Of a DNA stretch of 64,000 nucleotides, positions 1 to 64,000 are shown one piece after another. The notes under the pieces are model-generated. The model saw nothing but the letters and a program-made list of their open reading frames with translations. It searched no databases and was not told the DNA's origin. Position 1 is the first letter of the stretch; each line of letters starts with the position of its first letter. The stretch lies in NCBI GenBank assembly GCA_947470185.1, contig CANIRZ010000002.1, forward strand, positions 1 to 64,000, in the 5' to 3' direction. A program made the position numbers and the translations under genes. Origin of the DNA: Sphingomonadales bacterium (GTDB lineage Bacteria > Pseudomonadota > Alphaproteobacteria > Sphingomonadales > Sphingomonadaceae).

Positions 1-306
1 CTCAGCAACGGCTTGGATGCAAACGAAACCATAATCTTCAAATCGCCTTCACTGAAAAATGTCGGCTTATCAAAAGCCTTCATGCACGATGGAAGATTTT
101 CGACGCTTGAGCAGGTGGTAGAACATTATAACAGCGGCATCCAAAATGGCCCGGCGCTCGACAATCGACTAAAAACGCCAGGCGGCGCGCCGCAGCGCTT
201 GAACCTTACAGTGGCAGAGAAGGCCGCTTTGGTAGCATTCCTGCTAACGCTGACCGACAATAACCTGACCAATGACGCAAAACTGAGCAATCCGTTTAAA
301 AAGTGA
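1..306 (+). CDS. Di-haem cytochrome c peroxidase / MauG family, C-terminal fragment
   Basis: The frame is open from the first base, so the gene begins outside the window and only its last hundred or so residues are seen. The fragment has the C-terminal signature of bacterial di-haem peroxidases: a 'FKSPSLKNVGLS' segment, then 'FMHDGRFSTLEQVVEHYNSG', which contains the distal methionine region of the high-potential haem, and a closing 'LVAFLLTLTD' helix. In this family the periplasmic enzyme reduces H2O2 with electrons from small c-type cytochromes; MauG-like members oxidise other substrates. No CXXCH motif falls in the visible part, as expected this close to the C-terminus. The exact subfamily cannot be decided from the fragment. 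Confidence 0.85.
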   Translation, partial: LSNGLDANETIIFKSPSLKNVGLSKAFMHDGRFSTLEQVVEHYNSGIQNGPALDNRLKTPGGAPQRLNLTVAEKAALVAFLLTLTDNNLTNDAKLSNPFKK

Positions 307-478
307 TGTGGCGCTTTGCGTTAGGGCCCGACGCTTAGTAATTTTGTTCAGGTGGGGCACAACAATTGGAGCGCAAAATTAGGGTACTCATCTCGCTCGG
401 ATCTAATCCCCAACCCATGCGGGTGCGGATCGTCATGCCGGCATGCTCTCATTAACCGTGGTTGCGACTTAACCTGAT

Positions 479-913
479 CTAAACGTCAACGGCATTGTCT
501 GATCGAAGCGCCGTCCAAAAAACCAGCGCTCCACCAAGGTACAGGAACCTGTCCGCAAGCGCGGGGTCAATGCCCTGCCCGCTGGCCAACTTGACTGCGG
601 CCAATGCTGCCTCTGCGCCTTCGTTCACTGCGACTTGTTCGATTAGCATGGCAACGGCGAGGATATCCACCGCAAGCTGGTCGGCTTCGTCGCGCGGAGG
701 CACGGGCGCAAGACCATTTTGCAATATCCGCATCCACATCCGGTGTTGTAAATCCTTAAGCTTACCTTCGTCCGTGCACACCGCCTGCGCGAGTTTCAAA
801 CCGATCCAACTCAGTCGCGCTTCTCGGGAAAGCGCTGGTTGTTTTACATCGAATGTGAACTTGTTTTGCGATGAATACATGGAGGAGCGCGCCGTTATTG
901 TTGAATCGGGCAC
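479..913 (-). CDS. Hypothetical protein, 144 aa
   Basis: I do not recognise this protein. It is a soluble-looking alpha-helical sequence, with a tryptophan-containing N-terminal third and an alanine-rich central helix region, and no signal peptide or membrane segment. The longest frame starts at a GTG (913); an ATG twelve codons in (880) is an alternative, and neither has a good ribosome binding site. A plus-strand frame of similar length covers the same bases, so the coding strand is uncertain. I prefer the minus strand because its residue composition looks like a globular protein, while the plus frame is rich in Ser, Ala and Cys. Confidence 0.5.
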   Translation of the reverse strand: MPDSTITARSSMYSSQNKFTFDVKQPALSREARLSWIGLKLAQAVCTDEGKLKDLQHRMWMRILQNGLAPVPPRDEADQLAVDILAVAMLIEQVAVNEGAEAALAAVKLASGQGIDPALADRFLYLGGALVFWTALRSDNAVDV

Positions 914-953
914 GAGTATGGCTCTGTCATGATTTCAGAGTCGTTAAACACGT

Positions 954-1823
954 TCAGAATGTATAACTAATTCCGCCTGCTACAAACCATTGCCCGGCAT
1001 CACCGCGTAGCGATGTGATAGGCGATCTTTTGGCATCATTGATCAACCGCGAATAACTAACAAAGCTATACAGACCCCAGCCCCCGTCGCGCACGTCACC
1101 CGACAAATCGACGCCACCAAGCATGCTTGCGCTATAGCTTTTCCACCCGCCATGCGCGTCAAATTGCGGCAGGCCGCTTGCACTGCTTCCAACTTGATCA
1201 ACGCTAAAATACGTAGCTGCATAATTGTCATCGACATGCGTTGCCGACAGCGCCACGCTCGTAAATATTGCGGTCGACAGCGGTGTCGAATAGCTAATGC
1301 TTGGGCTGATGAGGCGCCCCTTATGTGCCCCTGCAACGTCCCATTGGATGTCGCTGGATAGGGTAAGCGAGTCGTACGGACTGATAATCTTGGAAAAAGA
1401 AACGCCCGCCCTGGCCCCTACTTCAACGGCTACATCAACTTTGCCCAACAAACGGACGATGGGGTCTTTCACATTGCTGTGGCGGTCCATGCGTACACGC
1501 ACAAGCGGGCCTAAAAGGAATTTGACGTTGTTATCGCTGTGTCCATCCGCAATCAGGTCTGCATAAAGACCTGGACCGCGTACACCAAATTCAATGCCGC
1601 CAACGCTACCTTGTGCATTGGGCATCGGGAACAAGACATAATCATCCGATCCGTCATAGCTGGGGTGATAGCCAGCGCCGACGCCGACCATTACCCAATC
1701 ACCGGCAAATACCCCGCGATCAACAACTTCGGCTTTAATGACTTGGCTATCCTGCGCAAAAGCAGGGGCGCACAAAGCGGCGCTGATGCAAAGCGCAGTG
1801 GCGCAGCGTATAAGAATTTTCAT
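954..1823 (-). CDS. MipA/OmpV family outer membrane protein
   Basis: This 289-residue protein starts with a clear Sec signal peptide ending at 'APAFAQ'. The mature part begins with the family's opening pattern, 'WVMVGVGAGYHPSYDGSDDY', and ends in a terminal aromatic strand (GGISYTF), the C-terminal signal of outer-membrane barrels. MipA/OmpV proteins are outer-membrane barrels; E. coli MipA scaffolds murein synthesis, but most members have no proven role. It stands alone: the next minus-strand gene upstream is DUF2141, about 75 bp away. Family assignment is firm, function is not. Confidence 0.85.
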   Translation of the reverse strand: MKILIRCATALCISAALCAPAFAQDSQVIKAEVVDRGVFAGDWVMVGVGAGYHPSYDGSDDYVLFPMPNAQGSVGGIEFGVRGPGLYADLIADGHSDNNVKFLLGPLVRVRMDRHSNVKDPIVRLLGKVDVAVEVGARAGVSFSKIISPYDSLTLSSDIQWDVAGAHKGRLISPSISYSTPLSTAIFTSVALSATHVDDNYAATYFSVDQVGSSASGLPQFDAHGGWKSYSASMLGGVDLSGDVRDGGWGLYSFVSYSRLINDAKRSPITSLRGDAGQWFVAGGISYTF

Positions 1824-1898
1824 AAAATGCTCCGGTACAACGAAACTACCGAACCATTTGAGTTATCAGTTGGTTCCCCCGTCGCGCCGGAGACGCAA

Positions 1899-2393
1899 TT
1901 AAAGCATATATTTCATCTGGACCCGTTGGCTAACGTCCGTTGCATTAATAGCGAAGGCGGCCGAGCGAAACTTAGGCGGTCCGGTCATCACCGCAGGGTT
2001 GCGTGAAAAGCCATAGCCTTCTCGTGGCAAAAACACGGCCATGTCCATTTTGCTGTTCGAATTTTCGTCGTGCACAATGGCGACGGCATATGTCCCGGGG
2101 CTCACGCCGTTGAAGGAGACCAGAGCGGCATTATTAGCCGGCACATTGGCCCGAAGGCTTTTGGGATCCTTGCTGCAATCGGGAAAGAAACGCGGGTTTG
2201 CCGTGACGCATACAAGGACATTGCCCTTATTGCTGCGCAAGCCGTAAATATTGACCTCAAGCGTTACAGCGGGCGAAGCGGCCTCAGCCCCGCTAACGAG
2301 GACGGTGGTTCCAATTCCCAAGCCCAAGATCAGTGCCGCACATTTTGTCCCAAAACCTGAAATATAAACCATAATTCCCCCGATACGCATCAT
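1899..2393 (-). CDS. DUF2141 domain secreted protein
   Basis: The protein has a hydrophobic leader and a DUF2141 domain, recognised by 'GLRSNKGNVLVCV', the 'SFNGVSPGTYAVAIVHDENSNSKMD' core and a 'PREGYGFSRNP' tail. DUF2141 proteins are small exported beta-sandwich proteins of unknown function, and in sphingomonads I recall them near carotenoid genes. The first ATG (2393) and an ATG seven codons later (2372) are both possible; the second gives a more typical signal peptide. Either way the gene overlaps the 3' end of the upstream hydroxylase gene by about 80-100 bp, an unusually long same-strand overlap that implies tight translational coupling. Confidence 0.8.
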   Translation of the reverse strand: MMRIGGIMVYISGFGTKCAALILGLGIGTTVLVSGAEAASPAVTLEVNIYGLRSNKGNVLVCVTANPRFFPDCSKDPKSLRANVPANNAALVSFNGVSPGTYAVAIVHDENSNSKMDMAVFLPREGYGFSRNPAVMTGPPKFRSAAFAINATDVSQRVQMKYML

Positions 2394-3027
2394 GATGCTT
2401 CTGGTGATGCGTTGCTGTTATCAGCCATTGTCCTAATTTGCCGTTAACTATGAATTTCGGAAAGCATTCCCAGCCCATATGGTTGGTCACCCCCATTATG
2501 GTCATGATCGCTAGCACAGCGCCCAAAGCCCCTACATGAACAGGTATGATAAAAACCAACGCGGGAATGACAAAGGCGCCAGATAAGGCCTCCCATGGAT
2601 GAAAGGCCATCGCGGCCCATGCGGTCGGCGGGCGGCTTTCATGGTGCACGGCATGCGCCGCCTTGAACCAAAACGGACGATGCATCAGCCGATGCGTCCA
2701 ATAGAACCACGTATCATGCGCAAATAGATACAGGAGCACTGATACCGGAAGATACCACAAGGGAAGTGCGTCTATGTCGCGGTAAATCTGCGTCCAGCCT
2801 AAGCTATCCCAGCCCCAAGCAACAATTCCGGCTGGTATGCCGTAAATAGCTGCGCTGGCTAGGCTCCATTTAATCTCACTTTTGATTTGCTGATCGAGGC
2901 CGGTGTAGAGGCCGGGCTCACGAACCCGGGTTGCCCAAGCAAACGTCCCGCTAACAAGCAAATACCGTATACCGACAATTGCCGTCATCGCAGCGGCAGA
3001 CATAATCAAGACACGCAAGCTATCCAT
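2293..3027 (-). CDS. Fatty-acid hydroxylase / sterol desaturase superfamily membrane oxygenase
   Basis: This 244-residue membrane protein carries the histidine clusters that bind the di-iron centre in this superfamily: 'HDTWFYWTHRLMH', 'HAVHH', an 'NHMGWE' histidine and 'THHQKHH', followed by the typical 'YGLYFRFWDKMCGT' end. Such enzymes hydroxylate or desaturate lipids, sterols or carotenoid rings. Because it lies about 1.3 kb from crtY, a carotenoid ring hydroxylase such as the 2,2'-hydroxylase CrtG, which belongs to this superfamily, is a reasonable guess, but the sequence alone does not settle the substrate. The ATG follows a purine-rich site (AAGGGCGGCGG). It starts 24 bp after the hydrolase gene and probably shares its transcript. 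Confidence 0.8.
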   Translation of the reverse strand: MDSLRVLIMSAAAMTAIVGIRYLLVSGTFAWATRVREPGLYTGLDQQIKSEIKWSLASAAIYGIPAGIVAWGWDSLGWTQIYRDIDALPLWYLPVSVLLYLFAHDTWFYWTHRLMHRPFWFKAAHAVHHESRPPTAWAAMAFHPWEALSGAFVIPALVFIIPVHVGALGAVLAIMTIMGVTNHMGWECFPKFIVNGKLGQWLITATHHQKHHDAYRGNYGLYFRFWDKMCGTDLGLGNWNHRPR

Positions 3028-3051
3028 CCGCCGCCCTTACATGCGTTGATA

Positions 3052-4110
3052 TCACTTTAGCAAATTGCGCGTTTTAAATTCATGCCGTCCAGAGATACTG
3101 ATGACATCACCATCCTGCATTACGGCCATTGGCCCAACATATCGGTCCGCCGCTTTGCCCAACAGCACAAACTGAAGCGCCTTCGGCACCGATGGAACGA
3201 TATGGGTAAAGGCAAGCATGCCTACCCCCGCAGACTTGGCGACATCTGCGGCTTCTTCGGGGCTGATGTGGTAGTTTTCTATGTCTTTAAAGATTTTGGC
3301 GCGGTTGGTCATTCCCGCCTTTTGCGCGCTGCGGGCTAGAATATCGACGATGCGTGGCGAAAGCATCTCACTCACCAACAAGTCAGTTCCCTTGGCGGCG
3401 GTCGCAAGCTTAGGTGTAAAGGCAGTGTCGCCCGTGATGGTCACGCTTTTACCCTTGAACGCGACGCGATACCCGAATGCCGGTTTGATGGGGTCATGGT
3501 CGACTGCAAATGCCGTGATGCGGACATTGTTCGCGTCATAGACAGTTCCCGGCTGAATGGCCGTGCCGACCATGCCAAAACCGGATGGCGACACCACAGC
3601 TTCGCCATGATGCGCAATGCGGTAGGTGGAATCAATGCGATAGGCCGCGTTCAGCCCTTGGGTGATTTCCGTGACCCCTTCGGGGCCGGACACCGTTAAA
3701 GGTGTTTTGGCGGATGCACCTGCCCAGCGTTGCAAAGTGAATGGACCAAGGCCTTCAAAATGGTCGCTATGCAAATGTGTCAGCCACACGCCTTGCACTT
3801 TGTCCAGCGGCATCCCCATCAGAGATAATGTTTCGCCGGAGCCTTCCCCCATGTCAAAAACAAACAGCCTGCCACCCGCAATAACGACGGTGCACGCGGC
3901 AGCACGATCGCGGCTTGGTAATGGCGAACCTGTGCCGCAAAAGCCGACATGTAATTGGTCAGCAGGTAAGTCCGCCATGACGTTGCGTGTCATTGCTGTA
4001 TCTGCGGCACGGGTGATCAGCGCCATCGCGATTGGGTCGCGCTGCGTATACGCAACGCCGCCAACAACAGCCGCGAGCCCAAGTGTCGCCAAAAGCCATT
4101 TTTTACGCAT
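3052..4110 (-). CDS. MBL-fold metallo-hydrolase, exported
   Basis: The start at 4110 is chosen because it follows a strong ribosome binding site (GGGAGGAAG); a longer frame upstream begins 25 codons earlier without one. The resulting 352-residue protein has a hydrophobic N-terminal leader or anchor, then a metallo-beta-lactamase fold with 'HLHSDH' (H112, H114, D116, H117) and further metal-ligand candidates in 'GDTAF' and 'FTHIVPS'. It resembles the RNase Z/arylsulfatase-like MBL hydrolases, which cleave ester or phosphodiester bonds; the leader argues for the periplasm and against tRNA processing. It is divergent from crtY and lies upstream of the hydroxylase and DUF2141 genes. Substrate unknown. 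Confidence 0.8.
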   Translation of the reverse strand: MRKKWLLATLGLAAVVGGVAYTQRDPIAMALITRAADTAMTRNVMADLPADQLHVGFCGTGSPLPSRDRAAACTVVIAGGRLFVFDMGEGSGETLSLMGMPLDKVQGVWLTHLHSDHFEGLGPFTLQRWAGASAKTPLTVSGPEGVTEITQGLNAAYRIDSTYRIAHHGEAVVSPSGFGMVGTAIQPGTVYDANNVRITAFAVDHDPIKPAFGYRVAFKGKSVTITGDTAFTPKLATAAKGTDLLVSEMLSPRIVDILARSAQKAGMTNRAKIFKDIENYHISPEEAADVAKSAGVGMLAFTHIVPSVPKALQFVLLGKAADRYVGPMAVMQDGDVISISGRHEFKTRNLLK

Positions 4111-4295
4111 TTTACTTCCTCCCAATTGAACCGCCCTTCGCCACGAAGTCTTTGTGTATCTAGGCTTACCAGTCTGGAATAGCATCAGAAAAATTTTGCT
4201 GTGCTCTGCGCGTTACCGCACCAATTATACAGAAAGCTGTGTATGACCTTGGCAGAGCCCTTTCCCTTGTAAAACGGCTGCGCTAGGGCGTTGAG

Positions 4296-5462
4296 GTGAC
4301 ACTTGAAAATATCAAATGCGACGTTGCCATCGTTGGTGGCGGTCTTGCCGGCGGGCTGATCGCGCTGGCGCTTGCCAAGATGCGGCCTGAACTAAATGTT
4401 GTTCTCATCGAACAAGGTCAAAGCTTTGGCGGCAATCATATTTGGAGCTACTTCGCGAGCGACATTTTGCCTGAGCATCGCTGGCTGACCGCGCCCTTGG
4501 TCACTTATGGCTGGTCGGGTTATGATGTGAAATTTCCCGGGCACAGCCGGTCACTCGACAATATCTATTACACCATCGAGTCCGAGCGGCTTGACTGGGT
4601 TTTGCGGAAAAACCTACCTGCATCGTCGCTCATGTTGGGTAGGGAGGTTAAGGCCGTTTCTCCCCGTCTTGTGGTACTCGACGGCGCGCAGCGGATCAAC
4701 GCTGGCGGCGTTATTGACGTGCGCGGCGCAGGTGATCTGAACCATCTCGACTGCGGTTGGCAAAAATTCACCGGACAATTGATGCAATTGTCCGAGCCGC
4801 ATAACATTACCAAGCCAATTGTCATGGACGCCACGGTGGACCAGCATGATGGCTATCGCTTCGTCTACGTCCTGCCCTTTGGCATGGATAAGCTGTTTGT
4901 CGAAGATACCTATTATAGTGACAAGCCCGACCATGACCCGCGCATTTTGCGGCAACGGCTGGCGGCTTATGCCGACGAAAAAGGCTGGAAAGTCGAGCGC
5001 GTCCTGCGCGAGGAAAATGGCGTTCTGCCAGTCGTTATGGGCGGTGATCTTGAAGGCTATTGGAATAGCGGTAGTGGCCGAACGGCAAAGGCCGGCGCGC
5101 GTGGCGCATTTTTTCAACCTGTGACCAGTTACTCCCTGCCCGACGCCGTGCGCAACGCGATTTTCATTGCCGAGCAGCCTGAGCTTGATGGTGACAAGCT
5201 GAACCTCGCGCTGCGTCAACGGGCAGAGGAGCATTGGCGTAAGGGCAAATTCTTCCGCATGCTAAACCGCATGCTCTTCCGCGGCGCAGATGGTGCAGAC
5301 CGGTACAAGATATTGGAACGGTTTTACCGGCTAACGCCCGGATTGATCGCGCGCTTTTACGCTGGAAATACTACGCTTGGAGATAAAGCGCGGATCCTCT
5401 CCGGTAAGCCACCCATTTCGATAAGGCGGGCGATAAAAGCGATCCGGAGCAAAAAGAAGTGA
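4296..5462 (+). CDS. crtY: Lycopene beta-cyclase
   Basis: This 388-residue protein cyclises the ends of lycopene to give beta-carotene. It has the N-terminal dinucleotide fold ('VAIVGGGLAGGLIALAL') and the bacterial CrtY hallmark 'FGGNHIWSYF' at about residues 45-55. The length is normal for the family. The start is GTG, the only start codon just before the Rossmann motif. It heads a tight crtY-crtI-LOG-crtB operon: its stop overlaps the crtI start (GTGA). The 185 bp between it and the divergent hydrolase must hold both promoters. Confidence 0.95.
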   Translation: MTLENIKCDVAIVGGGLAGGLIALALAKMRPELNVVLIEQGQSFGGNHIWSYFASDILPEHRWLTAPLVTYGWSGYDVKFPGHSRSLDNIYYTIESERLDWVLRKNLPASSLMLGREVKAVSPRLVVLDGAQRINAGGVIDVRGAGDLNHLDCGWQKFTGQLMQLSEPHNITKPIVMDATVDQHDGYRFVYVLPFGMDKLFVEDTYYSDKPDHDPRILRQRLAAYADEKGWKVERVLREENGVLPVVMGGDLEGYWNSGSGRTAKAGARGAFFQPVTSYSLPDAVRNAIFIAEQPELDGDKLNLALRQRAEEHWRKGKFFRMLNRMLFRGADGADRYKILERFYRLTPGLIARFYAGNTTLGDKARILSGKPPISIRRAIKAIRSKKK

Positions 5463-6946
5463 GCAAAACCGCTGCGATCATCGGTGCCGGATTTGGTGGC
5501 CTTGCGCTTGCTATCCGTTTGCAATCGGCCGGTATCGCCACCACAATAATCGAGGCGCGGGACAAGCCCGGCGGCCGTGGCTATTATTGGGAGAAGGACG
5601 GTTTCACCTTTGATGGTGGACCAACGGTCATTACTGACCCGCCTTGTTTGGAGGAATTATGGGCGCTGTCTGGCCACAAGATGGCAGACGACATCGAATT
5701 GATGCCCGTTTTTCCATTTTATCGCTTGAATTGGCCCGACGGCACGAATTTCGATTATTCGAACGACGCGCCAGGTCTGAGAGCAGAGATCGAAAAGCTG
5801 AACCCCGAAGATGTCGAGGGCTATCGCAAGTTCCTCGAATATTCAAAGGGCGTGTATAAAGAGGGCTATCAAAAGCTGGGTTCAGTCGCGTTCCTCGACT
5901 TTGCATCGATGATTAAGGCTGCACCTGCATTAATGAAATATCAGGCCTGGCGCTCGGTCTATTCGATCGTATCGTCTTATGTGCAAGACGAACGCCTACG
6001 TCAGGCACTGTCTTTCCATACCCTGCTGGTCGGCGGCAACCCGATGAACACCAGCGCAATTTATGCGCTCATCCACACCATCGAAAAAGAAGGTGGCGTC
6101 TGGTTTGCTAAGGGCGGAACCAACCGCCTCGTCGCGGCTATGGTGACGCATTTCGAACGGCTTGGCGGAACTATCCGCTTGGACGATGCTGTCGAAGAGA
6201 TTGAGACACGCGGTGACAAAGTCACAGGCGTGCGCACAAAATCCGGCTGGCGCATGGATTGCGACATGGCGGCATCAAACGGCGATTTGATGCATAGCTA
6301 TCAGGACCTCTTAACAAGCAACAAACGCGGCGAACGGGCGACCAACGCCCTTCGTCGTAAAAGCTGGTCGCCATCTTTGTTTGTGCTGCATTTGGGCATC
6401 AAGGGCACTTGGCCGGGCATTCCACACCACATGATCTTGTTTGGCCCACGTTATAAGGGCCTGCTGGATGATATCTTCGTTAACGGCGTCTTACCAAAGG
6501 ACTTTGCCCTCTATTTACATCATCCAACCGTGACCGACCCAAGCCTTGCGCCGGAAGGTTGCTCAACATTTTATGTGCTCGCGCCGGTTGCGCATTTGGG
6601 CAAGGCACCACTTAACTGGGATGGCGATGTGGGCGAGGCAATGACGGAGCGGATATTGGACGAGCTTGAACGCCGATTGATCCCTGACATCCGCAGCCGG
6701 ATCATGACTCAGTTCCATTACACGCCAGCCGATTTTGGCCGTGACTTATCGGCCCATTTGGGCAGCGCGTTCAGCCTAGAACCCGTTCTTTGGCAGTCCG
6801 CATATATGCGTGCGCATAATCGTGATGACGCAATATCGAACCTGTATTTCGTCGGTGCGGGTACACACCCCGGCGCTGGCATTCCCGGTGTTGTCGGCAG
6901 CGCAAAGGCAACCGCAGCATTAATGATGGAAGTAGCAAACACATGA
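5459..6946 (+). CDS. crtI: Phytoene desaturase
   Basis: CrtI is a membrane-associated FAD enzyme that introduces the double bonds converting phytoene to lycopene. The 495-residue product has the N-terminal FAD motif ('AAIIGAGFGGLALAIRL'), the 'GGRGYYWEKDGFTFDGGPTV' segment that follows it, and the diagnostic bacterial carotenoid-desaturase C-terminal signature 'GAGTHPGAGIPGVVGSAK'. It starts with GTG, overlapping the crtY stop by four bases, and ends in an ATGA overlap with the LOG gene, so all four genes are very probably translated from one transcript. Confidence 0.95.
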   Translation: MSKTAAIIGAGFGGLALAIRLQSAGIATTIIEARDKPGGRGYYWEKDGFTFDGGPTVITDPPCLEELWALSGHKMADDIELMPVFPFYRLNWPDGTNFDYSNDAPGLRAEIEKLNPEDVEGYRKFLEYSKGVYKEGYQKLGSVAFLDFASMIKAAPALMKYQAWRSVYSIVSSYVQDERLRQALSFHTLLVGGNPMNTSAIYALIHTIEKEGGVWFAKGGTNRLVAAMVTHFERLGGTIRLDDAVEEIETRGDKVTGVRTKSGWRMDCDMAASNGDLMHSYQDLLTSNKRGERATNALRRKSWSPSLFVLHLGIKGTWPGIPHHMILFGPRYKGLLDDIFVNGVLPKDFALYLHHPTVTDPSLAPEGCSTFYVLAPVAHLGKAPLNWDGDVGEAMTERILDELERRLIPDIRSRIMTQFHYTPADFGRDLSAHLGSAFSLEPVLWQSAYMRAHNRDDAISNLYFVGAGTHPGAGIPGVVGSAKATAALMMEVANT

Positions 6947-7524
6947 AGCGCCTAGCAGTTTATTGCGGGTCAGCGACGCCCGAGAACCCAGTTTACATCA
7001 ACGCCGCGCGCGAAGTCGGCAAGGCACTTGCCACGCGCGGCATTGGCGTGGTCTATGGCGGTGGGCGTTTGGGCCTTATGGGCGCTGTGGCGGATAGCGC
7101 GCTTGAGGCAGGCGGCGAAGTCATTGGCATCATCCCCGAAGCATTGGTCGGCGCAGAGGTGGCGCATAAGGGCTGCACGGAACTGCACGTGGTTTCTGGC
7201 ATGCATGAACGCAAGGCCCGCTTCACGGACCTCTCCGATGGTTTTATAACCATCCCAGGTGGCGTTGGTACGATGGACGAATTGTGGGAAGCGATCAGCT
7301 GGTCACAACTTGGCTATCACCAAAAGCCGGTTGGCGTTTTGAACGTTGCCGGTTTTTACGACCAGTTGATTGCGTTTAACCAGAATATGATCGATGTTGG
7401 TTTCATCCGGCCACAACATGCCGGGATCATGATTGTCGATGATAATCTAGATGGCTTGCTGGGTAAGATGGCGGCTTATGTGCCGCACAAGACGATTTTC
7501 CAGATGAAAGCAGATGATTTGTGA
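6943..7524 (+). CDS. LOG family protein (TIGR00730 Rossmann-fold nucleotide hydrolase)
   Basis: The 193-residue protein has the LOG ('lonely guy') signature 'PGGVGTMDE' at residues 105-113 plus the N-terminal 'VYCGS' and 'VVYGGGRLGLMG' motifs and the basic 'HERK' that binds the phosphoribosyl group. Characterised relatives hydrolyse 5'-phosphoribosyl nucleotides, either cytokinin precursors or AMP/IMP-type substrates; in most bacteria the true substrate is unknown. Its position between crtI and crtB, overlapping both by four bases, is unexpected because no carotenoid step needs such an activity. It may be a passenger or may link nucleotide salvage to pigment synthesis. Confidence 0.9.
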   Translation: MKRLAVYCGSATPENPVYINAAREVGKALATRGIGVVYGGGRLGLMGAVADSALEAGGEVIGIIPEALVGAEVAHKGCTELHVVSGMHERKARFTDLSDGFITIPGGVGTMDELWEAISWSQLGYHQKPVGVLNVAGFYDQLIAFNQNMIDVGFIRPQHAGIMIVDDNLDGLLGKMAAYVPHKTIFQMKADDL

Positions 7525-8447
7525 GAGACCGCGCTGCGCTCGTAGCGTTCGCGCAAGAAAGCATTTCGCGTGGGTCGAAATCGTTCCGATTTGCTAGCCG
7601 CCTGTTCGACCGCACCACGCGCGAACGGGTCTGGCTGCTCTACGCATGGTGCCGCAAATGCGACGATATGGCCGATGGACAAGACCATGGCGGCGCGATG
7701 GAGGCGGTAACTGATCCACAAGCGCGGCTTCAGGCGATACGCCAACTGACCGCAATGGCATTGGCAGGTGCACCCACAAGTGAGCCGGCCTTTGACTGCC
7801 TTGGCGTGGTTGCGCGCGAATGCGGAATTACCTCTCGCATGGCCGAAGACGTGATTGAAGGCTTCGCACTGGATGCCGCCGACTGGCGCCCGCGCCGCGA
7901 AAGCGATCTGTATCAATATTGCTACCATGTCGCAGGCGCAGTTGGTGTCATGATGGCGGTGGTTATGGGTGTTCCAGCCGACGATGACGCGACACTTGAC
8001 CGGGCATGCGACCTTGGCCTCGCGTTTCAGCTTGCCAATATCGCTCGGGACATCGCCGAAGATGACGCAGCCGGGCGTTGTTATCTGCCCGATGATTGGC
8101 TCGCCATGCTCGACATCGGGCCGGGCGAACATATGAAGCCGCATAACCGCAAGAAATTGGCGCTGATAGGCCGCTGGCTCGCCGATGAGGCTGAGCAATA
8201 TGAGGCATCAGCGCGCGTTGGCGCTAAGCATTTGCCCCTGCGTGCGCGCTGGGCCGTGTTGTCGGCCGCGGGCATTTATGGCGAAATCGCGCGCAAGGTC
8301 CGCGCCGCAGAAGCCCACGCATGGGATCAGCGGATTTTTACAAGCAGGCCGGAAAAATTCCGTTGGGTGCGCAAGGCGTTTGTCGATGCGATTGCCAACA
8401 ACCCGCGCGATACGAACCGCGATATGTTGTGGACGAGGGTGCGGTAA
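7521..8447 (+). CDS. crtB: Phytoene synthase
   Basis: CrtB joins two geranylgeranyl diphosphates head to head to make phytoene, the first committed carotenoid step. The 308-residue protein shows both aspartate-rich Mg-diphosphate sites of squalene/phytoene synthases: 'CDDMAD' at about residues 47-52 and 'NIARDIAEDD' near residue 175, followed by 'GRCYLP'. The GTG start overlaps the LOG stop (GTGA). It is the last gene of the operon; a hairpin lies between its stop and the convergent phosphatase gene. Confidence 0.95.
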   Translation: MRDRAALVAFAQESISRGSKSFRFASRLFDRTTRERVWLLYAWCRKCDDMADGQDHGGAMEAVTDPQARLQAIRQLTAMALAGAPTSEPAFDCLGVVARECGITSRMAEDVIEGFALDAADWRPRRESDLYQYCYHVAGAVGVMMAVVMGVPADDDATLDRACDLGLAFQLANIARDIAEDDAAGRCYLPDDWLAMLDIGPGEHMKPHNRKKLALIGRWLADEAEQYEASARVGAKHLPLRARWAVLSAAGIYGEIARKVRAAEAHAWDQRIFTSRPEKFRWVRKAFVDAIANNPRDTNRDMLWTRVR

Positions 8448-8460
8448 ATTTGTTTAGACC

Positions 8461-8487
8461 GTCATCCTGAAACAGGTTCAGGCTGAC
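8461..8487. repeat. Palindromic REP-like hairpin between convergent genes
   Basis: The 27 bases form an inverted repeat: GTCA-t-CCTGAA pairs with TTCAGG-c-TGAC around a five-base loop. It starts just after crtB ends and covers the last codons of the convergent phosphatase gene. CCTGAA/TTCAGG palindromes are, as I recall, dispersed in many sphingomonad genomes, so it may be a repeat element that also acts as a bidirectional transcription barrier. No T-run follows it, so a classical terminator is doubtful. Confidence 0.6.
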
Positions 8488-9278
8488 GACAGGATTCGCC
8501 CGGCCCGCTCCGACAAACGTTCCACAGCAGCCTTATGAATCCCCGGCGCGCAGCAGACTAGTCCAAAATCCAGCGGCGCGCGTTTATTATATGTTATAGT
8601 CTGGCCAAGCGCATCCGTTACAACCCCGCCCGCCTCTTGCGCCACCAGATGCGCCGCGGCAATGTCCCATTCATTACCCCAACGCAATGTCGCAACAAGG
8701 TCGGCCCTGTCGCAGGCGACCATCGTCATGCGCATTGCGATGCTATTGGGCTTGTCGACCGTCACCAGATCTAAATCCAAGCGCGGCAAATCGTCGGCCG
8801 GCACTCGTGATCCTGCAAAATCTTGACGTATGCTGCCCGACAGCCGCGCGCCGTTGCATGTCACGCCCTCACCGCTGGCGGCGATCCAGATTTTGTCTTG
8901 CGCAGGTGCCGCCATGACGGCGAACACCGGAAGGCCATCCGCCACCAATGCCACTGACACGCACCAGCCGCTGCGTCCACGGACATAGTCACGCGTTCCG
9001 TCGATTGGGTCGACAAGCCACAGCAAGCGCGCATCGAGCCGTGACGGATCATCGATTGTTTCTTCTGAAAGCCACGCGGCCTCAGGCAATATCGCCCGCA
9101 ACCGCTTTGTAAGCAGCGCGTCGACGGCTATGTCGATGTCGCTTACCGGGTTATCCTTGCTCTTTTCCCACACTTTGGTGTTGGGAGATGCGCCATCGCG
9201 CCAGCTGGCAAAGGCCAATGCCGCTGCCTCCTGTGTGGCGGCAACAACGGCATCTCGGTCAAGCTGGCGCTCAGGCAC
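8478..9278 (-). CDS. Inositol monophosphatase family protein (CysQ / 3'(2'),5'-bisphosphate nucleotidase-like)
   Basis: The 266-residue protein has the metal-binding signatures of the Li-sensitive phosphatase family: 'SEET' (residues 71-74) and 'DPIDGTRDYV' starting at D90, plus a C-terminal 'WDIAAAHLVAQEAGG' motif. Family members remove phosphate from inositol phosphates, from histidinol phosphate or from the sulfur-assimilation by-product PAP. The 'DGTRDYV' form fits the CysQ side best, but the substrate is not certain. It overlaps the upstream pmbA gene by eight bases on the same strand, so the two are co-expressed. Confidence 0.88.
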   Translation of the reverse strand: MPERQLDRDAVVAATQEAAALAFASWRDGASPNTKVWEKSKDNPVSDIDIAVDALLTKRLRAILPEAAWLSEETIDDPSRLDARLLWLVDPIDGTRDYVRGRSGWCVSVALVADGLPVFAVMAAPAQDKIWIAASGEGVTCNGARLSGSIRQDFAGSRVPADDLPRLDLDLVTVDKPNSIAMRMTMVACDRADLVATLRWGNEWDIAAAHLVAQEAGGVVTDALGQTITYNKRAPLDFGLVCCAPGIHKAAVERLSERAGRILSSA

Positions 9279-10617
9279 CTGCGATCATCATGCCGTCGAT
9301 GCGCAGCGTTGGCACATTTGTGCCCCGTGTGAATTCCAAGTCATTGGCTGCTGTCATCGCCGCAAACATATCCTTCAAATTTCCGGCGATCGTGAATTCG
9401 CTTACCGCGCCCGCAATTTCGCCATTGATGATCAGGAAACCCGCTGCGCCTCGGCTATAATCGCCCGTGACGGGGTTTACGCCCTGCCCTGCGAGTTCAT
9501 GCACATAGATACCATGCCTAATGTCGGCGATAAGTTCCGACACGCTAACGCTGCCGCCTTCAAGGTGGACATTGGATGTGCTGACACCGGGAGCGCCGCC
9601 GATGCCGCGGCTGGCATGGCCTGTGGGCTCAAGTCCCAGTTGCCGCGCGGATGCGCTTTCCATCAACCAGCCCGTCAGAACACCGTTTTCGATAATGGAG
9701 CGGCGCGCAGTGGGCAGGCCTTCGCCATCAAAGGCACGCGAGCCAAGCCCGCGCATGCGGTGCGGATCATCAACAATGGAAATGCTGCTGTCGAACAATT
9801 GTGCTCCAAGCGATTCGAGCAGAAAGCTTGTCTTTCGCGCAATCGAAGAGCCGCCGATGCCGCCAAGCAAATGGCCTACAAAAGAGCCGCCGACGCGTGG
9901 GTCAAACACAACTGGCATCTGACCGCTTTTGACTGTGCCGGGGTTCAACCGTTTAACCGCGCGTTCACCAGCGCGAGTGCCAATGTTGAAAGGGCTATCC
10001 AGATCGGCAAGATGGCGCGTGGTCCGCCAGTCATAATCACGCTCCTTGGCATCGCCATCGCCCGAAAGCACGCTTGCGGACATGCCATAGCCTGAGCCGG
10101 ATTTGACTCCGGCAAAGCCATGACTAGTGGCCAATGCAAAGATGGAGCGTCCAGCACTTGCGCCTGCGCCTTCACTGTTGGTTACGCCGGGTACGGCGCG
10201 CGCGACGTTTTCGCATTCGAGCGCAGCAGCACGCAGCAGGGCGGGATCGGGATCAAGGCCATCATCCCCATCAAAATCTGGAACGGCGCCTTTCAGCAAT
10301 CGATCCTGCGGCGCAAGGCCCGCATATTGATCCTCCGGTGCTTCTTTCGCCATGTCTATGGCACGCGTCACGAGCCCTGCAAGAATGTCAGGGTTCATGT
10401 TGGACGAAGAAATGGTGGCTGACCGTTGGCCGACAAAAACGCGCAAGCCGATATCTTCACCTTCGGAGCGCGCGACATCTTCCAACTGGCCAAGCCGCAC
10501 TTGGACCTCAGTGGATGCATCGCATACATAGACCGCATCAGCGGCGTCAGCGCCGGCCTTTATGGCTTGGGAAACGAGATTGTGTGCGCGATCAAGCGCT
10601 TCTTGTGGGTTCAGCAT
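9271..10617 (-). CDS. pmbA: TldD/PmbA (TldE) family metalloprotease subunit
   Basis: This 448-residue protein matches PmbA (TldE), the partner subunit of the TldD/TldE protease that matures ribosomally made peptides such as microcin B17 and degrades CcdA. Recognisable features are the N-terminal 'ADAADAVYV' strand and the C-terminal glycine-rich region with 'TGDYSRGAAGFLIINGEI' and 'AGNLKDMF'. It lacks the HExxxH metal site of TldD, as PmbA should. No tldD gene is in this window. It is followed directly, with an eight-base overlap, by the CysQ-like gene. Confidence 0.9.
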   Translation of the reverse strand: MLNPQEALDRAHNLVSQAIKAGADAADAVYVCDASTEVQVRLGQLEDVARSEGEDIGLRVFVGQRSATISSSNMNPDILAGLVTRAIDMAKEAPEDQYAGLAPQDRLLKGAVPDFDGDDGLDPDPALLRAAALECENVARAVPGVTNSEGAGASAGRSIFALATSHGFAGVKSGSGYGMSASVLSGDGDAKERDYDWRTTRHLADLDSPFNIGTRAGERAVKRLNPGTVKSGQMPVVFDPRVGGSFVGHLLGGIGGSSIARKTSFLLESLGAQLFDSSISIVDDPHRMRGLGSRAFDGEGLPTARRSIIENGVLTGWLMESASARQLGLEPTGHASRGIGGAPGVSTSNVHLEGGSVSVSELIADIRHGIYVHELAGQGVNPVTGDYSRGAAGFLIINGEIAGAVSEFTIAGNLKDMFAAMTAANDLEFTRGTNVPTLRIDGMMIAGA

Positions 10618-10662
10618 TCCCCCGCTTAGGCGCGGGCAATTACAGCGTCAATCGAGCCGCAG

Positions 10663-11010
10663 TCAAAAAACGGTGAACAGTACCGCCAATACAGCAGGAA
10701 TGGCAATCGCCGCGCCCCACAGTTTCAACCGATCTGCATAATAGCGAGTTTCAAGCCCATCACCTGGACACGCATTGGCATTGAGCGCCTGCCAGCGCCG
10801 TTCCAAATTACGGCAAAGTGGAATGACCGCGCCGACAAACAAGACCAAGACAAAATAAGGGAAAATAGATGTGCCGTTTGATTCTATGGTCGGCGTCACC
10901 AAAAATATCAGCATTAAAGTGTATACGACCAAAGCAAAGGCGACGTGGTCGGACATTCGTTTCGAATAGCTTTTATATGCGCGCATATACGCTGTTTCGG
11001 CTTTTGCCAT
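10663..11010 (-). CDS. Small conserved membrane protein, 115 aa
   Basis: The protein is not one I can name. It has three predicted membrane helices, around residues 22-40, 48-62 and 98-114, and a charged N-terminus. A good ribosome binding site (AGGAGAGAG) sits just before the ATG, which supports a real gene. It ends 45 bp before the pmbA start on the same strand. There are no catalytic motifs; a structural or stress-related inner-membrane role cannot be separated from other possibilities. Confidence 0.7.
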   Translation of the reverse strand: MAKAETAYMRAYKSYSKRMSDHVAFALVVYTLMLIFLVTPTIESNGTSIFPYFVLVLFVGAVIPLCRNLERRWQALNANACPGDGLETRYYADRLKLWGAAIAIPAVLAVLFTVF

Positions 11011-11080
11011 TTTCTCTCTCCTCTATCCCGTCACAAGACTGTCACTTTCAGGAAGAGGTTTCAAGCAAATTTATTAGGCG

Positions 11081-11719
11081 TCAGGGAAGGCCCAGAATCT
11101 TGTGGTTTTGTAAGGATAAGCACCATTTTGGGCGCTCCATTACGAAGCGCGTCGCTGCCGATATGCTGGCTTCATTCAACGCCGCATCACCCATATCCAT
11201 GGGCTGGATGAGGAAATGGGCAAACTGCCATTGTTCCATGGCATCAATGTCGCTGGTGCGCTGCGGCCAGACAAGCTTCAGCTCGTCGCCGACATGCTGC
11301 ATAACCTCCGACCCTGCCTTGGGGCTGATACATATCCAATCAATACCGGGATGCACCGATATCGTGCCGTTGCTTTCAATCGCGATTTGAAAGCCTGCCG
11401 CATGCAACGCGTCGACGATAGCATCATCGACCTGCAACATTGGTTCGCCGCCGGTAATTACGACATAGCGGTTGGCGGTGCCATCGCCCCACAACGCGGC
11501 AACCTTCGCCGCCAATGTATCAGCATCATAGCGCCCACCATTTTCGCCATTCGTGCCAACAAAATCGGTGTCGCAAAACTGGCAGATGGCGGTGGCGCGA
11601 TCCACCTCGCGCCCCGACCAAAGATTGCAGCCGGAAAAGCGCAAGAAAACCGCACGGCGGCCCGCATGGACACCTTCGCCCTGTAACGTCAGGAAAATCT
11701 CTTTGACGGCATAACTCAT
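11081..11719 (-). CDS. queE: 7-carboxy-7-deazaguanine synthase
   Basis: QueE is a radical-SAM enzyme that contracts 6-carboxytetrahydropterin to 7-carboxy-7-deazaguanine in queuosine biosynthesis. The 212-residue protein starts with the typical 'EIFLTLQGEGVHAG' and has the unusual CX14CX2C cluster motif of the family (C31, C46, C49) in place of the standard CX3CX2C. 'VVITGGEP' is the SAM-binding GGE motif. Its ATG overlaps the stop of queC (ATGA), so the two pathway genes are co-translated. queD is not in the window. Confidence 0.95.
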   Translation of the reverse strand: MSYAVKEIFLTLQGEGVHAGRRAVFLRFSGCNLWSGREVDRATAICQFCDTDFVGTNGENGGRYDADTLAAKVAALWGDGTANRYVVITGGEPMLQVDDAIVDALHAAGFQIAIESNGTISVHPGIDWICISPKAGSEVMQHVGDELKLVWPQRTSDIDAMEQWQFAHFLIQPMDMGDAALNEASISAATRFVMERPKWCLSLQNHKILGLP

Positions 11720-12399
11720 GCGTAAATGGTCGGGTCAGGCAGGCCGGCATCGGCAAAGCCCTTGGCACGCAGGCGGCAGGCATCGCATTGACCACAGGCT
11801 TTGGTATCTGGGCTTGGATCATAGCAGGACCAACTCATGCCAGCGTCCAGCCCAAGGCGCGCAGCTTCACGGGCGATGTCGGCCTTACTCATATCCAGCA
11901 AGGGCGTGTGCACGGTAAAATGGTCACCTTCGACGCCCGCTTTGGTGGCAAGATTGGCGGTCGCCTCAAACGCACGGATGAACGCCGGGCGACAATCGGG
12001 ATAGCCCGAATAATCCAGCGCATTGACCCCAATCCAAAGATCGCGGGCATCGCGCGCTTCGGCCAGGCCAAGGCATAAGGACAGGAATATCGTGTTGCGT
12101 GCAGGCACATATGTTACCGGAATCGCTCCGGACTCAACGCCTTCCTTGGGTACATCAATATCCGCCGTCAGCGCCGACCCGCCAAAGCGCGTCAGGTCCA
12201 GCGGCAGAATGATATGCTCCTTGGCCTCCAAATGCGCGGCAATACGCGCCGCGCTGTCCAGCTCGACTCGGTGACGCTGGTTGTAATCGATGGTGAGCGC
12301 AATCAGGTCGTAGCCAGCCTCACGCGCCAATCCGGCCACGACCATGGAGTCGAGACCACCGGACAAAAGGACGATTGCGGATTTGGTGTGCATTGTCAT
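11716..12399 (-). CDS. queC: 7-cyano-7-deazaguanine synthase
   Basis: QueC converts 7-carboxy-7-deazaguanine to preQ0 with ATP and ammonia. It has the PP-loop ATPase motif 'LLSGGLDS' near the N-terminus and the C-terminal zinc site of four cysteines ('CYDPSPDTKACGQCDAC'). The frame is open 18 codons upstream, to 12453, but I chose the ATG at 12399 (or the one two codons later, 12393) because the family begins just before the PP-loop and a G-rich stretch precedes it. It overlaps queE by four bases. I saw no preQ1 riboswitch upstream. Confidence 0.93.
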   Translation of the reverse strand: MTMHTKSAIVLLSGGLDSMVVAGLAREAGYDLIALTIDYNQRHRVELDSAARIAAHLEAKEHIILPLDLTRFGGSALTADIDVPKEGVESGAIPVTYVPARNTIFLSLCLGLAEARDARDLWIGVNALDYSGYPDCRPAFIRAFEATANLATKAGVEGDHFTVHTPLLDMSKADIAREAARLGLDAGMSWSCYDPSPDTKACGQCDACRLRAKGFADAGLPDPTIYA

Positions 12400-12453
12400 G
12401 CCGCCCCCATAGACCTTCGCACCGCGCAATGTCGAGACACCGCCCACGCGCAT

Positions 12454-12920
12454 ATCGTTTCAATACATCGAATGCGCTCGGGGCGAACAGACGTTAGCAA
12501 AGAGAGGAAAATGGTGCACCGTGGAGAATGTATCTGATAACACGTATACTATTGATATTGTGTCGTAGATTCGTCTTGCGAAATGAGGGCTTTCACATGA
12601 TTGCAGAAGCCGCGCTAGCGGCTGTTTGGTGGTGACCTTGATGTGGCTATTCTCTTTTGGGAAAAAACTCTTTCGCTCGCGACACCAAATGCGAAATGGA
12701 AAGGCCGCATTTGGTGTCGCAATTAAACGATGTGAAAGCGTTGCAGATAGAATCCGCGCAGGCACAATAAAAAATCGCATTCCGTAAAAAATAGATCGGC
12801 AGCCGAAGGTCGGAAATATGTAAGCTTGGGCTTTAATCCTTGGATATTGACGATATTCGGAGTGATCATTGCAGGGTTATTCGCATTCCAGTCGCGCATT
12901 TGTATCGACTTGTGTGAACC
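12454..12920. other. Intergenic region without convincing gene
   Basis: This stretch between the queC promoter side and the tpsA 3' end is more AT-rich than its surroundings. A minus-strand frame of 106 codons lies at 12460-12780, but it lacks a ribosome binding site and recognisable protein character, and I do not call it. The region holds a strong 15-bp inverted repeat (listed separately) and a short AGCCGC/GCGGCT stem near 12606-12621. No terminator with a T-run follows tpsA. Confidence 0.5.
12679..12720. repeat. Perfect 15-bp inverted repeat with 12-bp loop
   Basis: The left arm (12679-12693, GCGACACCAAATGCG) is the exact reverse complement of the right arm (12706-12720). Read on the minus strand, a T6 run follows the stem after about a dozen bases, too far for a standard terminator. 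It could be a transcription barrier, a protein-binding site or the trace of a small palindromic element. It is the only strong structure in this intergenic region. Confidence 0.7.
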
Positions 12921-15900
12921 CTACATCGTAAGTCCGAGCATCGAATAACGCGGGGTGCTTATGCTCTTAAGAGCGGGCGCCGGTGCCGCGCGCGTAGCCA
13001 TGAAAATTTCTGGACTGAGCTGTTCAAGGGCTCCCTTCGTTTGCGAGACCGCTGTAGTGATCTCAGTCGGCCCAGACGCCAACTGCAAGATGGGGTCGCT
13101 TTTATCCGCAGGGTCGGCTGGTGTAGGGTCGGGCTGGGTGGCAACCGGAGAAGGCGGGCTGCTCTCGACCCGTTGGGCTGCAACCGCCACGACGACCACT
13201 GGAGGCGGGGCGCTGGCAACTGCTGGGGGCGCTTCTACTGTTGGAGGGGCAGGCTGACTGGGGGCAGGAGGTACGGCGACCGCTGGTGGTGGGGCGGCTG
13301 GTGCTGGGGCGGCTGGCGCTGGTGCGGGTTCTGGCGCTGGTGCTGGTGCTGGTGCTGGCGCGGTTGGCTCTGGTGCGGGTGCGGGTGCTGGTGCTGGTGT
13401 GGGTTCCGGCCCTGGTGCTGGCGCGGCTGGTGCGGCAGTTGGAGCTGGCGTTGGTGTTGCGGCTGGTGTTGGTGCTGCAACTGGCGTGGGCGCCTTTGGC
13501 GCCGGTGCTGCAACTGGCGTAACTGGCGCGGGCGCCTTTGGCGCTGTAATGCTGCTGGTCACGGAGGCTACAACTGAGGCGACCGACGGGTTGATGACCA
13601 GATCTGCGCCGGTGTAATTGATGTTATAGTTTTTGCCGGCTGATAGCGTGCCCAGACCTATGGCATAGCGCCCCGCATCGGTACCAGAGGCGCGGGTGAG
13701 ACTGCCGGTGAGCAGGCTGGCACTGTCGGTGCCGACAAAGCCGCGGCTGGTGAAGGTCAGCGCCGGGATTGCGGTGCCATACACGATGCTCAACGCATCG
13801 GCGATGATCGCCAGCGTTGCCGGCGTGATGCTGCCGATGTTACCGGTTGCTGTTGTTGGCAGGACATAGTTGGAGAGGCGTGTCGCGCCATTGGCGGTTA
13901 AATCACCTGACTGCAGCGAGACAGTGACTGCTTTGGCTGTACCGACATCCTTGCTGTCATAGATGCCTTGCGTGCGGGTAACGCTCGCACCTTCGCCGTC
14001 GGCAAAGCCGGCCAGAACATAGTTGTTCGCGGCCAGTGTGGCAGCAGTGGTGCCGTCATAAATGCGGGTGATATTGCCCGTAAGCGCCGCAGAAAGTGCC
14101 CGCTGGTTGATGACCAGATCTGCGCCGGTGTAATTGATGTTATAGTTTTTGCCGGCTGATAGCGTGCCCAGACCTATGGCATAGCGCCCCGCATCGGTAC
14201 CAGAGGCGCGGGTGAGACTGCCGGTGAGCAGGCTGGCGCTGTCGGTGCCGACAAAGCCGCGGCTGGTGAAGGTCAGCGCCGGGATTGCGGTGCCATACAC
14301 GATGCTCAACGCATCGGCGATGATCGCCAGCGTTGCCGGCGTGATGCTGCCGATGGCCGTGACCTGGCTAGGGTTGAAACGATATCCGAAAACGGGTTTG
14401 CCGCTGCTGTCTGTCGTTGTGATGGCGAGGTTGGGGAATGAGATTGCGTGGGTTCCAGCATCTGCACTGGCGAAGCTTCCGGTGACGTTGCTGACGGCGA
14501 ACTGGTCGTTGGAAACCAGCCCATTGCCAACGAATGCAATCGAGCCGGTCGGAATTGCGGTCGAGCCGTCGTAGATTTTCGTGATGCTTCCGGTGACTGA
14601 CAAGGACAGAGAAGGCTGCAAACTATAAGCGAGCCCATTGCCGATTGGCAGCACCGGCAGCGGTGCACTTCCCAGTGCCTGCTCCTGAGTTACGCCATAT
14701 GCACGGAAATCGTGCAGCAACCCGCCGGTTACATCCGGGGTGTCACCGCCGAACGGATTGGTGTTGCCACTCCAGATCGACCAGCGTGATCCGGTTTTTA
14801 GCGGTGCAACATCGGTGGCAGAGTTAACGAACCGTCTCGCGCCGGCAATCTTTATGTCGCCGGCGCTTGCGAATGTAGCGCCAGGCCCGAGTGTCAAAGT
14901 CTTGGCCGAATAGCTTGTAAATGTTGCCAGTCTCGCCGATCCCCCAATTGCAGCGTTGAGGGTGATATCGCTGTCGCCTTTTATGGTCAGACCGTAGTTG
15001 CCGTTGATCGTCCCACGCATCGTCAGGCGGCCCACTGCTTCGATCCGAGAATTTCCAGCCAGCGCAATTGGCTGAACAATCTCGATGTCTTGTGGCGCGG
15101 CCAAGCGCAAGATCGTTTCACCATTGCTGTTGCTATCGCCCAACGTCAGGAGGCCGTTTCCGAGGTTGCCGGTTGGTGCGACCATCAATGTTCCGTTCCG
15201 GAATGTAATCGCACCCAGGCCAACATTGTCGCCGAACAAGCCCAACTGACCAATACCTGACTTGGTCAGCGATGCCGCGACTATGGCGCCGTTGATTTTG
15301 CTTTCCCTACCGAGTGTCCCAGCCAGTGCCACGTCAAGTTGCCCCGTTTGACCAAGATTGATGGATCCGGCGTTCAGATCTGCAGCGTTAACCCTTAGAT
15401 TGACGGGCGTAGATCCGCCCGCATCGCGGCTGATGCCGCCTGTTACGACAACGGAGCCCTTCGAAATGAGGGCACTATTACCACCAAGTTTGACGTTGCC
15501 GTTGATAAGGATGGATGCCGCATTTCCAGCCTGAGCCGTTTCGCCGGTGTCGATCGTCCCTGCAAGTTTGACGCTGCCAGAGCCATTCTGGTTGCTGTCG
15601 GATTGCAGTGCGACGGACAGGCCAGATTGCGCCGTGATGTTAACTCCACTTGCGATTACCACATCGCCGGTGGCGCCAAGCGACAATTTTGTAAGAGGGC
15701 CCGCGCTTTTATTGTTGAACGCATAGATCGTCACATTTCCATCAACTGCCGTGGATGCACCAGTTGTTGTGGTTCCACCACCTGTTGCAGTTCCACCAGT
15801 AATTGCTGTTCCGCCAGTAGTTGCGGACGTTGGGCTTTGCGCGCGTAGCGTCACATTTGTTCCACTATTGAGCCATGATTCGACTTGGGATGCCAGAATT

Positions 15901-17966
15901 TTGGTGTTGCCCGTCGGAAGGATCGGAACCGAATTCAGCAACTGAAATGCGCCATTATTATATTCGAATGACTTGTTGGCATAACCTGCGAGCAGGCCAG
16001 GATCGAGCAGGCCTGTAGTGGCGTTTCGCGTGCCTCGAAACAGCTCAGTGAAGTCCGTGGGTCCTGACCTAGTGACGCCCGCTGTTACAGAGTGATTCAG
16101 AATTTTGAGATCACCGTAGTTAAACTGAATTCGACCATCTTCATCGAGAATGATTTCGAAACTATTGCTGTTATTGTTATAAAACTCCCTCGTTCCGTAA
16201 TATCCGAGGATAAAGCGTTTTTTGCCGTCGGGGAGGACTATGGTTGTGTAATAGGGGTTGGTGAGATCGATGATGTCGGTCCACAATCCAAATACCGAGT
16301 TACGGGGCGTTCCAACATTATCAAGTGGCAATCCTTCGCAGCAATAGCTGTTCCCATTCAGGCTTCCAAATGTCAGGAAACCGTTCGATGAAACATCGAC
16401 GCTGGTATAGTCTTGATCATTATATTTGAAACTGAAGCCAAGGGGTACGTTAGCTGCAACTGTATCGTCGCCGAGAGACAGTGGTGTCATGCCTAGGACA
16501 TCGATCGATGCGGAGGTGATGTTGATGTTGCCGGCCAGACCGCTAATGGCTTTGGCGCGGGCAGATGCGACCATTCTTTGCTCAAGCCTGTAAGCCTGTA
16601 TATCAATCGTCCCGCCGTCGCCGCCAGTTGTTCCGCCGTCGGCCTGTAAGGTTCCCGCAATCTGCATGAAGGATTGCGAATTGCCGAGATCACCGCGCAA
16701 ATTTATGTTGCCTCCAGTGCCGGTGCTTCCAGCATTTGCGAGCAACTGCGCGCCTGATGCGATGTAAAGCCGCGCCCCAGTGCTTTGGCCGGATGGCACG
16801 CTGTTAACCGGTAACACCACATTTATAGTGCCACCGCTTTCACCGCTAACATCTATCTTGCTGGCTGCGCCAATATCGACAGCAGCAGCGGTAAGGTTTA
16901 TACCACCACCATTCATACCGCTAGCACCGGTGGCATCGATAATGCCGCCGACGGAAGCGTTGCTGACTTCGGAAGAGTAGCCGCCGACAGATATTTGCCC
17001 CCTCGGACTTGCATCGAGGGTTATCACGCCGCCAATGTTGTTGACGGTCTGCGCTTGCACGATGCCGTTGTTATTGATGACGCCGCCGATCATGTCGACA
17101 GCGCTGCGGACCGTCATCAGAATAGTGCCCCCATCGGCTACAATTCTGCCGCCATTTGATACACTGTTTGGGTAATTGCCGGAGACATTGCTTGAGACAT
17201 TTCCACCGGTGGCGTTCCCCGGGTCGGACACCAGGAATGACACCAGCCCGTTACCGTCAAGATCAACGGTAAAGGCTCGGCCTCCACCCAAGGCGATCTT
17301 TCCCAAACGGGCGCTTATCAGCGCTTCGTTGGTGGCACTGGTACTGATGTTTGCGACATTCCTGCCAGCAAGCACAGCATATCCCGATGGCACGTTGATC
17401 TGGCCATAATTGGTGATGGCCGCGTCGGTTGCGCCAGAAAATATAAAACGCCCGGTGCTGTCCATGAAGGCGTCAGCATCGATAAAGGCCGTGGTGGCAA
17501 GGAAGCCGGCGGCATTGACGCGGCCTGTGGCGCCTATGACCGTGCCATTGGGGTTGAGAAGCCAGACTTGGCCATTCGCATTGATAGTGCCATCGATTTG
17601 GAACGCTGCGGACCCGCTGCTTCGGTTAAGCGTGATTGACTGGCTGTCAGGTTGGACAAAGTTTAAGGTCTCGCCGGCTTGCAAAACGATGCGTGACCAG
17701 TCGAGTACTGCTCGGCGGGTGGTCTGTGTAACCGTTCCACTGTTCCCACTGCTAGCGAATGTGGCGCTTCCCCGTGCGACCGTGAACGGCACCTCCTGCG
17801 CATTGGAGGTTGCCGGGGCCACCTGAGCATTGGCGGCCGCGAGTGCAGGCATGCCAACCGCTAAGGCCAGTGTCGCCCGAAAAGACAGCCGGCGAATAGT
17901 CGGATGGCATGTTCGACCATGATTGGCGGATCGAATTTTTGCGCTGGTCATGACATCGTCCTTCAA
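12921..17966 (-). CDS. Giant two-partner-secretion exoprotein (TpsA) with haemagglutination-activity, YDG/MBG repeats and Pro/Ala-rich tail
   Basis: The 1681-residue protein is the probable cargo of the adjacent TpsB. An extended basic leader (about residues 1-48, ending 'AAANAQ') precedes the haemagglutination-activity secretion domain: 'VARGSATFASSGNSGTVTQT', then 'INANGQVWLLNPNGTVIG'. A long beta-helical passenger follows. At about residues 509-669 it is interrupted by a domain that looks nidogen-like ('NGFLTFGS', 'RNSVFGLWTDI', 'FEIILDEDGRIQFNYGD'). From about 1130 there are alternating YDG ('KIYDGST') and MBG-type repeats; two MBG copies (1204-1287 and 1376-1459) are identical. Residues 1472-1612 are a Pro/Ala-rich linker. 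The gene is last in a five-gene operon, its ATG overlapping the tpsB stop. Exposure at the cell surface is inferred; receptor and role are unknown. Confidence 0.9.
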   Translation of the reverse strand: MKDDVMTSAKIRSANHGRTCHPTIRRLSFRATLALAVGMPALAAANAQVAPATSNAQEVPFTVARGSATFASSGNSGTVTQTTRRAVLDWSRIVLQAGETLNFVQPDSQSITLNRSSGSAAFQIDGTINANGQVWLLNPNGTVIGATGRVNAAGFLATTAFIDADAFMDSTGRFIFSGATDAAITNYGQINVPSGYAVLAGRNVANISTSATNEALISARLGKIALGGGRAFTVDLDGNGLVSFLVSDPGNATGGNVSSNVSGNYPNSVSNGGRIVADGGTILMTVRSAVDMIGGVINNNGIVQAQTVNNIGGVITLDASPRGQISVGGYSSEVSNASVGGIIDATGASGMNGGGINLTAAAVDIGAASKIDVSGESGGTINVVLPVNSVPSGQSTGARLYIASGAQLLANAGSTGTGGNINLRGDLGNSQSFMQIAGTLQADGGTTGGDGGTIDIQAYRLEQRMVASARAKAISGLAGNINITSASIDVLGMTPLSLGDDTVAANVPLGFSFKYNDQDYTSVDVSSNGFLTFGSLNGNSYCCEGLPLDNVGTPRNSVFGLWTDIIDLTNPYYTTIVLPDGKKRFILGYYGTREFYNNNSNSFEIILDEDGRIQFNYGDLKILNHSVTAGVTRSGPTDFTELFRGTRNATTGLLDPGLLAGYANKSFEYNNGAFQLLNSVPILPTGNTKILASQVESWLNSGTNVTLRAQSPTSATTGGTAITGGTATGGGTTTTGASTAVDGNVTIYAFNNKSAGPLTKLSLGATGDVVIASGVNITAQSGLSVALQSDSNQNGSGSVKLAGTIDTGETAQAGNAASILINGNVKLGGNSALISKGSVVVTGGISRDAGGSTPVNLRVNAADLNAGSINLGQTGQLDVALAGTLGRESKINGAIVAASLTKSGIGQLGLFGDNVGLGAITFRNGTLMVAPTGNLGNGLLTLGDSNSNGETILRLAAPQDIEIVQPIALAGNSRIEAVGRLTMRGTINGNYGLTIKGDSDITLNAAIGGSARLATFTSYSAKTLTLGPGATFASAGDIKIAGARRFVNSATDVAPLKTGSRWSIWSGNTNPFGGDTPDVTGGLLHDFRAYGVTQEQALGSAPLPVLPIGNGLAYSLQPSLSLSVTGSITKIYDGSTAIPTGSIAFVGNGLVSNDQFAVSNVTGSFASADAGTHAISFPNLAITTTDSSGKPVFGYRFNPSQVTAIGSITPATLAIIADALSIVYGTAIPALTFTSRGFVGTDSASLLTGSLTRASGTDAGRYAIGLGTLSAGKNYNINYTGADLVINQRALSAALTGNITRIYDGTTAATLAANNYVLAGFADGEGASVTRTQGIYDSKDVGTAKAVTVSLQSGDLTANGATRLSNYVLPTTATGNIGSITPATLAIIADALSIVYGTAIPALTFTSRGFVGTDSASLLTGSLTRASGTDAGRYAIGLGTLSAGKNYNINYTGADLVINPSVASVVASVTSSITAPKAPAPVTPVAAPAPKAPTPVAAPTPAATPTPAPTAAPAAPAPGPEPTPAPAPAPAPEPTAPAPAPAPAPEPAPAPAAPAPAAPPPAVAVPPAPSQPAPPTVEAPPAVASAPPPVVVVAVAAQRVESSPPSPVATQPDPTPADPADKSDPILQLASGPTEITTAVSQTKGALEQLSPEIFMATRAAPAPALKSISTPRYSMLGLTM
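13589..13839. repeat. Direct repeat copy 1 (251 bp) inside tpsA
   Basis: This 251-bp segment is repeated at 14105-14355 with a single silent difference (A versus G in the CTGGC[A/G]CTG context). It encodes one complete MBG-type repeat of the exoprotein. The two copies are 516 bp (172 codons) apart, so unequal recombination between them would add or remove exactly one YDG-MBG unit in frame. Confidence 0.95.
14105..14355. repeat. Direct repeat copy 2 (251 bp) inside tpsA
   Basis: This is the second copy of the 251-bp MBG-encoding repeat, differing from the first at one silent base. Near-identity at DNA level points to recent duplication or ongoing gene conversion, because the intervening YDG segments differ from each other. 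Confidence 0.95.
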
Positions 17967-19669
17967 AACTGCAAAATTGCGCTGAGCGTGAAGCGGCCGC
18001 TACCTTCGACGCCGTCCGGGAGCGCGCGGCGCGCTGACGAGAACTGCGTTTCGACCGACAACTGGCGTAGAAGCGTGAACCGCGCTCCAACCCCGAGCGA
18101 GGAAATGGTCGCGCTTTGTTTGGGGGCTGCCTCATAAGCGAGCGCCGTGGTTTGCGCCCAGTCGGCGAATGCATAGACTTGGGCGCCCTCAATGAGGTTG
18201 GGTAACTGCGCGCCAGGAAGCGATGCATGCAGTTCACCAATTACTCCAACGCCGCGCTCGCCGGTCACCGATGATGGATCGTAGGCGCGCCCTATGCCGC
18301 CCCCGCCAAAGGAGATTTGCTCCCCCGAGAGCAGACGGCTGGTGGTATACTGGCCTTGCAATGTCATGCGCGCGCCGATCGGGCCGCGGATTTGCTGATT
18401 GCGCTGGAATTGATAGGTCAACCGTAAAAAATGCGGATTGAACCCTAGAACCGACGGCAAGGGTGCGTCGGCATTGTTCGCACCGAACAGGTCAAGGCCA
18501 TGAAGTAGGTTAACGCCAAATGTCATGTCGCCCGCCAGCCAGCCGATCTGTCGCCATTGCAGGCCAAGGCTGGCAACCGTGCTCCGGTCGTCGTTAATCT
18601 CTGTGCCCAATGCCTTGACGAAGCTGCGGTTCACCGTCATCCCAGCATCAAGATAGATGGAGTTGGCTCGGGATCGAAGCAATGGCACGCGCACACTTGC
18701 GCTCAACGAGCCCGATCTGCTTTGTACATCAAGATCACGAATTAGCCCGCCCGGTCCGGCGTGCGCGACAAGCGCGCCGATGCTGCCCACCACACCATTA
18801 TTGCCAAGCGGTGTTGCATATCGTCCGCTCACTGCTTGTAGCTCTCTAAAACCTTCTCCGGACATTGCCAGCGACAGGTCAAGCGCCCCGGGCCTGCCAA
18901 AGGGCTGAATGATCGTTGTGCCAAGCGAATAATTGATTGGCCCCACGACGTCGGAACCCGAATTATCGAATGCGGCAAAGGCAGTCCTTGGCGGCTTGAC
19001 GGTTGTTAGCAAGATATCGCTACTGCCCAGTGTGCCCCCGGGACGCAGCACGCTTGTCACGGCCATGCCTGGTGTATCATTTAGCAGCAGCAGCCTTTGT
19101 TCAAGATCAAGGAAGCGCACCGGGCGCTGGTCGAGCACTGGGGTGATCATTGCCTGAGTCAGCTTCCGGCTGGGATCGTTAGGTGCTTGGACAAAAGCGT
19201 TGGCTAAGAAACCTTCGACTACCTGTACTTCAAGGGTACCGTCGCGCACCTCTTGCGGAGCGATGAAAACCCGCGTCAGAAAAAAGCCTTCGGCGCGATA
19301 GAGATTTTCCAGTTTATTGGCGGCCTCACGAAGGTCGCTCAAAACGATTTTCTGGCCTTCAAGCGCGGCAAAAATTGCGCGCCAGCGCTCTTCCGGGAAA
19401 TGCGTCGCACCAGTTACCTTGATGCGGGTTATCGAAAACTCGATTTCATCCACTGCTCTTGGAACGCTCGCCTTTTCAGGGTTCTGAATGCGCAATTGCA
19501 TTGGCGTGTCTGGGAGGGGCAGCGGTTGGACACGCTGGCGTGAAATTTCGGCCTGTGGCGGTGGCCGGATAATTTGGGCGATGACAGGCGCAGCGTGCAT
19601 CGCCATCAAGGTCGGTGCAACGTAAAATATAGGCATAACATATGCCAAAGCTCGGAGTTTATTTGTCAT
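17963..19669 (-). CDS. Two-partner-secretion transporter (ShlB/FhaC/HecB family)
   Basis: TpsB proteins are Omp85-superfamily barrels that export a TpsA partner through the outer membrane. The 568-residue product has a signal-like N-terminus, a proline-rich stretch with 'PLPDTPMQLRIQ', POTRA domains ('FSITRIKVTGATHFPEERW', then 'ENLYRAEGFFLTRVFIAPQEV' and 'GTLEVQVVEGFL'), and a C-terminal barrel with the late 'GARFTLLRQLSVETQF' and final 'RFTLSAILQF' strands. It lies between the CHASE2-cyclase gene (11-bp overlap) and tpsA (ATGA overlap), as expected for a TPS pair. Confidence 0.93.
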   Translation of the reverse strand: MTNKLRALAYVMPIFYVAPTLMAMHAAPVIAQIIRPPPQAEISRQRVQPLPLPDTPMQLRIQNPEKASVPRAVDEIEFSITRIKVTGATHFPEERWRAIFAALEGQKIVLSDLREAANKLENLYRAEGFFLTRVFIAPQEVRDGTLEVQVVEGFLANAFVQAPNDPSRKLTQAMITPVLDQRPVRFLDLEQRLLLLNDTPGMAVTSVLRPGGTLGSSDILLTTVKPPRTAFAAFDNSGSDVVGPINYSLGTTIIQPFGRPGALDLSLAMSGEGFRELQAVSGRYATPLGNNGVVGSIGALVAHAGPGGLIRDLDVQSRSGSLSASVRVPLLRSRANSIYLDAGMTVNRSFVKALGTEINDDRSTVASLGLQWRQIGWLAGDMTFGVNLLHGLDLFGANNADAPLPSVLGFNPHFLRLTYQFQRNQQIRGPIGARMTLQGQYTTSRLLSGEQISFGGGGIGRAYDPSSVTGERGVGVIGELHASLPGAQLPNLIEGAQVYAFADWAQTTALAYEAAPKQSATISSLGVGARFTLLRQLSVETQFSSARRALPDGVEGSGRFTLSAILQF

Positions 19670-21623
19670 CCATCACCACACGCGAGGAAAGCAACCCGTG
19701 TGCAATCCGATCCTGATGGAAACGGATGACGGGATCTTCCGGAAAATCCTTGGAAAGGCTCGCCAGACAATCGGCAGCGTCTGGATCGCTGGCTTCAAGC
19801 AGGGCATAGGCCCGGCGATAACCCGCAATCAACTCCGGCGCATCGGAAGCGGCTACAGGGGTATATAGGCGCGTTGCCTGCACCTTGCCTTTAAGTACAA
19901 TGTCGCCAATCGGCCGAAATTCGAGATCGGGGCATTGGTCGACGACCTGTTGCGTGCAACAGATGCGCGTGCCGAAATATTTGTTAACGCCTTCGGTCCG
20001 CGCGGCGGTGTTTACCGTGTCGCCTAGCGCCGTGAAATCCATACGCGATTGTGAACCAAAGTTACCGATGATCGATAGGCCGCTATGAATGCCTATGCGG
20101 GTGACACCAAGCGGAATATTCTGGGCGTTGCAGTCCTTTCGGAAGGCCTCGGCATAAGCATCAAGTTCAAGCGCGCAACGAATTCCACGCGCAGCATGGT
20201 CGGGTTGCGGTATCGGAGCATTGAAGATCGCCATAATGGCATCGCCGATGAATTTGTCGATCGTACCGGCATGTTTCAGGATAATCTCGCACGCGCCATC
20301 GAGATATTTGTTTAAAACTTCGGAGAGTTCTTCAGCCTCCAGTTTTTCAGACAATGTGGTGAAGCCAGCGATATCGGTGAAGATGAACGTTGCGTCCCGC
20401 TTGGAACCCGACACTTGCACCGCGCTCGGATCGGCGATCAACTGGTCGACCACTGCCGGCGAGACATAGCGTGAAAATGTGCTCTGAATAAACTCGCGCT
20501 GCTTGCGTTCGCCGCGTCCAATAATGAGGTCCATCATCCACAAAGCGAGGAATAGCGACAACGTTGGTCCGAACAGCGGCAACATTGGCAGGCCGTTGCC
20601 AAAGCCCAAAATTGCGCCGACCCAATATACAATCGTGATGACAAAGCTGATCCCGACATTGAAGACTATGCCCATGCGCAACAGGCTTAATCCGGTTCCG
20701 ATTATGGCGAAAAGCGCCAATAGGCCGATCGTCCATGACATAGGTACCGTTGGAGGACGCCGTCCTTCTAGCATCTGGGTTATGCCGTGCGCCTGAACCA
20801 TAACGCCGGGCATATTGCCCTGATCGCCATCGTCAATTATGGACAGCGGGGTACGGTGGCGATCTGTGATCGACAGCACTGCGCCAATTAACACGATCTT
20901 GCCCTTGATCAGTTCAGGAGGCAAAAACGGCAGATAAGTAGCGGAAAAAGTTGGGAAAGGCGTGTTTTCGGCGTCTGGCCGCGCACGCCAAGCGATGTCG
21001 ATTGGAACCAGAGGTGCTTTTGCACCGCCCATTCCGGCCAATTTTCTCACAAACCCAGCTGGATGCCGAGGGGTGTCCACGCGCTGGCCATTAATGACAG
21101 TGCCGCCGGGGTTGATGCGGCGGACCAACCCGTCAAAGGGATCGGTCAGCAGGTTTGCCTCTGCGCGCTTATCTTCCGGAATAAACGCCTCCATATAGGC
21201 AAGCTGCTCGGCGTTGACGACATTAGGGGCCGAACTGAAGCTGAAGGCTAGCGGCGTGCTCGTCGCGCGGATGACCTTGCGAAGTCGTTCATCTTTTGCG
21301 GGTTCGGTCGGTTGATCGACGATGATGTCTACCCCGATGGCAGCTGCGCCCTTGTCTTCAAGTTGTTCGATCAAATCGGCAACAAGACCCCGATCAACCG
21401 GCGATCGATAGGAAAATGCGGCCAGCGTCGCCTCGTCGATGGCGATGACTACTACATCCGAAGATGGCAGCATGGCTGGCTGCATCGCTGCGACGCGAAT
21501 ATCAGCGAGCTTTGTTTCCAGATTTGCCAGCGGCGCGATGAATTTGACGCTGCCACCACTTAGAAACGCGGCAACAAATGCAATTGCGATCGCGGCCAAG
21601 ACCTGGCGGGTTGCGCGGTTCAT
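19659..21623 (-). CDS. CHASE2-domain class III adenylate cyclase
   Basis: This 654-residue membrane protein has an N-terminal signal-anchor (about 8-25), an extracytoplasmic CHASE2 sensor (about 30-290, with 'VVVIAIDEATLAAF' and 'GAAAIGVDIIVDQP'), three membrane helices (about 298-370) and a cytoplasmic cyclase domain (about 408-580). The metal-binding aspartates are present (D417 in 'FTDIAGF', D461 in 'FIGDAIM'). K457 and the aspartate in 'LGDTVN' fit adenine selection, and the transition-state Asn/Arg pair occurs in 'VNTAAR'. It should therefore make cAMP when the periplasmic CHASE2 domain is engaged; the signal is unknown. It overlaps the exported-protein gene upstream and tpsB downstream. 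Confidence 0.92.
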   Translation of the reverse strand: MNRATRQVLAAIAIAFVAAFLSGGSVKFIAPLANLETKLADIRVAAMQPAMLPSSDVVVIAIDEATLAAFSYRSPVDRGLVADLIEQLEDKGAAAIGVDIIVDQPTEPAKDERLRKVIRATSTPLAFSFSSAPNVVNAEQLAYMEAFIPEDKRAEANLLTDPFDGLVRRINPGGTVINGQRVDTPRHPAGFVRKLAGMGGAKAPLVPIDIAWRARPDAENTPFPTFSATYLPFLPPELIKGKIVLIGAVLSITDRHRTPLSIIDDGDQGNMPGVMVQAHGITQMLEGRRPPTVPMSWTIGLLALFAIIGTGLSLLRMGIVFNVGISFVITIVYWVGAILGFGNGLPMLPLFGPTLSLFLALWMMDLIIGRGERKQREFIQSTFSRYVSPAVVDQLIADPSAVQVSGSKRDATFIFTDIAGFTTLSEKLEAEELSEVLNKYLDGACEIILKHAGTIDKFIGDAIMAIFNAPIPQPDHAARGIRCALELDAYAEAFRKDCNAQNIPLGVTRIGIHSGLSIIGNFGSQSRMDFTALGDTVNTAARTEGVNKYFGTRICCTQQVVDQCPDLEFRPIGDIVLKGKVQATRLYTPVAASDAPELIAGYRRAYALLEASDPDAADCLASLSKDFPEDPVIRFHQDRIAHGLLSSRVVMDDK

Positions 21624-22381
21624 CTTTGTAATGCCCCGGTCTGCGGCTCGCCATTACCCAGCGACGTTGCGCTATCGGCAAGATCTTTGCCGATAGCCCT
21701 CAGATATGAATCAGCTTGCTGAACGCAAGCCTTTTCCAGCATCCAGGCGCTGATGACTAGGGGGTCGTCGATATCACGCGGTATCATGTTGATACGGACG
21801 GGATACTCCTGACCATCTGCACGGACTATGAAGGTTTTTAAATCGTCAAGGCCGACAATATCGGGGGGCGTCATGCGATCTGTAGCCGGCTTCCATACAT
21901 AATCGGCGCGCCACGAGCGATCTAAAGGAAATACTGAAAAGGTCTGTTCGGCAATGCTGTCTGGACGCCACCAGACCGGCTTTTCTCCCTCTCTTAGGCA
22001 ACGGTCGCCGCCGCGTGAGATGTCGATAAGCCAAGGCTCCGGCAATGGCGCGGCACTCGCCCCGGACCTAACTGCCCCGACTGAGCTAGCACGATCGTTG
22101 CGGGTGGCGATAAGTGCTGCCAAAGCGGTCCGTGGATTCTGAACGGATCCAGCGTTACGGACCGCGGGACCAGAATAGGGACCACGTAATGTCGATATAC
22201 GGCCATCGGGCGCGACTAGAACGATTTTTTCGCCCTCGACGAGCTTAACCGTACGCGCACTATCAATACGCATCCCGGGCTTTAGGCCACCACCGCGCGC
22301 TTCAACGATAATCATCGGCGTGGCAAGGGCTGGCCAGGCAAGAAAGAGTGCAAGCCCTATAGCGAGCGCCTTCCAATTCAT
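21620..22381 (-). CDS. Small exported protein, FecR-like N-terminal region
   Basis: The 253-residue protein starts with a clear signal peptide ('ALFLAWPALA'). The first part of the mature chain ('VKLVEGEKIVLVAPDGRISTLRGPYSGP') resembles the FecR/beta-barrel-like 'quantity versus threshold' segment found in periplasmic regulators that accompany CHASE2 proteins. The rest has two cysteines and many aromatic residues and matches nothing I know. Its start and stop both overlap the neighbouring genes by four bases (ATGA). By context it could sit between the CHAT protein and the CHASE2 sensor in the periplasm; that is inference. Confidence 0.75.
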   Translation of the reverse strand: MNWKALAIGLALFLAWPALATPMIIVEARGGGLKPGMRIDSARTVKLVEGEKIVLVAPDGRISTLRGPYSGPAVRNAGSVQNPRTALAALIATRNDRASSVGAVRSGASAAPLPEPWLIDISRGGDRCLREGEKPVWWRPDSIAEQTFSVFPLDRSWRADYVWKPATDRMTPPDIVGLDDLKTFIVRADGQEYPVRINMIPRDIDDPLVISAWMLEKACVQQADSYLRAIGKDLADSATSLGNGEPQTGALQR

Positions 22382-25300
22382 GGCGCTGCTCTGTCGTTAA
22401 GCGGAGATGATGCACCGTCGCCGATTAACACAAAAGCCGCCCAAAAGAAGGGGTGCGCCGTGGCCGGGTTTGCTATGGCCTTCAGTTGCGCTTGGGCAAG
22501 GGCTTTATCGATAGAAAGGTCTGGGTTGGCGCCGACGGCCTTAAATACATCGATCATCAAACGCGCGGTCGCCGCCGATGGCACCTGCCAATGACTAACC
22601 AACAAACTGCGGGCGCCAGCATGGAAAAAGGCTTCTGCTAGCCCCGACAGGGTCTCGCCACCCAGTTTATCGCCACCATCCGAGGCGGTATTGCAGGCTG
22701 ACAGCACGACGAGGTCGGCGCGAAGTTCCAGTGCGGCGATTTCGCTGGCGTCAAGCAAGCCATCAGTTGAGCGCGTTGTAGCAATTGTATCAGGTGGTGT
22801 GAGCACAAGCCCCGGTTCGGATTCGCACTTCAATTCGCCAGGCAACACGCCATGGGTGGCAAAATACAATATGCGATAGTCCGAAAGGGACTTGCTGCGC
22901 AGATTGGCTTCGGTAGCATTCTCAGCGAGCATTAATTCTGCGTCAGGTGCTTTGAGTGATGCCGCGACTGCTGCAACCTCGCTAGCGGTTTCGGGCAATG
23001 ATGTCAGCATGCGAAGTGTTTCTGGTGATGCAGGGGCATCCTTCCGGCAGCTGCTTAATAGGCCCGCAAACCCAGCCCGTGTCGCCTTTGAACCTATTGG
23101 CCCCTTACTTGGCGGGGGAGCGAGCAGCGGGTTGGCTACAGCCAGCAGAAGGTGACGCGGCTTGCCGACAAGCCGCGTGGAGCGGAGTGCGATGAAGCTG
23201 GAGATTGAAGGGCTGTTTGTGATCGCAAATTGGCGGGAAAGCCAAGCGGCGCTGCTATAGTTTTTACTATTTGCTGGCTCAGTGACAAGTAGACTAAATG
23301 GCAGGCTCGCCAGAGCACCCGATGGCACAATAATCAGACGCTTTATTCCGCCGAGCTTCGAGAGGACTGGACCAAGCAATTGGGAAAAGAGTTGATGCGC
23401 GGTATCAAGGTCGAAATCAGCAACCGATCTTCCCTCTATTTCAAGGCCGCGGCGCAAGCTTTTTACACTTGCGGCGATATCGTCTGCGCCAGCCGACACT
23501 TCCGCAACGATCGTTCCATCGCGCCTGATGAGCTGAACAAAGGATTTTTCCCTACCAAGCAAGAAGGTAATAACCGCTTCATTGTCGTCCAGCCGGGAGC
23601 GAACATCGTCAATCCGTGACAAATTTTCTTCTTTTAGAGCTTGATAGTCGGGGAATTGCGTGGCGATCTCTGCGCGGGTTGCTGCTATGCGGGGCGCTTG
23701 GCTAGCGATCTGCGCAACCAGCGCGTCTTCTGTTTCGGGATTACGGTCATCAGCCGCAAGCGCCTGCTGCTGAGCCAATTCGCTTTGAAACCGCGCTATC
23801 GCGCGATTATCGTCCTCGACGCGGCGCAATAAGGCTGACAATTCGACGGAGCCTGACGAGAGCCGCATGGCGGATAAAGCTATTGTGCGGTCGCGGCCTG
23901 GCTTGCGGGCAAGTTGAAAGGCGTCAAAAACTTCGGTAAACAACCCCTGACGTTGCTTTTCGTCGGTAATATCTGCGCTATAATTGACGACTGCCGCTGC
24001 CAGCGGCATCAAGTCTTCATCCGTGAACGGTAAACTGTCGCGCGGCAGACCGCGGGCGAGGGTAAGCGCATCCCGATAAGCAATGATGGCGTTTGTATTC
24101 ATGTTCTCTGCTTGGTAGGCACGCGCCAGCGCCGTCCGCAATCGCAGGGTGCCGGCGCCTTCGCCAAACGTATCCTTGCGGATCCTGATCGCAGTGTTGA
24201 AATAAGTTTCGGCGGCTGCCAGTCGACCATCCGAAAGGCTGGTCTCGCCAAGCACACCCATTATATCAGCGCGCCACCAAACCGGCGTTGCAGGCGCGGC
24301 TGCCAGCGCCAGTAATGCTTGGCTTGCAAGCACATTAGCGCTGGTTGTGTCACCGCTGCGCATCAGCACAAAGGCTTCAAGGTTCAGGGCCATGGCCATT
24401 TCCCCTCGAGCCAAGGCCGTGTCGTCGGTAACAGGGCGCGCGTCGGTTATTGCGCGCCATTGCGCAACCGCATCGCTGGCTTCCGAGCGGGCCACGGTAT
24501 AATTGCCGCGTAATGCTGATATATTGGCCCTATATGTGGCAAGACGGGCTCTCTCGGCGGGGCTTGGCGACCGCTCTATGATAGGTGCCGCGCGGCGTAG
24601 CAGGCCATCTGACTCGTCAAATCGACCAAGATTTGCAACGATCATCGCCATATCGAGAAAAAGCGCGTTGGTAACAACGTCATCCTCCCCAAAAATGCGA
24701 ATTTGAACATCGAGCGCCCTGCGCAAGGCCTGTTCGGCTTCGGCATAGGCAAAGCGGCTGTTTGCAAGCCTAGCATCTGACCAGAGCTCACGGATCAATG
24801 CTTGGTCGACTTCGCTGCCGATGACGATGGGGGCCGACCAAAGAGCACGAACTTCGGCGACTAGAAGGTTTCGGTTTGCATCGAACTGCAGGCCGAGTAG
24901 CGTCAATAGGGCTGGATAAGCTGATGCAGGACCTTGAACGATGTTCAGCGTTCCACCGCTGATCTGCGCGAGCAATAAAATTGGCCAACCATCAGTCGAA
25001 CTTCGGCACGGCAGGGCGAGAACAGGTTCACCATCACGCGGCAAGTATCGTTCTGGTTCGCAGATCAATTGAGTATTGAGCAGCAATTCTCTCTTTGCTG
25101 CGCTGAAAGCGCGCTCGAGCGGTTGCCTGCCAGAATCTGTAATATTCTCGGGAAACAAAAGGCGGGCGGACCGACCAACCACCAACCCACCACATAGTAA
25201 TTGCCTATCATCGACAAACACACTGCTGGGCGACTGTTGATTCACTCCCTTAAGTTCGCATTTTTCTCCCGATAGCGTTTCCAACCCCGCCGTTGCATTC

Positions 25301-25386
25301 GAAGCGAGTGCGGCAGAATTTGCCCACACAATTAAGAAAGCCGAAAATAATAATCGGAAAAAAATAAATATTTCACTCTCAGGCAA
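22378..25386 (-). CDS. Exported TPR protein with C-terminal CHAT protease domain
   Basis: The 1002-residue protein begins with a signal peptide, followed by about 550 residues of helical TPR-type repeats and a CHAT (caspase HetF-associated with TPRs) domain. The cysteine-protease dyad is intact: H845 in 'YFATHG' and C898 in 'LSACNTA', with the 'HWQVPSAATARLM' and 'HPFFWAAFVLIGD' ends of the fold. The first codon is TTG directly after an in-frame stop and has a weak ribosome binding site; no ATG lies near the signal peptide, so the start is the least certain part. It heads the five-gene operon. CHAT proteases in other systems are activated by partner binding and cleave specific targets. Here the TpsA/TpsB pair or the CHASE2 sensor are candidate targets. 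Confidence 0.9.
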   Translation of the reverse strand: MPESEIFIFFRLLFSAFLIVWANSAALASNATAGLETLSGEKCELKGVNQQSPSSVFVDDRQLLCGGLVVGRSARLLFPENITDSGRQPLERAFSAAKRELLLNTQLICEPERYLPRDGEPVLALPCRSSTDGWPILLLAQISGGTLNIVQGPASAYPALLTLLGLQFDANRNLLVAEVRALWSAPIVIGSEVDQALIRELWSDARLANSRFAYAEAEQALRRALDVQIRIFGEDDVVTNALFLDMAMIVANLGRFDESDGLLRRAAPIIERSPSPAERARLATYRANISALRGNYTVARSEASDAVAQWRAITDARPVTDDTALARGEMAMALNLEAFVLMRSGDTTSANVLASQALLALAAAPATPVWWRADIMGVLGETSLSDGRLAAAETYFNTAIRIRKDTFGEGAGTLRLRTALARAYQAENMNTNAIIAYRDALTLARGLPRDSLPFTDEDLMPLAAAVVNYSADITDEKQRQGLFTEVFDAFQLARKPGRDRTIALSAMRLSSGSVELSALLRRVEDDNRAIARFQSELAQQQALAADDRNPETEDALVAQIASQAPRIAATRAEIATQFPDYQALKEENLSRIDDVRSRLDDNEAVITFLLGREKSFVQLIRRDGTIVAEVSAGADDIAASVKSLRRGLEIEGRSVADFDLDTAHQLFSQLLGPVLSKLGGIKRLIIVPSGALASLPFSLLVTEPANSKNYSSAAWLSRQFAITNSPSISSFIALRSTRLVGKPRHLLLAVANPLLAPPPSKGPIGSKATRAGFAGLLSSCRKDAPASPETLRMLTSLPETASEVAAVAASLKAPDAELMLAENATEANLRSKSLSDYRILYFATHGVLPGELKCESEPGLVLTPPDTIATTRSTDGLLDASEIAALELRADLVVLSACNTASDGGDKLGGETLSGLAEAFFHAGARSLLVSHWQVPSAATARLMIDVFKAVGANPDLSIDKALAQAQLKAIANPATAHPFFWAAFVLIGDGASSPLNDRAAP

Positions 25387-25453
25387 TCGTTAGAACATTC
25401 GCCCTAACGCGTTGTCATTCAGTTCGTCGTCTCTACTAAAGTCAGGGCCTACT

Positions 25454-25468
25454 GTAAAGTGTTGTAAA
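25454..25468. promoter_or_regulatory. GTAAA-N5-GTAAA direct repeat upstream of the CHAT/TPS operon
   Basis: Two GTAAA pentamers (25454-25458 and 25464-25468), within TGTAAAGT octamers, are spaced by five bases, one helical turn apart. This is the form of the CpxR box in enterobacteria and typical of OmpR-family response-regulator sites. It lies about 70 bp upstream of the TTG start of the operon. A triple version occurs at 26586-26610. Confidence 0.55.
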
Positions 25469-25587
25469 GTAAGGGCCAGTGGTAGCACACAAAACAACTC
25501 GAATGAGGCGCGCCTATTCGGTTGAGGACTACATTCGCTGGCCTCGGGGCTTCTGTAAGGCCATTACACATGGCTGCTCCGCCGAAA

Positions 25588-26544
25588 TCAAGTTCCTGGA
25601 ACACCTAGTATTTGAGCTTCCTTCAGCAGTTTGCTTTGCGCTTCCGGATTTGCCGCGACTGACTTTGTTAGTGCCGCCTTTGCTTTTGCCGTTTCACCCA
25701 ATGTCATGCGGCTACGCATCAGCATGATCCAACCGTCTACGTTTTTAGGATTGTTCGCGAGCTTGGTTTCCAGTCCTTCTACCATTGAAGTAACCATTTG
25801 CTGTTGTTGGCCCGGTGGAAGCTTGGCCGCTTGCGCCATATCCGCTTTACTAGGTCCAGGTATTGGAGCTGCCGCAATGCTTTTCAGGATCCCCGATAAG
25901 TCGCCTGTCCGTTTCTTTTGTGTACTTGCCAAGCTTTCTGTAACATCGACTTTGTGAATTTTTCCAACTTGCTCGATGGTTCTGATAAGATCGCTTTCCC
26001 AAGGCGCATCCTTCGGAGTGTCTTTCAATAACGCCAGCCAATCATTGATCGCACCTTTGTGATCGCCATCTAAATCTTTACTGACGGCAAGAAAATAGCG
26101 GGATCGCGGATCTTTTGGGTCAAGTATTATCGCTTTATCGAAAGCCGCTTTGGCTGCTTTTGGCATCGGATTGCGTTCGTCGGCCATGACCAAAGACTCT
26201 CCAAGTGATGACCAATATACTGCGCGGTCCGGTTCAAGTTTTGTTGCCTTGCCGTAGGCATTGGCCGAATCCAGATACCTGCCATTTTCGAAGTAAGACC
26301 AGCCGAGTAACTGCCATGCTTCCACATCCGTTGGATCTTTTTGCGTTCGTTCCTCCAGCGATGCGATTACGGCGTCAGGTCCGGCTGTATTAACGTCAAT
26401 GCCATTGCGGCCAGTTGGGGCGGTTGGTTCGCTTGCACTGCCAAAATTGCGTGATGCGCCAATGGCAATGGCTATAATGAAAATCACGAGAGCGCCAAAG
26501 AGAAGGACCCTTGAAATTTTAGATGTTTCAACTGTTTCAGTCAT
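25588..26544 (-). CDS. Membrane-anchored TPR protein, CcmI/CycH-like
   Basis: The 318-residue protein has one N-terminal membrane helix (about 14-30) and then TPR repeats of the CcmH/CcmI C-terminal type ('DPTDVEAWQLLGWSYFENGRYLDSANAYGKATKLEPDRAVYWSSLGE', then 'NPKNVDGWIMLMRSRMTLGETAKAKAAL'). CcmI-type proteins hold apocytochrome c for haem ligation. No other ccm genes are near, so this may be a dedicated chaperone for the multihaem cytochromes encoded next door rather than the housekeeping CcmI. It is divergent from the oxidoreductase gene; a triple GTAAA-type repeat lies between them. Confidence 0.8.
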   Translation of the reverse strand: MTETVETSKISRVLLFGALVIFIIAIAIGASRNFGSASEPTAPTGRNGIDVNTAGPDAVIASLEERTQKDPTDVEAWQLLGWSYFENGRYLDSANAYGKATKLEPDRAVYWSSLGESLVMADERNPMPKAAKAAFDKAIILDPKDPRSRYFLAVSKDLDGDHKGAINDWLALLKDTPKDAPWESDLIRTIEQVGKIHKVDVTESLASTQKKRTGDLSGILKSIAAAPIPGPSKADMAQAAKLPPGQQQQMVTSMVEGLETKLANNPKNVDGWIMLMRSRMTLGETAKAKAALTKSVAANPEAQSKLLKEAQILGVPGT

Positions 26545-26585
26545 GATCGTCTCAATTTAATTAGAATTAAGGTATAGCACTATCT

Positions 26586-26610
26586 GTAAGAGTTGGTAAA
26601 GTATCGTAAA
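26586..26610. promoter_or_regulatory. Three phased GTAA[A/G] repeats in divergent promoter
   Basis: Pentamers GTAAG (26586), GTAAA (26596) and GTAAA (26606) are spaced exactly ten bases apart, start to start. The array lies 42-66 bp upstream of the CcmI-like gene and about 90-113 bp upstream of the divergent oxidoreductase gene, so one bound regulator could serve both. The spacing and sequence match the element upstream of the CHAT operon. Confidence 0.55.
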
Positions 26611-26698
26611 ATTGGCAGTTTGAATTTCAGGTGGGTAAGTCTCGCTGCCTTGTCCTCGGATAATTTTGTCGGTTTGGTCATGATGGGGGAATAATGGC

Positions 26699-29149
26699 GT
26701 GACAACAAAATATCGCGTTGCAATCATTGGGTCCGGCCCCGCCGGACTGAGTGCTGCCTCGCGCGCCGCTGTCTTAGGTCTGACGCATGTGTTGCTTGAA
26801 AAGACCGATCACCTTTCCGACACGATATATAAGTATCAAAAGGGCAAGCATGTCATGGCGACGCCCAGCCAACTGGTCCTGCGGTCCGATGTCGACTTTG
26901 GTGCAGGGAAGCGTGAAGTCATACTTGATACATGGGACAGTCAAACCGGCGACCACAAGGTGAACGTCCGCTACCATTCAGAGGTTAAAGCGATTGAAGG
27001 AGAGCAGGGAAGCTTCCGTTTGCAGCTGACCGATGGTGCTGTCATTGAAGCGGAAACTGTCATCCTTGCCATCGGGACGCAGGGGAACCCCAATTTGATG
27101 CGTTGTGATGGCGGCGGGTTGTCCCATATCCAATATACACTTGATGACCCCGGCGCCTATATCGACGAACATATCGCCGTGATCGGCGCAGGCGATGCCG
27201 GTATAGAGAACGCGCTCGGTCTCGCGGCGGATCCTGAGCAGCGCAACACGGTTACAATTGTCAACCGGAACGCAGAATTTACCACCGCCAAAGATGCCAA
27301 TATCAAAGCCTTAATTGCTGCGCGCGATATCGGTCGGGTGATTGTGCGGACGGGCACAACGCCCACGCTGGTTGAACCTGGTTTCATCACCTATGATACC
27401 CCAGACGGCGAAGCGAAGGTCAAATGCGATCGGATTATCGCGCGTATGGGGTCGGCGCCGCCGCGTAAATTTATCGAGAGTTGCGGCGTAGAGTTTACCA
27501 GCGAAGACCGCGTTGCATTTCCAAAATTGTCGCCTTCCTTTGAATCAACAAAACAGGGCATCTATGTCATCGGCGCGTTGGCAGGTTATCCGCTGATTAA
27601 GCATTGCATGAACCAAGGCTATGATGTTGTTGAATTCATCAATGGCAACAATGCATTGAAGCCAGCAGATGAACCAATCCTTGAGGCCAAGTTCAAAGAA
27701 TTGCCGGGTCGCAAAAGTGTCGAGGAATGGCTGGAATTTCTGCGGTCCAATATAACGATATTGAACGGCCTTACACCGCTGCAAATGCGCGAGTTTATGC
27801 TCGATTCCGACGCGCGGTTTTACCGGAGCGGAGAAACGATTTTTGAACGTAATGATCCCGGGGCATCATTGTTTTCGATCGCTAGCGGTTCGGTCGAGGT
27901 ATTGATTGACGCACATGACCCGACCAAAATTGTTCCTATCAACACGGGTTCAATCTTTGGCGAAGTTGGATTGATTTCGGGTCGGCGGCGCGGGGCCACG
28001 ATCCGCGCTGGCGAGGATTCTATCTGCGTCGAAATCTCGCGCACTGCCGCGCTGAAGCTGCAGAGCTCGGTGCCTGCCGCAAAGCGTGCAATTGAACGCA
28101 TCTCAACCGAACGCCAATTGCTCCAGCTTTTCGGGTCTGGACTTGTTTCGTCAGATTTGACCGAAGTCCTGGACAATAGCGAAATCCAAACCGTGAGCGC
28201 GGGTAAGCCGGTAATTACCGAAGGTGATGAGGGCGATGACATTTTCATCATCCGCCAAGGTTCTATGGTCGTTGAAAAGAAGGTCGCTGGAAAACAGGTT
28301 TTTCTGTCCTATCTTCCCGCGGGTTCCTATGTCGGCGAAATGGCGCTGATCGGGAATACCCGCCGAACGGCCACTGTTAAAGCAGCGGTCAAATCCGAAG
28401 TGATCAAACTCGACGGCGCTACGTTCAAAGCACTGCTAGAGATGAAACCGGAACTGCTGGCGCGGATCAAATCCGACATGGCATCGCGCCAAGACCTCAA
28501 CGCATTTATGGAAGCCAAGAAGGACAGTTTTTCCAGCGTCGTTGATTACTATTCCAACGTCGCCAATTTCCTCGTTGAGAACGGAATGGGTGAGGCGACC
28601 GACGTGCTGTTGATAGACGAAAGTCTATGTGTTGGTTGCGATAACTGTGAAAAAGCCTGCGCCGACAGTCATGAGGGTTTGTCACGCTTAGACCGCGAGG
28701 CGGGGCGGACTTACGCGCATCTTCATGTGCCTACGTCATGTCGTCACTGCGAACACCCGCATTGTATGGCAGATTGCCCTCCCAATGCCATCCACCGCGG
28801 TCCTGATGGTGAGGTATTCATTGACGACACCTGCATCGGGTGTGGCAATTGCCAGCGCAACTGCCCTTACGGCGTTATCCGCATGGAAGCCGAACCACCG
28901 AAAAAGCCTGGATTACTGAGTTGGATGATGTTGGGCATGGGGCCAGGGCCAGGCGAGCCGAGTAAGAAATGGTCGTATAAAAATGTTGACCCCAATGTAG
29001 AGAAGCCCAAAAAAGCAATTAAGTGCGATATGTGTTCTGGCATTGATGGTGGTCCTGCTTGTGTAAGGGCCTGCCCCACTGGCGCGGCGATACGTGTATC
29101 CCCCGAGAAGTTCTTGACTGTCGCCAGACTTGAAGGCGATGGCGGCTGA
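26699..29149 (+). CDS. FAD-dependent oxidoreductase with two cyclic-nucleotide-binding domains and a four-cluster ferredoxin domain
   Basis: The 816-residue protein joins four modules. Residues 1-315 form a thioredoxin-reductase-like FAD/NAD(P) unit ('IIGSGPAGLSAAS' at 9-21, second Rossmann motif 'VIGAGDAGIENAL' at 161-173). Residues 370-470 and 490-600 are cNMP-binding domains, each with a phosphate cassette ('FGEVGLISGRRRGAT' and 'VGEMALIGNTRRTAT'). Residues 644-800 hold four cysteine quartets, probably [4Fe-4S], like the DmsB/HycB electron-transfer subunits. I see no redox-active CXXC of thioredoxin reductase. It likely moves electrons from NAD(P)H to the membrane partner under cyclic-nucleotide control. 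The GTG start follows a GGGGGA site; its stop overlaps the next start (TGATG). Confidence 0.9.
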   Translation: MTTKYRVAIIGSGPAGLSAASRAAVLGLTHVLLEKTDHLSDTIYKYQKGKHVMATPSQLVLRSDVDFGAGKREVILDTWDSQTGDHKVNVRYHSEVKAIEGEQGSFRLQLTDGAVIEAETVILAIGTQGNPNLMRCDGGGLSHIQYTLDDPGAYIDEHIAVIGAGDAGIENALGLAADPEQRNTVTIVNRNAEFTTAKDANIKALIAARDIGRVIVRTGTTPTLVEPGFITYDTPDGEAKVKCDRIIARMGSAPPRKFIESCGVEFTSEDRVAFPKLSPSFESTKQGIYVIGALAGYPLIKHCMNQGYDVVEFINGNNALKPADEPILEAKFKELPGRKSVEEWLEFLRSNITILNGLTPLQMREFMLDSDARFYRSGETIFERNDPGASLFSIASGSVEVLIDAHDPTKIVPINTGSIFGEVGLISGRRRGATIRAGEDSICVEISRTAALKLQSSVPAAKRAIERISTERQLLQLFGSGLVSSDLTEVLDNSEIQTVSAGKPVITEGDEGDDIFIIRQGSMVVEKKVAGKQVFLSYLPAGSYVGEMALIGNTRRTATVKAAVKSEVIKLDGATFKALLEMKPELLARIKSDMASRQDLNAFMEAKKDSFSSVVDYYSNVANFLVENGMGEATDVLLIDESLCVGCDNCEKACADSHEGLSRLDREAGRTYAHLHVPTSCRHCEHPHCMADCPPNAIHRGPDGEVFIDDTCIGCGNCQRNCPYGVIRMEAEPPKKPGLLSWMMLGMGPGPGEPSKKWSYKNVDPNVEKPKKAIKCDMCSGIDGGPACVRACPTGAAIRVSPEKFLTVARLEGDGG

Positions 29150-30024
29150 TGGCGGGGCGCGCAGCACAGTCCGGACGAGTGCGGAGCGATGGGACGCATG
29201 AGGGATTTTTGCGCCATGAGAATTTTCGCTGGCTAAAAATCGCAACGATGATGTCGCTTTTGGCTCTAGTCAGTTATCTTTTGATTGATGTCCAGCCGCG
29301 CCACAATGGCGGCAGTTGGTTCGGCTACACGTTGGGTACTATTGGCGTCCTGATAATCTTGTGGCTCAGTCTAATAGGTATTCGCAAACGCAAGATGTCG
29401 CGCGGCCATTGGTCCTTAAAGGCATGGACTTCGGCGCATGTCTATCTTGGTCTTAGCCTGATTGTGATCGCAACGCTGCATACCGGGTTCCAACTTGGAT
29501 GGAACGTCCACACGCTCGCTTACGTATTGATGATGATTGTCATCCTGTCGGGTGTCTGGGGTATTTCCGTGTACGCAACCTTACCAAAGGTTATGAGCGC
29601 CAATCGCGACCAGACGACCGAGGCACAAATGCTTGCTTCTTTGCGCTCGATTGACCGACAGCTGCATGACGCGGCGCAACCGCTTGATCAAAACCATGCC
29701 GAACTTGTGCGAAGTTCGCTGGATCAAGATCCGTTTGGTGGCGGTATAATCCGCAGGATGGCCAATCGCTACGCGACCTGCAAGACGCGTCAAGCGCATG
29801 ACGAAATTCTGGTTATTATGGGAAGTCAGCCGGGGGGCAAGGATGATCCGTTGGAGAAAGTGGGCTCGCTTTTGGGGCGAAAAAGGGCGATCCTAGCGCG
29901 GACACGGAAGCATTTGCAGTTAAAGGCCATGCTTGAAATATGGCTCTATTTGCACGTGCCGCTGACATTCGCGCTCATTGCTGCGCTTGTTGCTCATATC
30001 GTCAGCGTATTTTTCTACTGGTGA
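29149..30024 (+). CDS. Integral membrane protein, probable cytochrome b-type quinone/electron carrier
   Basis: The 291-residue protein has five membrane helices (about residues 26-45, 57-78, 96-116, 121-140 and 265-290). Paired histidines lie one helix apart: 'AHVYLGLSLIVIATLHTG' in helix 3 and 'YLHVPLTFALIAALVAH' in the last helix. This pattern is typical of bis-histidine haem b in the cytochrome b561/DUF4405 type. The region between helices 4 and 5 is a soluble cytoplasmic or periplasmic segment. It is translationally coupled to the oxidoreductase and is followed by the FHA-decahaem gene seven bases later, so it probably passes electrons between them. Family assignment is tentative. Confidence 0.75.
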   Translation: MAGRAAQSGRVRSDGTHEGFLRHENFRWLKIATMMSLLALVSYLLIDVQPRHNGGSWFGYTLGTIGVLIILWLSLIGIRKRKMSRGHWSLKAWTSAHVYLGLSLIVIATLHTGFQLGWNVHTLAYVLMMIVILSGVWGISVYATLPKVMSANRDQTTEAQMLASLRSIDRQLHDAAQPLDQNHAELVRSSLDQDPFGGGIIRRMANRYATCKTRQAHDEILVIMGSQPGGKDDPLEKVGSLLGRKRAILARTRKHLQLKAMLEIWLYLHVPLTFALIAALVAHIVSVFFYW

Positions 30025-30031
30025 CTGCAGC

Positions 30032-31822
30032 ATGAGCTTTCTTATCCGCCAAATATCGCGCACCTCCGATGGCCGGGAAATTATCCGTGCTTATCCCCAT
30101 GATGTGCGCGAGATTATAATTGGCCGTGAAGCGTCGTGCGAAATCCACCTCGCCGATTTGGCCGTTGAACTGCGCCATGCCCGTCTGACGTTGCAGGCAA
30201 ATGGCAAACTTGACGTTGTGGCGCTCGCCGGGAACGGTTTTGAGGTAGATGGTAGCAAAACGTCACAAGCTGTTATCGACCCGGCGGGTGGTTCTGAACT
30301 GCGTTTTGGCAGTCATTTGTTGGTCATTTCTGTCGACGATGGCGTAGTCGTTATCACGGCAGAGCGCATCGAAGTGCTGTCGGACTCGACCCAGGAAAAA
30401 GACGAAATTGGCCTGTTCACGTTACGGTCTATAATGCCCAGCAGGAGGCTAATGGCCTGGGCATTGTCTATCATTATTCTGCTGGCTCTGCTGGTTTGGC
30501 CCATCCACACATTCTATAATTATCAAAATGCCGAAAAGCGACCTGCGGCTTTTCACGCCGACAGTCTTTGGAGCAGCGGGTCGCTATCATCGCCGCATGC
30601 TGGATTGGGAATGGATTGCCAGTCTTGCCATACTGAAGCATTTGTTGCGGTGTCCGATAGTTCGTGTGTCTCTTGCCACGAAGATGTCCATGACCATGCC
30701 GATCCCAAAAGGCTGAAACTTGCCAAAGCTCCGCTGAATTGGGATGGAAAAATATCGCGTAAAATTGCCGAGACCTTTAGCCGGCCCGAGGGGCGCTGCG
30801 TTGAATGCCATACCGAGCACGAAGGCGCCGGACCGATGGAAGATACCAAGCAGCAATTTTGCAGCAGCTGCCATACCGATATGAACAAGCGGCTGACCGA
30901 CACTAAGATTGCCAATGCGGGTGATTTCGGCACAGCGCATCCCCAATTCAAGCCAGAGGTCATAACGGCGAACGGTTCTCCACCGAAACGGGAGCGGATA
31001 TCGCTCGATCAAAAGCCTTTGGAAGATAGCGGATTAAAGTTCCCGCACGATGTGCATCTGTCGCGGACGAACGGTGTCGCGCGTATGGGCCAGCAATTTG
31101 GTTTTGGTCAAGCGCTTGATTGCAAGGATTGCCATATAAAGACCCCCGACGGCGTTCAGTTCCAGGCCATCGATATGGAGCAGAGTTGCGCCATGTGTCA
31201 CAGTCTGGGTATTGAAAAGATCGGTGACACGGTCCGAACACTGCGTCACGGCGACCCTAAGATGGTCGTTGCCGATCTGCGTGCCTTTTATCGCGCAGGT
31301 GGCCCTTACCGTGTGCGCACGCGGCAAGTCATGGAAGGACGGAAACGTCCCGGCAGCTATGCCCGTAGCCAACCCTATTATGCCTATTTCGGCAGCGTGA
31401 ATTACAGCCGTGCTGACAGCGCCATCCGCTCTGTCTTCTCAAAGGGTGGAGCATGCTATGACTGCCATACCGTTATCACGCCACCTGCCGGTTCAGACAA
31501 TTGGCAGGTGCAAAAGGTCCATCAAACATCGCGCTTTATGATGAAGGGCTGGTTCGACCATGCGGCGCATGACACAGAGACATGCTCATCCTGTCACGCG
31601 GCGAAAAAGTCAGGCAATGCCAGTGAGTTGTTGCTACCCGGCATCAAGACATGCCGAACTTGCCACGGCGGTGAGGCGTCTAACGCAGATGTCCCATCAA
31701 GTTGCGCAATGTGCCATAGTTTCCATGCAGATGATGGCGCGCCATGGGTGCCGAAGTTTGATATGACGCGTAAACGGGATCTTAGCAAAGCCCGCGTAGA
31801 GAATATCAAGGTACGCACATAG
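30032..31822 (+). CDS. FHA-domain / transmembrane / decahaem c-type cytochrome fusion
   Basis: I start the protein at the ATG at 30032; the frame is open 18 codons further upstream inside the previous gene. The 596-residue product has an N-terminal cytoplasmic FHA-like domain (about 1-115), one membrane helix (about 139-158) and a periplasmic part with ten CXXCH haem sites between residue 196 and the C-terminus. The FHA core 'IIGREASCEIHL' is clear, but the following conserved Ser-Arg pair is replaced ('VELRHA' instead of VSRxHA), so phosphothreonine binding may be lost. A cytoplasmic FHA joined across the membrane to a decahaem is unusual. The protein could dock the oxidoreductase on the inside and hand electrons to the periplasm. 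Confidence 0.9.
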   Translation: MSFLIRQISRTSDGREIIRAYPHDVREIIIGREASCEIHLADLAVELRHARLTLQANGKLDVVALAGNGFEVDGSKTSQAVIDPAGGSELRFGSHLLVISVDDGVVVITAERIEVLSDSTQEKDEIGLFTLRSIMPSRRLMAWALSIIILLALLVWPIHTFYNYQNAEKRPAAFHADSLWSSGSLSSPHAGLGMDCQSCHTEAFVAVSDSSCVSCHEDVHDHADPKRLKLAKAPLNWDGKISRKIAETFSRPEGRCVECHTEHEGAGPMEDTKQQFCSSCHTDMNKRLTDTKIANAGDFGTAHPQFKPEVITANGSPPKRERISLDQKPLEDSGLKFPHDVHLSRTNGVARMGQQFGFGQALDCKDCHIKTPDGVQFQAIDMEQSCAMCHSLGIEKIGDTVRTLRHGDPKMVVADLRAFYRAGGPYRVRTRQVMEGRKRPGSYARSQPYYAYFGSVNYSRADSAIRSVFSKGGACYDCHTVITPPAGSDNWQVQKVHQTSRFMMKGWFDHAAHDTETCSSCHAAKKSGNASELLLPGIKTCRTCHGGEASNADVPSSCAMCHSFHADDGAPWVPKFDMTRKRDLSKARVENIKVRT

Positions 31823-31837
31823 GCAGAGGGATTTGCT

Positions 31838-32686
31838 TTGTTAATTGCTCAGGTTACCGACATTCATTTAGGATTTGATCGGGATAATCCGGTCGAGTTT
31901 AATCGCAAGCGCCTTGATAAGGTGTTGCGGCATTTGAACAATGGCCCCAACCGACCCGACTTACTCATTGCCACAGGTGATTTGACTGAACATGGGGCAT
32001 CTGCGAGCTACAGGCAACTCGCAGATGCGTTTAGTGTATGTAGTTTCCCCGTTCATATGTGTCTTGGCAATCATGATATCCGAAGCAATTTTACCGCGCA
32101 ATTCCCTGAAATTCCTGTCGTAGATGGTTTCGTTCAATATGCGTTGGAAGCTGGCGGTGTTCGCATACTAATGCTCGACACTCTGGAAGAGGGACGTCAT
32201 GGCGGTGCTTTTTGTGACACGCGCGCCAAATGGCTTCGGTCAACACTTGCACAAGACCGTGACACTCCGACCATTATTGGCATGCATCATCCACCTGTCG
32301 AAATCGGCATCGCGTGGATGAATACCCATCCCGAAGAACAATGGGTCAGCAACTTCACGCAAGCCATTCAGGATGCTCCCAATATAAAGGGAATAATGTG
32401 CGGCCATGTCCACAGATCCATTGCTGTGCCGTGGAACGGAACAGCAGTTACGATCTGCTCCTCAACCGCGGCGCAAGTAGCGTTGGACCTGAACCCGATT
32501 GATCCCGAAAAGCCGGATAACAGGGCCATGATCATCGCCGATCATCCTGCTTATGCACTACACTTCTGGAACGGGCGGGAACTTGTGTCACATTTCGACA
32601 GTGCAGGCGACCAAGCCATTCTGGCTAAATATGACAGCCATTTGCAGCCTTTCATCAAAAAGCTGATTGGCGAGCGCCCTAGCTAG
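31838..32686 (+). CDS. Metallophosphoesterase, 3',5'-cyclic-nucleotide phosphodiesterase (CpdA)-like
   Basis: The 282-residue protein has the full calcineurin-like metallophosphoesterase motif set: 'TDIHLG', 'ATGDLTEHG', 'GNHD', 'GMHHPP' and 'GHVHR'. The order, length and HHPP/GHVHR form fit class III cAMP phosphodiesterases such as CpdA; other phosphodiester substrates remain possible. It starts with TTG after an AGAGGG site, 15 bases behind the FHA-decahaem gene, and is the last plus-strand gene of this operon, overlapping the convergent decahaem gene by eight bases. Its place beside two cNMP-binding domains suggests it resets that signal. Confidence 0.85.
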   Translation: MLIAQVTDIHLGFDRDNPVEFNRKRLDKVLRHLNNGPNRPDLLIATGDLTEHGASASYRQLADAFSVCSFPVHMCLGNHDIRSNFTAQFPEIPVVDGFVQYALEAGGVRILMLDTLEEGRHGGAFCDTRAKWLRSTLAQDRDTPTIIGMHHPPVEIGIAWMNTHPEEQWVSNFTQAIQDAPNIKGIMCGHVHRSIAVPWNGTAVTICSSTAAQVALDLNPIDPEKPDNRAMIIADHPAYALHFWNGRELVSHFDSAGDQAILAKYDSHLQPFIKKLIGERPS

Positions 32687-35600
32687 GTGATTTCAAGGGG
32701 GGGCGCCAACTGGTTACTTCCGCCTCATCAGTTACCATATAGGGCTTGCCTAGGCTGTTAAGGAAAAGCTTCTCCATCTCCGCCCGCGTGAATGGCCGAG
32801 AACCCAGTCGGCCAAATACCGCTATTTGTTTTCCGCTTTCATCTACCGCACGGTCACGGTCGATACCTTTGGAAATAGCATAAGCAGGCCAAGGCGTTTT
32901 TGCCCAAGCAATCAACTCCGGTTTTGGTGCAGGCGAGAAGCCATAAAAATTCGGCTGAGACGAAGGCGACGTGAGTTGGATAACCTTCATTCCGTTTTTG
33001 CCGTCGGCGACATATGCGAAAGCCGAGGCATTGGTAGAGCCCACGACAACATCTTCGGCGTCCGACAATTGCCCGCCAAATGTTTCTTTGAGATAGATAG
33101 ATGGCGCAGCGGGTTTTGTGACATTGACGATGACCAAGCCATCCTGCTTGGCGGCAACATATAGATATGTACGCGCGACATAGAGTTTGCGGGCATTGGC
33201 CAGCGCGATATTGCCTTGCGGCACCGCTACTGGTTTAGCCAATTTTGTCACATCAAATAACTTCACACCCTCTGCATCGCTGACCCAAAGATAGCGGAAT
33301 TGGATCGCTGATGCGCGCGCATCGTTAAGTTTAATTACGGCAGTTGTTTTTGGCCGCATGGGGTTGTCGAGATCGACGACGACCAGCCCGACATCGGCGG
33401 TCACATAAGCATAATGTCCGGCAAGTGTAACATGACGCGCACCTTTCAACACGCCTTGATCGTTCCAAGTCACCGCACGTTTCAGGAAATTATTGCGGAA
33501 CTCTCCATCAGCCATGGTGTTGATATCAACAAGGATAAGTCCTTCGAAGCTATCGGTAATAACCGCGTAATTATAGATCGGGTGGAATGCCTGCTCCTGA
33601 TTGGCCTCACGCATTTCGGGCGTGTTGCGCAATGGACTGATCGGCTGGTTGGTTGCCAGCGCCATGCACGTCGCGTTCCTCGATTTGACCTTGGTATTGT
33701 GGCCAAGTTTGGAAAATGGTCCTGACACGATTCGCTCGGAAAAGCCCTTATTGGCAATCGAGGCAACGTCATAGACCTGAAAGCCGCGATTACCTTGCGC
33801 GACGTACATATACTCGCCCCGCAATTGCAGGCAGCCAACCTTGTCGCCGGTGCCTTGAACAATGTTGACGAATTCTTCCGTTGCGTCGGTTTCGCCCGAA
33901 AGGTTTTTGTCGAGTGTCTTACCGCGCACCCAATTTTTAAGCTCGCGCCCATTTTGGTCCACGTGTAGCTTGTAATAATCCGGATAAGCATAGCGCTGGA
34001 GATACGAGCCTATCACTGCCTGCGGCTCGTCCCACTCGGTAACACGCACGGCTTCAAACCCGCCTTCTAGGCCGACCCATGCGTTCAAGCCCACGAAATT
34101 CACGTAATTTGTGCCAAGCAGCATTAACTGCGCCATGATCGCGTTATTGTCTCCCGTTGCCGACAAATGGCAATCGGTGCATTGCTTCGTTTCAGTTTTT
34201 CTGACCGTGTGTGGGAAATGCGGAGCAAAGGCCTGGCTGGAAAATCCGATCGAGCTGATAGGTGGCTGTTGGATATAGATGCGCTCGCGGTTGACGTTTG
34301 TTGACGACAGGACCAGCGCAGAAGTAGAGCGAACGGGTGCGATGATATTGCCCTTGGTCGTTTGATGCCGACCAAGCTGGAACATATCCTCTCGCGCAAC
34401 CTGCGGATTGTAGGTCGCAAAATTACGCGTCTCTTCTTCCTCATATTTGTGCGTTTTGGTTTTCCAATTGGCTTCAATCGGCAAATGGCATCCGCCGCAA
34501 CTCGTGGTCCAGGACAGATGGCAGGTGAAGCAGGTCATTTTGTCGTCACCGTGGGCACGCTCGCCTATGGGGACATCAAGTCCATATTTATAGTCGCCGG
34601 TTTCTTTACCCATGCGTCCCATGAGCTTGGCGCGCGCGGCTTTTGCGTTGAAATGCCCATTGCCGGGGTTCATGCTGTCTTTAACTAGGCTGACTTCCCA
34701 TTCTAGCTTGGGATCAACGATAGACCTCTGCATTAACTTGCGACTGCCATCGGATTCAAACAGCCATTCGAAACGACGCCGACCATCGGCATTGCGAAGC
34801 AACGCCAGATTATTACCCTGCGGGCGCGCAGCCGGACCAGATGTCAGCAGCGTAGGGTAAGCGTCGGCAGTGCCGTGACAATCTTTGCAGCCTATCTCGA
34901 CAGCATTGGCGACCTCGGTATAGATCAGACCATTGCCATGGCTGTCCTGCGCGAAATGACAGTCTGCACATTGCAGCCCTTTTTCGGCATGGATATCCAT
35001 CATATGTACGGTCTTGCCGGGATTTATCCCGGGTTCGACAAATTTGCCCTCACCCTTTTTACGCCATTTCTCAGGATCGTCGGGCGCCACTATCTTGCCA
35101 TCTGCATCAAGCAAATTGCCCTCGCGGTCCCGCTTGAAAATGCCGCGGAAATTCCAACCATGGCCGTGATAGTCGGCGAACTGTGTATCCTTCAGGTTGG
35201 GATTAAGGTCGTACACGTTACGCAAAAAATCGAGATCCGACCATTTGCCCTTGGGTGCTGCAGCCTCAGGATTGCGGTCAAGAACTTTGAATTTTTCCGC
35301 CGCCGTTGGATATTTCTGCTTTTGCGGCCACATCGAGGGCGCATCGGACTCGTAATCCCACATCGTGTAACCGAGATAGCTGTTCAGGAAAATATTCGGC
35401 TGATGCATGTGGCAATTCATGCACTGCGATGTTGGAATTGCGCGCGTGAATATATGACGAAGCGGGTGGCCCTTTTCCTTTACCGGTGCGGCGTCATGGC
35501 CAGGCTCTTTCACAGCGCCATGGCCTTTGTCATCATGATCATCCGGCTCCATCTTATTGGCAATGGTCGGGTCAATCGTCTGCGTCTGTCCGTCGCGGCC

Positions 35601-36686
35601 ATATTGGGAATAGCCAAGACTGTGCCGTGGCTCGCGGTCATTCGCATATACAACATGGCATGCAGCACAGCCCGAATGGCGATAATCACCCGGCTGATCA
35701 TTTGTTCCCATGAACCACATGAATGGGTCGTTTAGGCGTGTTTTGTGAATATTGAGAATGGGTATGGCAACACGCAATCCGGTAGCTGGACCGCGATTGG
35801 ACTGCTTGAGATCGGGACGCCCCGGTTCCTCAAGCCGCTGTATGCTGCCAGTCGGGTTGGGTAGGCCAACTTCGGCAAACTGCGTATTGATGTTGCGTCC
35901 GCCGCGCTCAAAGACGCGGAAAACGTCGCCCGGCGGAACGACTGTCCACATCGGCAGCGGATAAAGCACCGCCAATGCACCGCGTTTTTTCTGTTCATCG
36001 GTAACGGTACCCGGCGGAGTGCCCGGCGACATGATTTTTGCCGGTTCGCCGTGCTTGGTGTAAGCTTCCCCTGTTACATAATTTTTATAGGGCAATATGC
36101 CATTATTATAGGCCGCTCCGCCCCATAGCATCGCGCCAGATGCCATAATCGAACGCTCGCCCGCTTCGATGACTTCCATATGGCACGCGCCGCAGGATTC
36201 ACGGACAACGCGGTAGTCGGTTGGATTATTGAAGCGGATAAATTCGGCGCTTTCCTGGTTCAGCAAGGTGTAACTGCGTTTGGGATTGGCAGACGAAGGA
36301 AAATGCCAGCTTTTTGGGTATTTGGGAAGGACGTGTGCCTTGTCACGCGCTGCGACATAGGCAGGATCATCATGTTTCAGATTGGAATTACCCATGACTT
36401 TCGGATCGCCACCGTGACAATCCACGCAACCCAGTTGGACGGCTGGCGAGCTGTGCATGGTCGGCGCGTCGGTTTGGATGTGACAGGAATAGCAGCCCGA
36501 TGACTTTGCCAGCACATCTGAAACTTCTTGCGTTCGCGGTGCAGGCGGAAAGGTCGGGTAGATGCGCTCTACTGGCTTCTCCTTGTCCGCAGCATAAGCC
36601 AATGACGCCGCAAACACGCAGCATAGCAGCAGCAAAATGACTGTCCAAATCCGGTTGCGGTTCAAGGCAAAATCGGCGCGCATCAA
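32679..36686 (-). CDS. Decahaem c-type cytochrome with C-terminal LVIVD-type beta-propeller
   Basis: The 1335-residue exported protein has a signal peptide (ending near 'LAYA') and ten CXXCH haem sites between residue 65 and about 840. From about residue 950 it has repeated 'GEYMYVAQGNRGFQVYDV', 'HYAYVTADVGLVVVDLDNP' and 'TYLYVAAKQDGLVIVNV' units, the LVIVD/beta-propeller repeats of extracellular binding domains. The combination of a decahaem module with a propeller suggests a periplasmic or surface electron-transfer protein with its own docking domain. It ends a minus-strand operon; its start overlaps the barrel gene (ATGA). I cannot name the substrate or acceptor. Confidence 0.9.
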   Translation of the reverse strand: MMRADFALNRNRIWTVILLLLCCVFAASLAYAADKEKPVERIYPTFPPAPRTQEVSDVLAKSSGCYSCHIQTDAPTMHSSPAVQLGCVDCHGGDPKVMGNSNLKHDDPAYVAARDKAHVLPKYPKSWHFPSSANPKRSYTLLNQESAEFIRFNNPTDYRVVRESCGACHMEVIEAGERSIMASGAMLWGGAAYNNGILPYKNYVTGEAYTKHGEPAKIMSPGTPPGTVTDEQKKRGALAVLYPLPMWTVVPPGDVFRVFERGGRNINTQFAEVGLPNPTGSIQRLEEPGRPDLKQSNRGPATGLRVAIPILNIHKTRLNDPFMWFMGTNDQPGDYRHSGCAACHVVYANDREPRHSLGYSQYGRDGQTQTIDPTIANKMEPDDHDDKGHGAVKEPGHDAAPVKEKGHPLRHIFTRAIPTSQCMNCHMHQPNIFLNSYLGYTMWDYESDAPSMWPQKQKYPTAAEKFKVLDRNPEAAAPKGKWSDLDFLRNVYDLNPNLKDTQFADYHGHGWNFRGIFKRDREGNLLDADGKIVAPDDPEKWRKKGEGKFVEPGINPGKTVHMMDIHAEKGLQCADCHFAQDSHGNGLIYTEVANAVEIGCKDCHGTADAYPTLLTSGPAARPQGNNLALLRNADGRRRFEWLFESDGSRKLMQRSIVDPKLEWEVSLVKDSMNPGNGHFNAKAARAKLMGRMGKETGDYKYGLDVPIGERAHGDDKMTCFTCHLSWTTSCGGCHLPIEANWKTKTHKYEEEETRNFATYNPQVAREDMFQLGRHQTTKGNIIAPVRSTSALVLSSTNVNRERIYIQQPPISSIGFSSQAFAPHFPHTVRKTETKQCTDCHLSATGDNNAIMAQLMLLGTNYVNFVGLNAWVGLEGGFEAVRVTEWDEPQAVIGSYLQRYAYPDYYKLHVDQNGRELKNWVRGKTLDKNLSGETDATEEFVNIVQGTGDKVGCLQLRGEYMYVAQGNRGFQVYDVASIANKGFSERIVSGPFSKLGHNTKVKSRNATCMALATNQPISPLRNTPEMREANQEQAFHPIYNYAVITDSFEGLILVDINTMADGEFRNNFLKRAVTWNDQGVLKGARHVTLAGHYAYVTADVGLVVVDLDNPMRPKTTAVIKLNDARASAIQFRYLWVSDAEGVKLFDVTKLAKPVAVPQGNIALANARKLYVARTYLYVAAKQDGLVIVNVTKPAAPSIYLKETFGGQLSDAEDVVVGSTNASAFAYVADGKNGMKVIQLTSPSSQPNFYGFSPAPKPELIAWAKTPWPAYAISKGIDRDRAVDESGKQIAVFGRLGSRPFTRAEMEKLFLNSLGKPYMVTDEAEVTSWRPPLKSPS

Positions 36687-38554
36687 TAGGTCAATATCAC
36701 GTTGGCGAGCAGGGAGTAATATTGTTTGTTGCGCGGTCGGTTGGTAAACAAATCTTTGAATCCTTTACCGGGTAACAACGTCGCAGCCGACAACCGGGCA
36801 ACGATATTTTGCGTAGCTTTGGGACGCCATATCGCTGCTGCTGACAGGTCACAACCGATCTCTCTTGGAATACTACCCTCCGCACGGAGCACTTTCAGAT
36901 TGGATGTATTTTCGAACCACAGATAGTTGGCGTTTGTTGACAAACGCATCGTTGGGGTCAGATCAAAATCAGCCCCAGCGCCAAGCAATATCGTTCCAGG
37001 ATTGTTGAAATTCGACTGGCCTTGTTCTTTAGAAGAGCGCAGCGAATTTAACATGCCGTTGCGGCCATTGATACTGATCGCACGGCCGCCGCCGGCGAAG
37101 GGAATAGTCTGGCGTATCCAGTAACTGGTGTCAGCCCCTGCAAAAATGGGATTTTCAAAAATCGCATCAAAGCCTGTTTCTTTGTTATCAAATGGGTCGC
37201 GGTCACCTGTTGCATAAAGGCCAGATAGACGGAAGCGTGTCCAGTCAAGATCATAGCTCGCTTCAGCGGCAGCAAAGCCAGCGCGGATTTTGGATTTCTG
37301 CCCGGTGAAGAAATTCTGACTATCGGTACCAAACGCGCCGTAGATTGATGCGGTTAGATTGACCCGTCCAATGCGGCCATCGGCATTATAGCCGAGATAG
37401 ACAACGTCGTAATTCCGGCCGCGCAAATTGCCAAGCAACGCAGGCCGAACAGGAAAGCCATTATCGTCAATCTCGACCCGACTTTTCTCACGATTCATAT
37501 TATACACGGCGGTAATTTGGCTGGTCAGGCCAGGAATAGGTAGATCCTGCCGATATAGGTTTCCGATGAAAACCCAGTCATTGCGTGGTCGCTGCACGAC
37601 ACTGTTCAAGCCCGAATTGGTGTCCTTTTCCAGTCGCCAGAACGCACCCAAATTATACTGCCAGCGGTTGTTGTCACGGCTGCCGAAATAGCGGATGCCC
37701 AGTTGCTGGTCGTTGAACAGGAAGCCTCTAAAATCGCTTTGAAACGGCTGTATGCCGACCCGGATTGATTCAAAGTCATAACGATCCGATGTATTGCGAA
37801 CGTGATAGTCAACGAACAATTCCTGCAAACCCAGAAAATGGTCAAGCCGGTGCGAAGGCTTTGAGGGTTGAACAAACAGCACGCGTTTTTCCGGCACGTT
37901 CACATAATTGACGTTGAGCGCAAGCGCGACGCGATATTCTATGTCAGGCGGTTTAAACGCAGTCAGGCCCTTAATAAGAGCAGCCCCAAGGATAAACGTC
38001 TGCGAGTATACCTCACTGCCGTCTTTGCCAAAAATATCCAAATCGCCGGGACGCTCTGTGGTCTGGACGCCGACCGGAATCGGAAAAGTGCGTGCCTCGA
38101 CAACGGTGTCGCTAACTGCGCTCGCAACGAAAAACCAGTCATCGCCTTTGATAGGCAACCATGGAACTTTCGCACGATTGATGGGACGGTCGCCTTTATA
38201 CGTGTTTTGATTATAGGGGTCGAACCAACGTTCCTTCACAAGCCCCAAAGACTGGATCAGTCGCCATCTGTCGGGGATTGGAAACTCATCGGTTGGAAAT
38301 GCCTCAGGCGGCGGCGGACGCACTGCGCCAATGTTATCTTGCGTGACTTTTTCAGGCAGACGCGTTTGATATCCGGGGCGCTTACGGCCTTCGATAATGC
38401 CGTTATCGGGATCCGCAAGCGGATCAACTTCGGGTTCCGTTGGCAAAGCAGTCCCAGATACTGGCGGCTTTGCATCGATGGAGGCCAACGGATTATAGGC
38501 ACTGACCGCTGCGGTTATCGGTATTGGTATTGGTGGCAGATCGGCAAACATCAT
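36683..38554 (-). CDS. Large probable outer-membrane beta-barrel of the multihaem locus
   Basis: The protein has a proline-rich N-terminal region and, from about residue 170 on, many alternating aromatic/polar strands with 'DRYDFESIRVGIQPFQSDFRGFLF', 'WRLEKDTNSG' and a final 'YYSLLANVILTY' strand, typical of a large outer-membrane barrel. I start it at the ATG at 38554, which overlaps the upstream stop (ATGA) after a GGGG site and gives 623 residues; the frame is open 18 codons further. Neither start gives an ordinary signal peptide, which is odd for an outer-membrane protein. By place, between a lipoprotein gene and a decahaem gene, it resembles the barrel of a porin-cytochrome conduit (MtrB-like in role, not visibly in sequence). 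Confidence 0.7.
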   Translation of the reverse strand: MMFADLPPIPIPITAAVSAYNPLASIDAKPPVSGTALPTEPEVDPLADPDNGIIEGRKRPGYQTRLPEKVTQDNIGAVRPPPPEAFPTDEFPIPDRWRLIQSLGLVKERWFDPYNQNTYKGDRPINRAKVPWLPIKGDDWFFVASAVSDTVVEARTFPIPVGVQTTERPGDLDIFGKDGSEVYSQTFILGAALIKGLTAFKPPDIEYRVALALNVNYVNVPEKRVLFVQPSKPSHRLDHFLGLQELFVDYHVRNTSDRYDFESIRVGIQPFQSDFRGFLFNDQQLGIRYFGSRDNNRWQYNLGAFWRLEKDTNSGLNSVVQRPRNDWVFIGNLYRQDLPIPGLTSQITAVYNMNREKSRVEIDDNGFPVRPALLGNLRGRNYDVVYLGYNADGRIGRVNLTASIYGAFGTDSQNFFTGQKSKIRAGFAAAEASYDLDWTRFRLSGLYATGDRDPFDNKETGFDAIFENPIFAGADTSYWIRQTIPFAGGGRAISINGRNGMLNSLRSSKEQGQSNFNNPGTILLGAGADFDLTPTMRLSTNANYLWFENTSNLKVLRAEGSIPREIGCDLSAAAIWRPKATQNIVARLSAATLLPGKGFKDLFTNRPRNKQYYSLLANVILTY

Positions 38555-40536
38555 AGCCCCTGGCACACATTCTGCTGGCTGGTATCGAGGAACGATGCGA
38601 ACGGGCACCCGATATAACGCAGCCTTATTTTGGCCCCGCCGACGGTGACTTCGATCTGATCAGTGCGTATCGCAGGGGCCGCATTCCCAATGCTGCCAAC
38701 GCGCAGACCTGCGTTATTGGCGCCTAAGAAACCGGCCATATCGTCCTGATCAATACCGTCACCAGAAACGCCAATTGCACCAACCAATGTCGATCCGCGG
38801 TACACTGGAACGGACCCCGGGAATATCTGGATGCCGTTTTGCAGTCGGTTTTGTCCGGTCGCAACATCTGGTGTTGTGGTGCAGCGTGCTGGCGTGTCTG
38901 GATTGCTGCCAAACAAAAAGCCAAGATGGGTCGTAATGTTGCCAACAATCAAGGCCGACTGAAGTCCGGTAGAAAAAGGATTAAAGCCGTTAATATCGCG
39001 CGAAAATGGTCCCGGTGGGCGCCCAATTTCGCCGTCAGGAAAATAGGGACGTGAAATATTGCTGATCGCGCGGGTAGTCCAAGCGTGCTGGCCAGTAAAA
39101 ATATTGCTGTTGCCGAAAAATGTCCGTGCGTTGCCAAGAAATATCCCGATGTTCGGACTGCTATTTGCTGCCAAATCAGATGCTGCGCGCGGGTTGGAAA
39201 AAAATGCGGCAGTTCTCGCTTTTTGCAATGAAACATCCGTACCAAAGACGGGCGCATCAGGGCCACGCACAATGCCCAGTATCGCACCGTGCGTGTCGAC
39301 CAGACTGATCGTCATTTGTGCGCGGCTATCGTTAGGGCGGCGTATTTGCGCGCGAGAACGGCTCATTGTTGTGAAGGATTCTTCCAACAACGCCCGTGCC
39401 TCTGCACTGCTGAGTGGCGTTGCAACCGACGCGGAGTCGGTTCCGGCGCGTATCGGGAAGCGATTGGTTCCCGATCCATCCGATAATATATACGCGTCGC
39501 GGTTGGCAAATTCCGCCGCAGTGGCTGCACGTACACCTGACGCTTCGCTGCCAAAAACCGATCCGGCGACTATGCTGCCGCTTGAATAACCGGGGACCCG
39601 TGCCAAATTGCCGACGCTACCGTTCAATGCCGCAAAGCTTTGCGCGGTGCCGCCACGCAGTCCGGCCAGCGTCGCGTCAGAATAGCGCAATAGTGTTCCG
39701 TCGACGCTAATCCGCTCTGCCTTAATGTCTTCGCTTGGCGCGAACCCTTGCGTGGCTGCTAGCGCAATAAATTCTTCATTGTCATTGTCGACATCCAATA
39801 TGTTCGGGTCAAAACCATAAATGCCGTCACCCATCACGCCGATGCCGCCAACAACTACTCCGTTTTTGTAAAGCGGAAATCCGCCCGAGTCTGCGGATAG
39901 CCCCAATGGCGAACGCTTGGGGCCAATAAGCGCTGCTGCACCAAAACTGCCAAAGCGTTGCATCATGTCCGAACATGGGAGTTGGCTGAATTGCACGCCG
40001 TATAATGGGCCGCTTTCAAGGCCAAGGGTCGTGGGTGCGGGCGGAAAATGCTGCTGGATAATTTGGCTTGCTGTGCGGGTGGAAAAGGCGTTGCCGCTAC
40101 TAGACAGATAGGCGCCGGTAATGGCCTTTGCGATTGCCCCGGCAACCGCCGCTGGAGCGGGCAGATTGACGCCTTGCAGATCGGTGTTGGACGAAGGGCC
40201 GCCCGGCGCATCAGGAATTCTCAGGCTCAAATTCGCACCGTTCATAACGAACACGCCGAGTACATTGCCAACGCGATCCACCACCGCGATTGTGGAAGGC
40301 AAGTTACGCGCCTGCGCCTCCGCCACCGCCAGCGATATAGCCCGCTCGACATCTGTGACCGTAAGCGATTCCGCCGCGGGGTCGGTATACAGTCTTGCCG
40401 AACTGGATGGTGGCGGCGGCGAAGGTGTTGCCGCGCTGTTGCCGCTGCCGCTTGCACCACTGCTGCTTCCGCCGCCGCCACAGGACGACAATATGAGCGA
40501 AGAGCTCGTAATGATCGCGGTCAGTTGTTTACGCAT
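38551..40536 (-). CDS. Lipoprotein with two HbpS/GlcG haem-binding-like domains
   Basis: The 661-residue protein begins with a lipoprotein signal ('LILSSC' lipobox) and a Gly/Ser/Pro linker. Two HbpS/GlcG (DUF336) domains follow, about residues 60-330 and 370-655. Each has the domain's ends: 'AISLAVAEAQARNLPSTIAVVDRVGNVLGVF' and 'MTISLVDTHGAILGIVRG' at the start, and 'YKNGVVVGGIGVMGDG' and 'YRGSTLVGAIGVSGDG' at the end. HbpS in Streptomyces binds haem and iron and signals redox stress. A tandem, lipid-anchored version inside a cytochrome cluster suggests haem handling or sensing at the outer membrane. It lies between the CX4CH cytochrome (two bases apart) and the barrel (overlap). Confidence 0.85.
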   Translation of the reverse strand: MRKQLTAIITSSSLILSSCGGGGSSSGASGSGNSAATPSPPPPSSSARLYTDPAAESLTVTDVERAISLAVAEAQARNLPSTIAVVDRVGNVLGVFVMNGANLSLRIPDAPGGPSSNTDLQGVNLPAPAAVAGAIAKAITGAYLSSSGNAFSTRTASQIIQQHFPPAPTTLGLESGPLYGVQFSQLPCSDMMQRFGSFGAAALIGPKRSPLGLSADSGGFPLYKNGVVVGGIGVMGDGIYGFDPNILDVDNDNEEFIALAATQGFAPSEDIKAERISVDGTLLRYSDATLAGLRGGTAQSFAALNGSVGNLARVPGYSSGSIVAGSVFGSEASGVRAATAAEFANRDAYILSDGSGTNRFPIRAGTDSASVATPLSSAEARALLEESFTTMSRSRAQIRRPNDSRAQMTISLVDTHGAILGIVRGPDAPVFGTDVSLQKARTAAFFSNPRAASDLAANSSPNIGIFLGNARTFFGNSNIFTGQHAWTTRAISNISRPYFPDGEIGRPPGPFSRDINGFNPFSTGLQSALIVGNITTHLGFLFGSNPDTPARCTTTPDVATGQNRLQNGIQIFPGSVPVYRGSTLVGAIGVSGDGIDQDDMAGFLGANNAGLRVGSIGNAAPAIRTDQIEVTVGGAKIRLRYIGCPFASFLDTSQQNVCQGL

Positions 40537-40538
40537 GT

Positions 40539-41933
40539 CTATCGCAACGCCCGGACTGCACTGGCAGCAGCACCAATCGCACTGCGAAAATCCGATGGGC
40601 GATAGGCGTTTGGATCACGCACCGCTTCATAAGCGCGGTTTACATTGGCACGGATGCCAGCTGCCGCACCTTGCGTGATGTTGCCCGAACGCACCAGTGC
40701 ACTCAGTAACGTATCAACCGCCATAACGGCTTGCACCGACCCCTCATAATCTGTGAGGCGAGCGGCAATGGCATCGGTTGCGATGATGTCAATTATTGCA
40801 AAGGCTTGGCCGCTACCAAAGCTGCCAGATGCAAAATTATTCGCCAAATCATCTGCTGCGATGGATAAGCGCCGCGCCGCGGCGATTGCACTGCTTCGGT
40901 CGAGCGCCAAAGCTGCATGGAAATCCTTGCTTGCCTTATCAAACTGCCCTGCCGACGCTGGTGCCGTTATCCGCGCAGCCGCCGACAGCATGATCATGTT
41001 TTCATCATTATATGGCGGCATGCCTTCCGGAATTGGCCGTCCGGGGTTGCGCACGCCAGTCTTAACTGCGTCAGCTTGATCATAAATCCGACGGTGGCAG
41101 CTATGGCAATCAAAGAAATAGAATTCGGGAAACGCACCCTCTGTGCCACGACTGGCGCTTGCATAAAGATCCAGAGAGCGTTTGAGCGCAAGCGCTTGCC
41201 CGACGGCCCATAGCTGCACATTATCAGTGCGCCGTTTGCGCGCCACATAATCGGCATCCTCATCATGATGTTGTTGCAGAGATGAAAATAGGTCGAGTTC
41301 GAACGAAATACGTGGGTGCCCTGCCGCCATGATCCGGTGGTTTACAAACTGCCCTTGGGCGGCGCTTCCAAAATGGCAGTCGAGGCATACGCCTGCGCGC
41401 ACCTTTGGATTTTCAAGCGGCGTCAGGCCGCGCGCAACATTATTGGCATGACTTGCACCAACAGCGTAATGGCTGGCAATCCAATTTGAAGCACCACCAT
41501 GGCATGACTCACATCCCACGCCGTCGGCCAGTTGAAAGCTGTTGCCTCGCGATGCGGCCGGGTCGGCGTGACAACCTAGGCACATTGGCGCCGAAGATGC
41601 TTTGCCGATACCCAAATTGCGGGCGATTTGTCCACTGCGTTTGCCCAATAAGACAGAATAGGCTTGGCTATGTTTTCCGGCGGGCGATGAGGGTTCCTGC
41701 CAACGCAAAACCTCATCCTGCCGCACCACTGCGCCATCGGCTTCCAACCTGCCGTGGCAGGTTGAGCCAGCGCATGAGGCAACGCCCAAATGTGTATAGT
41801 CCGAAACCCCTGTTGCCCGCACAGGGGACAAAATTGGAAATACAACTGCCATAAGCAAAAGAAGGACGCACAACGTAAGAAGCACACCCGGCATAGCCTT
41901 CAAGAAAGCATGGCTTTTCCCAAACTCGGCCAT
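40539..41933 (-). CDS. Membrane-anchored multihaem cytochrome c (cytochrome c554-like), one CX4CH site
   Basis: The 464-residue protein has one N-terminal membrane helix (about 15-36) and a haem-rich region up to about residue 265. It contains four CXXCH sites (CLGCH, CESCH, CLDCH, CHSCH) and, first, an unusual CX4CH ('CAGSTCH', residues 54-60) in a 'HLGVASCAGSTCHG' context known from cytochrome c554-type proteins. The C-terminal 180 residues are helical and haem-free. It is the first gene of the minus-strand block of lipoprotein, barrel and decahaem, and could be the entry point taking electrons from the inner-membrane partners. A TTTGATCAAA palindrome lies 68 bp upstream. Confidence 0.85.
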   Translation of the reverse strand: MAEFGKSHAFLKAMPGVLLTLCVLLLLMAVVFPILSPVRATGVSDYTHLGVASCAGSTCHGRLEADGAVVRQDEVLRWQEPSSPAGKHSQAYSVLLGKRSGQIARNLGIGKASSAPMCLGCHADPAASRGNSFQLADGVGCESCHGGASNWIASHYAVGASHANNVARGLTPLENPKVRAGVCLDCHFGSAAQGQFVNHRIMAAGHPRISFELDLFSSLQQHHDEDADYVARKRRTDNVQLWAVGQALALKRSLDLYASASRGTEGAFPEFYFFDCHSCHRRIYDQADAVKTGVRNPGRPIPEGMPPYNDENMIMLSAAARITAPASAGQFDKASKDFHAALALDRSSAIAAARRLSIAADDLANNFASGSFGSGQAFAIIDIIATDAIAARLTDYEGSVQAVMAVDTLLSALVRSGNITQGAAAGIRANVNRAYEAVRDPNAYRPSDFRSAIGAAASAVRALR

Positions 41934-42000
41934 TGATCGTGAATTCCCCCCAAACCGGTAAGGCCGCAGCCCTAATTCAGTCGATACGACTATCCGGTCC

Positions 42001-42010
42001 TTTGATCAAA
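42001..42010. promoter_or_regulatory. TTTGATCAAA palindrome upstream of the cytochrome operon
   Basis: This perfect 10-bp palindrome lies about 70 bp before the start of the cytochrome c554-like gene, between it and the gdhA terminator-like hairpin. It holds two TTGAT half-sites but without the four-base spacer of an FNR box, so I only list it as a possible operator. Confidence 0.3.
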
Positions 42011-42021
42011 TATTCAAGCAG

Positions 42022-42050
42022 ATTGGCAGCAAATTTTGCGTGCTGCCAAT
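42022..42050. terminator. Perfect 10-bp hairpin downstream of gdhA
   Basis: ATTGGCAGCA (42022-42031) pairs exactly with TGCTGCCAAT (42041-42050) around a nine-base loop. It lies ten bases past the gdhA stop on the minus strand, where a terminator is expected, although no T-run directly follows. It separates gdhA from the cytochrome operon transcribed in the same direction. Confidence 0.6.
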
Positions 42051-42059
42051 ATGCTGCAA

Positions 42060-43415
42060 TCACACTACACCAAATGCCAGCATCGCGTCGGCTACCTTTT
42101 TGAAGCCTGCGATATTTGCCCCCCGCACATAGTCGCAATAGCCACCCTTGGTTTGACCATATTCGACGCAGCTGCCGTGAATGCCGTCCATAATATCGAC
42201 CAGCAATTGCTGGAGCTGCTCTGCCTTCCAGGAAATGCGGCCTGAGTTCTGACTCATCTCCAGACCAGAAACCGCAACACCACCCGCATTGGCTGCCTTG
42301 CCCGGCGCAAACAATATTTGCGCGTCCTTGAAGACGTGAACGCCTTCGAGGTCTGTCGGCATATTAGCGCCTTCGCTGACCGCAATGCAGCCATTTTTGA
42401 TCAATTCCTTGGCGTCATCGCCGAGCAACTCATTCTGTGTCGCGCAAGGTAGCGCAACGTCACAAGGGACGCCCCAAGGACGCTTGCCCTCATGATATGT
42501 TGCTCCTTTGAACTGATCTACATATTCGCTGATCCGACCGCGCCGTACATTCTTAAGTTGTTTGATCCAGTCGATTTTTTCCTGCGTGATGCCATCAGGA
42601 TCATGGATAAAACCAGCGCTGTCGGACATGGTCACCACCTTGCCGCCCAGCATCGTGGCCTTCTCGGCCGCATGGGTTGCGACGTTACCTGATCCTGAAA
42701 TGACCGCAACTTTGCCGACCAGATCGTCATTCTTTGTCTTAAGCATATTGGCGAGGAAATATACCGCGCCATAGCCGGTTGCCTCAGTGCGGATTAACGA
42801 GCCGCCATATTCCAAGCCCTTACCGGTCAACACGCCGGTAAACTGGTTAGTGATCCGCTTATACTGCCCAAACATATAACCAATCTCGCGCGCACCAACA
42901 CCGATATCGCCGGCGGGCACATCCACATCGGCACCCACATGACGATAGAGCTCGGTCATAAAGGACTGGCAAAAGCGCATCACCTCATGATCGCTTTTAC
43001 CCTTGGGGTTGAAGTTCGATCCACCCTTGGCCCCGCCCATCGGCAAACCAGTCAGCGCGTTTTTAAAGGTCTGTTCAAATGCCAGAAACTTGAGCACGCT
43101 TTCCGTAACCGAAGGGTGAAAGCGGATGCCGCCTTTGTAGGGGCCAATTGCATTGTTGTTCTGCACACGCCAACCGCGCTGCACACGGACGTTGCCGTTA
43201 TCATCCTCCCAGCAAACGCGGAATGAAATTACCCGGTCGGGTTCGGCGATGCGCCGTAATATCTGTTCCTTGTGATAGCGCTCTTTATCTTCCATAAAGT
43301 CAAAGATATCGACCGCAACCTCCTGTACTGCCTGGATAAATTCAGTCTGTCCTGGATTACGCTTGCTAACACCCTGCATGAATGTGGGTAAGTCGACATG
43401 ATCATTCAGTGCCAT
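42060..43415 (-). CDS. gdhA: NADP-type glutamate dehydrogenase
   Basis: The enzyme interconverts 2-oxoglutarate plus ammonia with glutamate. The 451-residue product has the GdhA signatures 'GWRVQNNNAIGPYKGGIRFHPSV', the catalytic 'PMGGAKGGSNFNP' and the dinucleotide motif 'VISGSGNVATHAAEK', and the length is typical of hexameric NADP-dependent enzymes. I start it at the ATG at 43415, after an AGAGGA site; a longer frame runs 18 codons upstream. It lies 84 bp after the aldehyde dehydrogenase gene on the same strand and is followed by a hairpin. Confidence 0.95.
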   Translation of the reverse strand: MALNDHVDLPTFMQGVSKRNPGQTEFIQAVQEVAVDIFDFMEDKERYHKEQILRRIAEPDRVISFRVCWEDDNGNVRVQRGWRVQNNNAIGPYKGGIRFHPSVTESVLKFLAFEQTFKNALTGLPMGGAKGGSNFNPKGKSDHEVMRFCQSFMTELYRHVGADVDVPAGDIGVGAREIGYMFGQYKRITNQFTGVLTGKGLEYGGSLIRTEATGYGAVYFLANMLKTKNDDLVGKVAVISGSGNVATHAAEKATMLGGKVVTMSDSAGFIHDPDGITQEKIDWIKQLKNVRRGRISEYVDQFKGATYHEGKRPWGVPCDVALPCATQNELLGDDAKELIKNGCIAVSEGANMPTDLEGVHVFKDAQILFAPGKAANAGGVAVSGLEMSQNSGRISWKAEQLQQLLVDIMDGIHGSCVEYGQTKGGYCDYVRGANIAGFKKVADAMLAFGVV

Positions 43416-43498
43416 AATATTCGTCCTCTTCCGTAAGAATTTAAGCGGTAAATTTCTATCAAGTACCAAGCAGACAGATTAACTGTAATGTAATTTCC

Positions 43499-44935
43499 TT
43501 ATTTGCGGCGACGTATTACCAAGTTGCGGATTTCAGTCATATCTTCCATTGCGAAACGAATTCCTTCGCGACCCAAACCTGAATCTTTGACGCCGCCATA
43601 AGGCATATTGTCGACGCGGTAGCTGGGCACATCATTGATCACAACGCCGCCAACATCCAACCGGTCCCAAGCGTCGAGCGATTTGAAAATGTCACGGGTG
43701 AAGATGCCTGCCTGTAAACCGAATTTGCTGTCGTTTACTTCGTCGAGCGCCGCATCAAAGTCGGTAAAGCGCGATAAGATGGCGAGCGGTCCGAAGGCTT
43801 CTTCGCGATTGGCCTTGGCCATGCGTGGAACGTTTTCGAGCAAAGTGGCTTCAAGCATTGCTCCATCCCGTTTGCCACCACAGAGCAGCTTCGCCCCGTC
43901 TGCTAACGCTTCCTGAATCCAGCCATCAAGGCGTGCAGCTTCTTTGACATCGATCATTGGACCAATAAAAGTCTCCCGATCATGCGGATTTCCAGACACC
44001 AGTTTGCCCGCACGCGCGACCAGCATGTCACGGAACGTGTTGTAAATGCTGTCATGGATAATGATGCGCTGCACCCCAATGCAGCTTTGACCAGATTGAT
44101 AAAATGCTCCGAAGATGACGCGCTCCAGCGCATCGTTGAGATCGGCATCTTCGTCGATGATGACCGCAGCATTGCCGCCCAGTTCGAGAACAACCTTTTT
44201 CTTGCCCGCTTTGGCCTTTAAGGCCCAACCCACATCGGGCGAGCCCGTGAACGACAGCAGTTTTAACCTGTCATCTTCGGTGAACAAATCTGCGCCGTCA
44301 CGGCTGGTCGGAAGAATCGAGAACGCCCCTTCGGGTAAGTCAGTTTCTGCAAGTATTTCGCCCATGATGATGGCGCCCAGGGGCGTGCGGCTGGCGGGCT
44401 TCATAACAAACGGACACCCAACGGCTATGGCAGGTGCGATCTTGTGCGCTGCAAGATTTAGTGGAAAGTTAAACGGCGAAATGAAGCTGCATGGGCCGAT
44501 GGGGACCCGCTTCCACATGCCCTGATACCCCTTGGCGCGCGCGGATATGTCGAGCGGCTGAACCTCTCCGGTCATTCGGACCGATTCTTCCGCGGCAATC
44601 CGGAAGGTATCAATCAGCCGGGTGACTTCACCCTCGCTGTCCTTGATCGGCTTGCCTGCCTCTACGCATAGCGCATAAGCCAGTTCGTCGAAGCGTTCCT
44701 TGAACCGCGAGACACAGTGCATAAGGACATTCTGGCGTTCGTAACTGGCCATCTGCGCCATTGGCTCGGCCGCTTTCACGGCGCCCGCAATTCCGGCATC
44801 AATCGTCTGGCTATCGGCCAAGGCAACCCGAAAAGCAACTTCGCCCGTATATTTGTCGGTTACCGCAAGGTCGGTATTAGACTGCACGGCCTTGTTATTC
44901 AGATATAATGGGTAAGTGTCTTTCAAAATGCTCAT
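43499..44935 (-). CDS. NAD(P)-dependent aldehyde dehydrogenase
   Basis: The 478-residue protein is a complete ALDH-superfamily enzyme: 'ISPFNFPLNLAAHKIAPA', the 'FTGSPDVG' cofactor loop, the catalytic glutamate in 'VVLELGGNAAVI', the catalytic cysteine in 'GQSCIGVQR' and the late 'EEAFGPLAIL' motif. It resembles the branch with lactaldehyde, glyceraldehyde-3-phosphate (GapN-like) and sulfolactaldehyde or phosphonoacetaldehyde dehydrogenases; I cannot fix the substrate. Its ATG overlaps the acetolactate-synthase-like gene's stop by four bases, so the two act together. Confidence 0.9.
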   Translation of the reverse strand: MSILKDTYPLYLNNKAVQSNTDLAVTDKYTGEVAFRVALADSQTIDAGIAGAVKAAEPMAQMASYERQNVLMHCVSRFKERFDELAYALCVEAGKPIKDSEGEVTRLIDTFRIAAEESVRMTGEVQPLDISARAKGYQGMWKRVPIGPCSFISPFNFPLNLAAHKIAPAIAVGCPFVMKPASRTPLGAIIMGEILAETDLPEGAFSILPTSRDGADLFTEDDRLKLLSFTGSPDVGWALKAKAGKKKVVLELGGNAAVIIDEDADLNDALERVIFGAFYQSGQSCIGVQRIIIHDSIYNTFRDMLVARAGKLVSGNPHDRETFIGPMIDVKEAARLDGWIQEALADGAKLLCGGKRDGAMLEATLLENVPRMAKANREEAFGPLAILSRFTDFDAALDEVNDSKFGLQAGIFTRDIFKSLDAWDRLDVGGVVINDVPSYRVDNMPYGGVKDSGLGREGIRFAMEDMTEIRNLVIRRRK

Positions 44936-46581
44936 AATGCAGCGCTTAGCTCTTTGATTTGCGCGTTAAGGATGCGGTCATTCTCGGAATAATCAACCGG
45001 GCAGTCAATGAGATGCACACCGGGCGTATCACGGCAGTATTTCAGCAATTCGGTCAGATGCGCCGCACTTTCGACACGGTGCCCATTGGCGCCATAGCTA
45101 TCTGCATATTTGACGAAATCGGGATTGCCGTAGGTCAGCCCCCAATCGGCAAAGCCCATATTCGCCTGCTTCCACCGGATCATGCCATAGCTGTCATCGC
45201 GCAGGATCAGGACGGTGATGTTGAGGCCCAGCCGGACAGCGGTTTCCATCTCTTGGCTATTCATCATGAAGCCGCCATCGCCGCAAATCGCCATAACCTG
45301 ACGATCAGGATAGACCATCGCCGACATCATGGCCGACGGCAGGCCCGCGCCCATCGTGGCAAGCGCATTGTCGAGCAGCACAGTGTTTGGCCGGTGCGCC
45401 GTATAGCCCCGCGCAAACCAGATTTTATAAACACCATTATCTAGGCAGATGATGCCGTCATCGGGCATCACATCGCGGACTTGCTGCACCGCATGTGGTG
45501 GAAAGATAGGGAACCGTGTGTCGCCGGACAGGCTTGCGGTATGTTCAACCTCAGCCTTGCGGTAATCAAGCATATGGCCGCAATTCCAGCTACCACTTGG
45601 AACGATGTCTTCCTTCATTTGCCAGATTGCGTTGGCAATATCGCCGATGACTTCGATGCCTGGGAAATAGACAGGGTCAACCTCAGCAGTTTTACTAGAG
45701 ATATGAATGACTTGGGCGCCACCTGGTTTCATGAAAAAAGGCGGCTTTTCAATGACATCATGGCCGACATTGACGATGCAATCCGACGCTTCGACGGCGC
45801 GATGGACAAAATCACCCGCAGACAAGGCGGCGCAACCCAGAAATTTCGGATGACGCTCATCAATCACACCCTTGCCCAATTGGGTCGTGAGAAACGGGAT
45901 TCCGGTCTTCTCGATAAATTGCAGCAGCATCCTGCCGGTCATCGTCCGGTTGGCGCCAGCGCCAATAACAAGCACAGGTGATTTGGCATTTTCCAGCGCC
46001 TCGACTGCGGCGCGCACCGCTTTAGGGTCGGCGCTGGGGCGACGCGACACGCTGCGTTTGATGGGCAAAGCATCGGTCTGTTCGTCAGCAATATCTTCGG
46101 GCAGTTCAATATGAACCGCGCCGGGTTTTTCTTCTTCGGCCAAACGGAATGCCTCACGCACGCGGCTTGGGATATTATCCGAGGCGGCCATTTGATGGGT
46201 GTATTTCGTGATCGGTCCCATCATGGCAACGACGTCCAAAATCTGAAAACGCCCTTGCTTTGATTTCTTGATCGGCTTTTGGCCAGTAATCATCATCATT
46301 GGCATGCCGCCGAGCGTGGCATAGGCCCCCGCTGTCACAAGGTTGGTTGCACCTGGGCCAAGCGTGGCCAAACACACGCCGGCTTTACCCGTATGTCGTC
46401 CGTATGTCGCGGCCATAAAGCCTGCACCTTGCTCATGCCGCGTCAGGATAAGCTTGATTTTCTTCGAGCGCGAAAGGCTATCTAGAAAGTCGAGATTTTC
46501 TTCTCCTGGAACACCAAAAATATATTCGACGCCCTCTTCTTCGAGGCAGGCAATGAATAAGTCAGAGGCTTTTTGGGTCAT
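44932..46581 (-). CDS. Acetolactate synthase-like thiamine-diphosphate enzyme
   Basis: This 549-residue ThDP-dependent enzyme has the catalytic glutamate in 'TRHEQGAGFMAATYGR', the 'LATLGPGATNLVT' segment and the ThDP-Mg motif 'GDGGFMMNSQEMETAVRL'. It is annotated in many genomes as acetolactate synthase large subunit, and its best match in type is the single-subunit catabolic enzyme (AlsS); no small regulatory subunit gene is adjacent. Its fixed pairing with an aldehyde dehydrogenase suggests another role, such as making or using an aldehyde by carboligation or decarboxylation. It leads the als-like/ALDH pair, with gdhA behind. Confidence 0.88.
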   Translation of the reverse strand: MTQKASDLFIACLEEEGVEYIFGVPGEENLDFLDSLSRSKKIKLILTRHEQGAGFMAATYGRHTGKAGVCLATLGPGATNLVTAGAYATLGGMPMMMITGQKPIKKSKQGRFQILDVVAMMGPITKYTHQMAASDNIPSRVREAFRLAEEEKPGAVHIELPEDIADEQTDALPIKRSVSRRPSADPKAVRAAVEALENAKSPVLVIGAGANRTMTGRMLLQFIEKTGIPFLTTQLGKGVIDERHPKFLGCAALSAGDFVHRAVEASDCIVNVGHDVIEKPPFFMKPGGAQVIHISSKTAEVDPVYFPGIEVIGDIANAIWQMKEDIVPSGSWNCGHMLDYRKAEVEHTASLSGDTRFPIFPPHAVQQVRDVMPDDGIICLDNGVYKIWFARGYTAHRPNTVLLDNALATMGAGLPSAMMSAMVYPDRQVMAICGDGGFMMNSQEMETAVRLGLNITVLILRDDSYGMIRWKQANMGFADWGLTYGNPDFVKYADSYGANGHRVESAAHLTELLKYCRDTPGVHLIDCPVDYSENDRILNAQIKELSAAL

Positions 46582-46843
46582 GATATACCTATTGTTTTAA
46601 GGTGCAGAAGTGGGTGAGGCTGTTGTCGGTTTCGAACACCAGATTTTCGTGCTTACGGCAGTAAATACCAGCGATAACATCATAAAAGCAGCTGACTGAA
46701 CAGCTAAAAAACGTCAACAAAAGTGAACTCGGAATGCCTATGTTCTATCACACCAGTTAAGCAACATCTCAATTGAGACTGTCCGCATAAAATTGGAGAG
46801 TTTTTGGACCTGTATTTTTTTGGTTCTGGTCGCTTTTCTCTCA
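46582..46843. other. AT-rich spacer with IS end
   Basis: No gene is seen between the acetolactate-synthase-like start and the transposase remnant. The promoter of the als-like operon should lie in the first 150 bases. From about 46774, TGAGACTGTCCGCATAAAAT has the look of an IS3-family terminal inverted repeat on the transposase 3' side. No matching end was found on the other side. Confidence 0.5.
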
Positions 46844-47526
46844 TTATGTAACCTTAGCTTCGAAAGCCAAGGGGCTTACACCGCCCAGATATATGCCGCG
46901 CCTTCGGGCGTTGTAGAACCCGTCAACGTATCGGAAGACGGCAGCCTAAGCCTGACGGCGTGTTTGCCAGCTTTGCCGCCAAATTAGCTCCGCCTTGATC
47001 GTTTTGAAGAATTTCTGGACTAAGAGGTTGTCGTAGCAGTTGCCCTTGCTGCTCATTGATGGCCCCAGGCCATAGGCCTGCACCTTCTTGTGGTAATCAT
47101 AAGCGCAATATTGGCTGCCGCGATCAGAATGGAGATGCAATCCTCTGGTGATTTCCGTAGCCTCACCGCCATATCCAGCGGCTAGATCGCCAGGTCCTTC
47201 TTCATCCTGTAGCTGACCGCCCAACCAACGACGCGCCGGCTATGCAGGACAAGGATCACCGAGAGATAAAGCCAGCCTTGAGACGTCCAGATGTAGCTGA
47301 TGTCGCCTGCCCATTTGCTGTTGGGTGTATCCACAGTGAAGTTCCCATCCAGCACATTGGCCACGATCCCCAGACTATGGTTGCTGTTGGTAGTGATCTT
47401 ATGCTTGCGCGCGCGAACTGGCTTAATCCCATTGATACGCATCGACCTGCCAACACGGCGCTCACCAAAATCGAACCCAACTTCCTTGAGTTCCATCGTC
47501 ATGCGAGGGCACCCATTCTGCAGCAT
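46774..47526 (-). mobile_element. Degenerate IS3-family element (IS51-type)
   Basis: The span covers a terminal repeat-like end at 46774 and the broken transposase orfB. The orfA part and the N-terminal helix-turn-helix of orfB are missing, and no left end or target duplication can be seen. The element is dead and marks the decayed part of the island between the als-like operon and tRNA-Arg. Confidence 0.7.
46844..47526 (-). pseudogene. IS3-family transposase orfB, truncated, frameshifted and with an amber stop
   Basis: The first piece (47526-47182) has 'PRMTMELKEVGFDF' and the rve catalytic start 'KWAGDISYIWTSQGWLYLSVIL'. A frameshift within 47185-47224 follows 'KKDLA'; the second piece continues with 'LHSDRGSQY', 'SSKGNCYDN' and 'FFKTIKAELIW'. 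An in-frame TAG at 46948-46946 then interrupts, after which 'AAVFRYVDGFYNARRR' and 'LGGVSPLAFEAK' complete the normal C-terminus to the TAA at 46844. The N-terminal third is missing. All this shows an old, inactivated transposase. Confidence 0.85.
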
Positions 47527-48032
47527 TGGTTTAAATTATTTCCTTGGCGCCAGTAGTTCTTCTGGGTCGGGCCGGATATCTAGCTTCGGATCAACTGGGA
47601 AGTACCACGTAGGGTGTTGGTTTTTTCCTTAGAAAACCAGCATTGAAAAATGCATATGAGGCGGCGGCGCCTTCAAACTCGAGCAGTTCAGCAAGCCGGA
47701 TTTTAAATCGATACGTTAGAGCGCATTTCGTGTGACTGAGAATTTTGGCATTATGGAGAGAGTTCTAGCGACCTATATGTAGTTAACAATACTGCGGAAT
47801 TGAAGGACGTGCTAACAGCAGCTATTAAGCGCAAGATGATGTAGAAGGCATGTCCTGAATTGGAAGCAAAGCTACCGTTAAAGGCCAAAGAAAATTTGTC
47901 AGGTTAGCGGTACGGCGTTATAAGTGTGGTTGTCGCAGGCTTCGAGATTAGCTAAATTACCAGCACATATACGTTGTCGCATAACCTCCCCTAAAAATCG
48001 TTAGGTTATGCTGATTACCTGATATTTGGCAT
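47527..48032. other. Gene-free decayed region
   Basis: About 500 bases with no reading frame I can support on either strand. Short segments look like eroded coding sequence (for example around 47640-47700 on the minus strand) but I recognise no family. The composition is AT-richer than the flanking housekeeping DNA, as in decayed mobile DNA. Confidence 0.5.
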
Positions 48033-48386
48033 ATGCGATATACGCGTATGTCTTGCAAAAACACCAAAAAGCCATCGCATACTCCCGCTGCTTCTCCACC
48101 CATTAGTCGCGCGGACCTACCCGCGTGGGTATACGCAAAGCCTGAGCCTATGGTTCACGCAGCAACGCCACAAGTGTCGGCGGACAACCCGGCCGAACTA
48201 CTGACCAGAGCAGAAGTAGCGCAATATCTTCGCGTGTCCGACCGCACGGTATCGCGCCTTATTTGCACAGGCAAATTGCCCACTGCACGCATTGGACGAG
48301 CCGTCCGGATCCGACAATCAGACCTACTCGATATGCTTAATGAAAAGCCCAGTATTTCTGACCGTTTAGGCGCCCGTCGTGAATAG
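48033..48386 (+). CDS. Excisionase-family helix-turn-helix DNA-binding protein
   Basis: The 117-residue protein ends in a MerR-like excisionase HTH domain ('LLTRAEVAQYLRVSDRTVSRLICTGKLPTARIGRAVRIRQSDLLDML', residues about 57-105). The first 50 residues are a Pro/Ser/Ala-rich, probably disordered extension. Such proteins act as recombination directionality factors or small regulators in integrative elements. It lies just upstream of the serine recombinase pseudogene on the same strand, which fits that role. The internal ATG at 48051 is an alternative start. Confidence 0.8.
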   Translation: MRYTRMSCKNTKKPSHTPAASPPISRADLPAWVYAKPEPMVHAATPQVSADNPAELLTRAEVAQYLRVSDRTVSRLICTGKLPTARIGRAVRIRQSDLLDMLNEKPSISDRLGARRE

Positions 48387-48469
48387 GCGCCGCCCCATAC
48401 TGGGTTGAATATGTTGTATATGTACCCACGAATATCACCTTATGTCCCCCCAGTCCTCACGAGGTTTAG

Positions 48470-48568
48470 ATGACCGATAACGACCAAAATAAGCCCACCC
48501 TTGCAAATGCGCTTGTTGCGCTGCTGGAGGCGCCGATGACCGCCACCCAGTGTTCAGGCGCATGCTAG
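48470..48568 (+). CDS. Short ORF at recombinase deletion junction, 32 aa
   Basis: An ATG after a good GAGG site begins a 32-codon frame ('MTDNDQNKPTLANALVALLE'). About 20 codons in, the sequence switches, in another frame, to the body of the serine recombinase. It looks like the remaining 5' end of a separate small element gene that was joined to the recombinase by a deletion. Whether it is translated is unknown. Confidence 0.4.
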   Translation: MTDNDQNKPTLANALVALLEAPMTATQCSGAC

Positions 48569-50007
48569 AAGAAGCATCGCGGCCCGATCGCAGGTTCGAC
48601 GTGATCTGTGTCCACGCCTTCTCACGCTTCTACCGCAATGGTGCCGAGATGGAGCTTACTATTCGGAAGTTACGCAAGCAGGGCGTCGAGGTCATCTCAA
48701 TGAGCCAGCCCACCGGTGATGATCCAAGCCAGTTGCTGATGCGCCAGATCATTGGCATCTTCGATGAGTACACCTCGCGCGAGAACGGCAAAAACGTAAG
48801 CCGCTCGATGCGCGAATCTGCCAAGCAGGGATTTTGGAACGGTGCCACCGCGCCGCTCGGCTACTGTATTGTCGAGGCAGAGAAGCGCGGATCAAAGATC
48901 AAGAAGAAGCTGGCGGTTGACCCTGTGGAGGCAGAGCTCGTGCGCCTGATCTTCACCCTCTATGCATTTGGCATTGATGGCGCACCTCCGCTTGGGGTTA
49001 AGGACACGACCAAGTGGCTCAATGCCAAAGGCTATCGTACCCGCAAAGGTGCAGCGTTCGGCGTTGGCCCTATCCATAACATCCTAACAAACCGGACCTA
49101 CGCTTTGGGCATCTGCCGCTACGGCGTTCGCAATGGTCGGACCCAAGAACTCAATGACCCCGAGAGCATCGTTGAGATCCCCGTGCCTACTATCGTGGCC
49201 TTACCGCTGTTCGAGGCGGTGCAGGCCAAGCTTACCCGCAACAACCCCAAGGTCACAGCACCCCGCGTGGTGAACGGTCCGATTCTGCTCACTGGCCTTG
49301 CCGTGTGCGCCACCTGTGGATCAGGCATGACCCGCACCGGCACAAAGCGCGGTAATCGCTCCTAAGGCTATTACACTTGTGCAGGCTGTCATCAAAAGGG
49401 CCCTTCGGTCTGCAAGGGACGGCATATCCCGCTCGCCAAGCTTGACGACCTCATCCTCTGCAACGTCAAGGAACAGCTACTCGCGCCTGAACGCCTTGAA
49501 GACATCCTGTGTAAGCTTGTGGAGCGGCGCACCTCGCGTCAAACCGAGGTTGCCGAGCGGCGCTGTGCCCTTGAAGCCCAGCGCGACAAAGCAAAGGACA
49601 AGCTAGCCCGGCTTTACCGTGCCATCGAAGATGGCGTGGTGGAACTTGATGCGGACCTTAAGGACCGCATCCAAGCCATCAAGCAAGAACGGGATCTGGC
49701 TGAAACAGCGATCGAGAGAATCACCGATACGGCAGCGAGCCGAACCCAGATCACCCCTGCACGTCTGGCGGCGTTCTCGGACCTAATGCGCGACAAGCTC
49801 GACACAGGCGATATCCACGCCCGCAAAGCCTACCTGCGCGCGGTCATATCCCGCATCGAAGTGGGTGATGAAAAAATCCGCATTATCGGAGAAAAGTCCA
49901 ACCTAGAGAAGGCTGTCGGTACCACACTAACGGGGAAAATCCCTGTTAGTGGTTTGGTACGTAAATGGTGCACCCAACTGGATTCGAACCAGTGGCCCCC
50001 AGATTAG
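48526..50007 (+). pseudogene. Large serine recombinase (site-specific integrase), 5'-deleted and interrupted
   Basis: The readable frame starts inside the resolvase catalytic domain ('DDRHPVFRRMLEEA') and lacks the first 60 or so residues with the catalytic serine. The recombinase domain ('APLGYCIVEAEKRGSK', 'ILTNRTYALGICRYG') and half of the zinc ribbon ('CATCGSGM') follow up to a TAA at 49363-49365, where the family has a tyrosine. The same frame goes on with 'GYYTCAGCHQKG', a coiled-coil and the C-terminal domain to 50007. The last dozen residues are encoded by the antisense strand of the tRNA gene. Two lesions make it inactive. Confidence 0.9.
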
Positions 50008-50042
50008 GAATCTGATGCTCTATCCTGCTGAGCTATGGGTGC
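49966..50042 (-). tRNA. tRNA-Arg (anticodon CCT)
   Basis: The minus strand folds into a full cloverleaf: acceptor GCACCCA pairs with TGGGTGC, D stem GCTC/GAGC, anticodon stem TCAGA/TCTGG with loop TTCCTAA (anticodon CCT, reading AGG), a five-base variable loop, and T stem ACTGG/CCAGT with TTCGAAT. The CCA end is encoded (49966-49968). Its 3' end abuts the broken serine recombinase, the usual arrangement when an element integrates at a tRNA gene. Confidence 0.97.
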
Positions 50043-50076
50043 CTTGTGGTGGCCATAGCTGCCCACATTCCCGTGG

Positions 50077-50568
50077 TCAATTTTTAGCAGATGGTGGAAC
50101 GACCGGAAATAATAATGGCGCTACGCCAATGCCTTCATCGGCTAAGGCCTTTGCCTCGCCGGTGCTTGTTTCACCGTGAATAAGGCGGTCCGGCTCTTCG
50201 CCATAATGGATTGCACGGGCGGTCTCGGCAAAGTTGCCGCCCACCCACTGCGAGTTATCCAGCATTTCGGTTTGTGCGCGCGCAAGTTTTTGTACCAGTT
50301 CAACCAATGCTGGGGACGGACCTTCCGCAGCGGCAGGTGTTGGGGCTGTCACATCGGCCTGCGGCACCACAACTGCGGGCGGACGCATCGCGCGCTGATT
50401 GCCCTTTCGTGGCACGTTGGGCACCGAAAGCGCCTTATGAATATGAACGTCGGCGCACAGCGGGCACACCAGCATGCCGTTGGATTTTTGCGTATCAAAA
50501 TCGGCAGCGGACGAAAACCAGCCCTCGAACGGGTGTCCGTTACCGCAGTTCAGGTCGAATGCGATCAT
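50077..50568 (-). CDS. DUF1178 family protein
   Basis: The 163-residue protein is a DUF1178 member: it begins 'MIAFDLNCGNGHPFEGWFSS', has a CPLC zinc-type pair ('MLVCPLCADVHIHKALS') and ends with 'FAETARAIHYGEEPDRLIHGETS', a pattern conserved in alphaproteobacteria. Two cysteine pairs could bind zinc. The function is unknown. Its ATG overlaps the stop of grxC (ATGA), a common neighbour. Confidence 0.9.
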   Translation of the reverse strand: MIAFDLNCGNGHPFEGWFSSAADFDTQKSNGMLVCPLCADVHIHKALSVPNVPRKGNQRAMRPPAVVVPQADVTAPTPAAAEGPSPALVELVQKLARAQTEMLDNSQWVGGNFAETARAIHYGEEPDRLIHGETSTGEAKALADEGIGVAPLLFPVVPPSAKN

Positions 50569-50837
50569 TGCGCGCCGCCGACTCCAAGCAATTGATCAAG
50601 CTTTCCTTGGGAATCCAGAGCACGCAGGTCGTCCGATCCGCCCATTGCGACGTCGTTGATGAAAACCTGTGGCACTGTCCGAGCGCCGGGCGCGCGCGCA
50701 ACCATCTCAGCGCGCTTGGCGCCACCCATTGTCACATCATATTCGGTATATTTGATACCTTTGCTGTCCAAAAGATGCTTGGCGCGGACACAATAAGGGC
50801 ATCCGAATTTGGTGTAAATTTCAACAGTTGAGGTCAT
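50565..50837 (-). CDS. grxC: Glutaredoxin 3
   Basis: The 90-residue protein is a class I dithiol glutaredoxin with the active site CPYC (residues 13-16), the glutathione-binding 'RTVPQVFINDVAMGGSDDL' motif and normal length. It reduces protein disulfides and ribonucleotide reductase with glutathione in the cytoplasm. It lies between comF (about 30 bp upstream) and the DUF1178 gene (overlap) in a comF-grxC-DUF1178 string often seen in this order. Confidence 0.95.
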   Translation of the reverse strand: MTSTVEIYTKFGCPYCVRAKHLLDSKGIKYTEYDVTMGGAKRAEMVARAPGARTVPQVFINDVAMGGSDDLRALDSQGKLDQLLGVGGAQ

Positions 50838-50868
50838 GACTTAGAGATGGTGTGCAACGGCACCCAAG

Positions 50869-51633
50869 TCAAGCGTCGCGCAATATCGAAGTGGGCCGAT
50901 GGTTAGTGCCGCGCAAAGCACGGGCCCAACAAAAAATCTGTACCCAGCTTGCGCCGTTGCGTTTCAGCACCGACACACATCCGTCGCTGGTCGCGCCCGT
51001 GGTGAACACATCATCAATTAGGATGATGCGGAACCCCTTTACCCTGCCCCGCCATTTAGGGTTCACGGCAAAGGCGCCGCCCACGGCTTTTTTGCGGCGC
51101 CGCACGTCGAGGCCGCGCATAATTGGCGTGCGTTTATGCCTGACCAATATGTCGGGAACAAAGGGGATGCCGCTTAATGCGGCCAACTCTTGGCCAATAA
51201 AGGCGGATTGGTTGAAGGTGCGCGACCACATCCGGGTCCAGTGCAACGGGACTGGGGTGATGATCAAATCGGCATGATCATCAGGCAAATGTCTAACCAT
51301 TTGCCGTGCGATGACGCGGGCCAAACCAATTTTTCCGCCATATTTCAGCCGAAGCACAACTTGCGCCGATACATCATCATATTTCACGGCGGCGCGGATG
51401 CCGTCATGACGGGGTGGGTGGGCGATACATGACGCACAATAAGCATCATCGCCACGGTCAAATTCGAAAGGCGCTGCGCATCCGCGGCACCAAGGCGGCC
51501 CCAGAAATTCTAAATTTTGCCAGCAAGAGACGCAAAAGGGTCCACCCGCTGGGGTGATTGCGCCGCAACAGGGGCAGCGTTCAGGCAACACCCAATTCAA
51601 CATTATATGGAAAATGTGGCTGCCCCATGCCAT
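50869..51633 (-). CDS. ComF family phosphoribosyltransferase-like protein
   Basis: The protein has an N-terminal zinc-finger region of paired cysteines ('CPCCG', 'CVSC', 'CRGC', 'CASC') and a C-terminal PRTase domain with the PRPP motif 'IILIDDVFTTGAT'. ComF proteins take part in DNA uptake in competent bacteria; in most others the role is unknown. The frame is open to 51834, but that part overlaps the divergent methyltransferase. I chose the ATG at 51633, which leaves about 40 bp between the two genes; an ATG at 51603 is also possible. Confidence 0.88.
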   Translation of the reverse strand: MAWGSHIFHIMLNWVLPERCPCCGAITPAGGPFCVSCWQNLEFLGPPWCRGCAAPFEFDRGDDAYCASCIAHPPRHDGIRAAVKYDDVSAQVVLRLKYGGKIGLARVIARQMVRHLPDDHADLIITPVPLHWTRMWSRTFNQSAFIGQELAALSGIPFVPDILVRHKRTPIMRGLDVRRRKKAVGGAFAVNPKWRGRVKGFRIILIDDVFTTGATSDGCVSVLKRNGASWVQIFCWARALRGTNHRPTSILRDA

Positions 51634-51675
51634 AACGGACTTGTCGGACAAAGCATCGCGCTTCACAAGGCTCAA

Positions 51676-52536
51676 ATGCATGAAGATGTGAATCCACCAG
51701 AGATTTTTGACCGCCACCGTCGCCGGAGCTTGCGGGAACGCGCGCACAAGCGGACAGGCGACATGTTTCTGTGGAACCATATTGCGCAAGATCTCACCGA
51801 GCGGCTTTCCGCCGTAACGCGTGTATTTGAACATGCGCTAATCATCGGTCCCATCGCGCGATGGCAGGCAGACATTCTGCCGCCGAATATACGCTATACG
51901 CTGGCGACGCTGCGCGAAGACGGAACAGGGGATAATTGCGTTATCGTGCTGGACGAAGATCGCCTGCCATACGCGCAGGGGAGCTTTGACCTTGTGATAT
52001 CCGCTGGCACGCTCGACAGCGTCAATGACCTTCCCGGCGCCCTTATTCAGATACGCCGTATCTTGCGACCTGACGGTCTGTTTCTGGGTCATATGTTTGG
52101 GGCTGGAACATTAGGTACGCTGAAATCCATGTTTCTAGAATCCGATGCGGAACGCGTGGCGGCGCATATACATCCACAGATTGATTTGCGCAGCGCGGCC
52201 GACCTGATTGTCCGTGCGGGTTTCAACCTGCCGGTTGCGGACCAGGACAATTCTGCAGTCCGCTATGGCGACTGGCGCGCAATCATCTCTGACATTCGCG
52301 ATGCGGGGATTGGCAACGCCCTTTCGGGACCACGCGCCTTTTTAGGGAAGGACATCGCCGCCCGATTGGATGAAATCTTCGCAAGGCGCGCCGACGAACA
52401 CGGCAAGGTTACGGAATGCTTTGCGCATGTGCACCTAAGTGGATGGGCACCGTCGGAGAACCAACCTCGCCCCGCTAAAAGAGGAAGCGCGCAAGTTTCT
52501 CTCGCTGACGTCTTATCAAAGGACCGCAAAATCTAA
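51676..52536 (+). CDS. SAM-dependent methyltransferase (BioC/NDUFAF5-like)
   Basis: The protein opens with 'PPEIFDRHRRRSLRERA', the start typical of the alphaproteobacterial BioC-like/NDUFAF5 family, followed by a class I methyltransferase fold ('ALIIGPI', 'LPYAQGSFDLVISAGTLDSVNDLPGALIQIRRILRPDGLFLGHMFG'). Relatives modify malonyl-ACP or respiratory complex I subunits. The first glycine-rich SAM motif is weak ('LIIGPIARW'), so activity is uncertain. The start at 51676 follows AAGG and avoids overlap with comF; a longer frame begins at 51517. It converges with mutT, overlapping by four bases. Confidence 0.82.
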   Translation: MHEDVNPPEIFDRHRRRSLRERAHKRTGDMFLWNHIAQDLTERLSAVTRVFEHALIIGPIARWQADILPPNIRYTLATLREDGTGDNCVIVLDEDRLPYAQGSFDLVISAGTLDSVNDLPGALIQIRRILRPDGLFLGHMFGAGTLGTLKSMFLESDAERVAAHIHPQIDLRSAADLIVRAGFNLPVADQDNSAVRYGDWRAIISDIRDAGIGNALSGPRAFLGKDIAARLDEIFARRADEHGKVTECFAHVHLSGWAPSENQPRPAKRGSAQVSLADVLSKDRKI

Positions 52537-52940
52537 AGCGACTGAAGCTTTCGTACCAAAGGATAATCAGCAGGTGGCATCGGCAATACAGCCATGTCCT
52601 GCGGCAGAAGCCATTGAATATCGGTTGCGTAAATCGGTTTTGGGGTGCCGACCCAATGGTCACAACGATACAGCAGTAGTACAAGATTTCGATCACCCAA
52701 TGGCGCACTTGCAAATGTCTCCGGCACCAGATCCTGCGCTGCTACCGTAATGCCCAGCTCCTCCTCCAATTCACGCACAAGTGCAGTTTCTGGAGATTCG
52801 CCATTGTCGACCTTGCCGCCAGGAAACTCCCATAACCCGCCCATTTGCGCTCCCTCAGGACGCTTTTGAAGCAGAATTTGACCCTTCTCGTTGGTTAAGG
52901 CCGCGGCAACCACGAGCAATATTGTCGGATTTTTTTCCAT
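52533..52940 (-). CDS. mutT: 8-oxo-dGTP diphosphatase (MutT-type Nudix hydrolase)
   Basis: The 135-residue protein carries a complete Nudix box (GX5EX7REUXEEXGU: 'GGKVDNGESPETALVRELEEELGI') after 'LLVVAAALTNEKGQILLQKRPEG', the MutT pattern. It removes oxidised guanine nucleotides from the pool. I start it at the ATG at 52940 although the frame reaches 53000, because the family begins here; the ribosome binding site is weak. It converges with the methyltransferase gene and is divergent from the pilin genes. Confidence 0.9.
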   Translation of the reverse strand: MEKNPTILLVVAAALTNEKGQILLQKRPEGAQMGGLWEFPGGKVDNGESPETALVRELEEELGITVAAQDLVPETFASAPLGDRNLVLLLYRCDHWVGTPKPIYATDIQWLLPQDMAVLPMPPADYPLVRKLQSL

Positions 52941-53024
52941 ATTCTCATCGTGCTGAAAGGCTTTGTTAACCCATATGTGGGATTTTGACAGAGGTCGCAA
53001 CCAAGCAATGAAGTAGGGCCAGAC

Positions 53025-53201
53025 ATGTTGGAACTAGTTTTTCGCATTGCAAAGTGCGACCGCGGCGCGACAGCAGTAGAATATGGTTTGATAGTTTCAT
53101 TAATCATTATTGCGATGATTGCTTCTCTGGGCAACCTTGCCGAGAGTAATAACGGAATTTGGATTAATGTTTCGAACAAATTTACAAAAAGTACGCGATG
53201 A
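53025..53201 (+). CDS. Flp/Fap-type pilin, 58 aa (first of two)
   Basis: This short gene encodes a type IVb (Flp) pilin precursor. A basic leader ends at Gly before 'ATAVEYGLIVSLIIIAMIASLG', the prepilin peptidase site and hydrophobic helix with Glu at +5 and Tyr at +6, the processing signature of Flp pilins. The tail is short and more divergent than that of the next gene and contains an Asn-rich part. It lies 104 bp before the second pilin. No Tad/Cpa assembly genes are in the window, so it depends on genes elsewhere. Confidence 0.85.
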   Translation: MLELVFRIAKCDRGATAVEYGLIVSLIIIAMIASLGNLAESNNGIWINVSNKFTKSTR

Positions 53202-53305
53202 TTATCGGCTTAATCATTTAGTAAACATTAATGAATTATCGTTCCCAAGGTGGATATTTTAACAAAACCGCCTCGGCGTATGAAGAAACAGACTGGAGAC
53301 CAAAC

Positions 53306-53467
53306 ATGAAAATTATCAAGAAAATCTTCAAAAACGAAGACGGCGCTACTGCAATCGAATACGGCCTCATCGCCGCTTTGATTGCTGTTGCAGCAATCAC
53401 TGCAATGACTAGCCTCGGCACTAACCTGACGAATACCTTCAATAGGGTCGCCACTAACCTTAGATAA
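53306..53467 (+). CDS. Flp/Fap-type pilin, 53 aa (second of two)
   Basis: The 53-residue prepilin has the leader 'MKIIKKIFKNEDG' and then 'ATAIEYGLIAALIAVAAITAMTSLG', the standard Flp sequence with Glu at +5 and Tyr at +6 and a short 'TNLTNTFNRVATNLR' tail. A GGAG site precedes the ATG at 53306; a longer frame begins at 53231. It is followed by an excellent terminator. Pilins of this size form thin bundled pili for surface attachment; this one looks like the main subunit and the first gene like a variant. Confidence 0.93.
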   Translation: MKIIKKIFKNEDGATAIEYGLIAALIAVAAITAMTSLGTNLTNTFNRVATNLR

Positions 53468-53518
53468 AAAGCGGCGTATAAAAATCTGTGGATCAGCTCC
53501 TCAGTTTATGAAGAACAT

Positions 53519-53550
53519 AAGGACGGAAACTTCGGTTTCCGTCCTTTTTT
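53519..53550 (+). terminator. Rho-independent terminator after the pilin genes
   Basis: AAGGACGGAAAC (53519-53530) pairs fully with GTTTCCGTCCTT (53535-53546) around a TTCG tetraloop and is followed by a run of T to 53550. This is the clearest intrinsic terminator in the window. It ends the pilin transcript about 50 bp past the stop codon. Confidence 0.93.
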
Positions 53551-53626
53551 ATGGCAAGTCGCTGCGGCATTCAGGTGTTGGCTGGAACCCTTGGTAAAGA
53601 AGCCAGAGGTCTTCGCTGGTTTCGTT

Positions 53627-55126
53627 TTAATATGTAACGATTTTCAGCTTTTGACCTGCCCGGATTGTTGCGTTGGATGGCAAGCCATTCAACGCCAAAA
53701 AGCGCTCGGTCTGCAGCGACGTATATGCCATGCGTCCGGCAAGCGATGCTAAGGTATCCCGCGGCCCCGCCGAAATAACGCGCAGCTTGCGGGGCTTTAT
53801 TGCGGCCGTCTGCGCACTGTTCAAGCGCGACATGCTGGAAAACATTTGGTCAAATGGGTTTGCATTAATGGTCGTTATCGTGACGAAATGATAGGCCGTC
53901 CCTGGCGCCCATTCATACACAAATACGCGCACTACGCGTTGCCCTTGTTGGGTATTGACCACCGAATCGCTGTAAAATGCGGGAATGTCATTCACCGTCG
54001 TCCAGCGAATATCCCCAACCGGAATAGTCGTACCCTCGCCCGATACGGCCTTCAACGCCTTGGAAATGTAGCTTTGGCGATTACCGTCAAATGCCGCTGC
54101 GGTAAAAATGGCTTTTCCGCTATTTCCGTTGATGGAAACGGCGTCGCTGCCATTCTGAATGCCGAAGCCATTGGGCGCTGTGAACTTCATTTTAAGCTGC
54201 GGATGCAGGAATTCCTGCCCTTCGATGACGCCTTGCGCGGGGTCATCGCCATATAACATACCATCAATAGCCGCTAGATAAGCGTCCGCATTACGAAATG
54301 TGCTCACAGGGTACGCCTTGGACCGCGTTTCTGCCCGCACAACACGCCGCGCAGGATCAGGGTGCGTGCTTGCCCATTCCGGAATTTGGCCGTCGGCCAG
54401 GCCAGCAACCCGTGAATCCAAGACCGTCTGCAAGGCAAGCGAATTGAGCATCGACGCCAATGCGCTTGGGTCATAGCCAGCCTTGCTGAGATAAAGGATG
54501 CCGTAATCATCCGCTTCCTCTTCCTGCGTGCGCGAATATTTCAAGCTGAACACCTGCGCCAGTGGTCCTGCATATTGTTGCAAGCCGCCACCAATCGCCC
54601 CCAGCAATCCGCCGGAGTTGCCAAGCACTGAACCCAATATGCTCCCACCCATGCCCAACAGGCCAGCAAGCGTCGCATTGCTTTTGCGTTTCTCGCTATG
54701 CCGTGCGGCGGTATGCCCGACCTCATGCCCCAGAACCCCAGCCATTTCGGCCTCGCTGTTGCACAGGGCGACAAGCTGACGGGTGATGTAGACAAAGCCA
54801 CCGGGCAAGGCGAAAGCGTTGTTCACGGACGAATTGAGCAACGTCACATTAAAATCGCTCTGCGCATTGCCGAGCCCCGACTGCATCGCAATGTTTTTGC
54901 CGACGCGCACAACATATTCCGTTTGCGGACTTTGCATCGGCCCGCCAAATTCCTTCAAGATTTCGGTGTTATATTTGGCGCCTTCTGCCTTTTCGTTGGG
55001 GCTGAATGGCTTTGGGGCAGGCGCAGCCTTAGTGCTTGTTTTAGCTTCGATCGGCATGTTGGTGCCAGACGTTGCCAGTGCCAATATCGCGACACTAGCT
55101 ACCAAAAACGCCTTGGAAAAACGCAT
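53627..55126 (-). CDS. M48 family periplasmic metalloprotease with C-terminal LysM-like region
   Basis: The protein has a signal peptide ('LVASVAILALATSGT'), an M48 zinc-protease domain with HEVGH (H134, E135, H138 from the chosen start) and the third-ligand 'EEEADDYG' helix, and a C-terminal LysM-like segment ('DTLASLAGRMAYTSLQTERFLALNGL'). It is BepA/LoiP-like, acting on outer-membrane or envelope proteins. I start it at 55126, seven bases after a GAGGAG site; the frame begins five codons earlier with TTG inside that site. It stands alone, downstream of accA. Confidence 0.9.
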   Translation of the reverse strand: MRFSKAFLVASVAILALATSGTNMPIEAKTSTKAAPAPKPFSPNEKAEGAKYNTEILKEFGGPMQSPQTEYVVRVGKNIAMQSGLGNAQSDFNVTLLNSSVNNAFALPGGFVYITRQLVALCNSEAEMAGVLGHEVGHTAARHSEKRKSNATLAGLLGMGGSILGSVLGNSGGLLGAIGGGLQQYAGPLAQVFSLKYSRTQEEEADDYGILYLSKAGYDPSALASMLNSLALQTVLDSRVAGLADGQIPEWASTHPDPARRVVRAETRSKAYPVSTFRNADAYLAAIDGMLYGDDPAQGVIEGQEFLHPQLKMKFTAPNGFGIQNGSDAVSINGNSGKAIFTAAAFDGNRQSYISKALKAVSGEGTTIPVGDIRWTTVNDIPAFYSDSVVNTQQGQRVVRVFVYEWAPGTAYHFVTITTINANPFDQMFSSMSRLNSAQTAAIKPRKLRVISAGPRDTLASLAGRMAYTSLQTERFLALNGLPSNATIRAGQKLKIVTY

Positions 55127-55221
55127 AAAGACACTCCTCAAGCAAGGAGAATGATGATTAGCATGCTTTGTTGCAAGGGTTCAAACACACTGTGGCTTTA
55201 CCGAAGTATAGCCTAAAACTT

Positions 55222-56166
55222 TCAAGCGCCCATGGCTAAAAATTTTGCCCGGCGTTGCTGCAACAGTTCCTTTGCGGAGAAAGCGGATAACGCCTCCAAT
55301 TCCTCATGGATGGCGGATGCCAGCGTCGCTGCTGCCAGCGCATGGTCGCGATGCGCACCGCCGACTGGCTCCTTAACAATGCGATCAATGATACGCAGCG
55401 ATTTGAGATCGTCTGCAGTCATTTTCATCGCCTGCGCTGCATCAGCCGCCTTGTCGCCTGTACGCCACAAAATCGATGCACAGCCTTCGGGTGAGATCAC
55501 CGAGTAAACGGCATATTGAAACATGAGAATCCGGTCTGCTGCCGCCAAGGCAACCGCGCCGCCCGACCCGCCCTCGCCCACAATGCACGCAATCATGGGG
55601 ACGCCAAGTGCCAAGCATTTTTCGGTAGAACGGGCAATAGCTTCGGCCTGCCCGCGTTCTTCGGCCTGAATCCCGGGAAACGCGCCTGACGTGTCCACCA
55701 AGCTTACGACGGGAATAGCGAAGCGATCAGCAAGCTCCATTAAGCGGATCGCTTTACGATAGCCCTCTGGTTTTCCCATGCCAAAATTATGGCGTATCCG
55801 GCTTTGCGTGTCGTCGCCTTTCTCATGGCCAATGACCATGACCCGGCGACCATGTAGTCGCGCAAGCCCGCCGATGATCGCTTGGTCATCGCCAAAGGCG
55901 CGATCCCCGGCCAGCGGCATGAAATCTTCGAACATGGATGCGATGTAATGCTTGAAATGGGGCCTTTCCGGATGGCGCGCAACTTGCGTTTTCTGCCATG
56001 CCGTCAGATTTGCATAGGTGTCGGCGAGTTGCTTGTCCGCCTTGCCACGTAATTTTGCGATTTCTGCGTCCGCATCGACGTCACTTTCTTGCGCAGCGGC
56101 TTGGAGTTCCAAGATACGCGCTTCCAAAGCAGCGACAGGCTTTTCGAAGTCAAGATATACCATCAT
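55222..56166 (-). CDS. accA: Acetyl-CoA carboxylase carboxyltransferase subunit alpha
   Basis: AccA with AccD transfers carboxyl from biotin to acetyl-CoA in fatty-acid synthesis. The 314-residue product starts 'YLDFEKPVAALEARI', has 'HPERPHFKHYI', 'GDRAFGDDQAIIGGLA' and the 'LVDTSGAFPGIQAEERGQAEAIA' and 'VGEGGSGGAVALAAADRILM' carboxyltransferase motifs, all typical. Two ATGs stand at the start (56166 and 56163); the first overlaps the xerD stop, so the genes are coupled. Confidence 0.97.
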   Translation of the reverse strand: MMVYLDFEKPVAALEARILELQAAAQESDVDADAEIAKLRGKADKQLADTYANLTAWQKTQVARHPERPHFKHYIASMFEDFMPLAGDRAFGDDQAIIGGLARLHGRRVMVIGHEKGDDTQSRIRHNFGMGKPEGYRKAIRLMELADRFAIPVVSLVDTSGAFPGIQAEERGQAEAIARSTEKCLALGVPMIACIVGEGGSGGAVALAAADRILMFQYAVYSVISPEGCASILWRTGDKAADAAQAMKMTADDLKSLRIIDRIVKEPVGGAHRDHALAAATLASAIHEELEALSAFSAKELLQQRRAKFLAMGA

Positions 56167-57089
56167 GCCTGTCGGTTAGAGCCTGCGGCGCGACGGGTCA
56201 ATGTGCGCGTTGCCAAAGGGTGCCGCCGATTGACCAGTTCGACCAGCCGGCTGCTGTCCACATGCGTGTAAATCTGTGTTGTGGCGATGTCGGCATGGCC
56301 CAGCATGGACTGTAACGCCCGCAGGTTTGCGCCTCCTGCCAACAAATGCGTGGCAAAAGCATGCCGAAGGACATGCGGACTAACCTTTGCCGGGTCCAAA
56401 CCGGCCTGCGCCGCCAGTTCCTTTATAATCTGAAACAGACGGATGCGGCTGATATGGCTCGCGCGCGAGGGAAACAGGAAGCGTGCCTTTTCAGGTATCA
56501 TGGCCGACCAAGTGCCAACGGCTTGGCGTGCACGGTTAGAGATGGGAACCAAACGTTCCTTCGCGCCCTTGCCTTTGACGATAATGAATGGCTGATCCGA
56601 CACGACAGCATTTCGAGGCAGCGCCGCCAGTTCGGTTGCGCGTAATCCTGATCCATAAAGCAATTCGATAAGCGCCGCCAAGCGGAAGTCGGCGGGCGCA
56701 GGGTGAGGCTGTGCAAGCTTGTCCGCAATGACGGCGAACAACTTATCCACTTCGTCGATATCAAGAATTTTAGGCAGCGTTCGCGCCTGTGGTGGCTTTG
56801 GCAAAGCAGCAGACGGATTGTCGGCGCGAAAGCCCTCCTCATGCAAAAAAGCGAAAAAGCGCCGCAGTGCGGACACCTTGCGCGCAACTGAGCTATTGGC
56901 AAGGTCTCGCCAATTACTTGCCAGTTCAGCCAGATTGTCGGCGCCAGCGTGATTAAGCTTTCCATCCAACAATTGGGATGCAGCCAAAAGGTCACTTTTA
57001 TATGCACACAGCGTATTACTTGCCACGCCTTGCTCGGCTGCTAGCATTTCCAGAAACCGGGTAATCAGATGACGATCGGACGCGCTCAT
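56163..57089 (-). CDS. xerD: Tyrosine recombinase XerD
   Basis: XerD with XerC resolves chromosome dimers at dif. The 308-residue protein has a SAM-like N-terminal domain and the complete catalytic set: R150 in 'GSGLRATEL', K174 in 'KGKGAKERL', H239 and R242 in 'HVLRHAFATHLL', H265 in 'LGHADIATTQIYTHV' and the nucleophile Y274. Its position upstream of accA, with aroK-aroB close by, is the usual one for xerD rather than xerC in these bacteria. Confidence 0.93.
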   Translation of the reverse strand: MSASDRHLITRFLEMLAAEQGVASNTLCAYKSDLLAASQLLDGKLNHAGADNLAELASNWRDLANSSVARKVSALRRFFAFLHEEGFRADNPSAALPKPPQARTLPKILDIDEVDKLFAVIADKLAQPHPAPADFRLAALIELLYGSGLRATELAALPRNAVVSDQPFIIVKGKGAKERLVPISNRARQAVGTWSAMIPEKARFLFPSRASHISRIRLFQIIKELAAQAGLDPAKVSPHVLRHAFATHLLAGGANLRALQSMLGHADIATTQIYTHVDSSRLVELVNRRHPLATRTLTRRAAGSNRQA

Positions 57090-57119
57090 ATATGGCCGGT
57101 ATGTGCCGTGGACCGAAGA

Positions 57120-59015
57120 TCAGCCAAAAGTAACCGCTTCCGCCGCAATCATCCGTGCCTCTGGTTCCAGCCCCACCTGACGCAACGCCCGCACAATATG
57201 ATATAGATGGAAAGCAGGAATTGATGACCAAGACGCGGCCTGCATTCCAGCGATGGCCATCAACGCAACTGTTCCCTTTTCGCCGCGCTGGGCCGCTGCG
57301 GTGATGGCTTTCGACCATGCTGTCTGCCGCGATATGTTCACCTTGAGGTCGCCGCCAAATTCGGTCCGCGCATCGGCATCAATTCGGCCAAGGCCAGAAA
57401 GTCCCGCTAACAGCAGCGCGGACTTATGGCCCTCGACGCTTTCGTCGTTGCTGTAGAATGCGTCGAGATTGCCATAATCCGCTGGCGCAACCCGCCCAGG
57501 CGCGCCCAAAGTGATAAGTGCCCAACCGAGCGATCCGTCCGGTACGACGCTTACCCAGCGCGCGGCGGACCGATCAAGTCCAGCAGTGAGCATGGATGCA
57601 ACCAAGCCATCAGCCTCTGCCTTATGGTCTGCATCAGGCGCAATCAGCGCCGCAGCCCGCGCGGTCATAACAAGCGCAGCGTGATAATCAGCGCCAGCGG
57701 CCGCGGCCGACCATAAGGATGTCATAGCCGCAACCTTCGCATCCGCGCCGGAAGCCGTGTAGGCATTGCCAAGGTTTTCTGCCTTGGTCCGCTCAGCATC
57801 AGGCGCGTCGGAATCTTCAAACACTTGCGCATAAAGATCAACCATATCGCGGTTCGACAATATACCTAAAGCAGCAGCACCAGAGGCATATTTGATCCGG
57901 ATCGTCGGTGTGAACATCGGCAATTGTGCGCGCCATCCGTCAACCTGCCGGCCAATTTTGTCAAAAAGCCTCTCGGGCGGTTCCAAACCGACAGCAGCGG
58001 ACAGACCAAAGCGCCATGGGTTCATGCCCTCGACATTGTCCCATTCAATCTTGACCGACCGTCGCCCGTTAATGCCCGCGCCAACGACTTTTTCCGCCAA
58101 AAGATAGTCAACGCCGCGGACCCAGCCCTGATAACGGCCCTGATTGATAAAGGCGGTCGCACTGCCTTGTTCGCCCGCTAATGACGCGCAGATGGCCCGC
58201 GACATTTTCCAGTTGCCATTATTGACCAAGCGCACGCCGCTTTCGCTGAGCGGGCAAAGGCCTGCCACGTCGCCATTGGCAAGATAGGCTTGCATGGCAA
58301 CTTCATGCAGCCGCTTTGTATAATTTCCACCATCAACTTGCTGAACGAGGTTTCGCGCAACGACAGAATCCCCCATGCGCAAAAGCAACCAAGCACGCTC
58401 GGCTGTCCAGTCGGCACCGCTTACCCCTTCTGGCGTATTGGTTCGGCTCGCAAGCAACCGCCGCGCCATAATCGTCCCCCAACGCGAGGCAATCGGACCA
58501 GACGTCCGTTCGACAACTTGCATTAGAAACGGCCCGCTCAGCGACCCGAAAGAGTCCGCGGGAAAGCCGCCAGATGCTTGGGAAATTATTCCAATATTGC
58601 TTAAAGACCGGCGCGCAGCAGGTGGAACATCATATCGGACGATCTGTGCTGGCGTTTCTTCGTCTGTCTCTGCATCAGCCTCAGCAGTCGGGTCGTCCAC
58701 CGTTGCCGCTGCGCTTGGTGCAACTGTCCCAGGCGCCGCTGGCGTCGGTCGGCGGGCAGACGCGGGCGGCGGCGGTGCAGGGTCGCCAAATCCCTCAGGC
58801 AGCAAAGATTCAGGACCTTGCTGCCCTAAAGCTGGCAAGGAAATGACCAGAAGAAGAGCACTCGCAACCAAAAGGCTGCTTTTTGATATCTTGTCAGTCA
58901 ATGATGCGAACCTGATTCCATAGTTGCGAACTGCAATGTCGTTAGTTCTAATAGCATTGGCTGCGCATGCCGCAACCATGCGGTGAGAATAGCAAGCCAA
59001 GGCCCCTAGCGGCAA
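57120..59015 (-). CDS. Conserved exported protein of unknown function
   Basis: I do not recognise a named family. After a long N-terminal extension there is a signal peptide ('LLVASALLLVISLPALGQ'), a Pro/Ala-rich linker and about 500 residues of alanine-rich, helix-repeat-like sequence ('ERAWLLLRMGDSVVARNLVQQV') that may be TPR-related. The annotated frame begins at 59015, but 40 residues before the signal peptide are unusual; a TTG at 58901, nine bases after AGG, would give a normal leader. It lies between the divergent aroK and xerD on the minus strand, as it does in related genomes as far as I recall. Confidence 0.75.
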   Translation of the reverse strand: MPLGALACYSHRMVAACAANAIRTNDIAVRNYGIRFASLTDKISKSSLLVASALLLVISLPALGQQGPESLLPEGFGDPAPPPPASARRPTPAAPGTVAPSAAATVDDPTAEADAETDEETPAQIVRYDVPPAARRSLSNIGIISQASGGFPADSFGSLSGPFLMQVVERTSGPIASRWGTIMARRLLASRTNTPEGVSGADWTAERAWLLLRMGDSVVARNLVQQVDGGNYTKRLHEVAMQAYLANGDVAGLCPLSESGVRLVNNGNWKMSRAICASLAGEQGSATAFINQGRYQGWVRGVDYLLAEKVVGAGINGRRSVKIEWDNVEGMNPWRFGLSAAVGLEPPERLFDKIGRQVDGWRAQLPMFTPTIRIKYASGAAALGILSNRDMVDLYAQVFEDSDAPDAERTKAENLGNAYTASGADAKVAAMTSLWSAAAAGADYHAALVMTARAAALIAPDADHKAEADGLVASMLTAGLDRSAARWVSVVPDGSLGWALITLGAPGRVAPADYGNLDAFYSNDESVEGHKSALLLAGLSGLGRIDADARTEFGGDLKVNISRQTAWSKAITAAAQRGEKGTVALMAIAGMQAASWSSIPAFHLYHIVRALRQVGLEPEARMIAAEAVTFG

Positions 59016-59153
59016 CAGTTACTATGCCCCAAAATCCAATGTCGCGCCACGCCGAGGAAGAAGCCAAATTAAGAATTTGTTTTTTCTATATAAAATAACA
59101 AAGCGCCAAATTGCTTTCGGCTTAAGCCAAGCCACTATATAGGTCGTTGGGTC

Positions 59154-59717
59154 ATGGCGTTACATAACGAACCGCAAACCCAGAAAGGCGATATACGCGC
59201 CGCGTTCATTCTCGACCGGCCAATCGTGCTTGTCGGAATGATGGGTGTTGGCAAAACCAGCATTGGCAAGCGACTTGCTGCACGCCTTGGCACAGACTTT
59301 GTCGATGCGGATGACGAAATTGAAAAGGCCGCGGGCCTGTCTATCGCCGAGATATTCGAGAAATATGGTGAGGATTATTTCCGCGATGGCGAACGCCGCG
59401 TGATTGCGCGGCTGATCGAGGAGAGCCCCAAAGTCATTGCGACTGGCGGTGGCGCGTTCGTGAACGACTTTACCCGCGCATTGATATTGGAGCGCGCAAC
59501 ATCAATTTGGCTTGATGCAGATATCCAGATATTGGCCGACCGTGTATCGCGGCGAAGCAACCGCCCGCTTTTAAAAGGCAAGGACCCCGTCACGGTCCTG
59601 ACGGAACTTGGCAAAGTTCGAAACCCGCTTTATGCGGCGGCAAACTTCCACATTCGCAGCGATACATCACCGCATGCGCGGACGGTTGAGAATATTCTAA
59701 AGGCGCTTGCTGCATGA
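59154..59717 (+). CDS. aroK: Shikimate kinase
   Basis: AroK phosphorylates shikimate in aromatic amino-acid synthesis. The 187-residue protein has the P-loop 'GMMGVGKTSIGKRLA', the shikimate-binding 'DADDEIEKAAG' and 'YFRDGERRVI', the 'IATGGGAF' motif and the lid 'RSNRPLL'. The ATG overlaps no upstream gene; its stop overlaps the aroB start by four bases (ATGA), so the two steps of the pathway are co-translated. Confidence 0.96.
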   Translation: MALHNEPQTQKGDIRAAFILDRPIVLVGMMGVGKTSIGKRLAARLGTDFVDADDEIEKAAGLSIAEIFEKYGEDYFRDGERRVIARLIEESPKVIATGGGAFVNDFTRALILERATSIWLDADIQILADRVSRRSNRPLLKGKDPVTVLTELGKVRNPLYAAANFHIRSDTSPHARTVENILKALAA

Positions 59718-60814
59718 CCGTGATTTCCGTCGACCTTTCCAACGCACCTTATGACATCCATGTGCGTGCAGGTTTGTTGGCGGATGCAGGGACGCATTTG
59801 ATGCCCTTTGCCCGCGACAATCGCTTGCTCATAGTGACCGATGAAAATGTCGCGCAGGCCGTTTTGCCTGCGTTGCACGCCGCACTGACGGCGGTGGGAA
59901 TTGATACGGCTGTTTTCACACTTCCGGCAGGCGAAGCGGGTAAAAGCTGGGAACAGTTGGAGCGCCTGACCGATTGGCTGCTTGAACAGCATGTGGAACG
60001 CAGCGACCATATCGTCGCATTCGGGGGCGGCGTGGTCGGCGACATCACGGGTTTTGCGGCACATATCGTCAAACGCGGCTGCGCTTTTGTCCAGATCCCA
60101 ACAACTTTGCTTGCGCAGGTCGACAGCAGCGTCGGCGGCAAAACCGCGATTAACAGCGCAGCTGGCAAAAACATGGTCGGTGCCTTTCATCAGCCCGCCT
60201 TGGTGCTCATTGATCCAGACCTGTTATCAACTTTGCCCACGCGCCAGCTCGCCGCCGGTTTTGCCGAGGTGGTGAAATATGGCTTAATCGATGACCTAGA
60301 GTTTTTCGATTATTGTGACGCACATCTTGAACGCTTTTTTGCAGGCGATGCCGGTGTGCGTGCGCAAGCCATCATTCGGTCGGTGCAGTCCAAGGCGCGG
60401 ATCGTCGCTGCGGACGAGACCGAACGGACGGGCACGCGTGCCTTACTCAATCTCGGGCACACTTTCGGCCATGCGCTGGAAGCTGACACAGGCTTTTCAG
60501 ATAGACTGTTCCATGGCGAAGCGGTCGCGGCCGGCATGGCATTGGCGTTTCGCTACTCGGTCCGGCTGGGCCTTTGCCCCGCAGAGGATGCACAGCGTGC
60601 CACAGGGCTTCTAAAACGGGCGGGCTTACCTACCAACCTATCGGAGGCTGGCGTCACCGCTAATGGCGCCGCTCTGGTCGACTATATGCGGCACGACAAG
60701 AAAATGAGTGGGGGAACCCTTCCCTTCTTACTCGCACGCGGGATCGGCCAAACATTCCTGTCCAAAGATGTCCATTTGGAAGATGTTGCCGCGTTCCTCG
60801 ACAGCGAAGCTTAA
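59714..60814 (+). CDS. aroB: 3-dehydroquinate synthase
   Basis: AroB makes dehydroquinate from DAHP with NAD and zinc. The 366-residue protein has the NAD-binding 'GGGVVGDITGFAA', the 'KRGCAFVQIPTTLLAQVDSSVGGKTAIN' signature and the zinc-ligand histidines in 'LNLGHTFGHALE' and 'LFHGEAVAAGM'. It is the second gene of the aroK-aroB pair and converges on the antiporter gene, overlapping it by four bases. Confidence 0.97.
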   Translation: MTVISVDLSNAPYDIHVRAGLLADAGTHLMPFARDNRLLIVTDENVAQAVLPALHAALTAVGIDTAVFTLPAGEAGKSWEQLERLTDWLLEQHVERSDHIVAFGGGVVGDITGFAAHIVKRGCAFVQIPTTLLAQVDSSVGGKTAINSAAGKNMVGAFHQPALVLIDPDLLSTLPTRQLAAGFAEVVKYGLIDDLEFFDYCDAHLERFFAGDAGVRAQAIIRSVQSKARIVAADETERTGTRALLNLGHTFGHALEADTGFSDRLFHGEAVAAGMALAFRYSVRLGLCPAEDAQRATGLLKRAGLPTNLSEAGVTANGAALVDYMRHDKKMSGGTLPFLLARGIGQTFLSKDVHLEDVAAFLDSEA

Positions 60815-62598
60815 TCCTGCGTAATTAGGAAATCGTCGGAATCATCGCCACCAAAGCTGTGGCGGGTTCCGGCGTGCATATCGCCACTATTAAATTGCGC
60901 CTTGAGCCGGCTTCGGTCACGGCGCCGGAACTCCGCGATGATATCCAGGATAACCTCGCGATCAGTGCCAAAATATTTGAGCGCATCGGCAGACATGCGG
61001 ATTGAGGATTCAAACACCTCGCGCATGATGCTGATGCCGTCATCTTCCATAAGTTTGAGCGCTTGCTCCCTGTCGAATGCACGCACGAACAACTTTGTCC
61101 GAGGGAATGTCTCGCGCACGGGTATCAGCGATTCTGCGGTCACATAACGATCATCGATGCAGAAGAATATCGCCTGCGCGTCTTCTCCCCCCGCACGCTT
61201 AAGCAAGTCAACGCGCGTGCCATCGCCATAAAAAACCTTGAAACCAAAGTCGTTGCTGAGGTCAATGGTCTGCGGGTTGATGTCAATCAACGTAACAGAG
61301 CGCCCCGCCGCCTGCATAATTTGCGATACCTGCTGTCCAAAACGGCCATGGCCGACAATGATTACATTTGCTTGCGATGCCAGTGCGGGGTCATCAAGTT
61401 GCACATCTTCCTTGCCCGTACGTGCGGCAAGCTTACCTGCAATGATCATCAGGAAAGGTGTTGTCGCCATCGACAGGGTAACGACCGCCCCGAATAGGCT
61501 TCCCGCCTCTGGCTCGATCAGCAAAGCCTGCTGCGCTGCTGTGAACAACACAAAGGCGAACTCACCGCCTTGGCTCAAAAGCATAGCCATGATGATCGAC
61601 TGCTTACTCTTCAGGCCAAAAAACCGGCCCAATGCGAAGATGACCGTTATCTTGACGGCGACGAGGGCGAGCGCAAGACTGGCTACAAACAAGGGCTGCG
61701 CAAGAATGACGTCGACATCAAGCAGCATGCCCACGGCTAGGAAAAACAGCCCAAGCAAAATTGAACGGAACGGATCAATGTCAGCCTCAAGCTCATGCCG
61801 ATACGGCGAATCCGCGAGCATCACGCCTGCAACAAACGCACCAAGCGCTGGCGACACGCCGATCGCCTGCATCACCGCAGCGCTGACGCATACCGTGAAC
61901 AGGCCAGTGACGATAAACAATTCCCGTTCCGAAATCTTGCCGACCAGCCGCAACAATGGCGACAGTAAATAACGCCCTGCCAGAACCAGCGCGACAATTG
62001 CGAGCACAGCGTACAGGGCCAGAGCCCACCCTTCAATGGCACCTTCCAGCGCTGGCGCACGCGACAAAGCGGCAACGATGGTGAGCATGGGCACAATCGA
62101 AATGTCTTGAAACAGCAAAATGGAGAAGCTCTTTTCGCCATAATCAGTCTTCATGCGTCCGCGCGACTGCAGCAATGGCAGCACCTGCGCTGTGGACGAC
62201 AATGCGAGAGGCAGGCCAAGGACCAAGGCCGCTTCCCAGCTAAAGCTTGGCATGGCAAAATGCACCACGGCAAACATACCAAGCCCGCATAAAATCACCT
62301 GTAACGGCCCGAAAAGGAAAATATCACGCCGCAACAGCCACAGCCTGCTTGGGGACAATTCCAGTCCAACCAAGAACAAAAGCAAGATAATTCCAATTTC
62401 GGAATACGCCATTATCGTCGCGGGCGCGCCAATGAGGCCTAGTCCGTCTGGCCCAATCGCAATCCCCGCGACGAGATAACCAAGCACAGCGCCTAGCCCA
62501 AGGCGGCGAAAAAGCAACACGGCAATCAGTGCAGCGCCCAGCAGCACGACCCCGCCCAACATCACATCAGCGACGAGGTTGTGCGGGGCATCCGCCAT
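60811..62598 (-). CDS. CPA2 family monovalent cation:proton antiporter (KefB/KefC-type)
   Basis: The 595-residue protein has about twelve membrane helices of the Na+/H+ exchanger fold (residues 10-390, with 'VLGYLVAGIAIGPDGLGL') and a cytoplasmic RCK domain with a Rossmann motif ('VIIVGHGRFGQQVSQIM'). It fits KefB/KefC-type glutathione-gated potassium efflux systems, though the glutathione site cannot be judged and it may transport another cation. It is followed on the same strand, one base apart, by the scaffold-like and cvpA genes upstream, so a shared transcript is likely. Confidence 0.9.
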   Translation of the reverse strand: MADAPHNLVADVMLGGVVLLGAALIAVLLFRRLGLGAVLGYLVAGIAIGPDGLGLIGAPATIMAYSEIGIILLLFLVGLELSPSRLWLLRRDIFLFGPLQVILCGLGMFAVVHFAMPSFSWEAALVLGLPLALSSTAQVLPLLQSRGRMKTDYGEKSFSILLFQDISIVPMLTIVAALSRAPALEGAIEGWALALYAVLAIVALVLAGRYLLSPLLRLVGKISERELFIVTGLFTVCVSAAVMQAIGVSPALGAFVAGVMLADSPYRHELEADIDPFRSILLGLFFLAVGMLLDVDVILAQPLFVASLALALVAVKITVIFALGRFFGLKSKQSIIMAMLLSQGGEFAFVLFTAAQQALLIEPEAGSLFGAVVTLSMATTPFLMIIAGKLAARTGKEDVQLDDPALASQANVIIVGHGRFGQQVSQIMQAAGRSVTLIDINPQTIDLSNDFGFKVFYGDGTRVDLLKRAGGEDAQAIFFCIDDRYVTAESLIPVRETFPRTKLFVRAFDREQALKLMEDDGISIMREVFESSIRMSADALKYFGTDREVILDIIAEFRRRDRSRLKAQFNSGDMHAGTRHSFGGDDSDDFLITQD

Positions 62599-63029
62599 CA
62601 GGTCTGCACATTCCGTGTTTTAGCCGCAGCAAGTATCGCGTCGTAAGGCAGCAATATTGCCGCGTGGCGCGATGGATAATCGCACGCCGCAGCAAGCAGT
62701 GCGAGGTCCGGCCAGCGCGTTGGCATCTCGCCGACACGCTTTAGCGCCGACGCGATGCCGTCGCGTAAATCTGCAATCTCGGCTATGTCCAAGCCAATCG
62801 CATTGTCTTGCAAGATAGCGGCCGAGGCCTGACCAAGCGCGCAGGCATTCGCGCGCAAGGCAAGCTGCGATATGCAACCCGCAGCGTCGGTGGTGACATC
62901 TGCCTGGATCCTGCTGCCGCACAAAGGCGATCGCACTTCCGCTGTGCCTTGCGGATCATCAAGGCGATGATTGGCGACCAAAGCGGTTGCCAACCTTAAT
63001 ATGTCACGGTTGTAGAGCGCCGAGTCCAT
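62598..63029 (-). CDS. Iron-sulfur cluster scaffold-like protein (IscU/NifU family)
   Basis: The 143-residue protein has the three conserved cysteines of the IscU/NifU N-terminal fold: C37 in 'LCGSRI', C63 in 'NACALGQASAA' and C116 before 'DYPSRHAAILLPYDA'. The aspartate next to the first cysteine in IscU is absent here. It is the divergent, sphingomonad/alphaproteobacterial type usually found beside cvpA, distinct from housekeeping IscU. It ends where the antiporter gene starts and starts where cvpA ends, so all three are probably co-transcribed. Confidence 0.82.
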   Translation of the reverse strand: MDSALYNRDILRLATALVANHRLDDPQGTAEVRSPLCGSRIQADVTTDAAGCISQLALRANACALGQASAAILQDNAIGLDIAEIADLRDGIASALKRVGEMPTRWPDLALLAAACDYPSRHAAILLPYDAILAAAKTRNVQT

Positions 63030-63553
63030 CAGTCCGCCGCCGTGGGAGAGGCTTCACGTGCGGCGCTTTGTTCGCGAACGAATTCCGACATGGCCTCTCC
63101 GCTGGCGTTGAGCAGCGGATAGGTCCGCGAAGTGGTCATCCACTCCGGCCGCCCCTCGTCTGCGCCGTAAACCATGTCATAGCCCATCACAAACAGCAGG
63201 AATATCAACGTTGCCATGATCAACCCCTTGAGCAAGCCAAATCCGAAGCCAAGCATGCGATCAACAGGACCAAGCAAAGACTTGCGCGACTTCGCCCCAA
63301 GAGAACGCGAAATCCATTTGCCAAGCGCGTAAATCACAATGACAATCGCCAAGAAGGCCGCCACCGCTGCGCCCGAGCCAGAGCCCACGGCCTCAGTCAG
63401 AATGGCTGTCGCGGGGGCATGAAACATACGGACAGCAGCGATAATCAATACCCAGGCGATCATCGACAGCGCCTCTTGCACAAAGCCACGCAAGAGACCG
63501 AGCACGGCCCCGCTGCCGAGCAGAAACAGAACAATTATATCAAGTGCCGTCAT
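63029..63553 (-). CDS. cvpA: CvpA family membrane protein
   Basis: The 174-residue protein has four predicted membrane helices and the family pattern 'MTALDIIVLFLLGSGAVLGLLRGFVQEALSMIAWV' split over helices one and two, and 'GPVDRMLGFGFGLLKGLI' in the middle. CvpA was named for colicin V production in E. coli and has roles in envelope stress; the exact function is unclear. It is the first gene of the cvpA/scaffold/antiporter run and lies 133 bp from radA. Confidence 0.9.
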   Translation of the reverse strand: MTALDIIVLFLLGSGAVLGLLRGFVQEALSMIAWVLIIAAVRMFHAPATAILTEAVGSGSGAAVAAFLAIVIVIYALGKWISRSLGAKSRKSLLGPVDRMLGFGFGLLKGLIMATLIFLLFVMGYDMVYGADEGRPEWMTTSRTYPLLNASGEAMSEFVREQSAAREASPTAAD

Positions 63554-63685
63554 CTGTTCCTCTTGCCCATTTCGTTGAAACGCAATGTTTCGTGCTTGCG
63601 GATCGCTTTGTATTCCGATGCCCGAACAGACAACCGATCATATTGCTTTGCGGCGCGCGGACTGCCCCTTGGGATATGATTAGAT

Positions 63686-64000
63686 TTAGGGGCGTCCCAG
63701 CATATGGTCAACGAGATTGGCAAGCGTGCGGAACTCTTGTGTCGAAATACCCGCCTGACCTTTTACCGACGGCGGGACTAAAGCGCGGCTGAAGCCAAGC
63801 TTAGCAGACTCCTTTAACCGCAAGGCGCCATGCGCCACGGGACGAATTTCGCCGGACAAAGCAACTTCGCCGAACAAAACCGCGTCGGACGGCAGTGGCC
63901 GTTCGGCCAAGGCAGAGACCAATGCCGCGGCCACCGCAAGATCGGCAGCTGGGTCGGAAATGCGATAGCCACCCGCAATGTTGAGATACACCTCGGCCGT
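63686..64000 (-). CDS. radA: DNA repair protein RadA, C-terminal fragment
   Basis: Only the last 105 codons are inside the window; the gene continues past its right end. The fragment is the Lon-like C-terminal domain of RadA ('VYLNIAGGYRISDPAADLAVAAALVSAL', then 'VLFGEVALSGEIRPVAHGALRLKESAKLGF'). RadA is a RecA-like helicase that drives branch migration in recombination. The likely promoter side and the ATPase domain are out of view. Confidence 0.93.
   Translation of the reverse strand, partial: TAEVYLNIAGGYRISDPAADLAVAAALVSALAERPLPSDAVLFGEVALSGEIRPVAHGALRLKESAKLGFSRALVPPSVKGQAGISTQEFRTLANLVDHMLGRP

Follow-up and report, generated by a model that had tools for sequence, protein, structure and literature searches.

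The window analysed here is the whole stretch of 64,000 nucleotides from a Sphingomonadales bacterium, and it carries a cluster of genes for multihaem cytochromes and envelope proteins in two halves that are separated by a phosphoesterase gene (Table 1). A sequence-only reading had listed a flavo/Fe-S enzyme, a bis-His membrane protein, three multihaem cytochromes, a barrel-type protein and an HbpS lipoprotein, and all of these genes are present at the positions it gave. The phosphoesterase gene was absent from that list, and the range covered opens with a CcmI/CycH-like gene whose product is a probable cytochrome c maturation factor. The Pfam domains found are FAD/NAD, two cNMP, 4Fe-4S, cytochrome b561-like, FHA, c3/c7, LVIVD, C554 and HbpS. 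Because of gene overlaps and comparison with relatives, 38554 (barrel), 36683 (decahaem-propeller) and 30032 (FHA protein) are taken as the likely starts in place of those of the ORF finder; the FHA start is the ATG after the cytochrome b stop, and the barrel start overlaps the HbpS stop (ATGA).

Table 1. Features of the window in order of position, with the evidence for each assignment.
Feature	Position	Strand	Evidence
Two-partner secretion pair: exoprotein with MBG/YDG repeats and ShlB/FhaC transporter	12921-19669	-	
CHASE2-class III nucleotide cyclase (associated, not core)	19659-21623	-	CHASE2 1.7e-33, Guanylate_cyc 5.5e-20
TPR-CHAT protein	22378-25386	-	
CcmI/CycH-like TPR protein (associated, not core)	25588-26544	-	TPR_CcmH_CycH 5.2e-24
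NAD(P)H/FAD oxidoreductase, cytoplasmic, with two cyclic-nucleotide-binding domains and C-terminal 4Fe-4S	26699-29149	+	Pfam Pyr_redox_3 3.7e-26, cNMP_binding 7.1e-34 (2 stretches), Fer4_7 2.2e-13
Membrane cytochrome b561-like protein	29149-30024	+	Ni_hydr_CYTB 6.8e-7, 29.7 bits, just under the cut-off of 30.1
FHA domain, one membrane helix (by eye) and ten-CXXCH part placed in the periplasm	30032-31822	+	Pfam, translation
Calcineurin-type phosphoesterase, cyclic-nucleotide phosphodiesterase-like	31838-32686	+	Metallophos 1.1e-18; SpdA 2.4e-41 and CpdA-type 5.5e-27, both below cut-off
Decahaem cytochrome with C-terminal LVIVD propeller, ExtM-related	32679-36683	-	LVIVD 1.7e-16; ExtM 1.7e-19
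Outer-membrane barrel, 18-strand AlgE-like (predicted)	36683-38554	-	Model and fold search
Lipoprotein with two HbpS-like regions	38551-40536	-	HbpS-like 8.1e-22, 4 stretches; lipobox pattern in 65/72 sequences
c554-like cytochrome, four CXXCH and one CX4CH	40539-41933	-	Closest solved structure cytochrome c554 1bvb, E 0.0011
Glutamate dehydrogenase	42060-43469	-	
Aldehyde dehydrogenase and thiamine-diphosphate enzyme pair	43499-46581	-	
Resolvase/recombinase	48550-49365	+	
tRNA-Arg	49966-50042	-	

The translated open reading frames bear out an earlier count of 24 CXXCH motifs and one CX4CH motif in three proteins: ten CXXCH in the frame at 29978-31822, ten in that at 32679-36686, and four plus the CX4CH in that at 40539-41933. 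No CXXCH was found in 12 other translated frames, and up to 25 c haems in total would be encoded by the three cytochromes. These sites are kept in the relatives. Ten CXXCH are present in 68 of 70 readable decahaem-propellers, the window's included (L072 has nine and L020 an assembly gap), and in 28 of 30 readable FHA proteins, again with that of the window; the other two FHA proteins have nine and a CX4CH, and five rows were unreadable. The c554-like protein holds four CXXCH and the CX4CH in 57 of 58 sequences, including the window, with CX3CH in the remaining one. Histidines outside the haem motifs that are kept in at least 95% of sequences number 10 in the FHA protein (31 sequences), 6 in the c554-like protein (58) and 16 in the decahaem-propeller (69). 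Since these near-invariant histidines are sufficient in number, bis-His ligation would be possible at every c haem site, and such ligation throughout is characteristic of electron-transfer proteins and not of catalytic ones. In the cytochrome b-like protein, His 97, 111, 121, 269 and 283 occur in every non-gap row of 36, and the spacing of 97, 111, 269 and 283 fits two stacked b haems, which the protein probably holds.

A scan of contigs with the barrel as query gave 147 relatives, from which 80 loci were kept. They belong mainly to Alpha- and Gammaproteobacteria, with hosts that are by record title Sphingomonadales, Caulobacterales, Hyphomonas, Parvularculaceae, Geminicoccaceae, Burkholderiales and several Gammaproteobacteria. 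The HbpS gene lies upstream of the barrel and shares its strand in every one of the 77 loci where 900 bases or more were available on that side; the decahaem-propeller comes directly after the barrel in 74 of the 75 testable loci. A c554-like gene is found anywhere in the locus in 57 of 67 testable cases and is absent from 10. The FHA protein occurs in 37 of the 80 loci. Of these, 35 also have the cytochrome b and 31 the reductase. In 14 loci, including those of Dokdonella, Tahibacter and Sulfuriflexus, a single strand carries the reductase, the FHA protein and the barrel. A search of 23 genomes recovered the FHA protein in every one: 22 are genomes whose fetched locus had no FHA protein, and the other is that of L054, a locus that held the FHA protein close to the end of its stretch. 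In some of the 22 the FHA gene lies just outside the fetched stretch. The Aerophototrophica crusticola barrel (L060, 201-1862) is followed by no decahaem-propeller in the next 10 kb, and upstream of it is the contig end.

The decahaem-propeller has a match in 21 of 240 alphaproteobacterial genomes. Fifteen of the matches are at E < 1e-60 (one a fragment), and six are weak and partial and were not counted; the 15 genomes with a strong match all contain HbpS and the FHA protein as well. In the phylum set of 299 genomes there are 13 matches, five strong and eight partial, weak and not counted. One assembly of this set (G439) shows no decahaem-propeller match and has its barrel 333 bases from a contig end, a proximity that makes an assembly gap the likely cause of the absence. 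The distribution of the barrel is patchy: besides its own genome, 4 of 36 further genomes of the genus have it, and 0 of 24 further ones of the order. Copies covering at least 80% of the query were found on 13 plasmids, 12 from Sphingobium and one from Sphingopyxis. A complete cluster resides on the Sphingobium herbicidovorans plasmid pMSHV, which is typed as conjugative; its genes are annotated there as cytochrome c family protein, heme-binding protein, hypothetical protein (the barrel), multiheme c-type cytochrome, metallophosphoesterase, cytochrome c3 family protein, hypothetical protein and cyclic nucleotide-binding domain-containing protein. On these sequence comparisons, the genes form one conserved system. 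The earlier proposal that they constitute one trans-envelope electron-transfer system gains support from the conserved order, the co-occurrence and the haem conservation.

The surroundings of the cluster are more variable. Genes of the two-partner secretion kind are also present on pMSHV, but of the 48 loci that extend far enough upstream of c554 only 13 have one there, and such a gene was for this reason rejected as a core member. The aldehyde dehydrogenase and thiamine-diphosphate enzyme pair adjoins the cluster in Sphingomonadales and lies on the other side in Caulobacterales loci, and glutamate dehydrogenase adjoins c554 in Sphingorhabdus and Sphingopyxis loci. A CcmF-type cytochrome c maturation gene, divergent and upstream of the reductase, was identified in L074, and the same protein cluster is present in L073. 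The resolvase/recombinase gene of the window is close to the tRNA-Arg gene, and this neighbourhood is possibly an integration site.

As judged by profiles, ExtM of Geobacter is the described protein closest to the outer cytochrome. The ExtM model is matched by all 32 decahaem-propellers scanned (best E 6.7e-23), and the window protein scores 69.6 bits against the ExtM equivalog with its cut-off of 800, so it is related below the equivalog level. No solved structure related to it by sequence was found (best E 0.69), and the predicted fold of its haem part (residues 40-940) is of low confidence (pLDDT 45.6, pTM 0.36). Judged by eye, its signal shows no clear lipobox. The Geobacter cluster extHIJKLMNOPQS likewise combines a small porin with several cytochromes. 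In contrast to it, the scores here are far below the equivalog cut-offs and the propeller, FHA and cNMP parts are extra; profile searches gave no ExtI-type porin or ExtH rhodanese match among nine proteins scanned, with a library that may lack an ExtI model.

The barrel was modelled with AlphaFold2 from 68 sequences. The model has 18 strands, a mean pLDDT of 71 and a pTM of 0.72, with low confidence over most of residues 1-119, in 162-172, in 484-497 and in a few short stretches; the signal peptide is poor by eye. The first 13 Foldseek matches are AlgE (E 4.6e-17, TM 0.68 by target and 0.48 by query), and Occ/OprD-type and other porins follow. The barrel thus has the predicted 18-strand fold of the AlgE alginate exporter, at 11-12% identity in the structural matches. 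No related solved structure was found by sequence (best E 0.2). Pfam alginate export is the sole family matched at E 0.01, by 10 of 68 barrel relatives (best 8.7e-7); the window protein is not among them and scores 12.5 bits against a cut-off of 25.2. What sets the barrel apart from AlgE is its neighbour, a gene for a multihaem cytochrome in 74 of the 75 loci that could be tested.

In this adjacency the cluster resembles MtrCAB and other porin-cytochrome conduits, and a crossing of the outer membrane by electrons is proposed for both. It differs from MtrCAB in the predicted 18-strand AlgE-like barrel and in having an NAD(P)H-type enzyme on its inner side. The MtrB barrel has 26 strands; the usual barrel formula gives a backbone radius of about 23.5 angstrom for this number and about 16.5 angstrom for 18. 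PMC5877670 gives 28 predicted segments in place of 26. A profile search with the window barrel and 68 members returned no MtrB-type family, and with 18 predicted strands, AlgE as the best fold match and alginate export as the sole Pfam family at E 0.01, the protein does not have the features of a large MtrB-type barrel. Because an 18-strand barrel is narrow, a sleeve around a decahaem appears unlikely from the model, and a small haem domain could sit at the barrel mouth. The arrangement suggested before, in which a barrel would enclose the decahaem as in MtrCAB, is thus left unsupported by an AlgE-like model whose further matches are OprD/Occ and other porins. A predicted barrel unable to accommodate a decahaem had been named as evidence against such a conduit, and the model points that way, at a mean pLDDT of only 71.

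The comparison with MtrCAB extends to the cytochromes. For the MtrA/DmsE-type periplasmic decahaem (TIGR03508, cut-off 192.2), the FHA cytochrome scores 13.8 bits and the c554-like protein 16.3. The FHA cytochrome just passes the cut-off of 30 for the MtrC/MtrF domain II/IV family PF22113 with 31.1 bits, which leans towards an MtrCAB-like reading; the decahaem-propeller (15.2 bits) and the c554-like protein (15.9) do not reach it. The same FHA cytochrome scores higher for the cytochrome c3 (48.4) and c7 (45.7) families, and its haems are preceded by the FHA domain and a helix. We read the match as general multihaem likeness and no proof of MtrC. The HbpS lipoprotein has no CXXCH. Altogether, the MtrCAB picture appears weak for this cluster as modelled. 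Cyc2 is a fused cytochrome-porin, a narrow barrel with a c-type cytochrome, from which the present system differs in having the two as separate proteins, with no CXXCH in the barrel. Among the matches listed in the open full-text literature, a scope that leaves most subscription papers and all preprints outside, no account of the cluster was recognised.

The two halves of the cluster can apparently separate, since some genomes bear the FHA protein and lack the decahaem-propeller. Strong FHA matches (E < 1e-35) occur in 19 of 240 genomes, with two more weak ones; the decahaem-propeller is absent from four of the 19 (G085, G112, G120 and G165) and from both genomes with weak matches. In G085 the FHA match is near a contig end and HbpS is present. 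In G120 and G165 the inner-membrane trio is accompanied by one or two c554-like proteins, a five-CXXCH protein and a CXXCH-free protein of 535-538 aa. That the trio stands beside another cytochrome and another CXXCH-free protein in these two genomes fits a modular electron-delivery unit that may serve different outer modules. The alternative outer module, with its c554-like protein, five-CXXCH cytochrome and CXXCH-free 535-538 aa protein, lies at L107 9419-15522 and L108 2847-7809. Its five-CXXCH cytochrome has weak similarity to ExtKL of the Geobacter ext cluster and to DmsE. The 535-538 aa protein was considered as a barrel relative and rejected, with no detectable relation by hhalign (E 0.24, two-sequence profile).

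The reductase carries a possible link to signalling. Both cNMP pocket motifs are found in 31 of 33 reductases, that of the window included, and the other two match the motif once; we take its Glu and Arg to be the residues of working cyclic-nucleotide pockets. Of the 57 loci that extend far enough past the decahaem-propeller, 33 have the start of a phosphodiesterase-like gene in the next 5 kb, and the gene is missing from the other 24. CHASE2 genes number from 0 to 4 per genome in 41 genomes, and in 17 of the 41 no cyclase was seen near the cluster in our own tally. In 15 of the 20 genomes common to both searches a CHASE2 gene is at most 20 kb from the FHA gene, vs. 0.39 expected, a contrast that overstates the number of independent events, because the limit was chosen after the positions had been seen and the genomes share ancestry, for which no correction was made. 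The two cNMP pockets, together with a phosphodiesterase-like gene and a CHASE2 cyclase that are often nearby, suggest cyclic-nucleotide gating of the reductase, and the CHASE2 cyclase is a possible source of the signal. In the window, the TPR-CHAT gene lies near this cyclase.

In general, these data support well a trans-envelope electron-transfer chain, as far as comparison of sequences can, and a course from NAD(P)H to the outer membrane is likely. The parts of the cluster, their conservation and their linkage are read directly from the genomes; the order of carriers, the direction of flow, the gating, the position of the propeller protein at the outer membrane and the kind of acceptor are what we infer from them. 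Electrons from NAD(P)H in the cytoplasm would enter the FAD/Fe-S enzyme and pass to the two b haems, which would take them across the inner membrane to the FHA protein and its periplasmic decahaem part. From there they would move through the c554-like pentahaem protein to the ExtM-like decahaem-propeller, which may be held at the outer membrane by the narrow AlgE-like barrel and the HbpS lipoprotein. The final acceptor would be an oxidant that is extracellular or is admitted through the outer membrane. The entry enzyme would be gated by a cyclic nucleotide bound to its two cNMP domains, at a level set by the CHASE2 cyclase and the phosphodiesterase encoded nearby. Such a cyclic-nucleotide-gated trans-envelope electron-export chain seems to be the best explanation of the whole, with a probability of roughly 0.55.

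The main rival is a small-solute reductase, in which the cytochromes would stay periplasmic and the narrow barrel, with HbpS as a binder, would admit a small oxidant to be reduced by the decahaem-propeller, with no wiring to the surface. It owes this place to the ExtM likeness, seen in all 32 members scanned, and to the Geobacter phenotype given in PMC5877670, where loss of the ext porin impaired the reduction of selenite and tellurite and not that of Fe(III) citrate. The predicted 18-strand AlgE-like barrel would suit it as well. However, no substrate or catalytic haem site was identified in the proteins, the cluster falls outside the ext family by its ExtM score, and the invariant histidines, enough for every haem, suit electron transfer. 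We consider a purely periplasmic reductase less likely than the export chain.

The same parts could also run in reverse, so that an external donor, for example a reduced metal or metalloid, would supply the electrons for NAD(P)+, and one host is called Croceibacterium selenioxidans (L026), which is a name only. However, electrons from weak donors would not be expected to end at a flavoenzyme of the NAD(P)H-oxidising type with cyclic-nucleotide domains, and most of the hosts are organotrophs; inward flow thus appears improbable. The constant presence of the HbpS-like lipoprotein gene, in 77 of 77 testable loci, might point instead to haem or iron acquisition, with HbpS binding external haem and the cytochromes reducing iron. 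This is the most improbable of the readings: the scanned proteins, a subset of the window genes, include no TonB-dependent receptor or iron-uptake family, and 25 c haems are, in our judgement, a costly route to iron.

Extracellular electron transfer has been studied chiefly in anaerobic metal reducers. The present cluster appears to be a variant of outer-membrane electron transfer, a function that we infer from its sequences, and its novel aspects would be a barrel type of its own and possibly a signal-gated entry enzyme. More tentatively, it may represent an undescribed form of electron export in which cAMP or cGMP, perhaps together with phosphopeptide binding by the FHA domain, switches NAD(P)H electrons to a multihaem module with a narrow AlgE-like barrel. 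Since some hosts can be cultured and pMSHV, which bears one of the copies, is typed as conjugative, the proposal is open to direct testing. If the export reading is true, a conserved chain with as many as 25 c haems in Sphingomonads, Caulobacteraceae and Lysobacterales would widen the range of bacteria in which extracellular electron transfer is sought.
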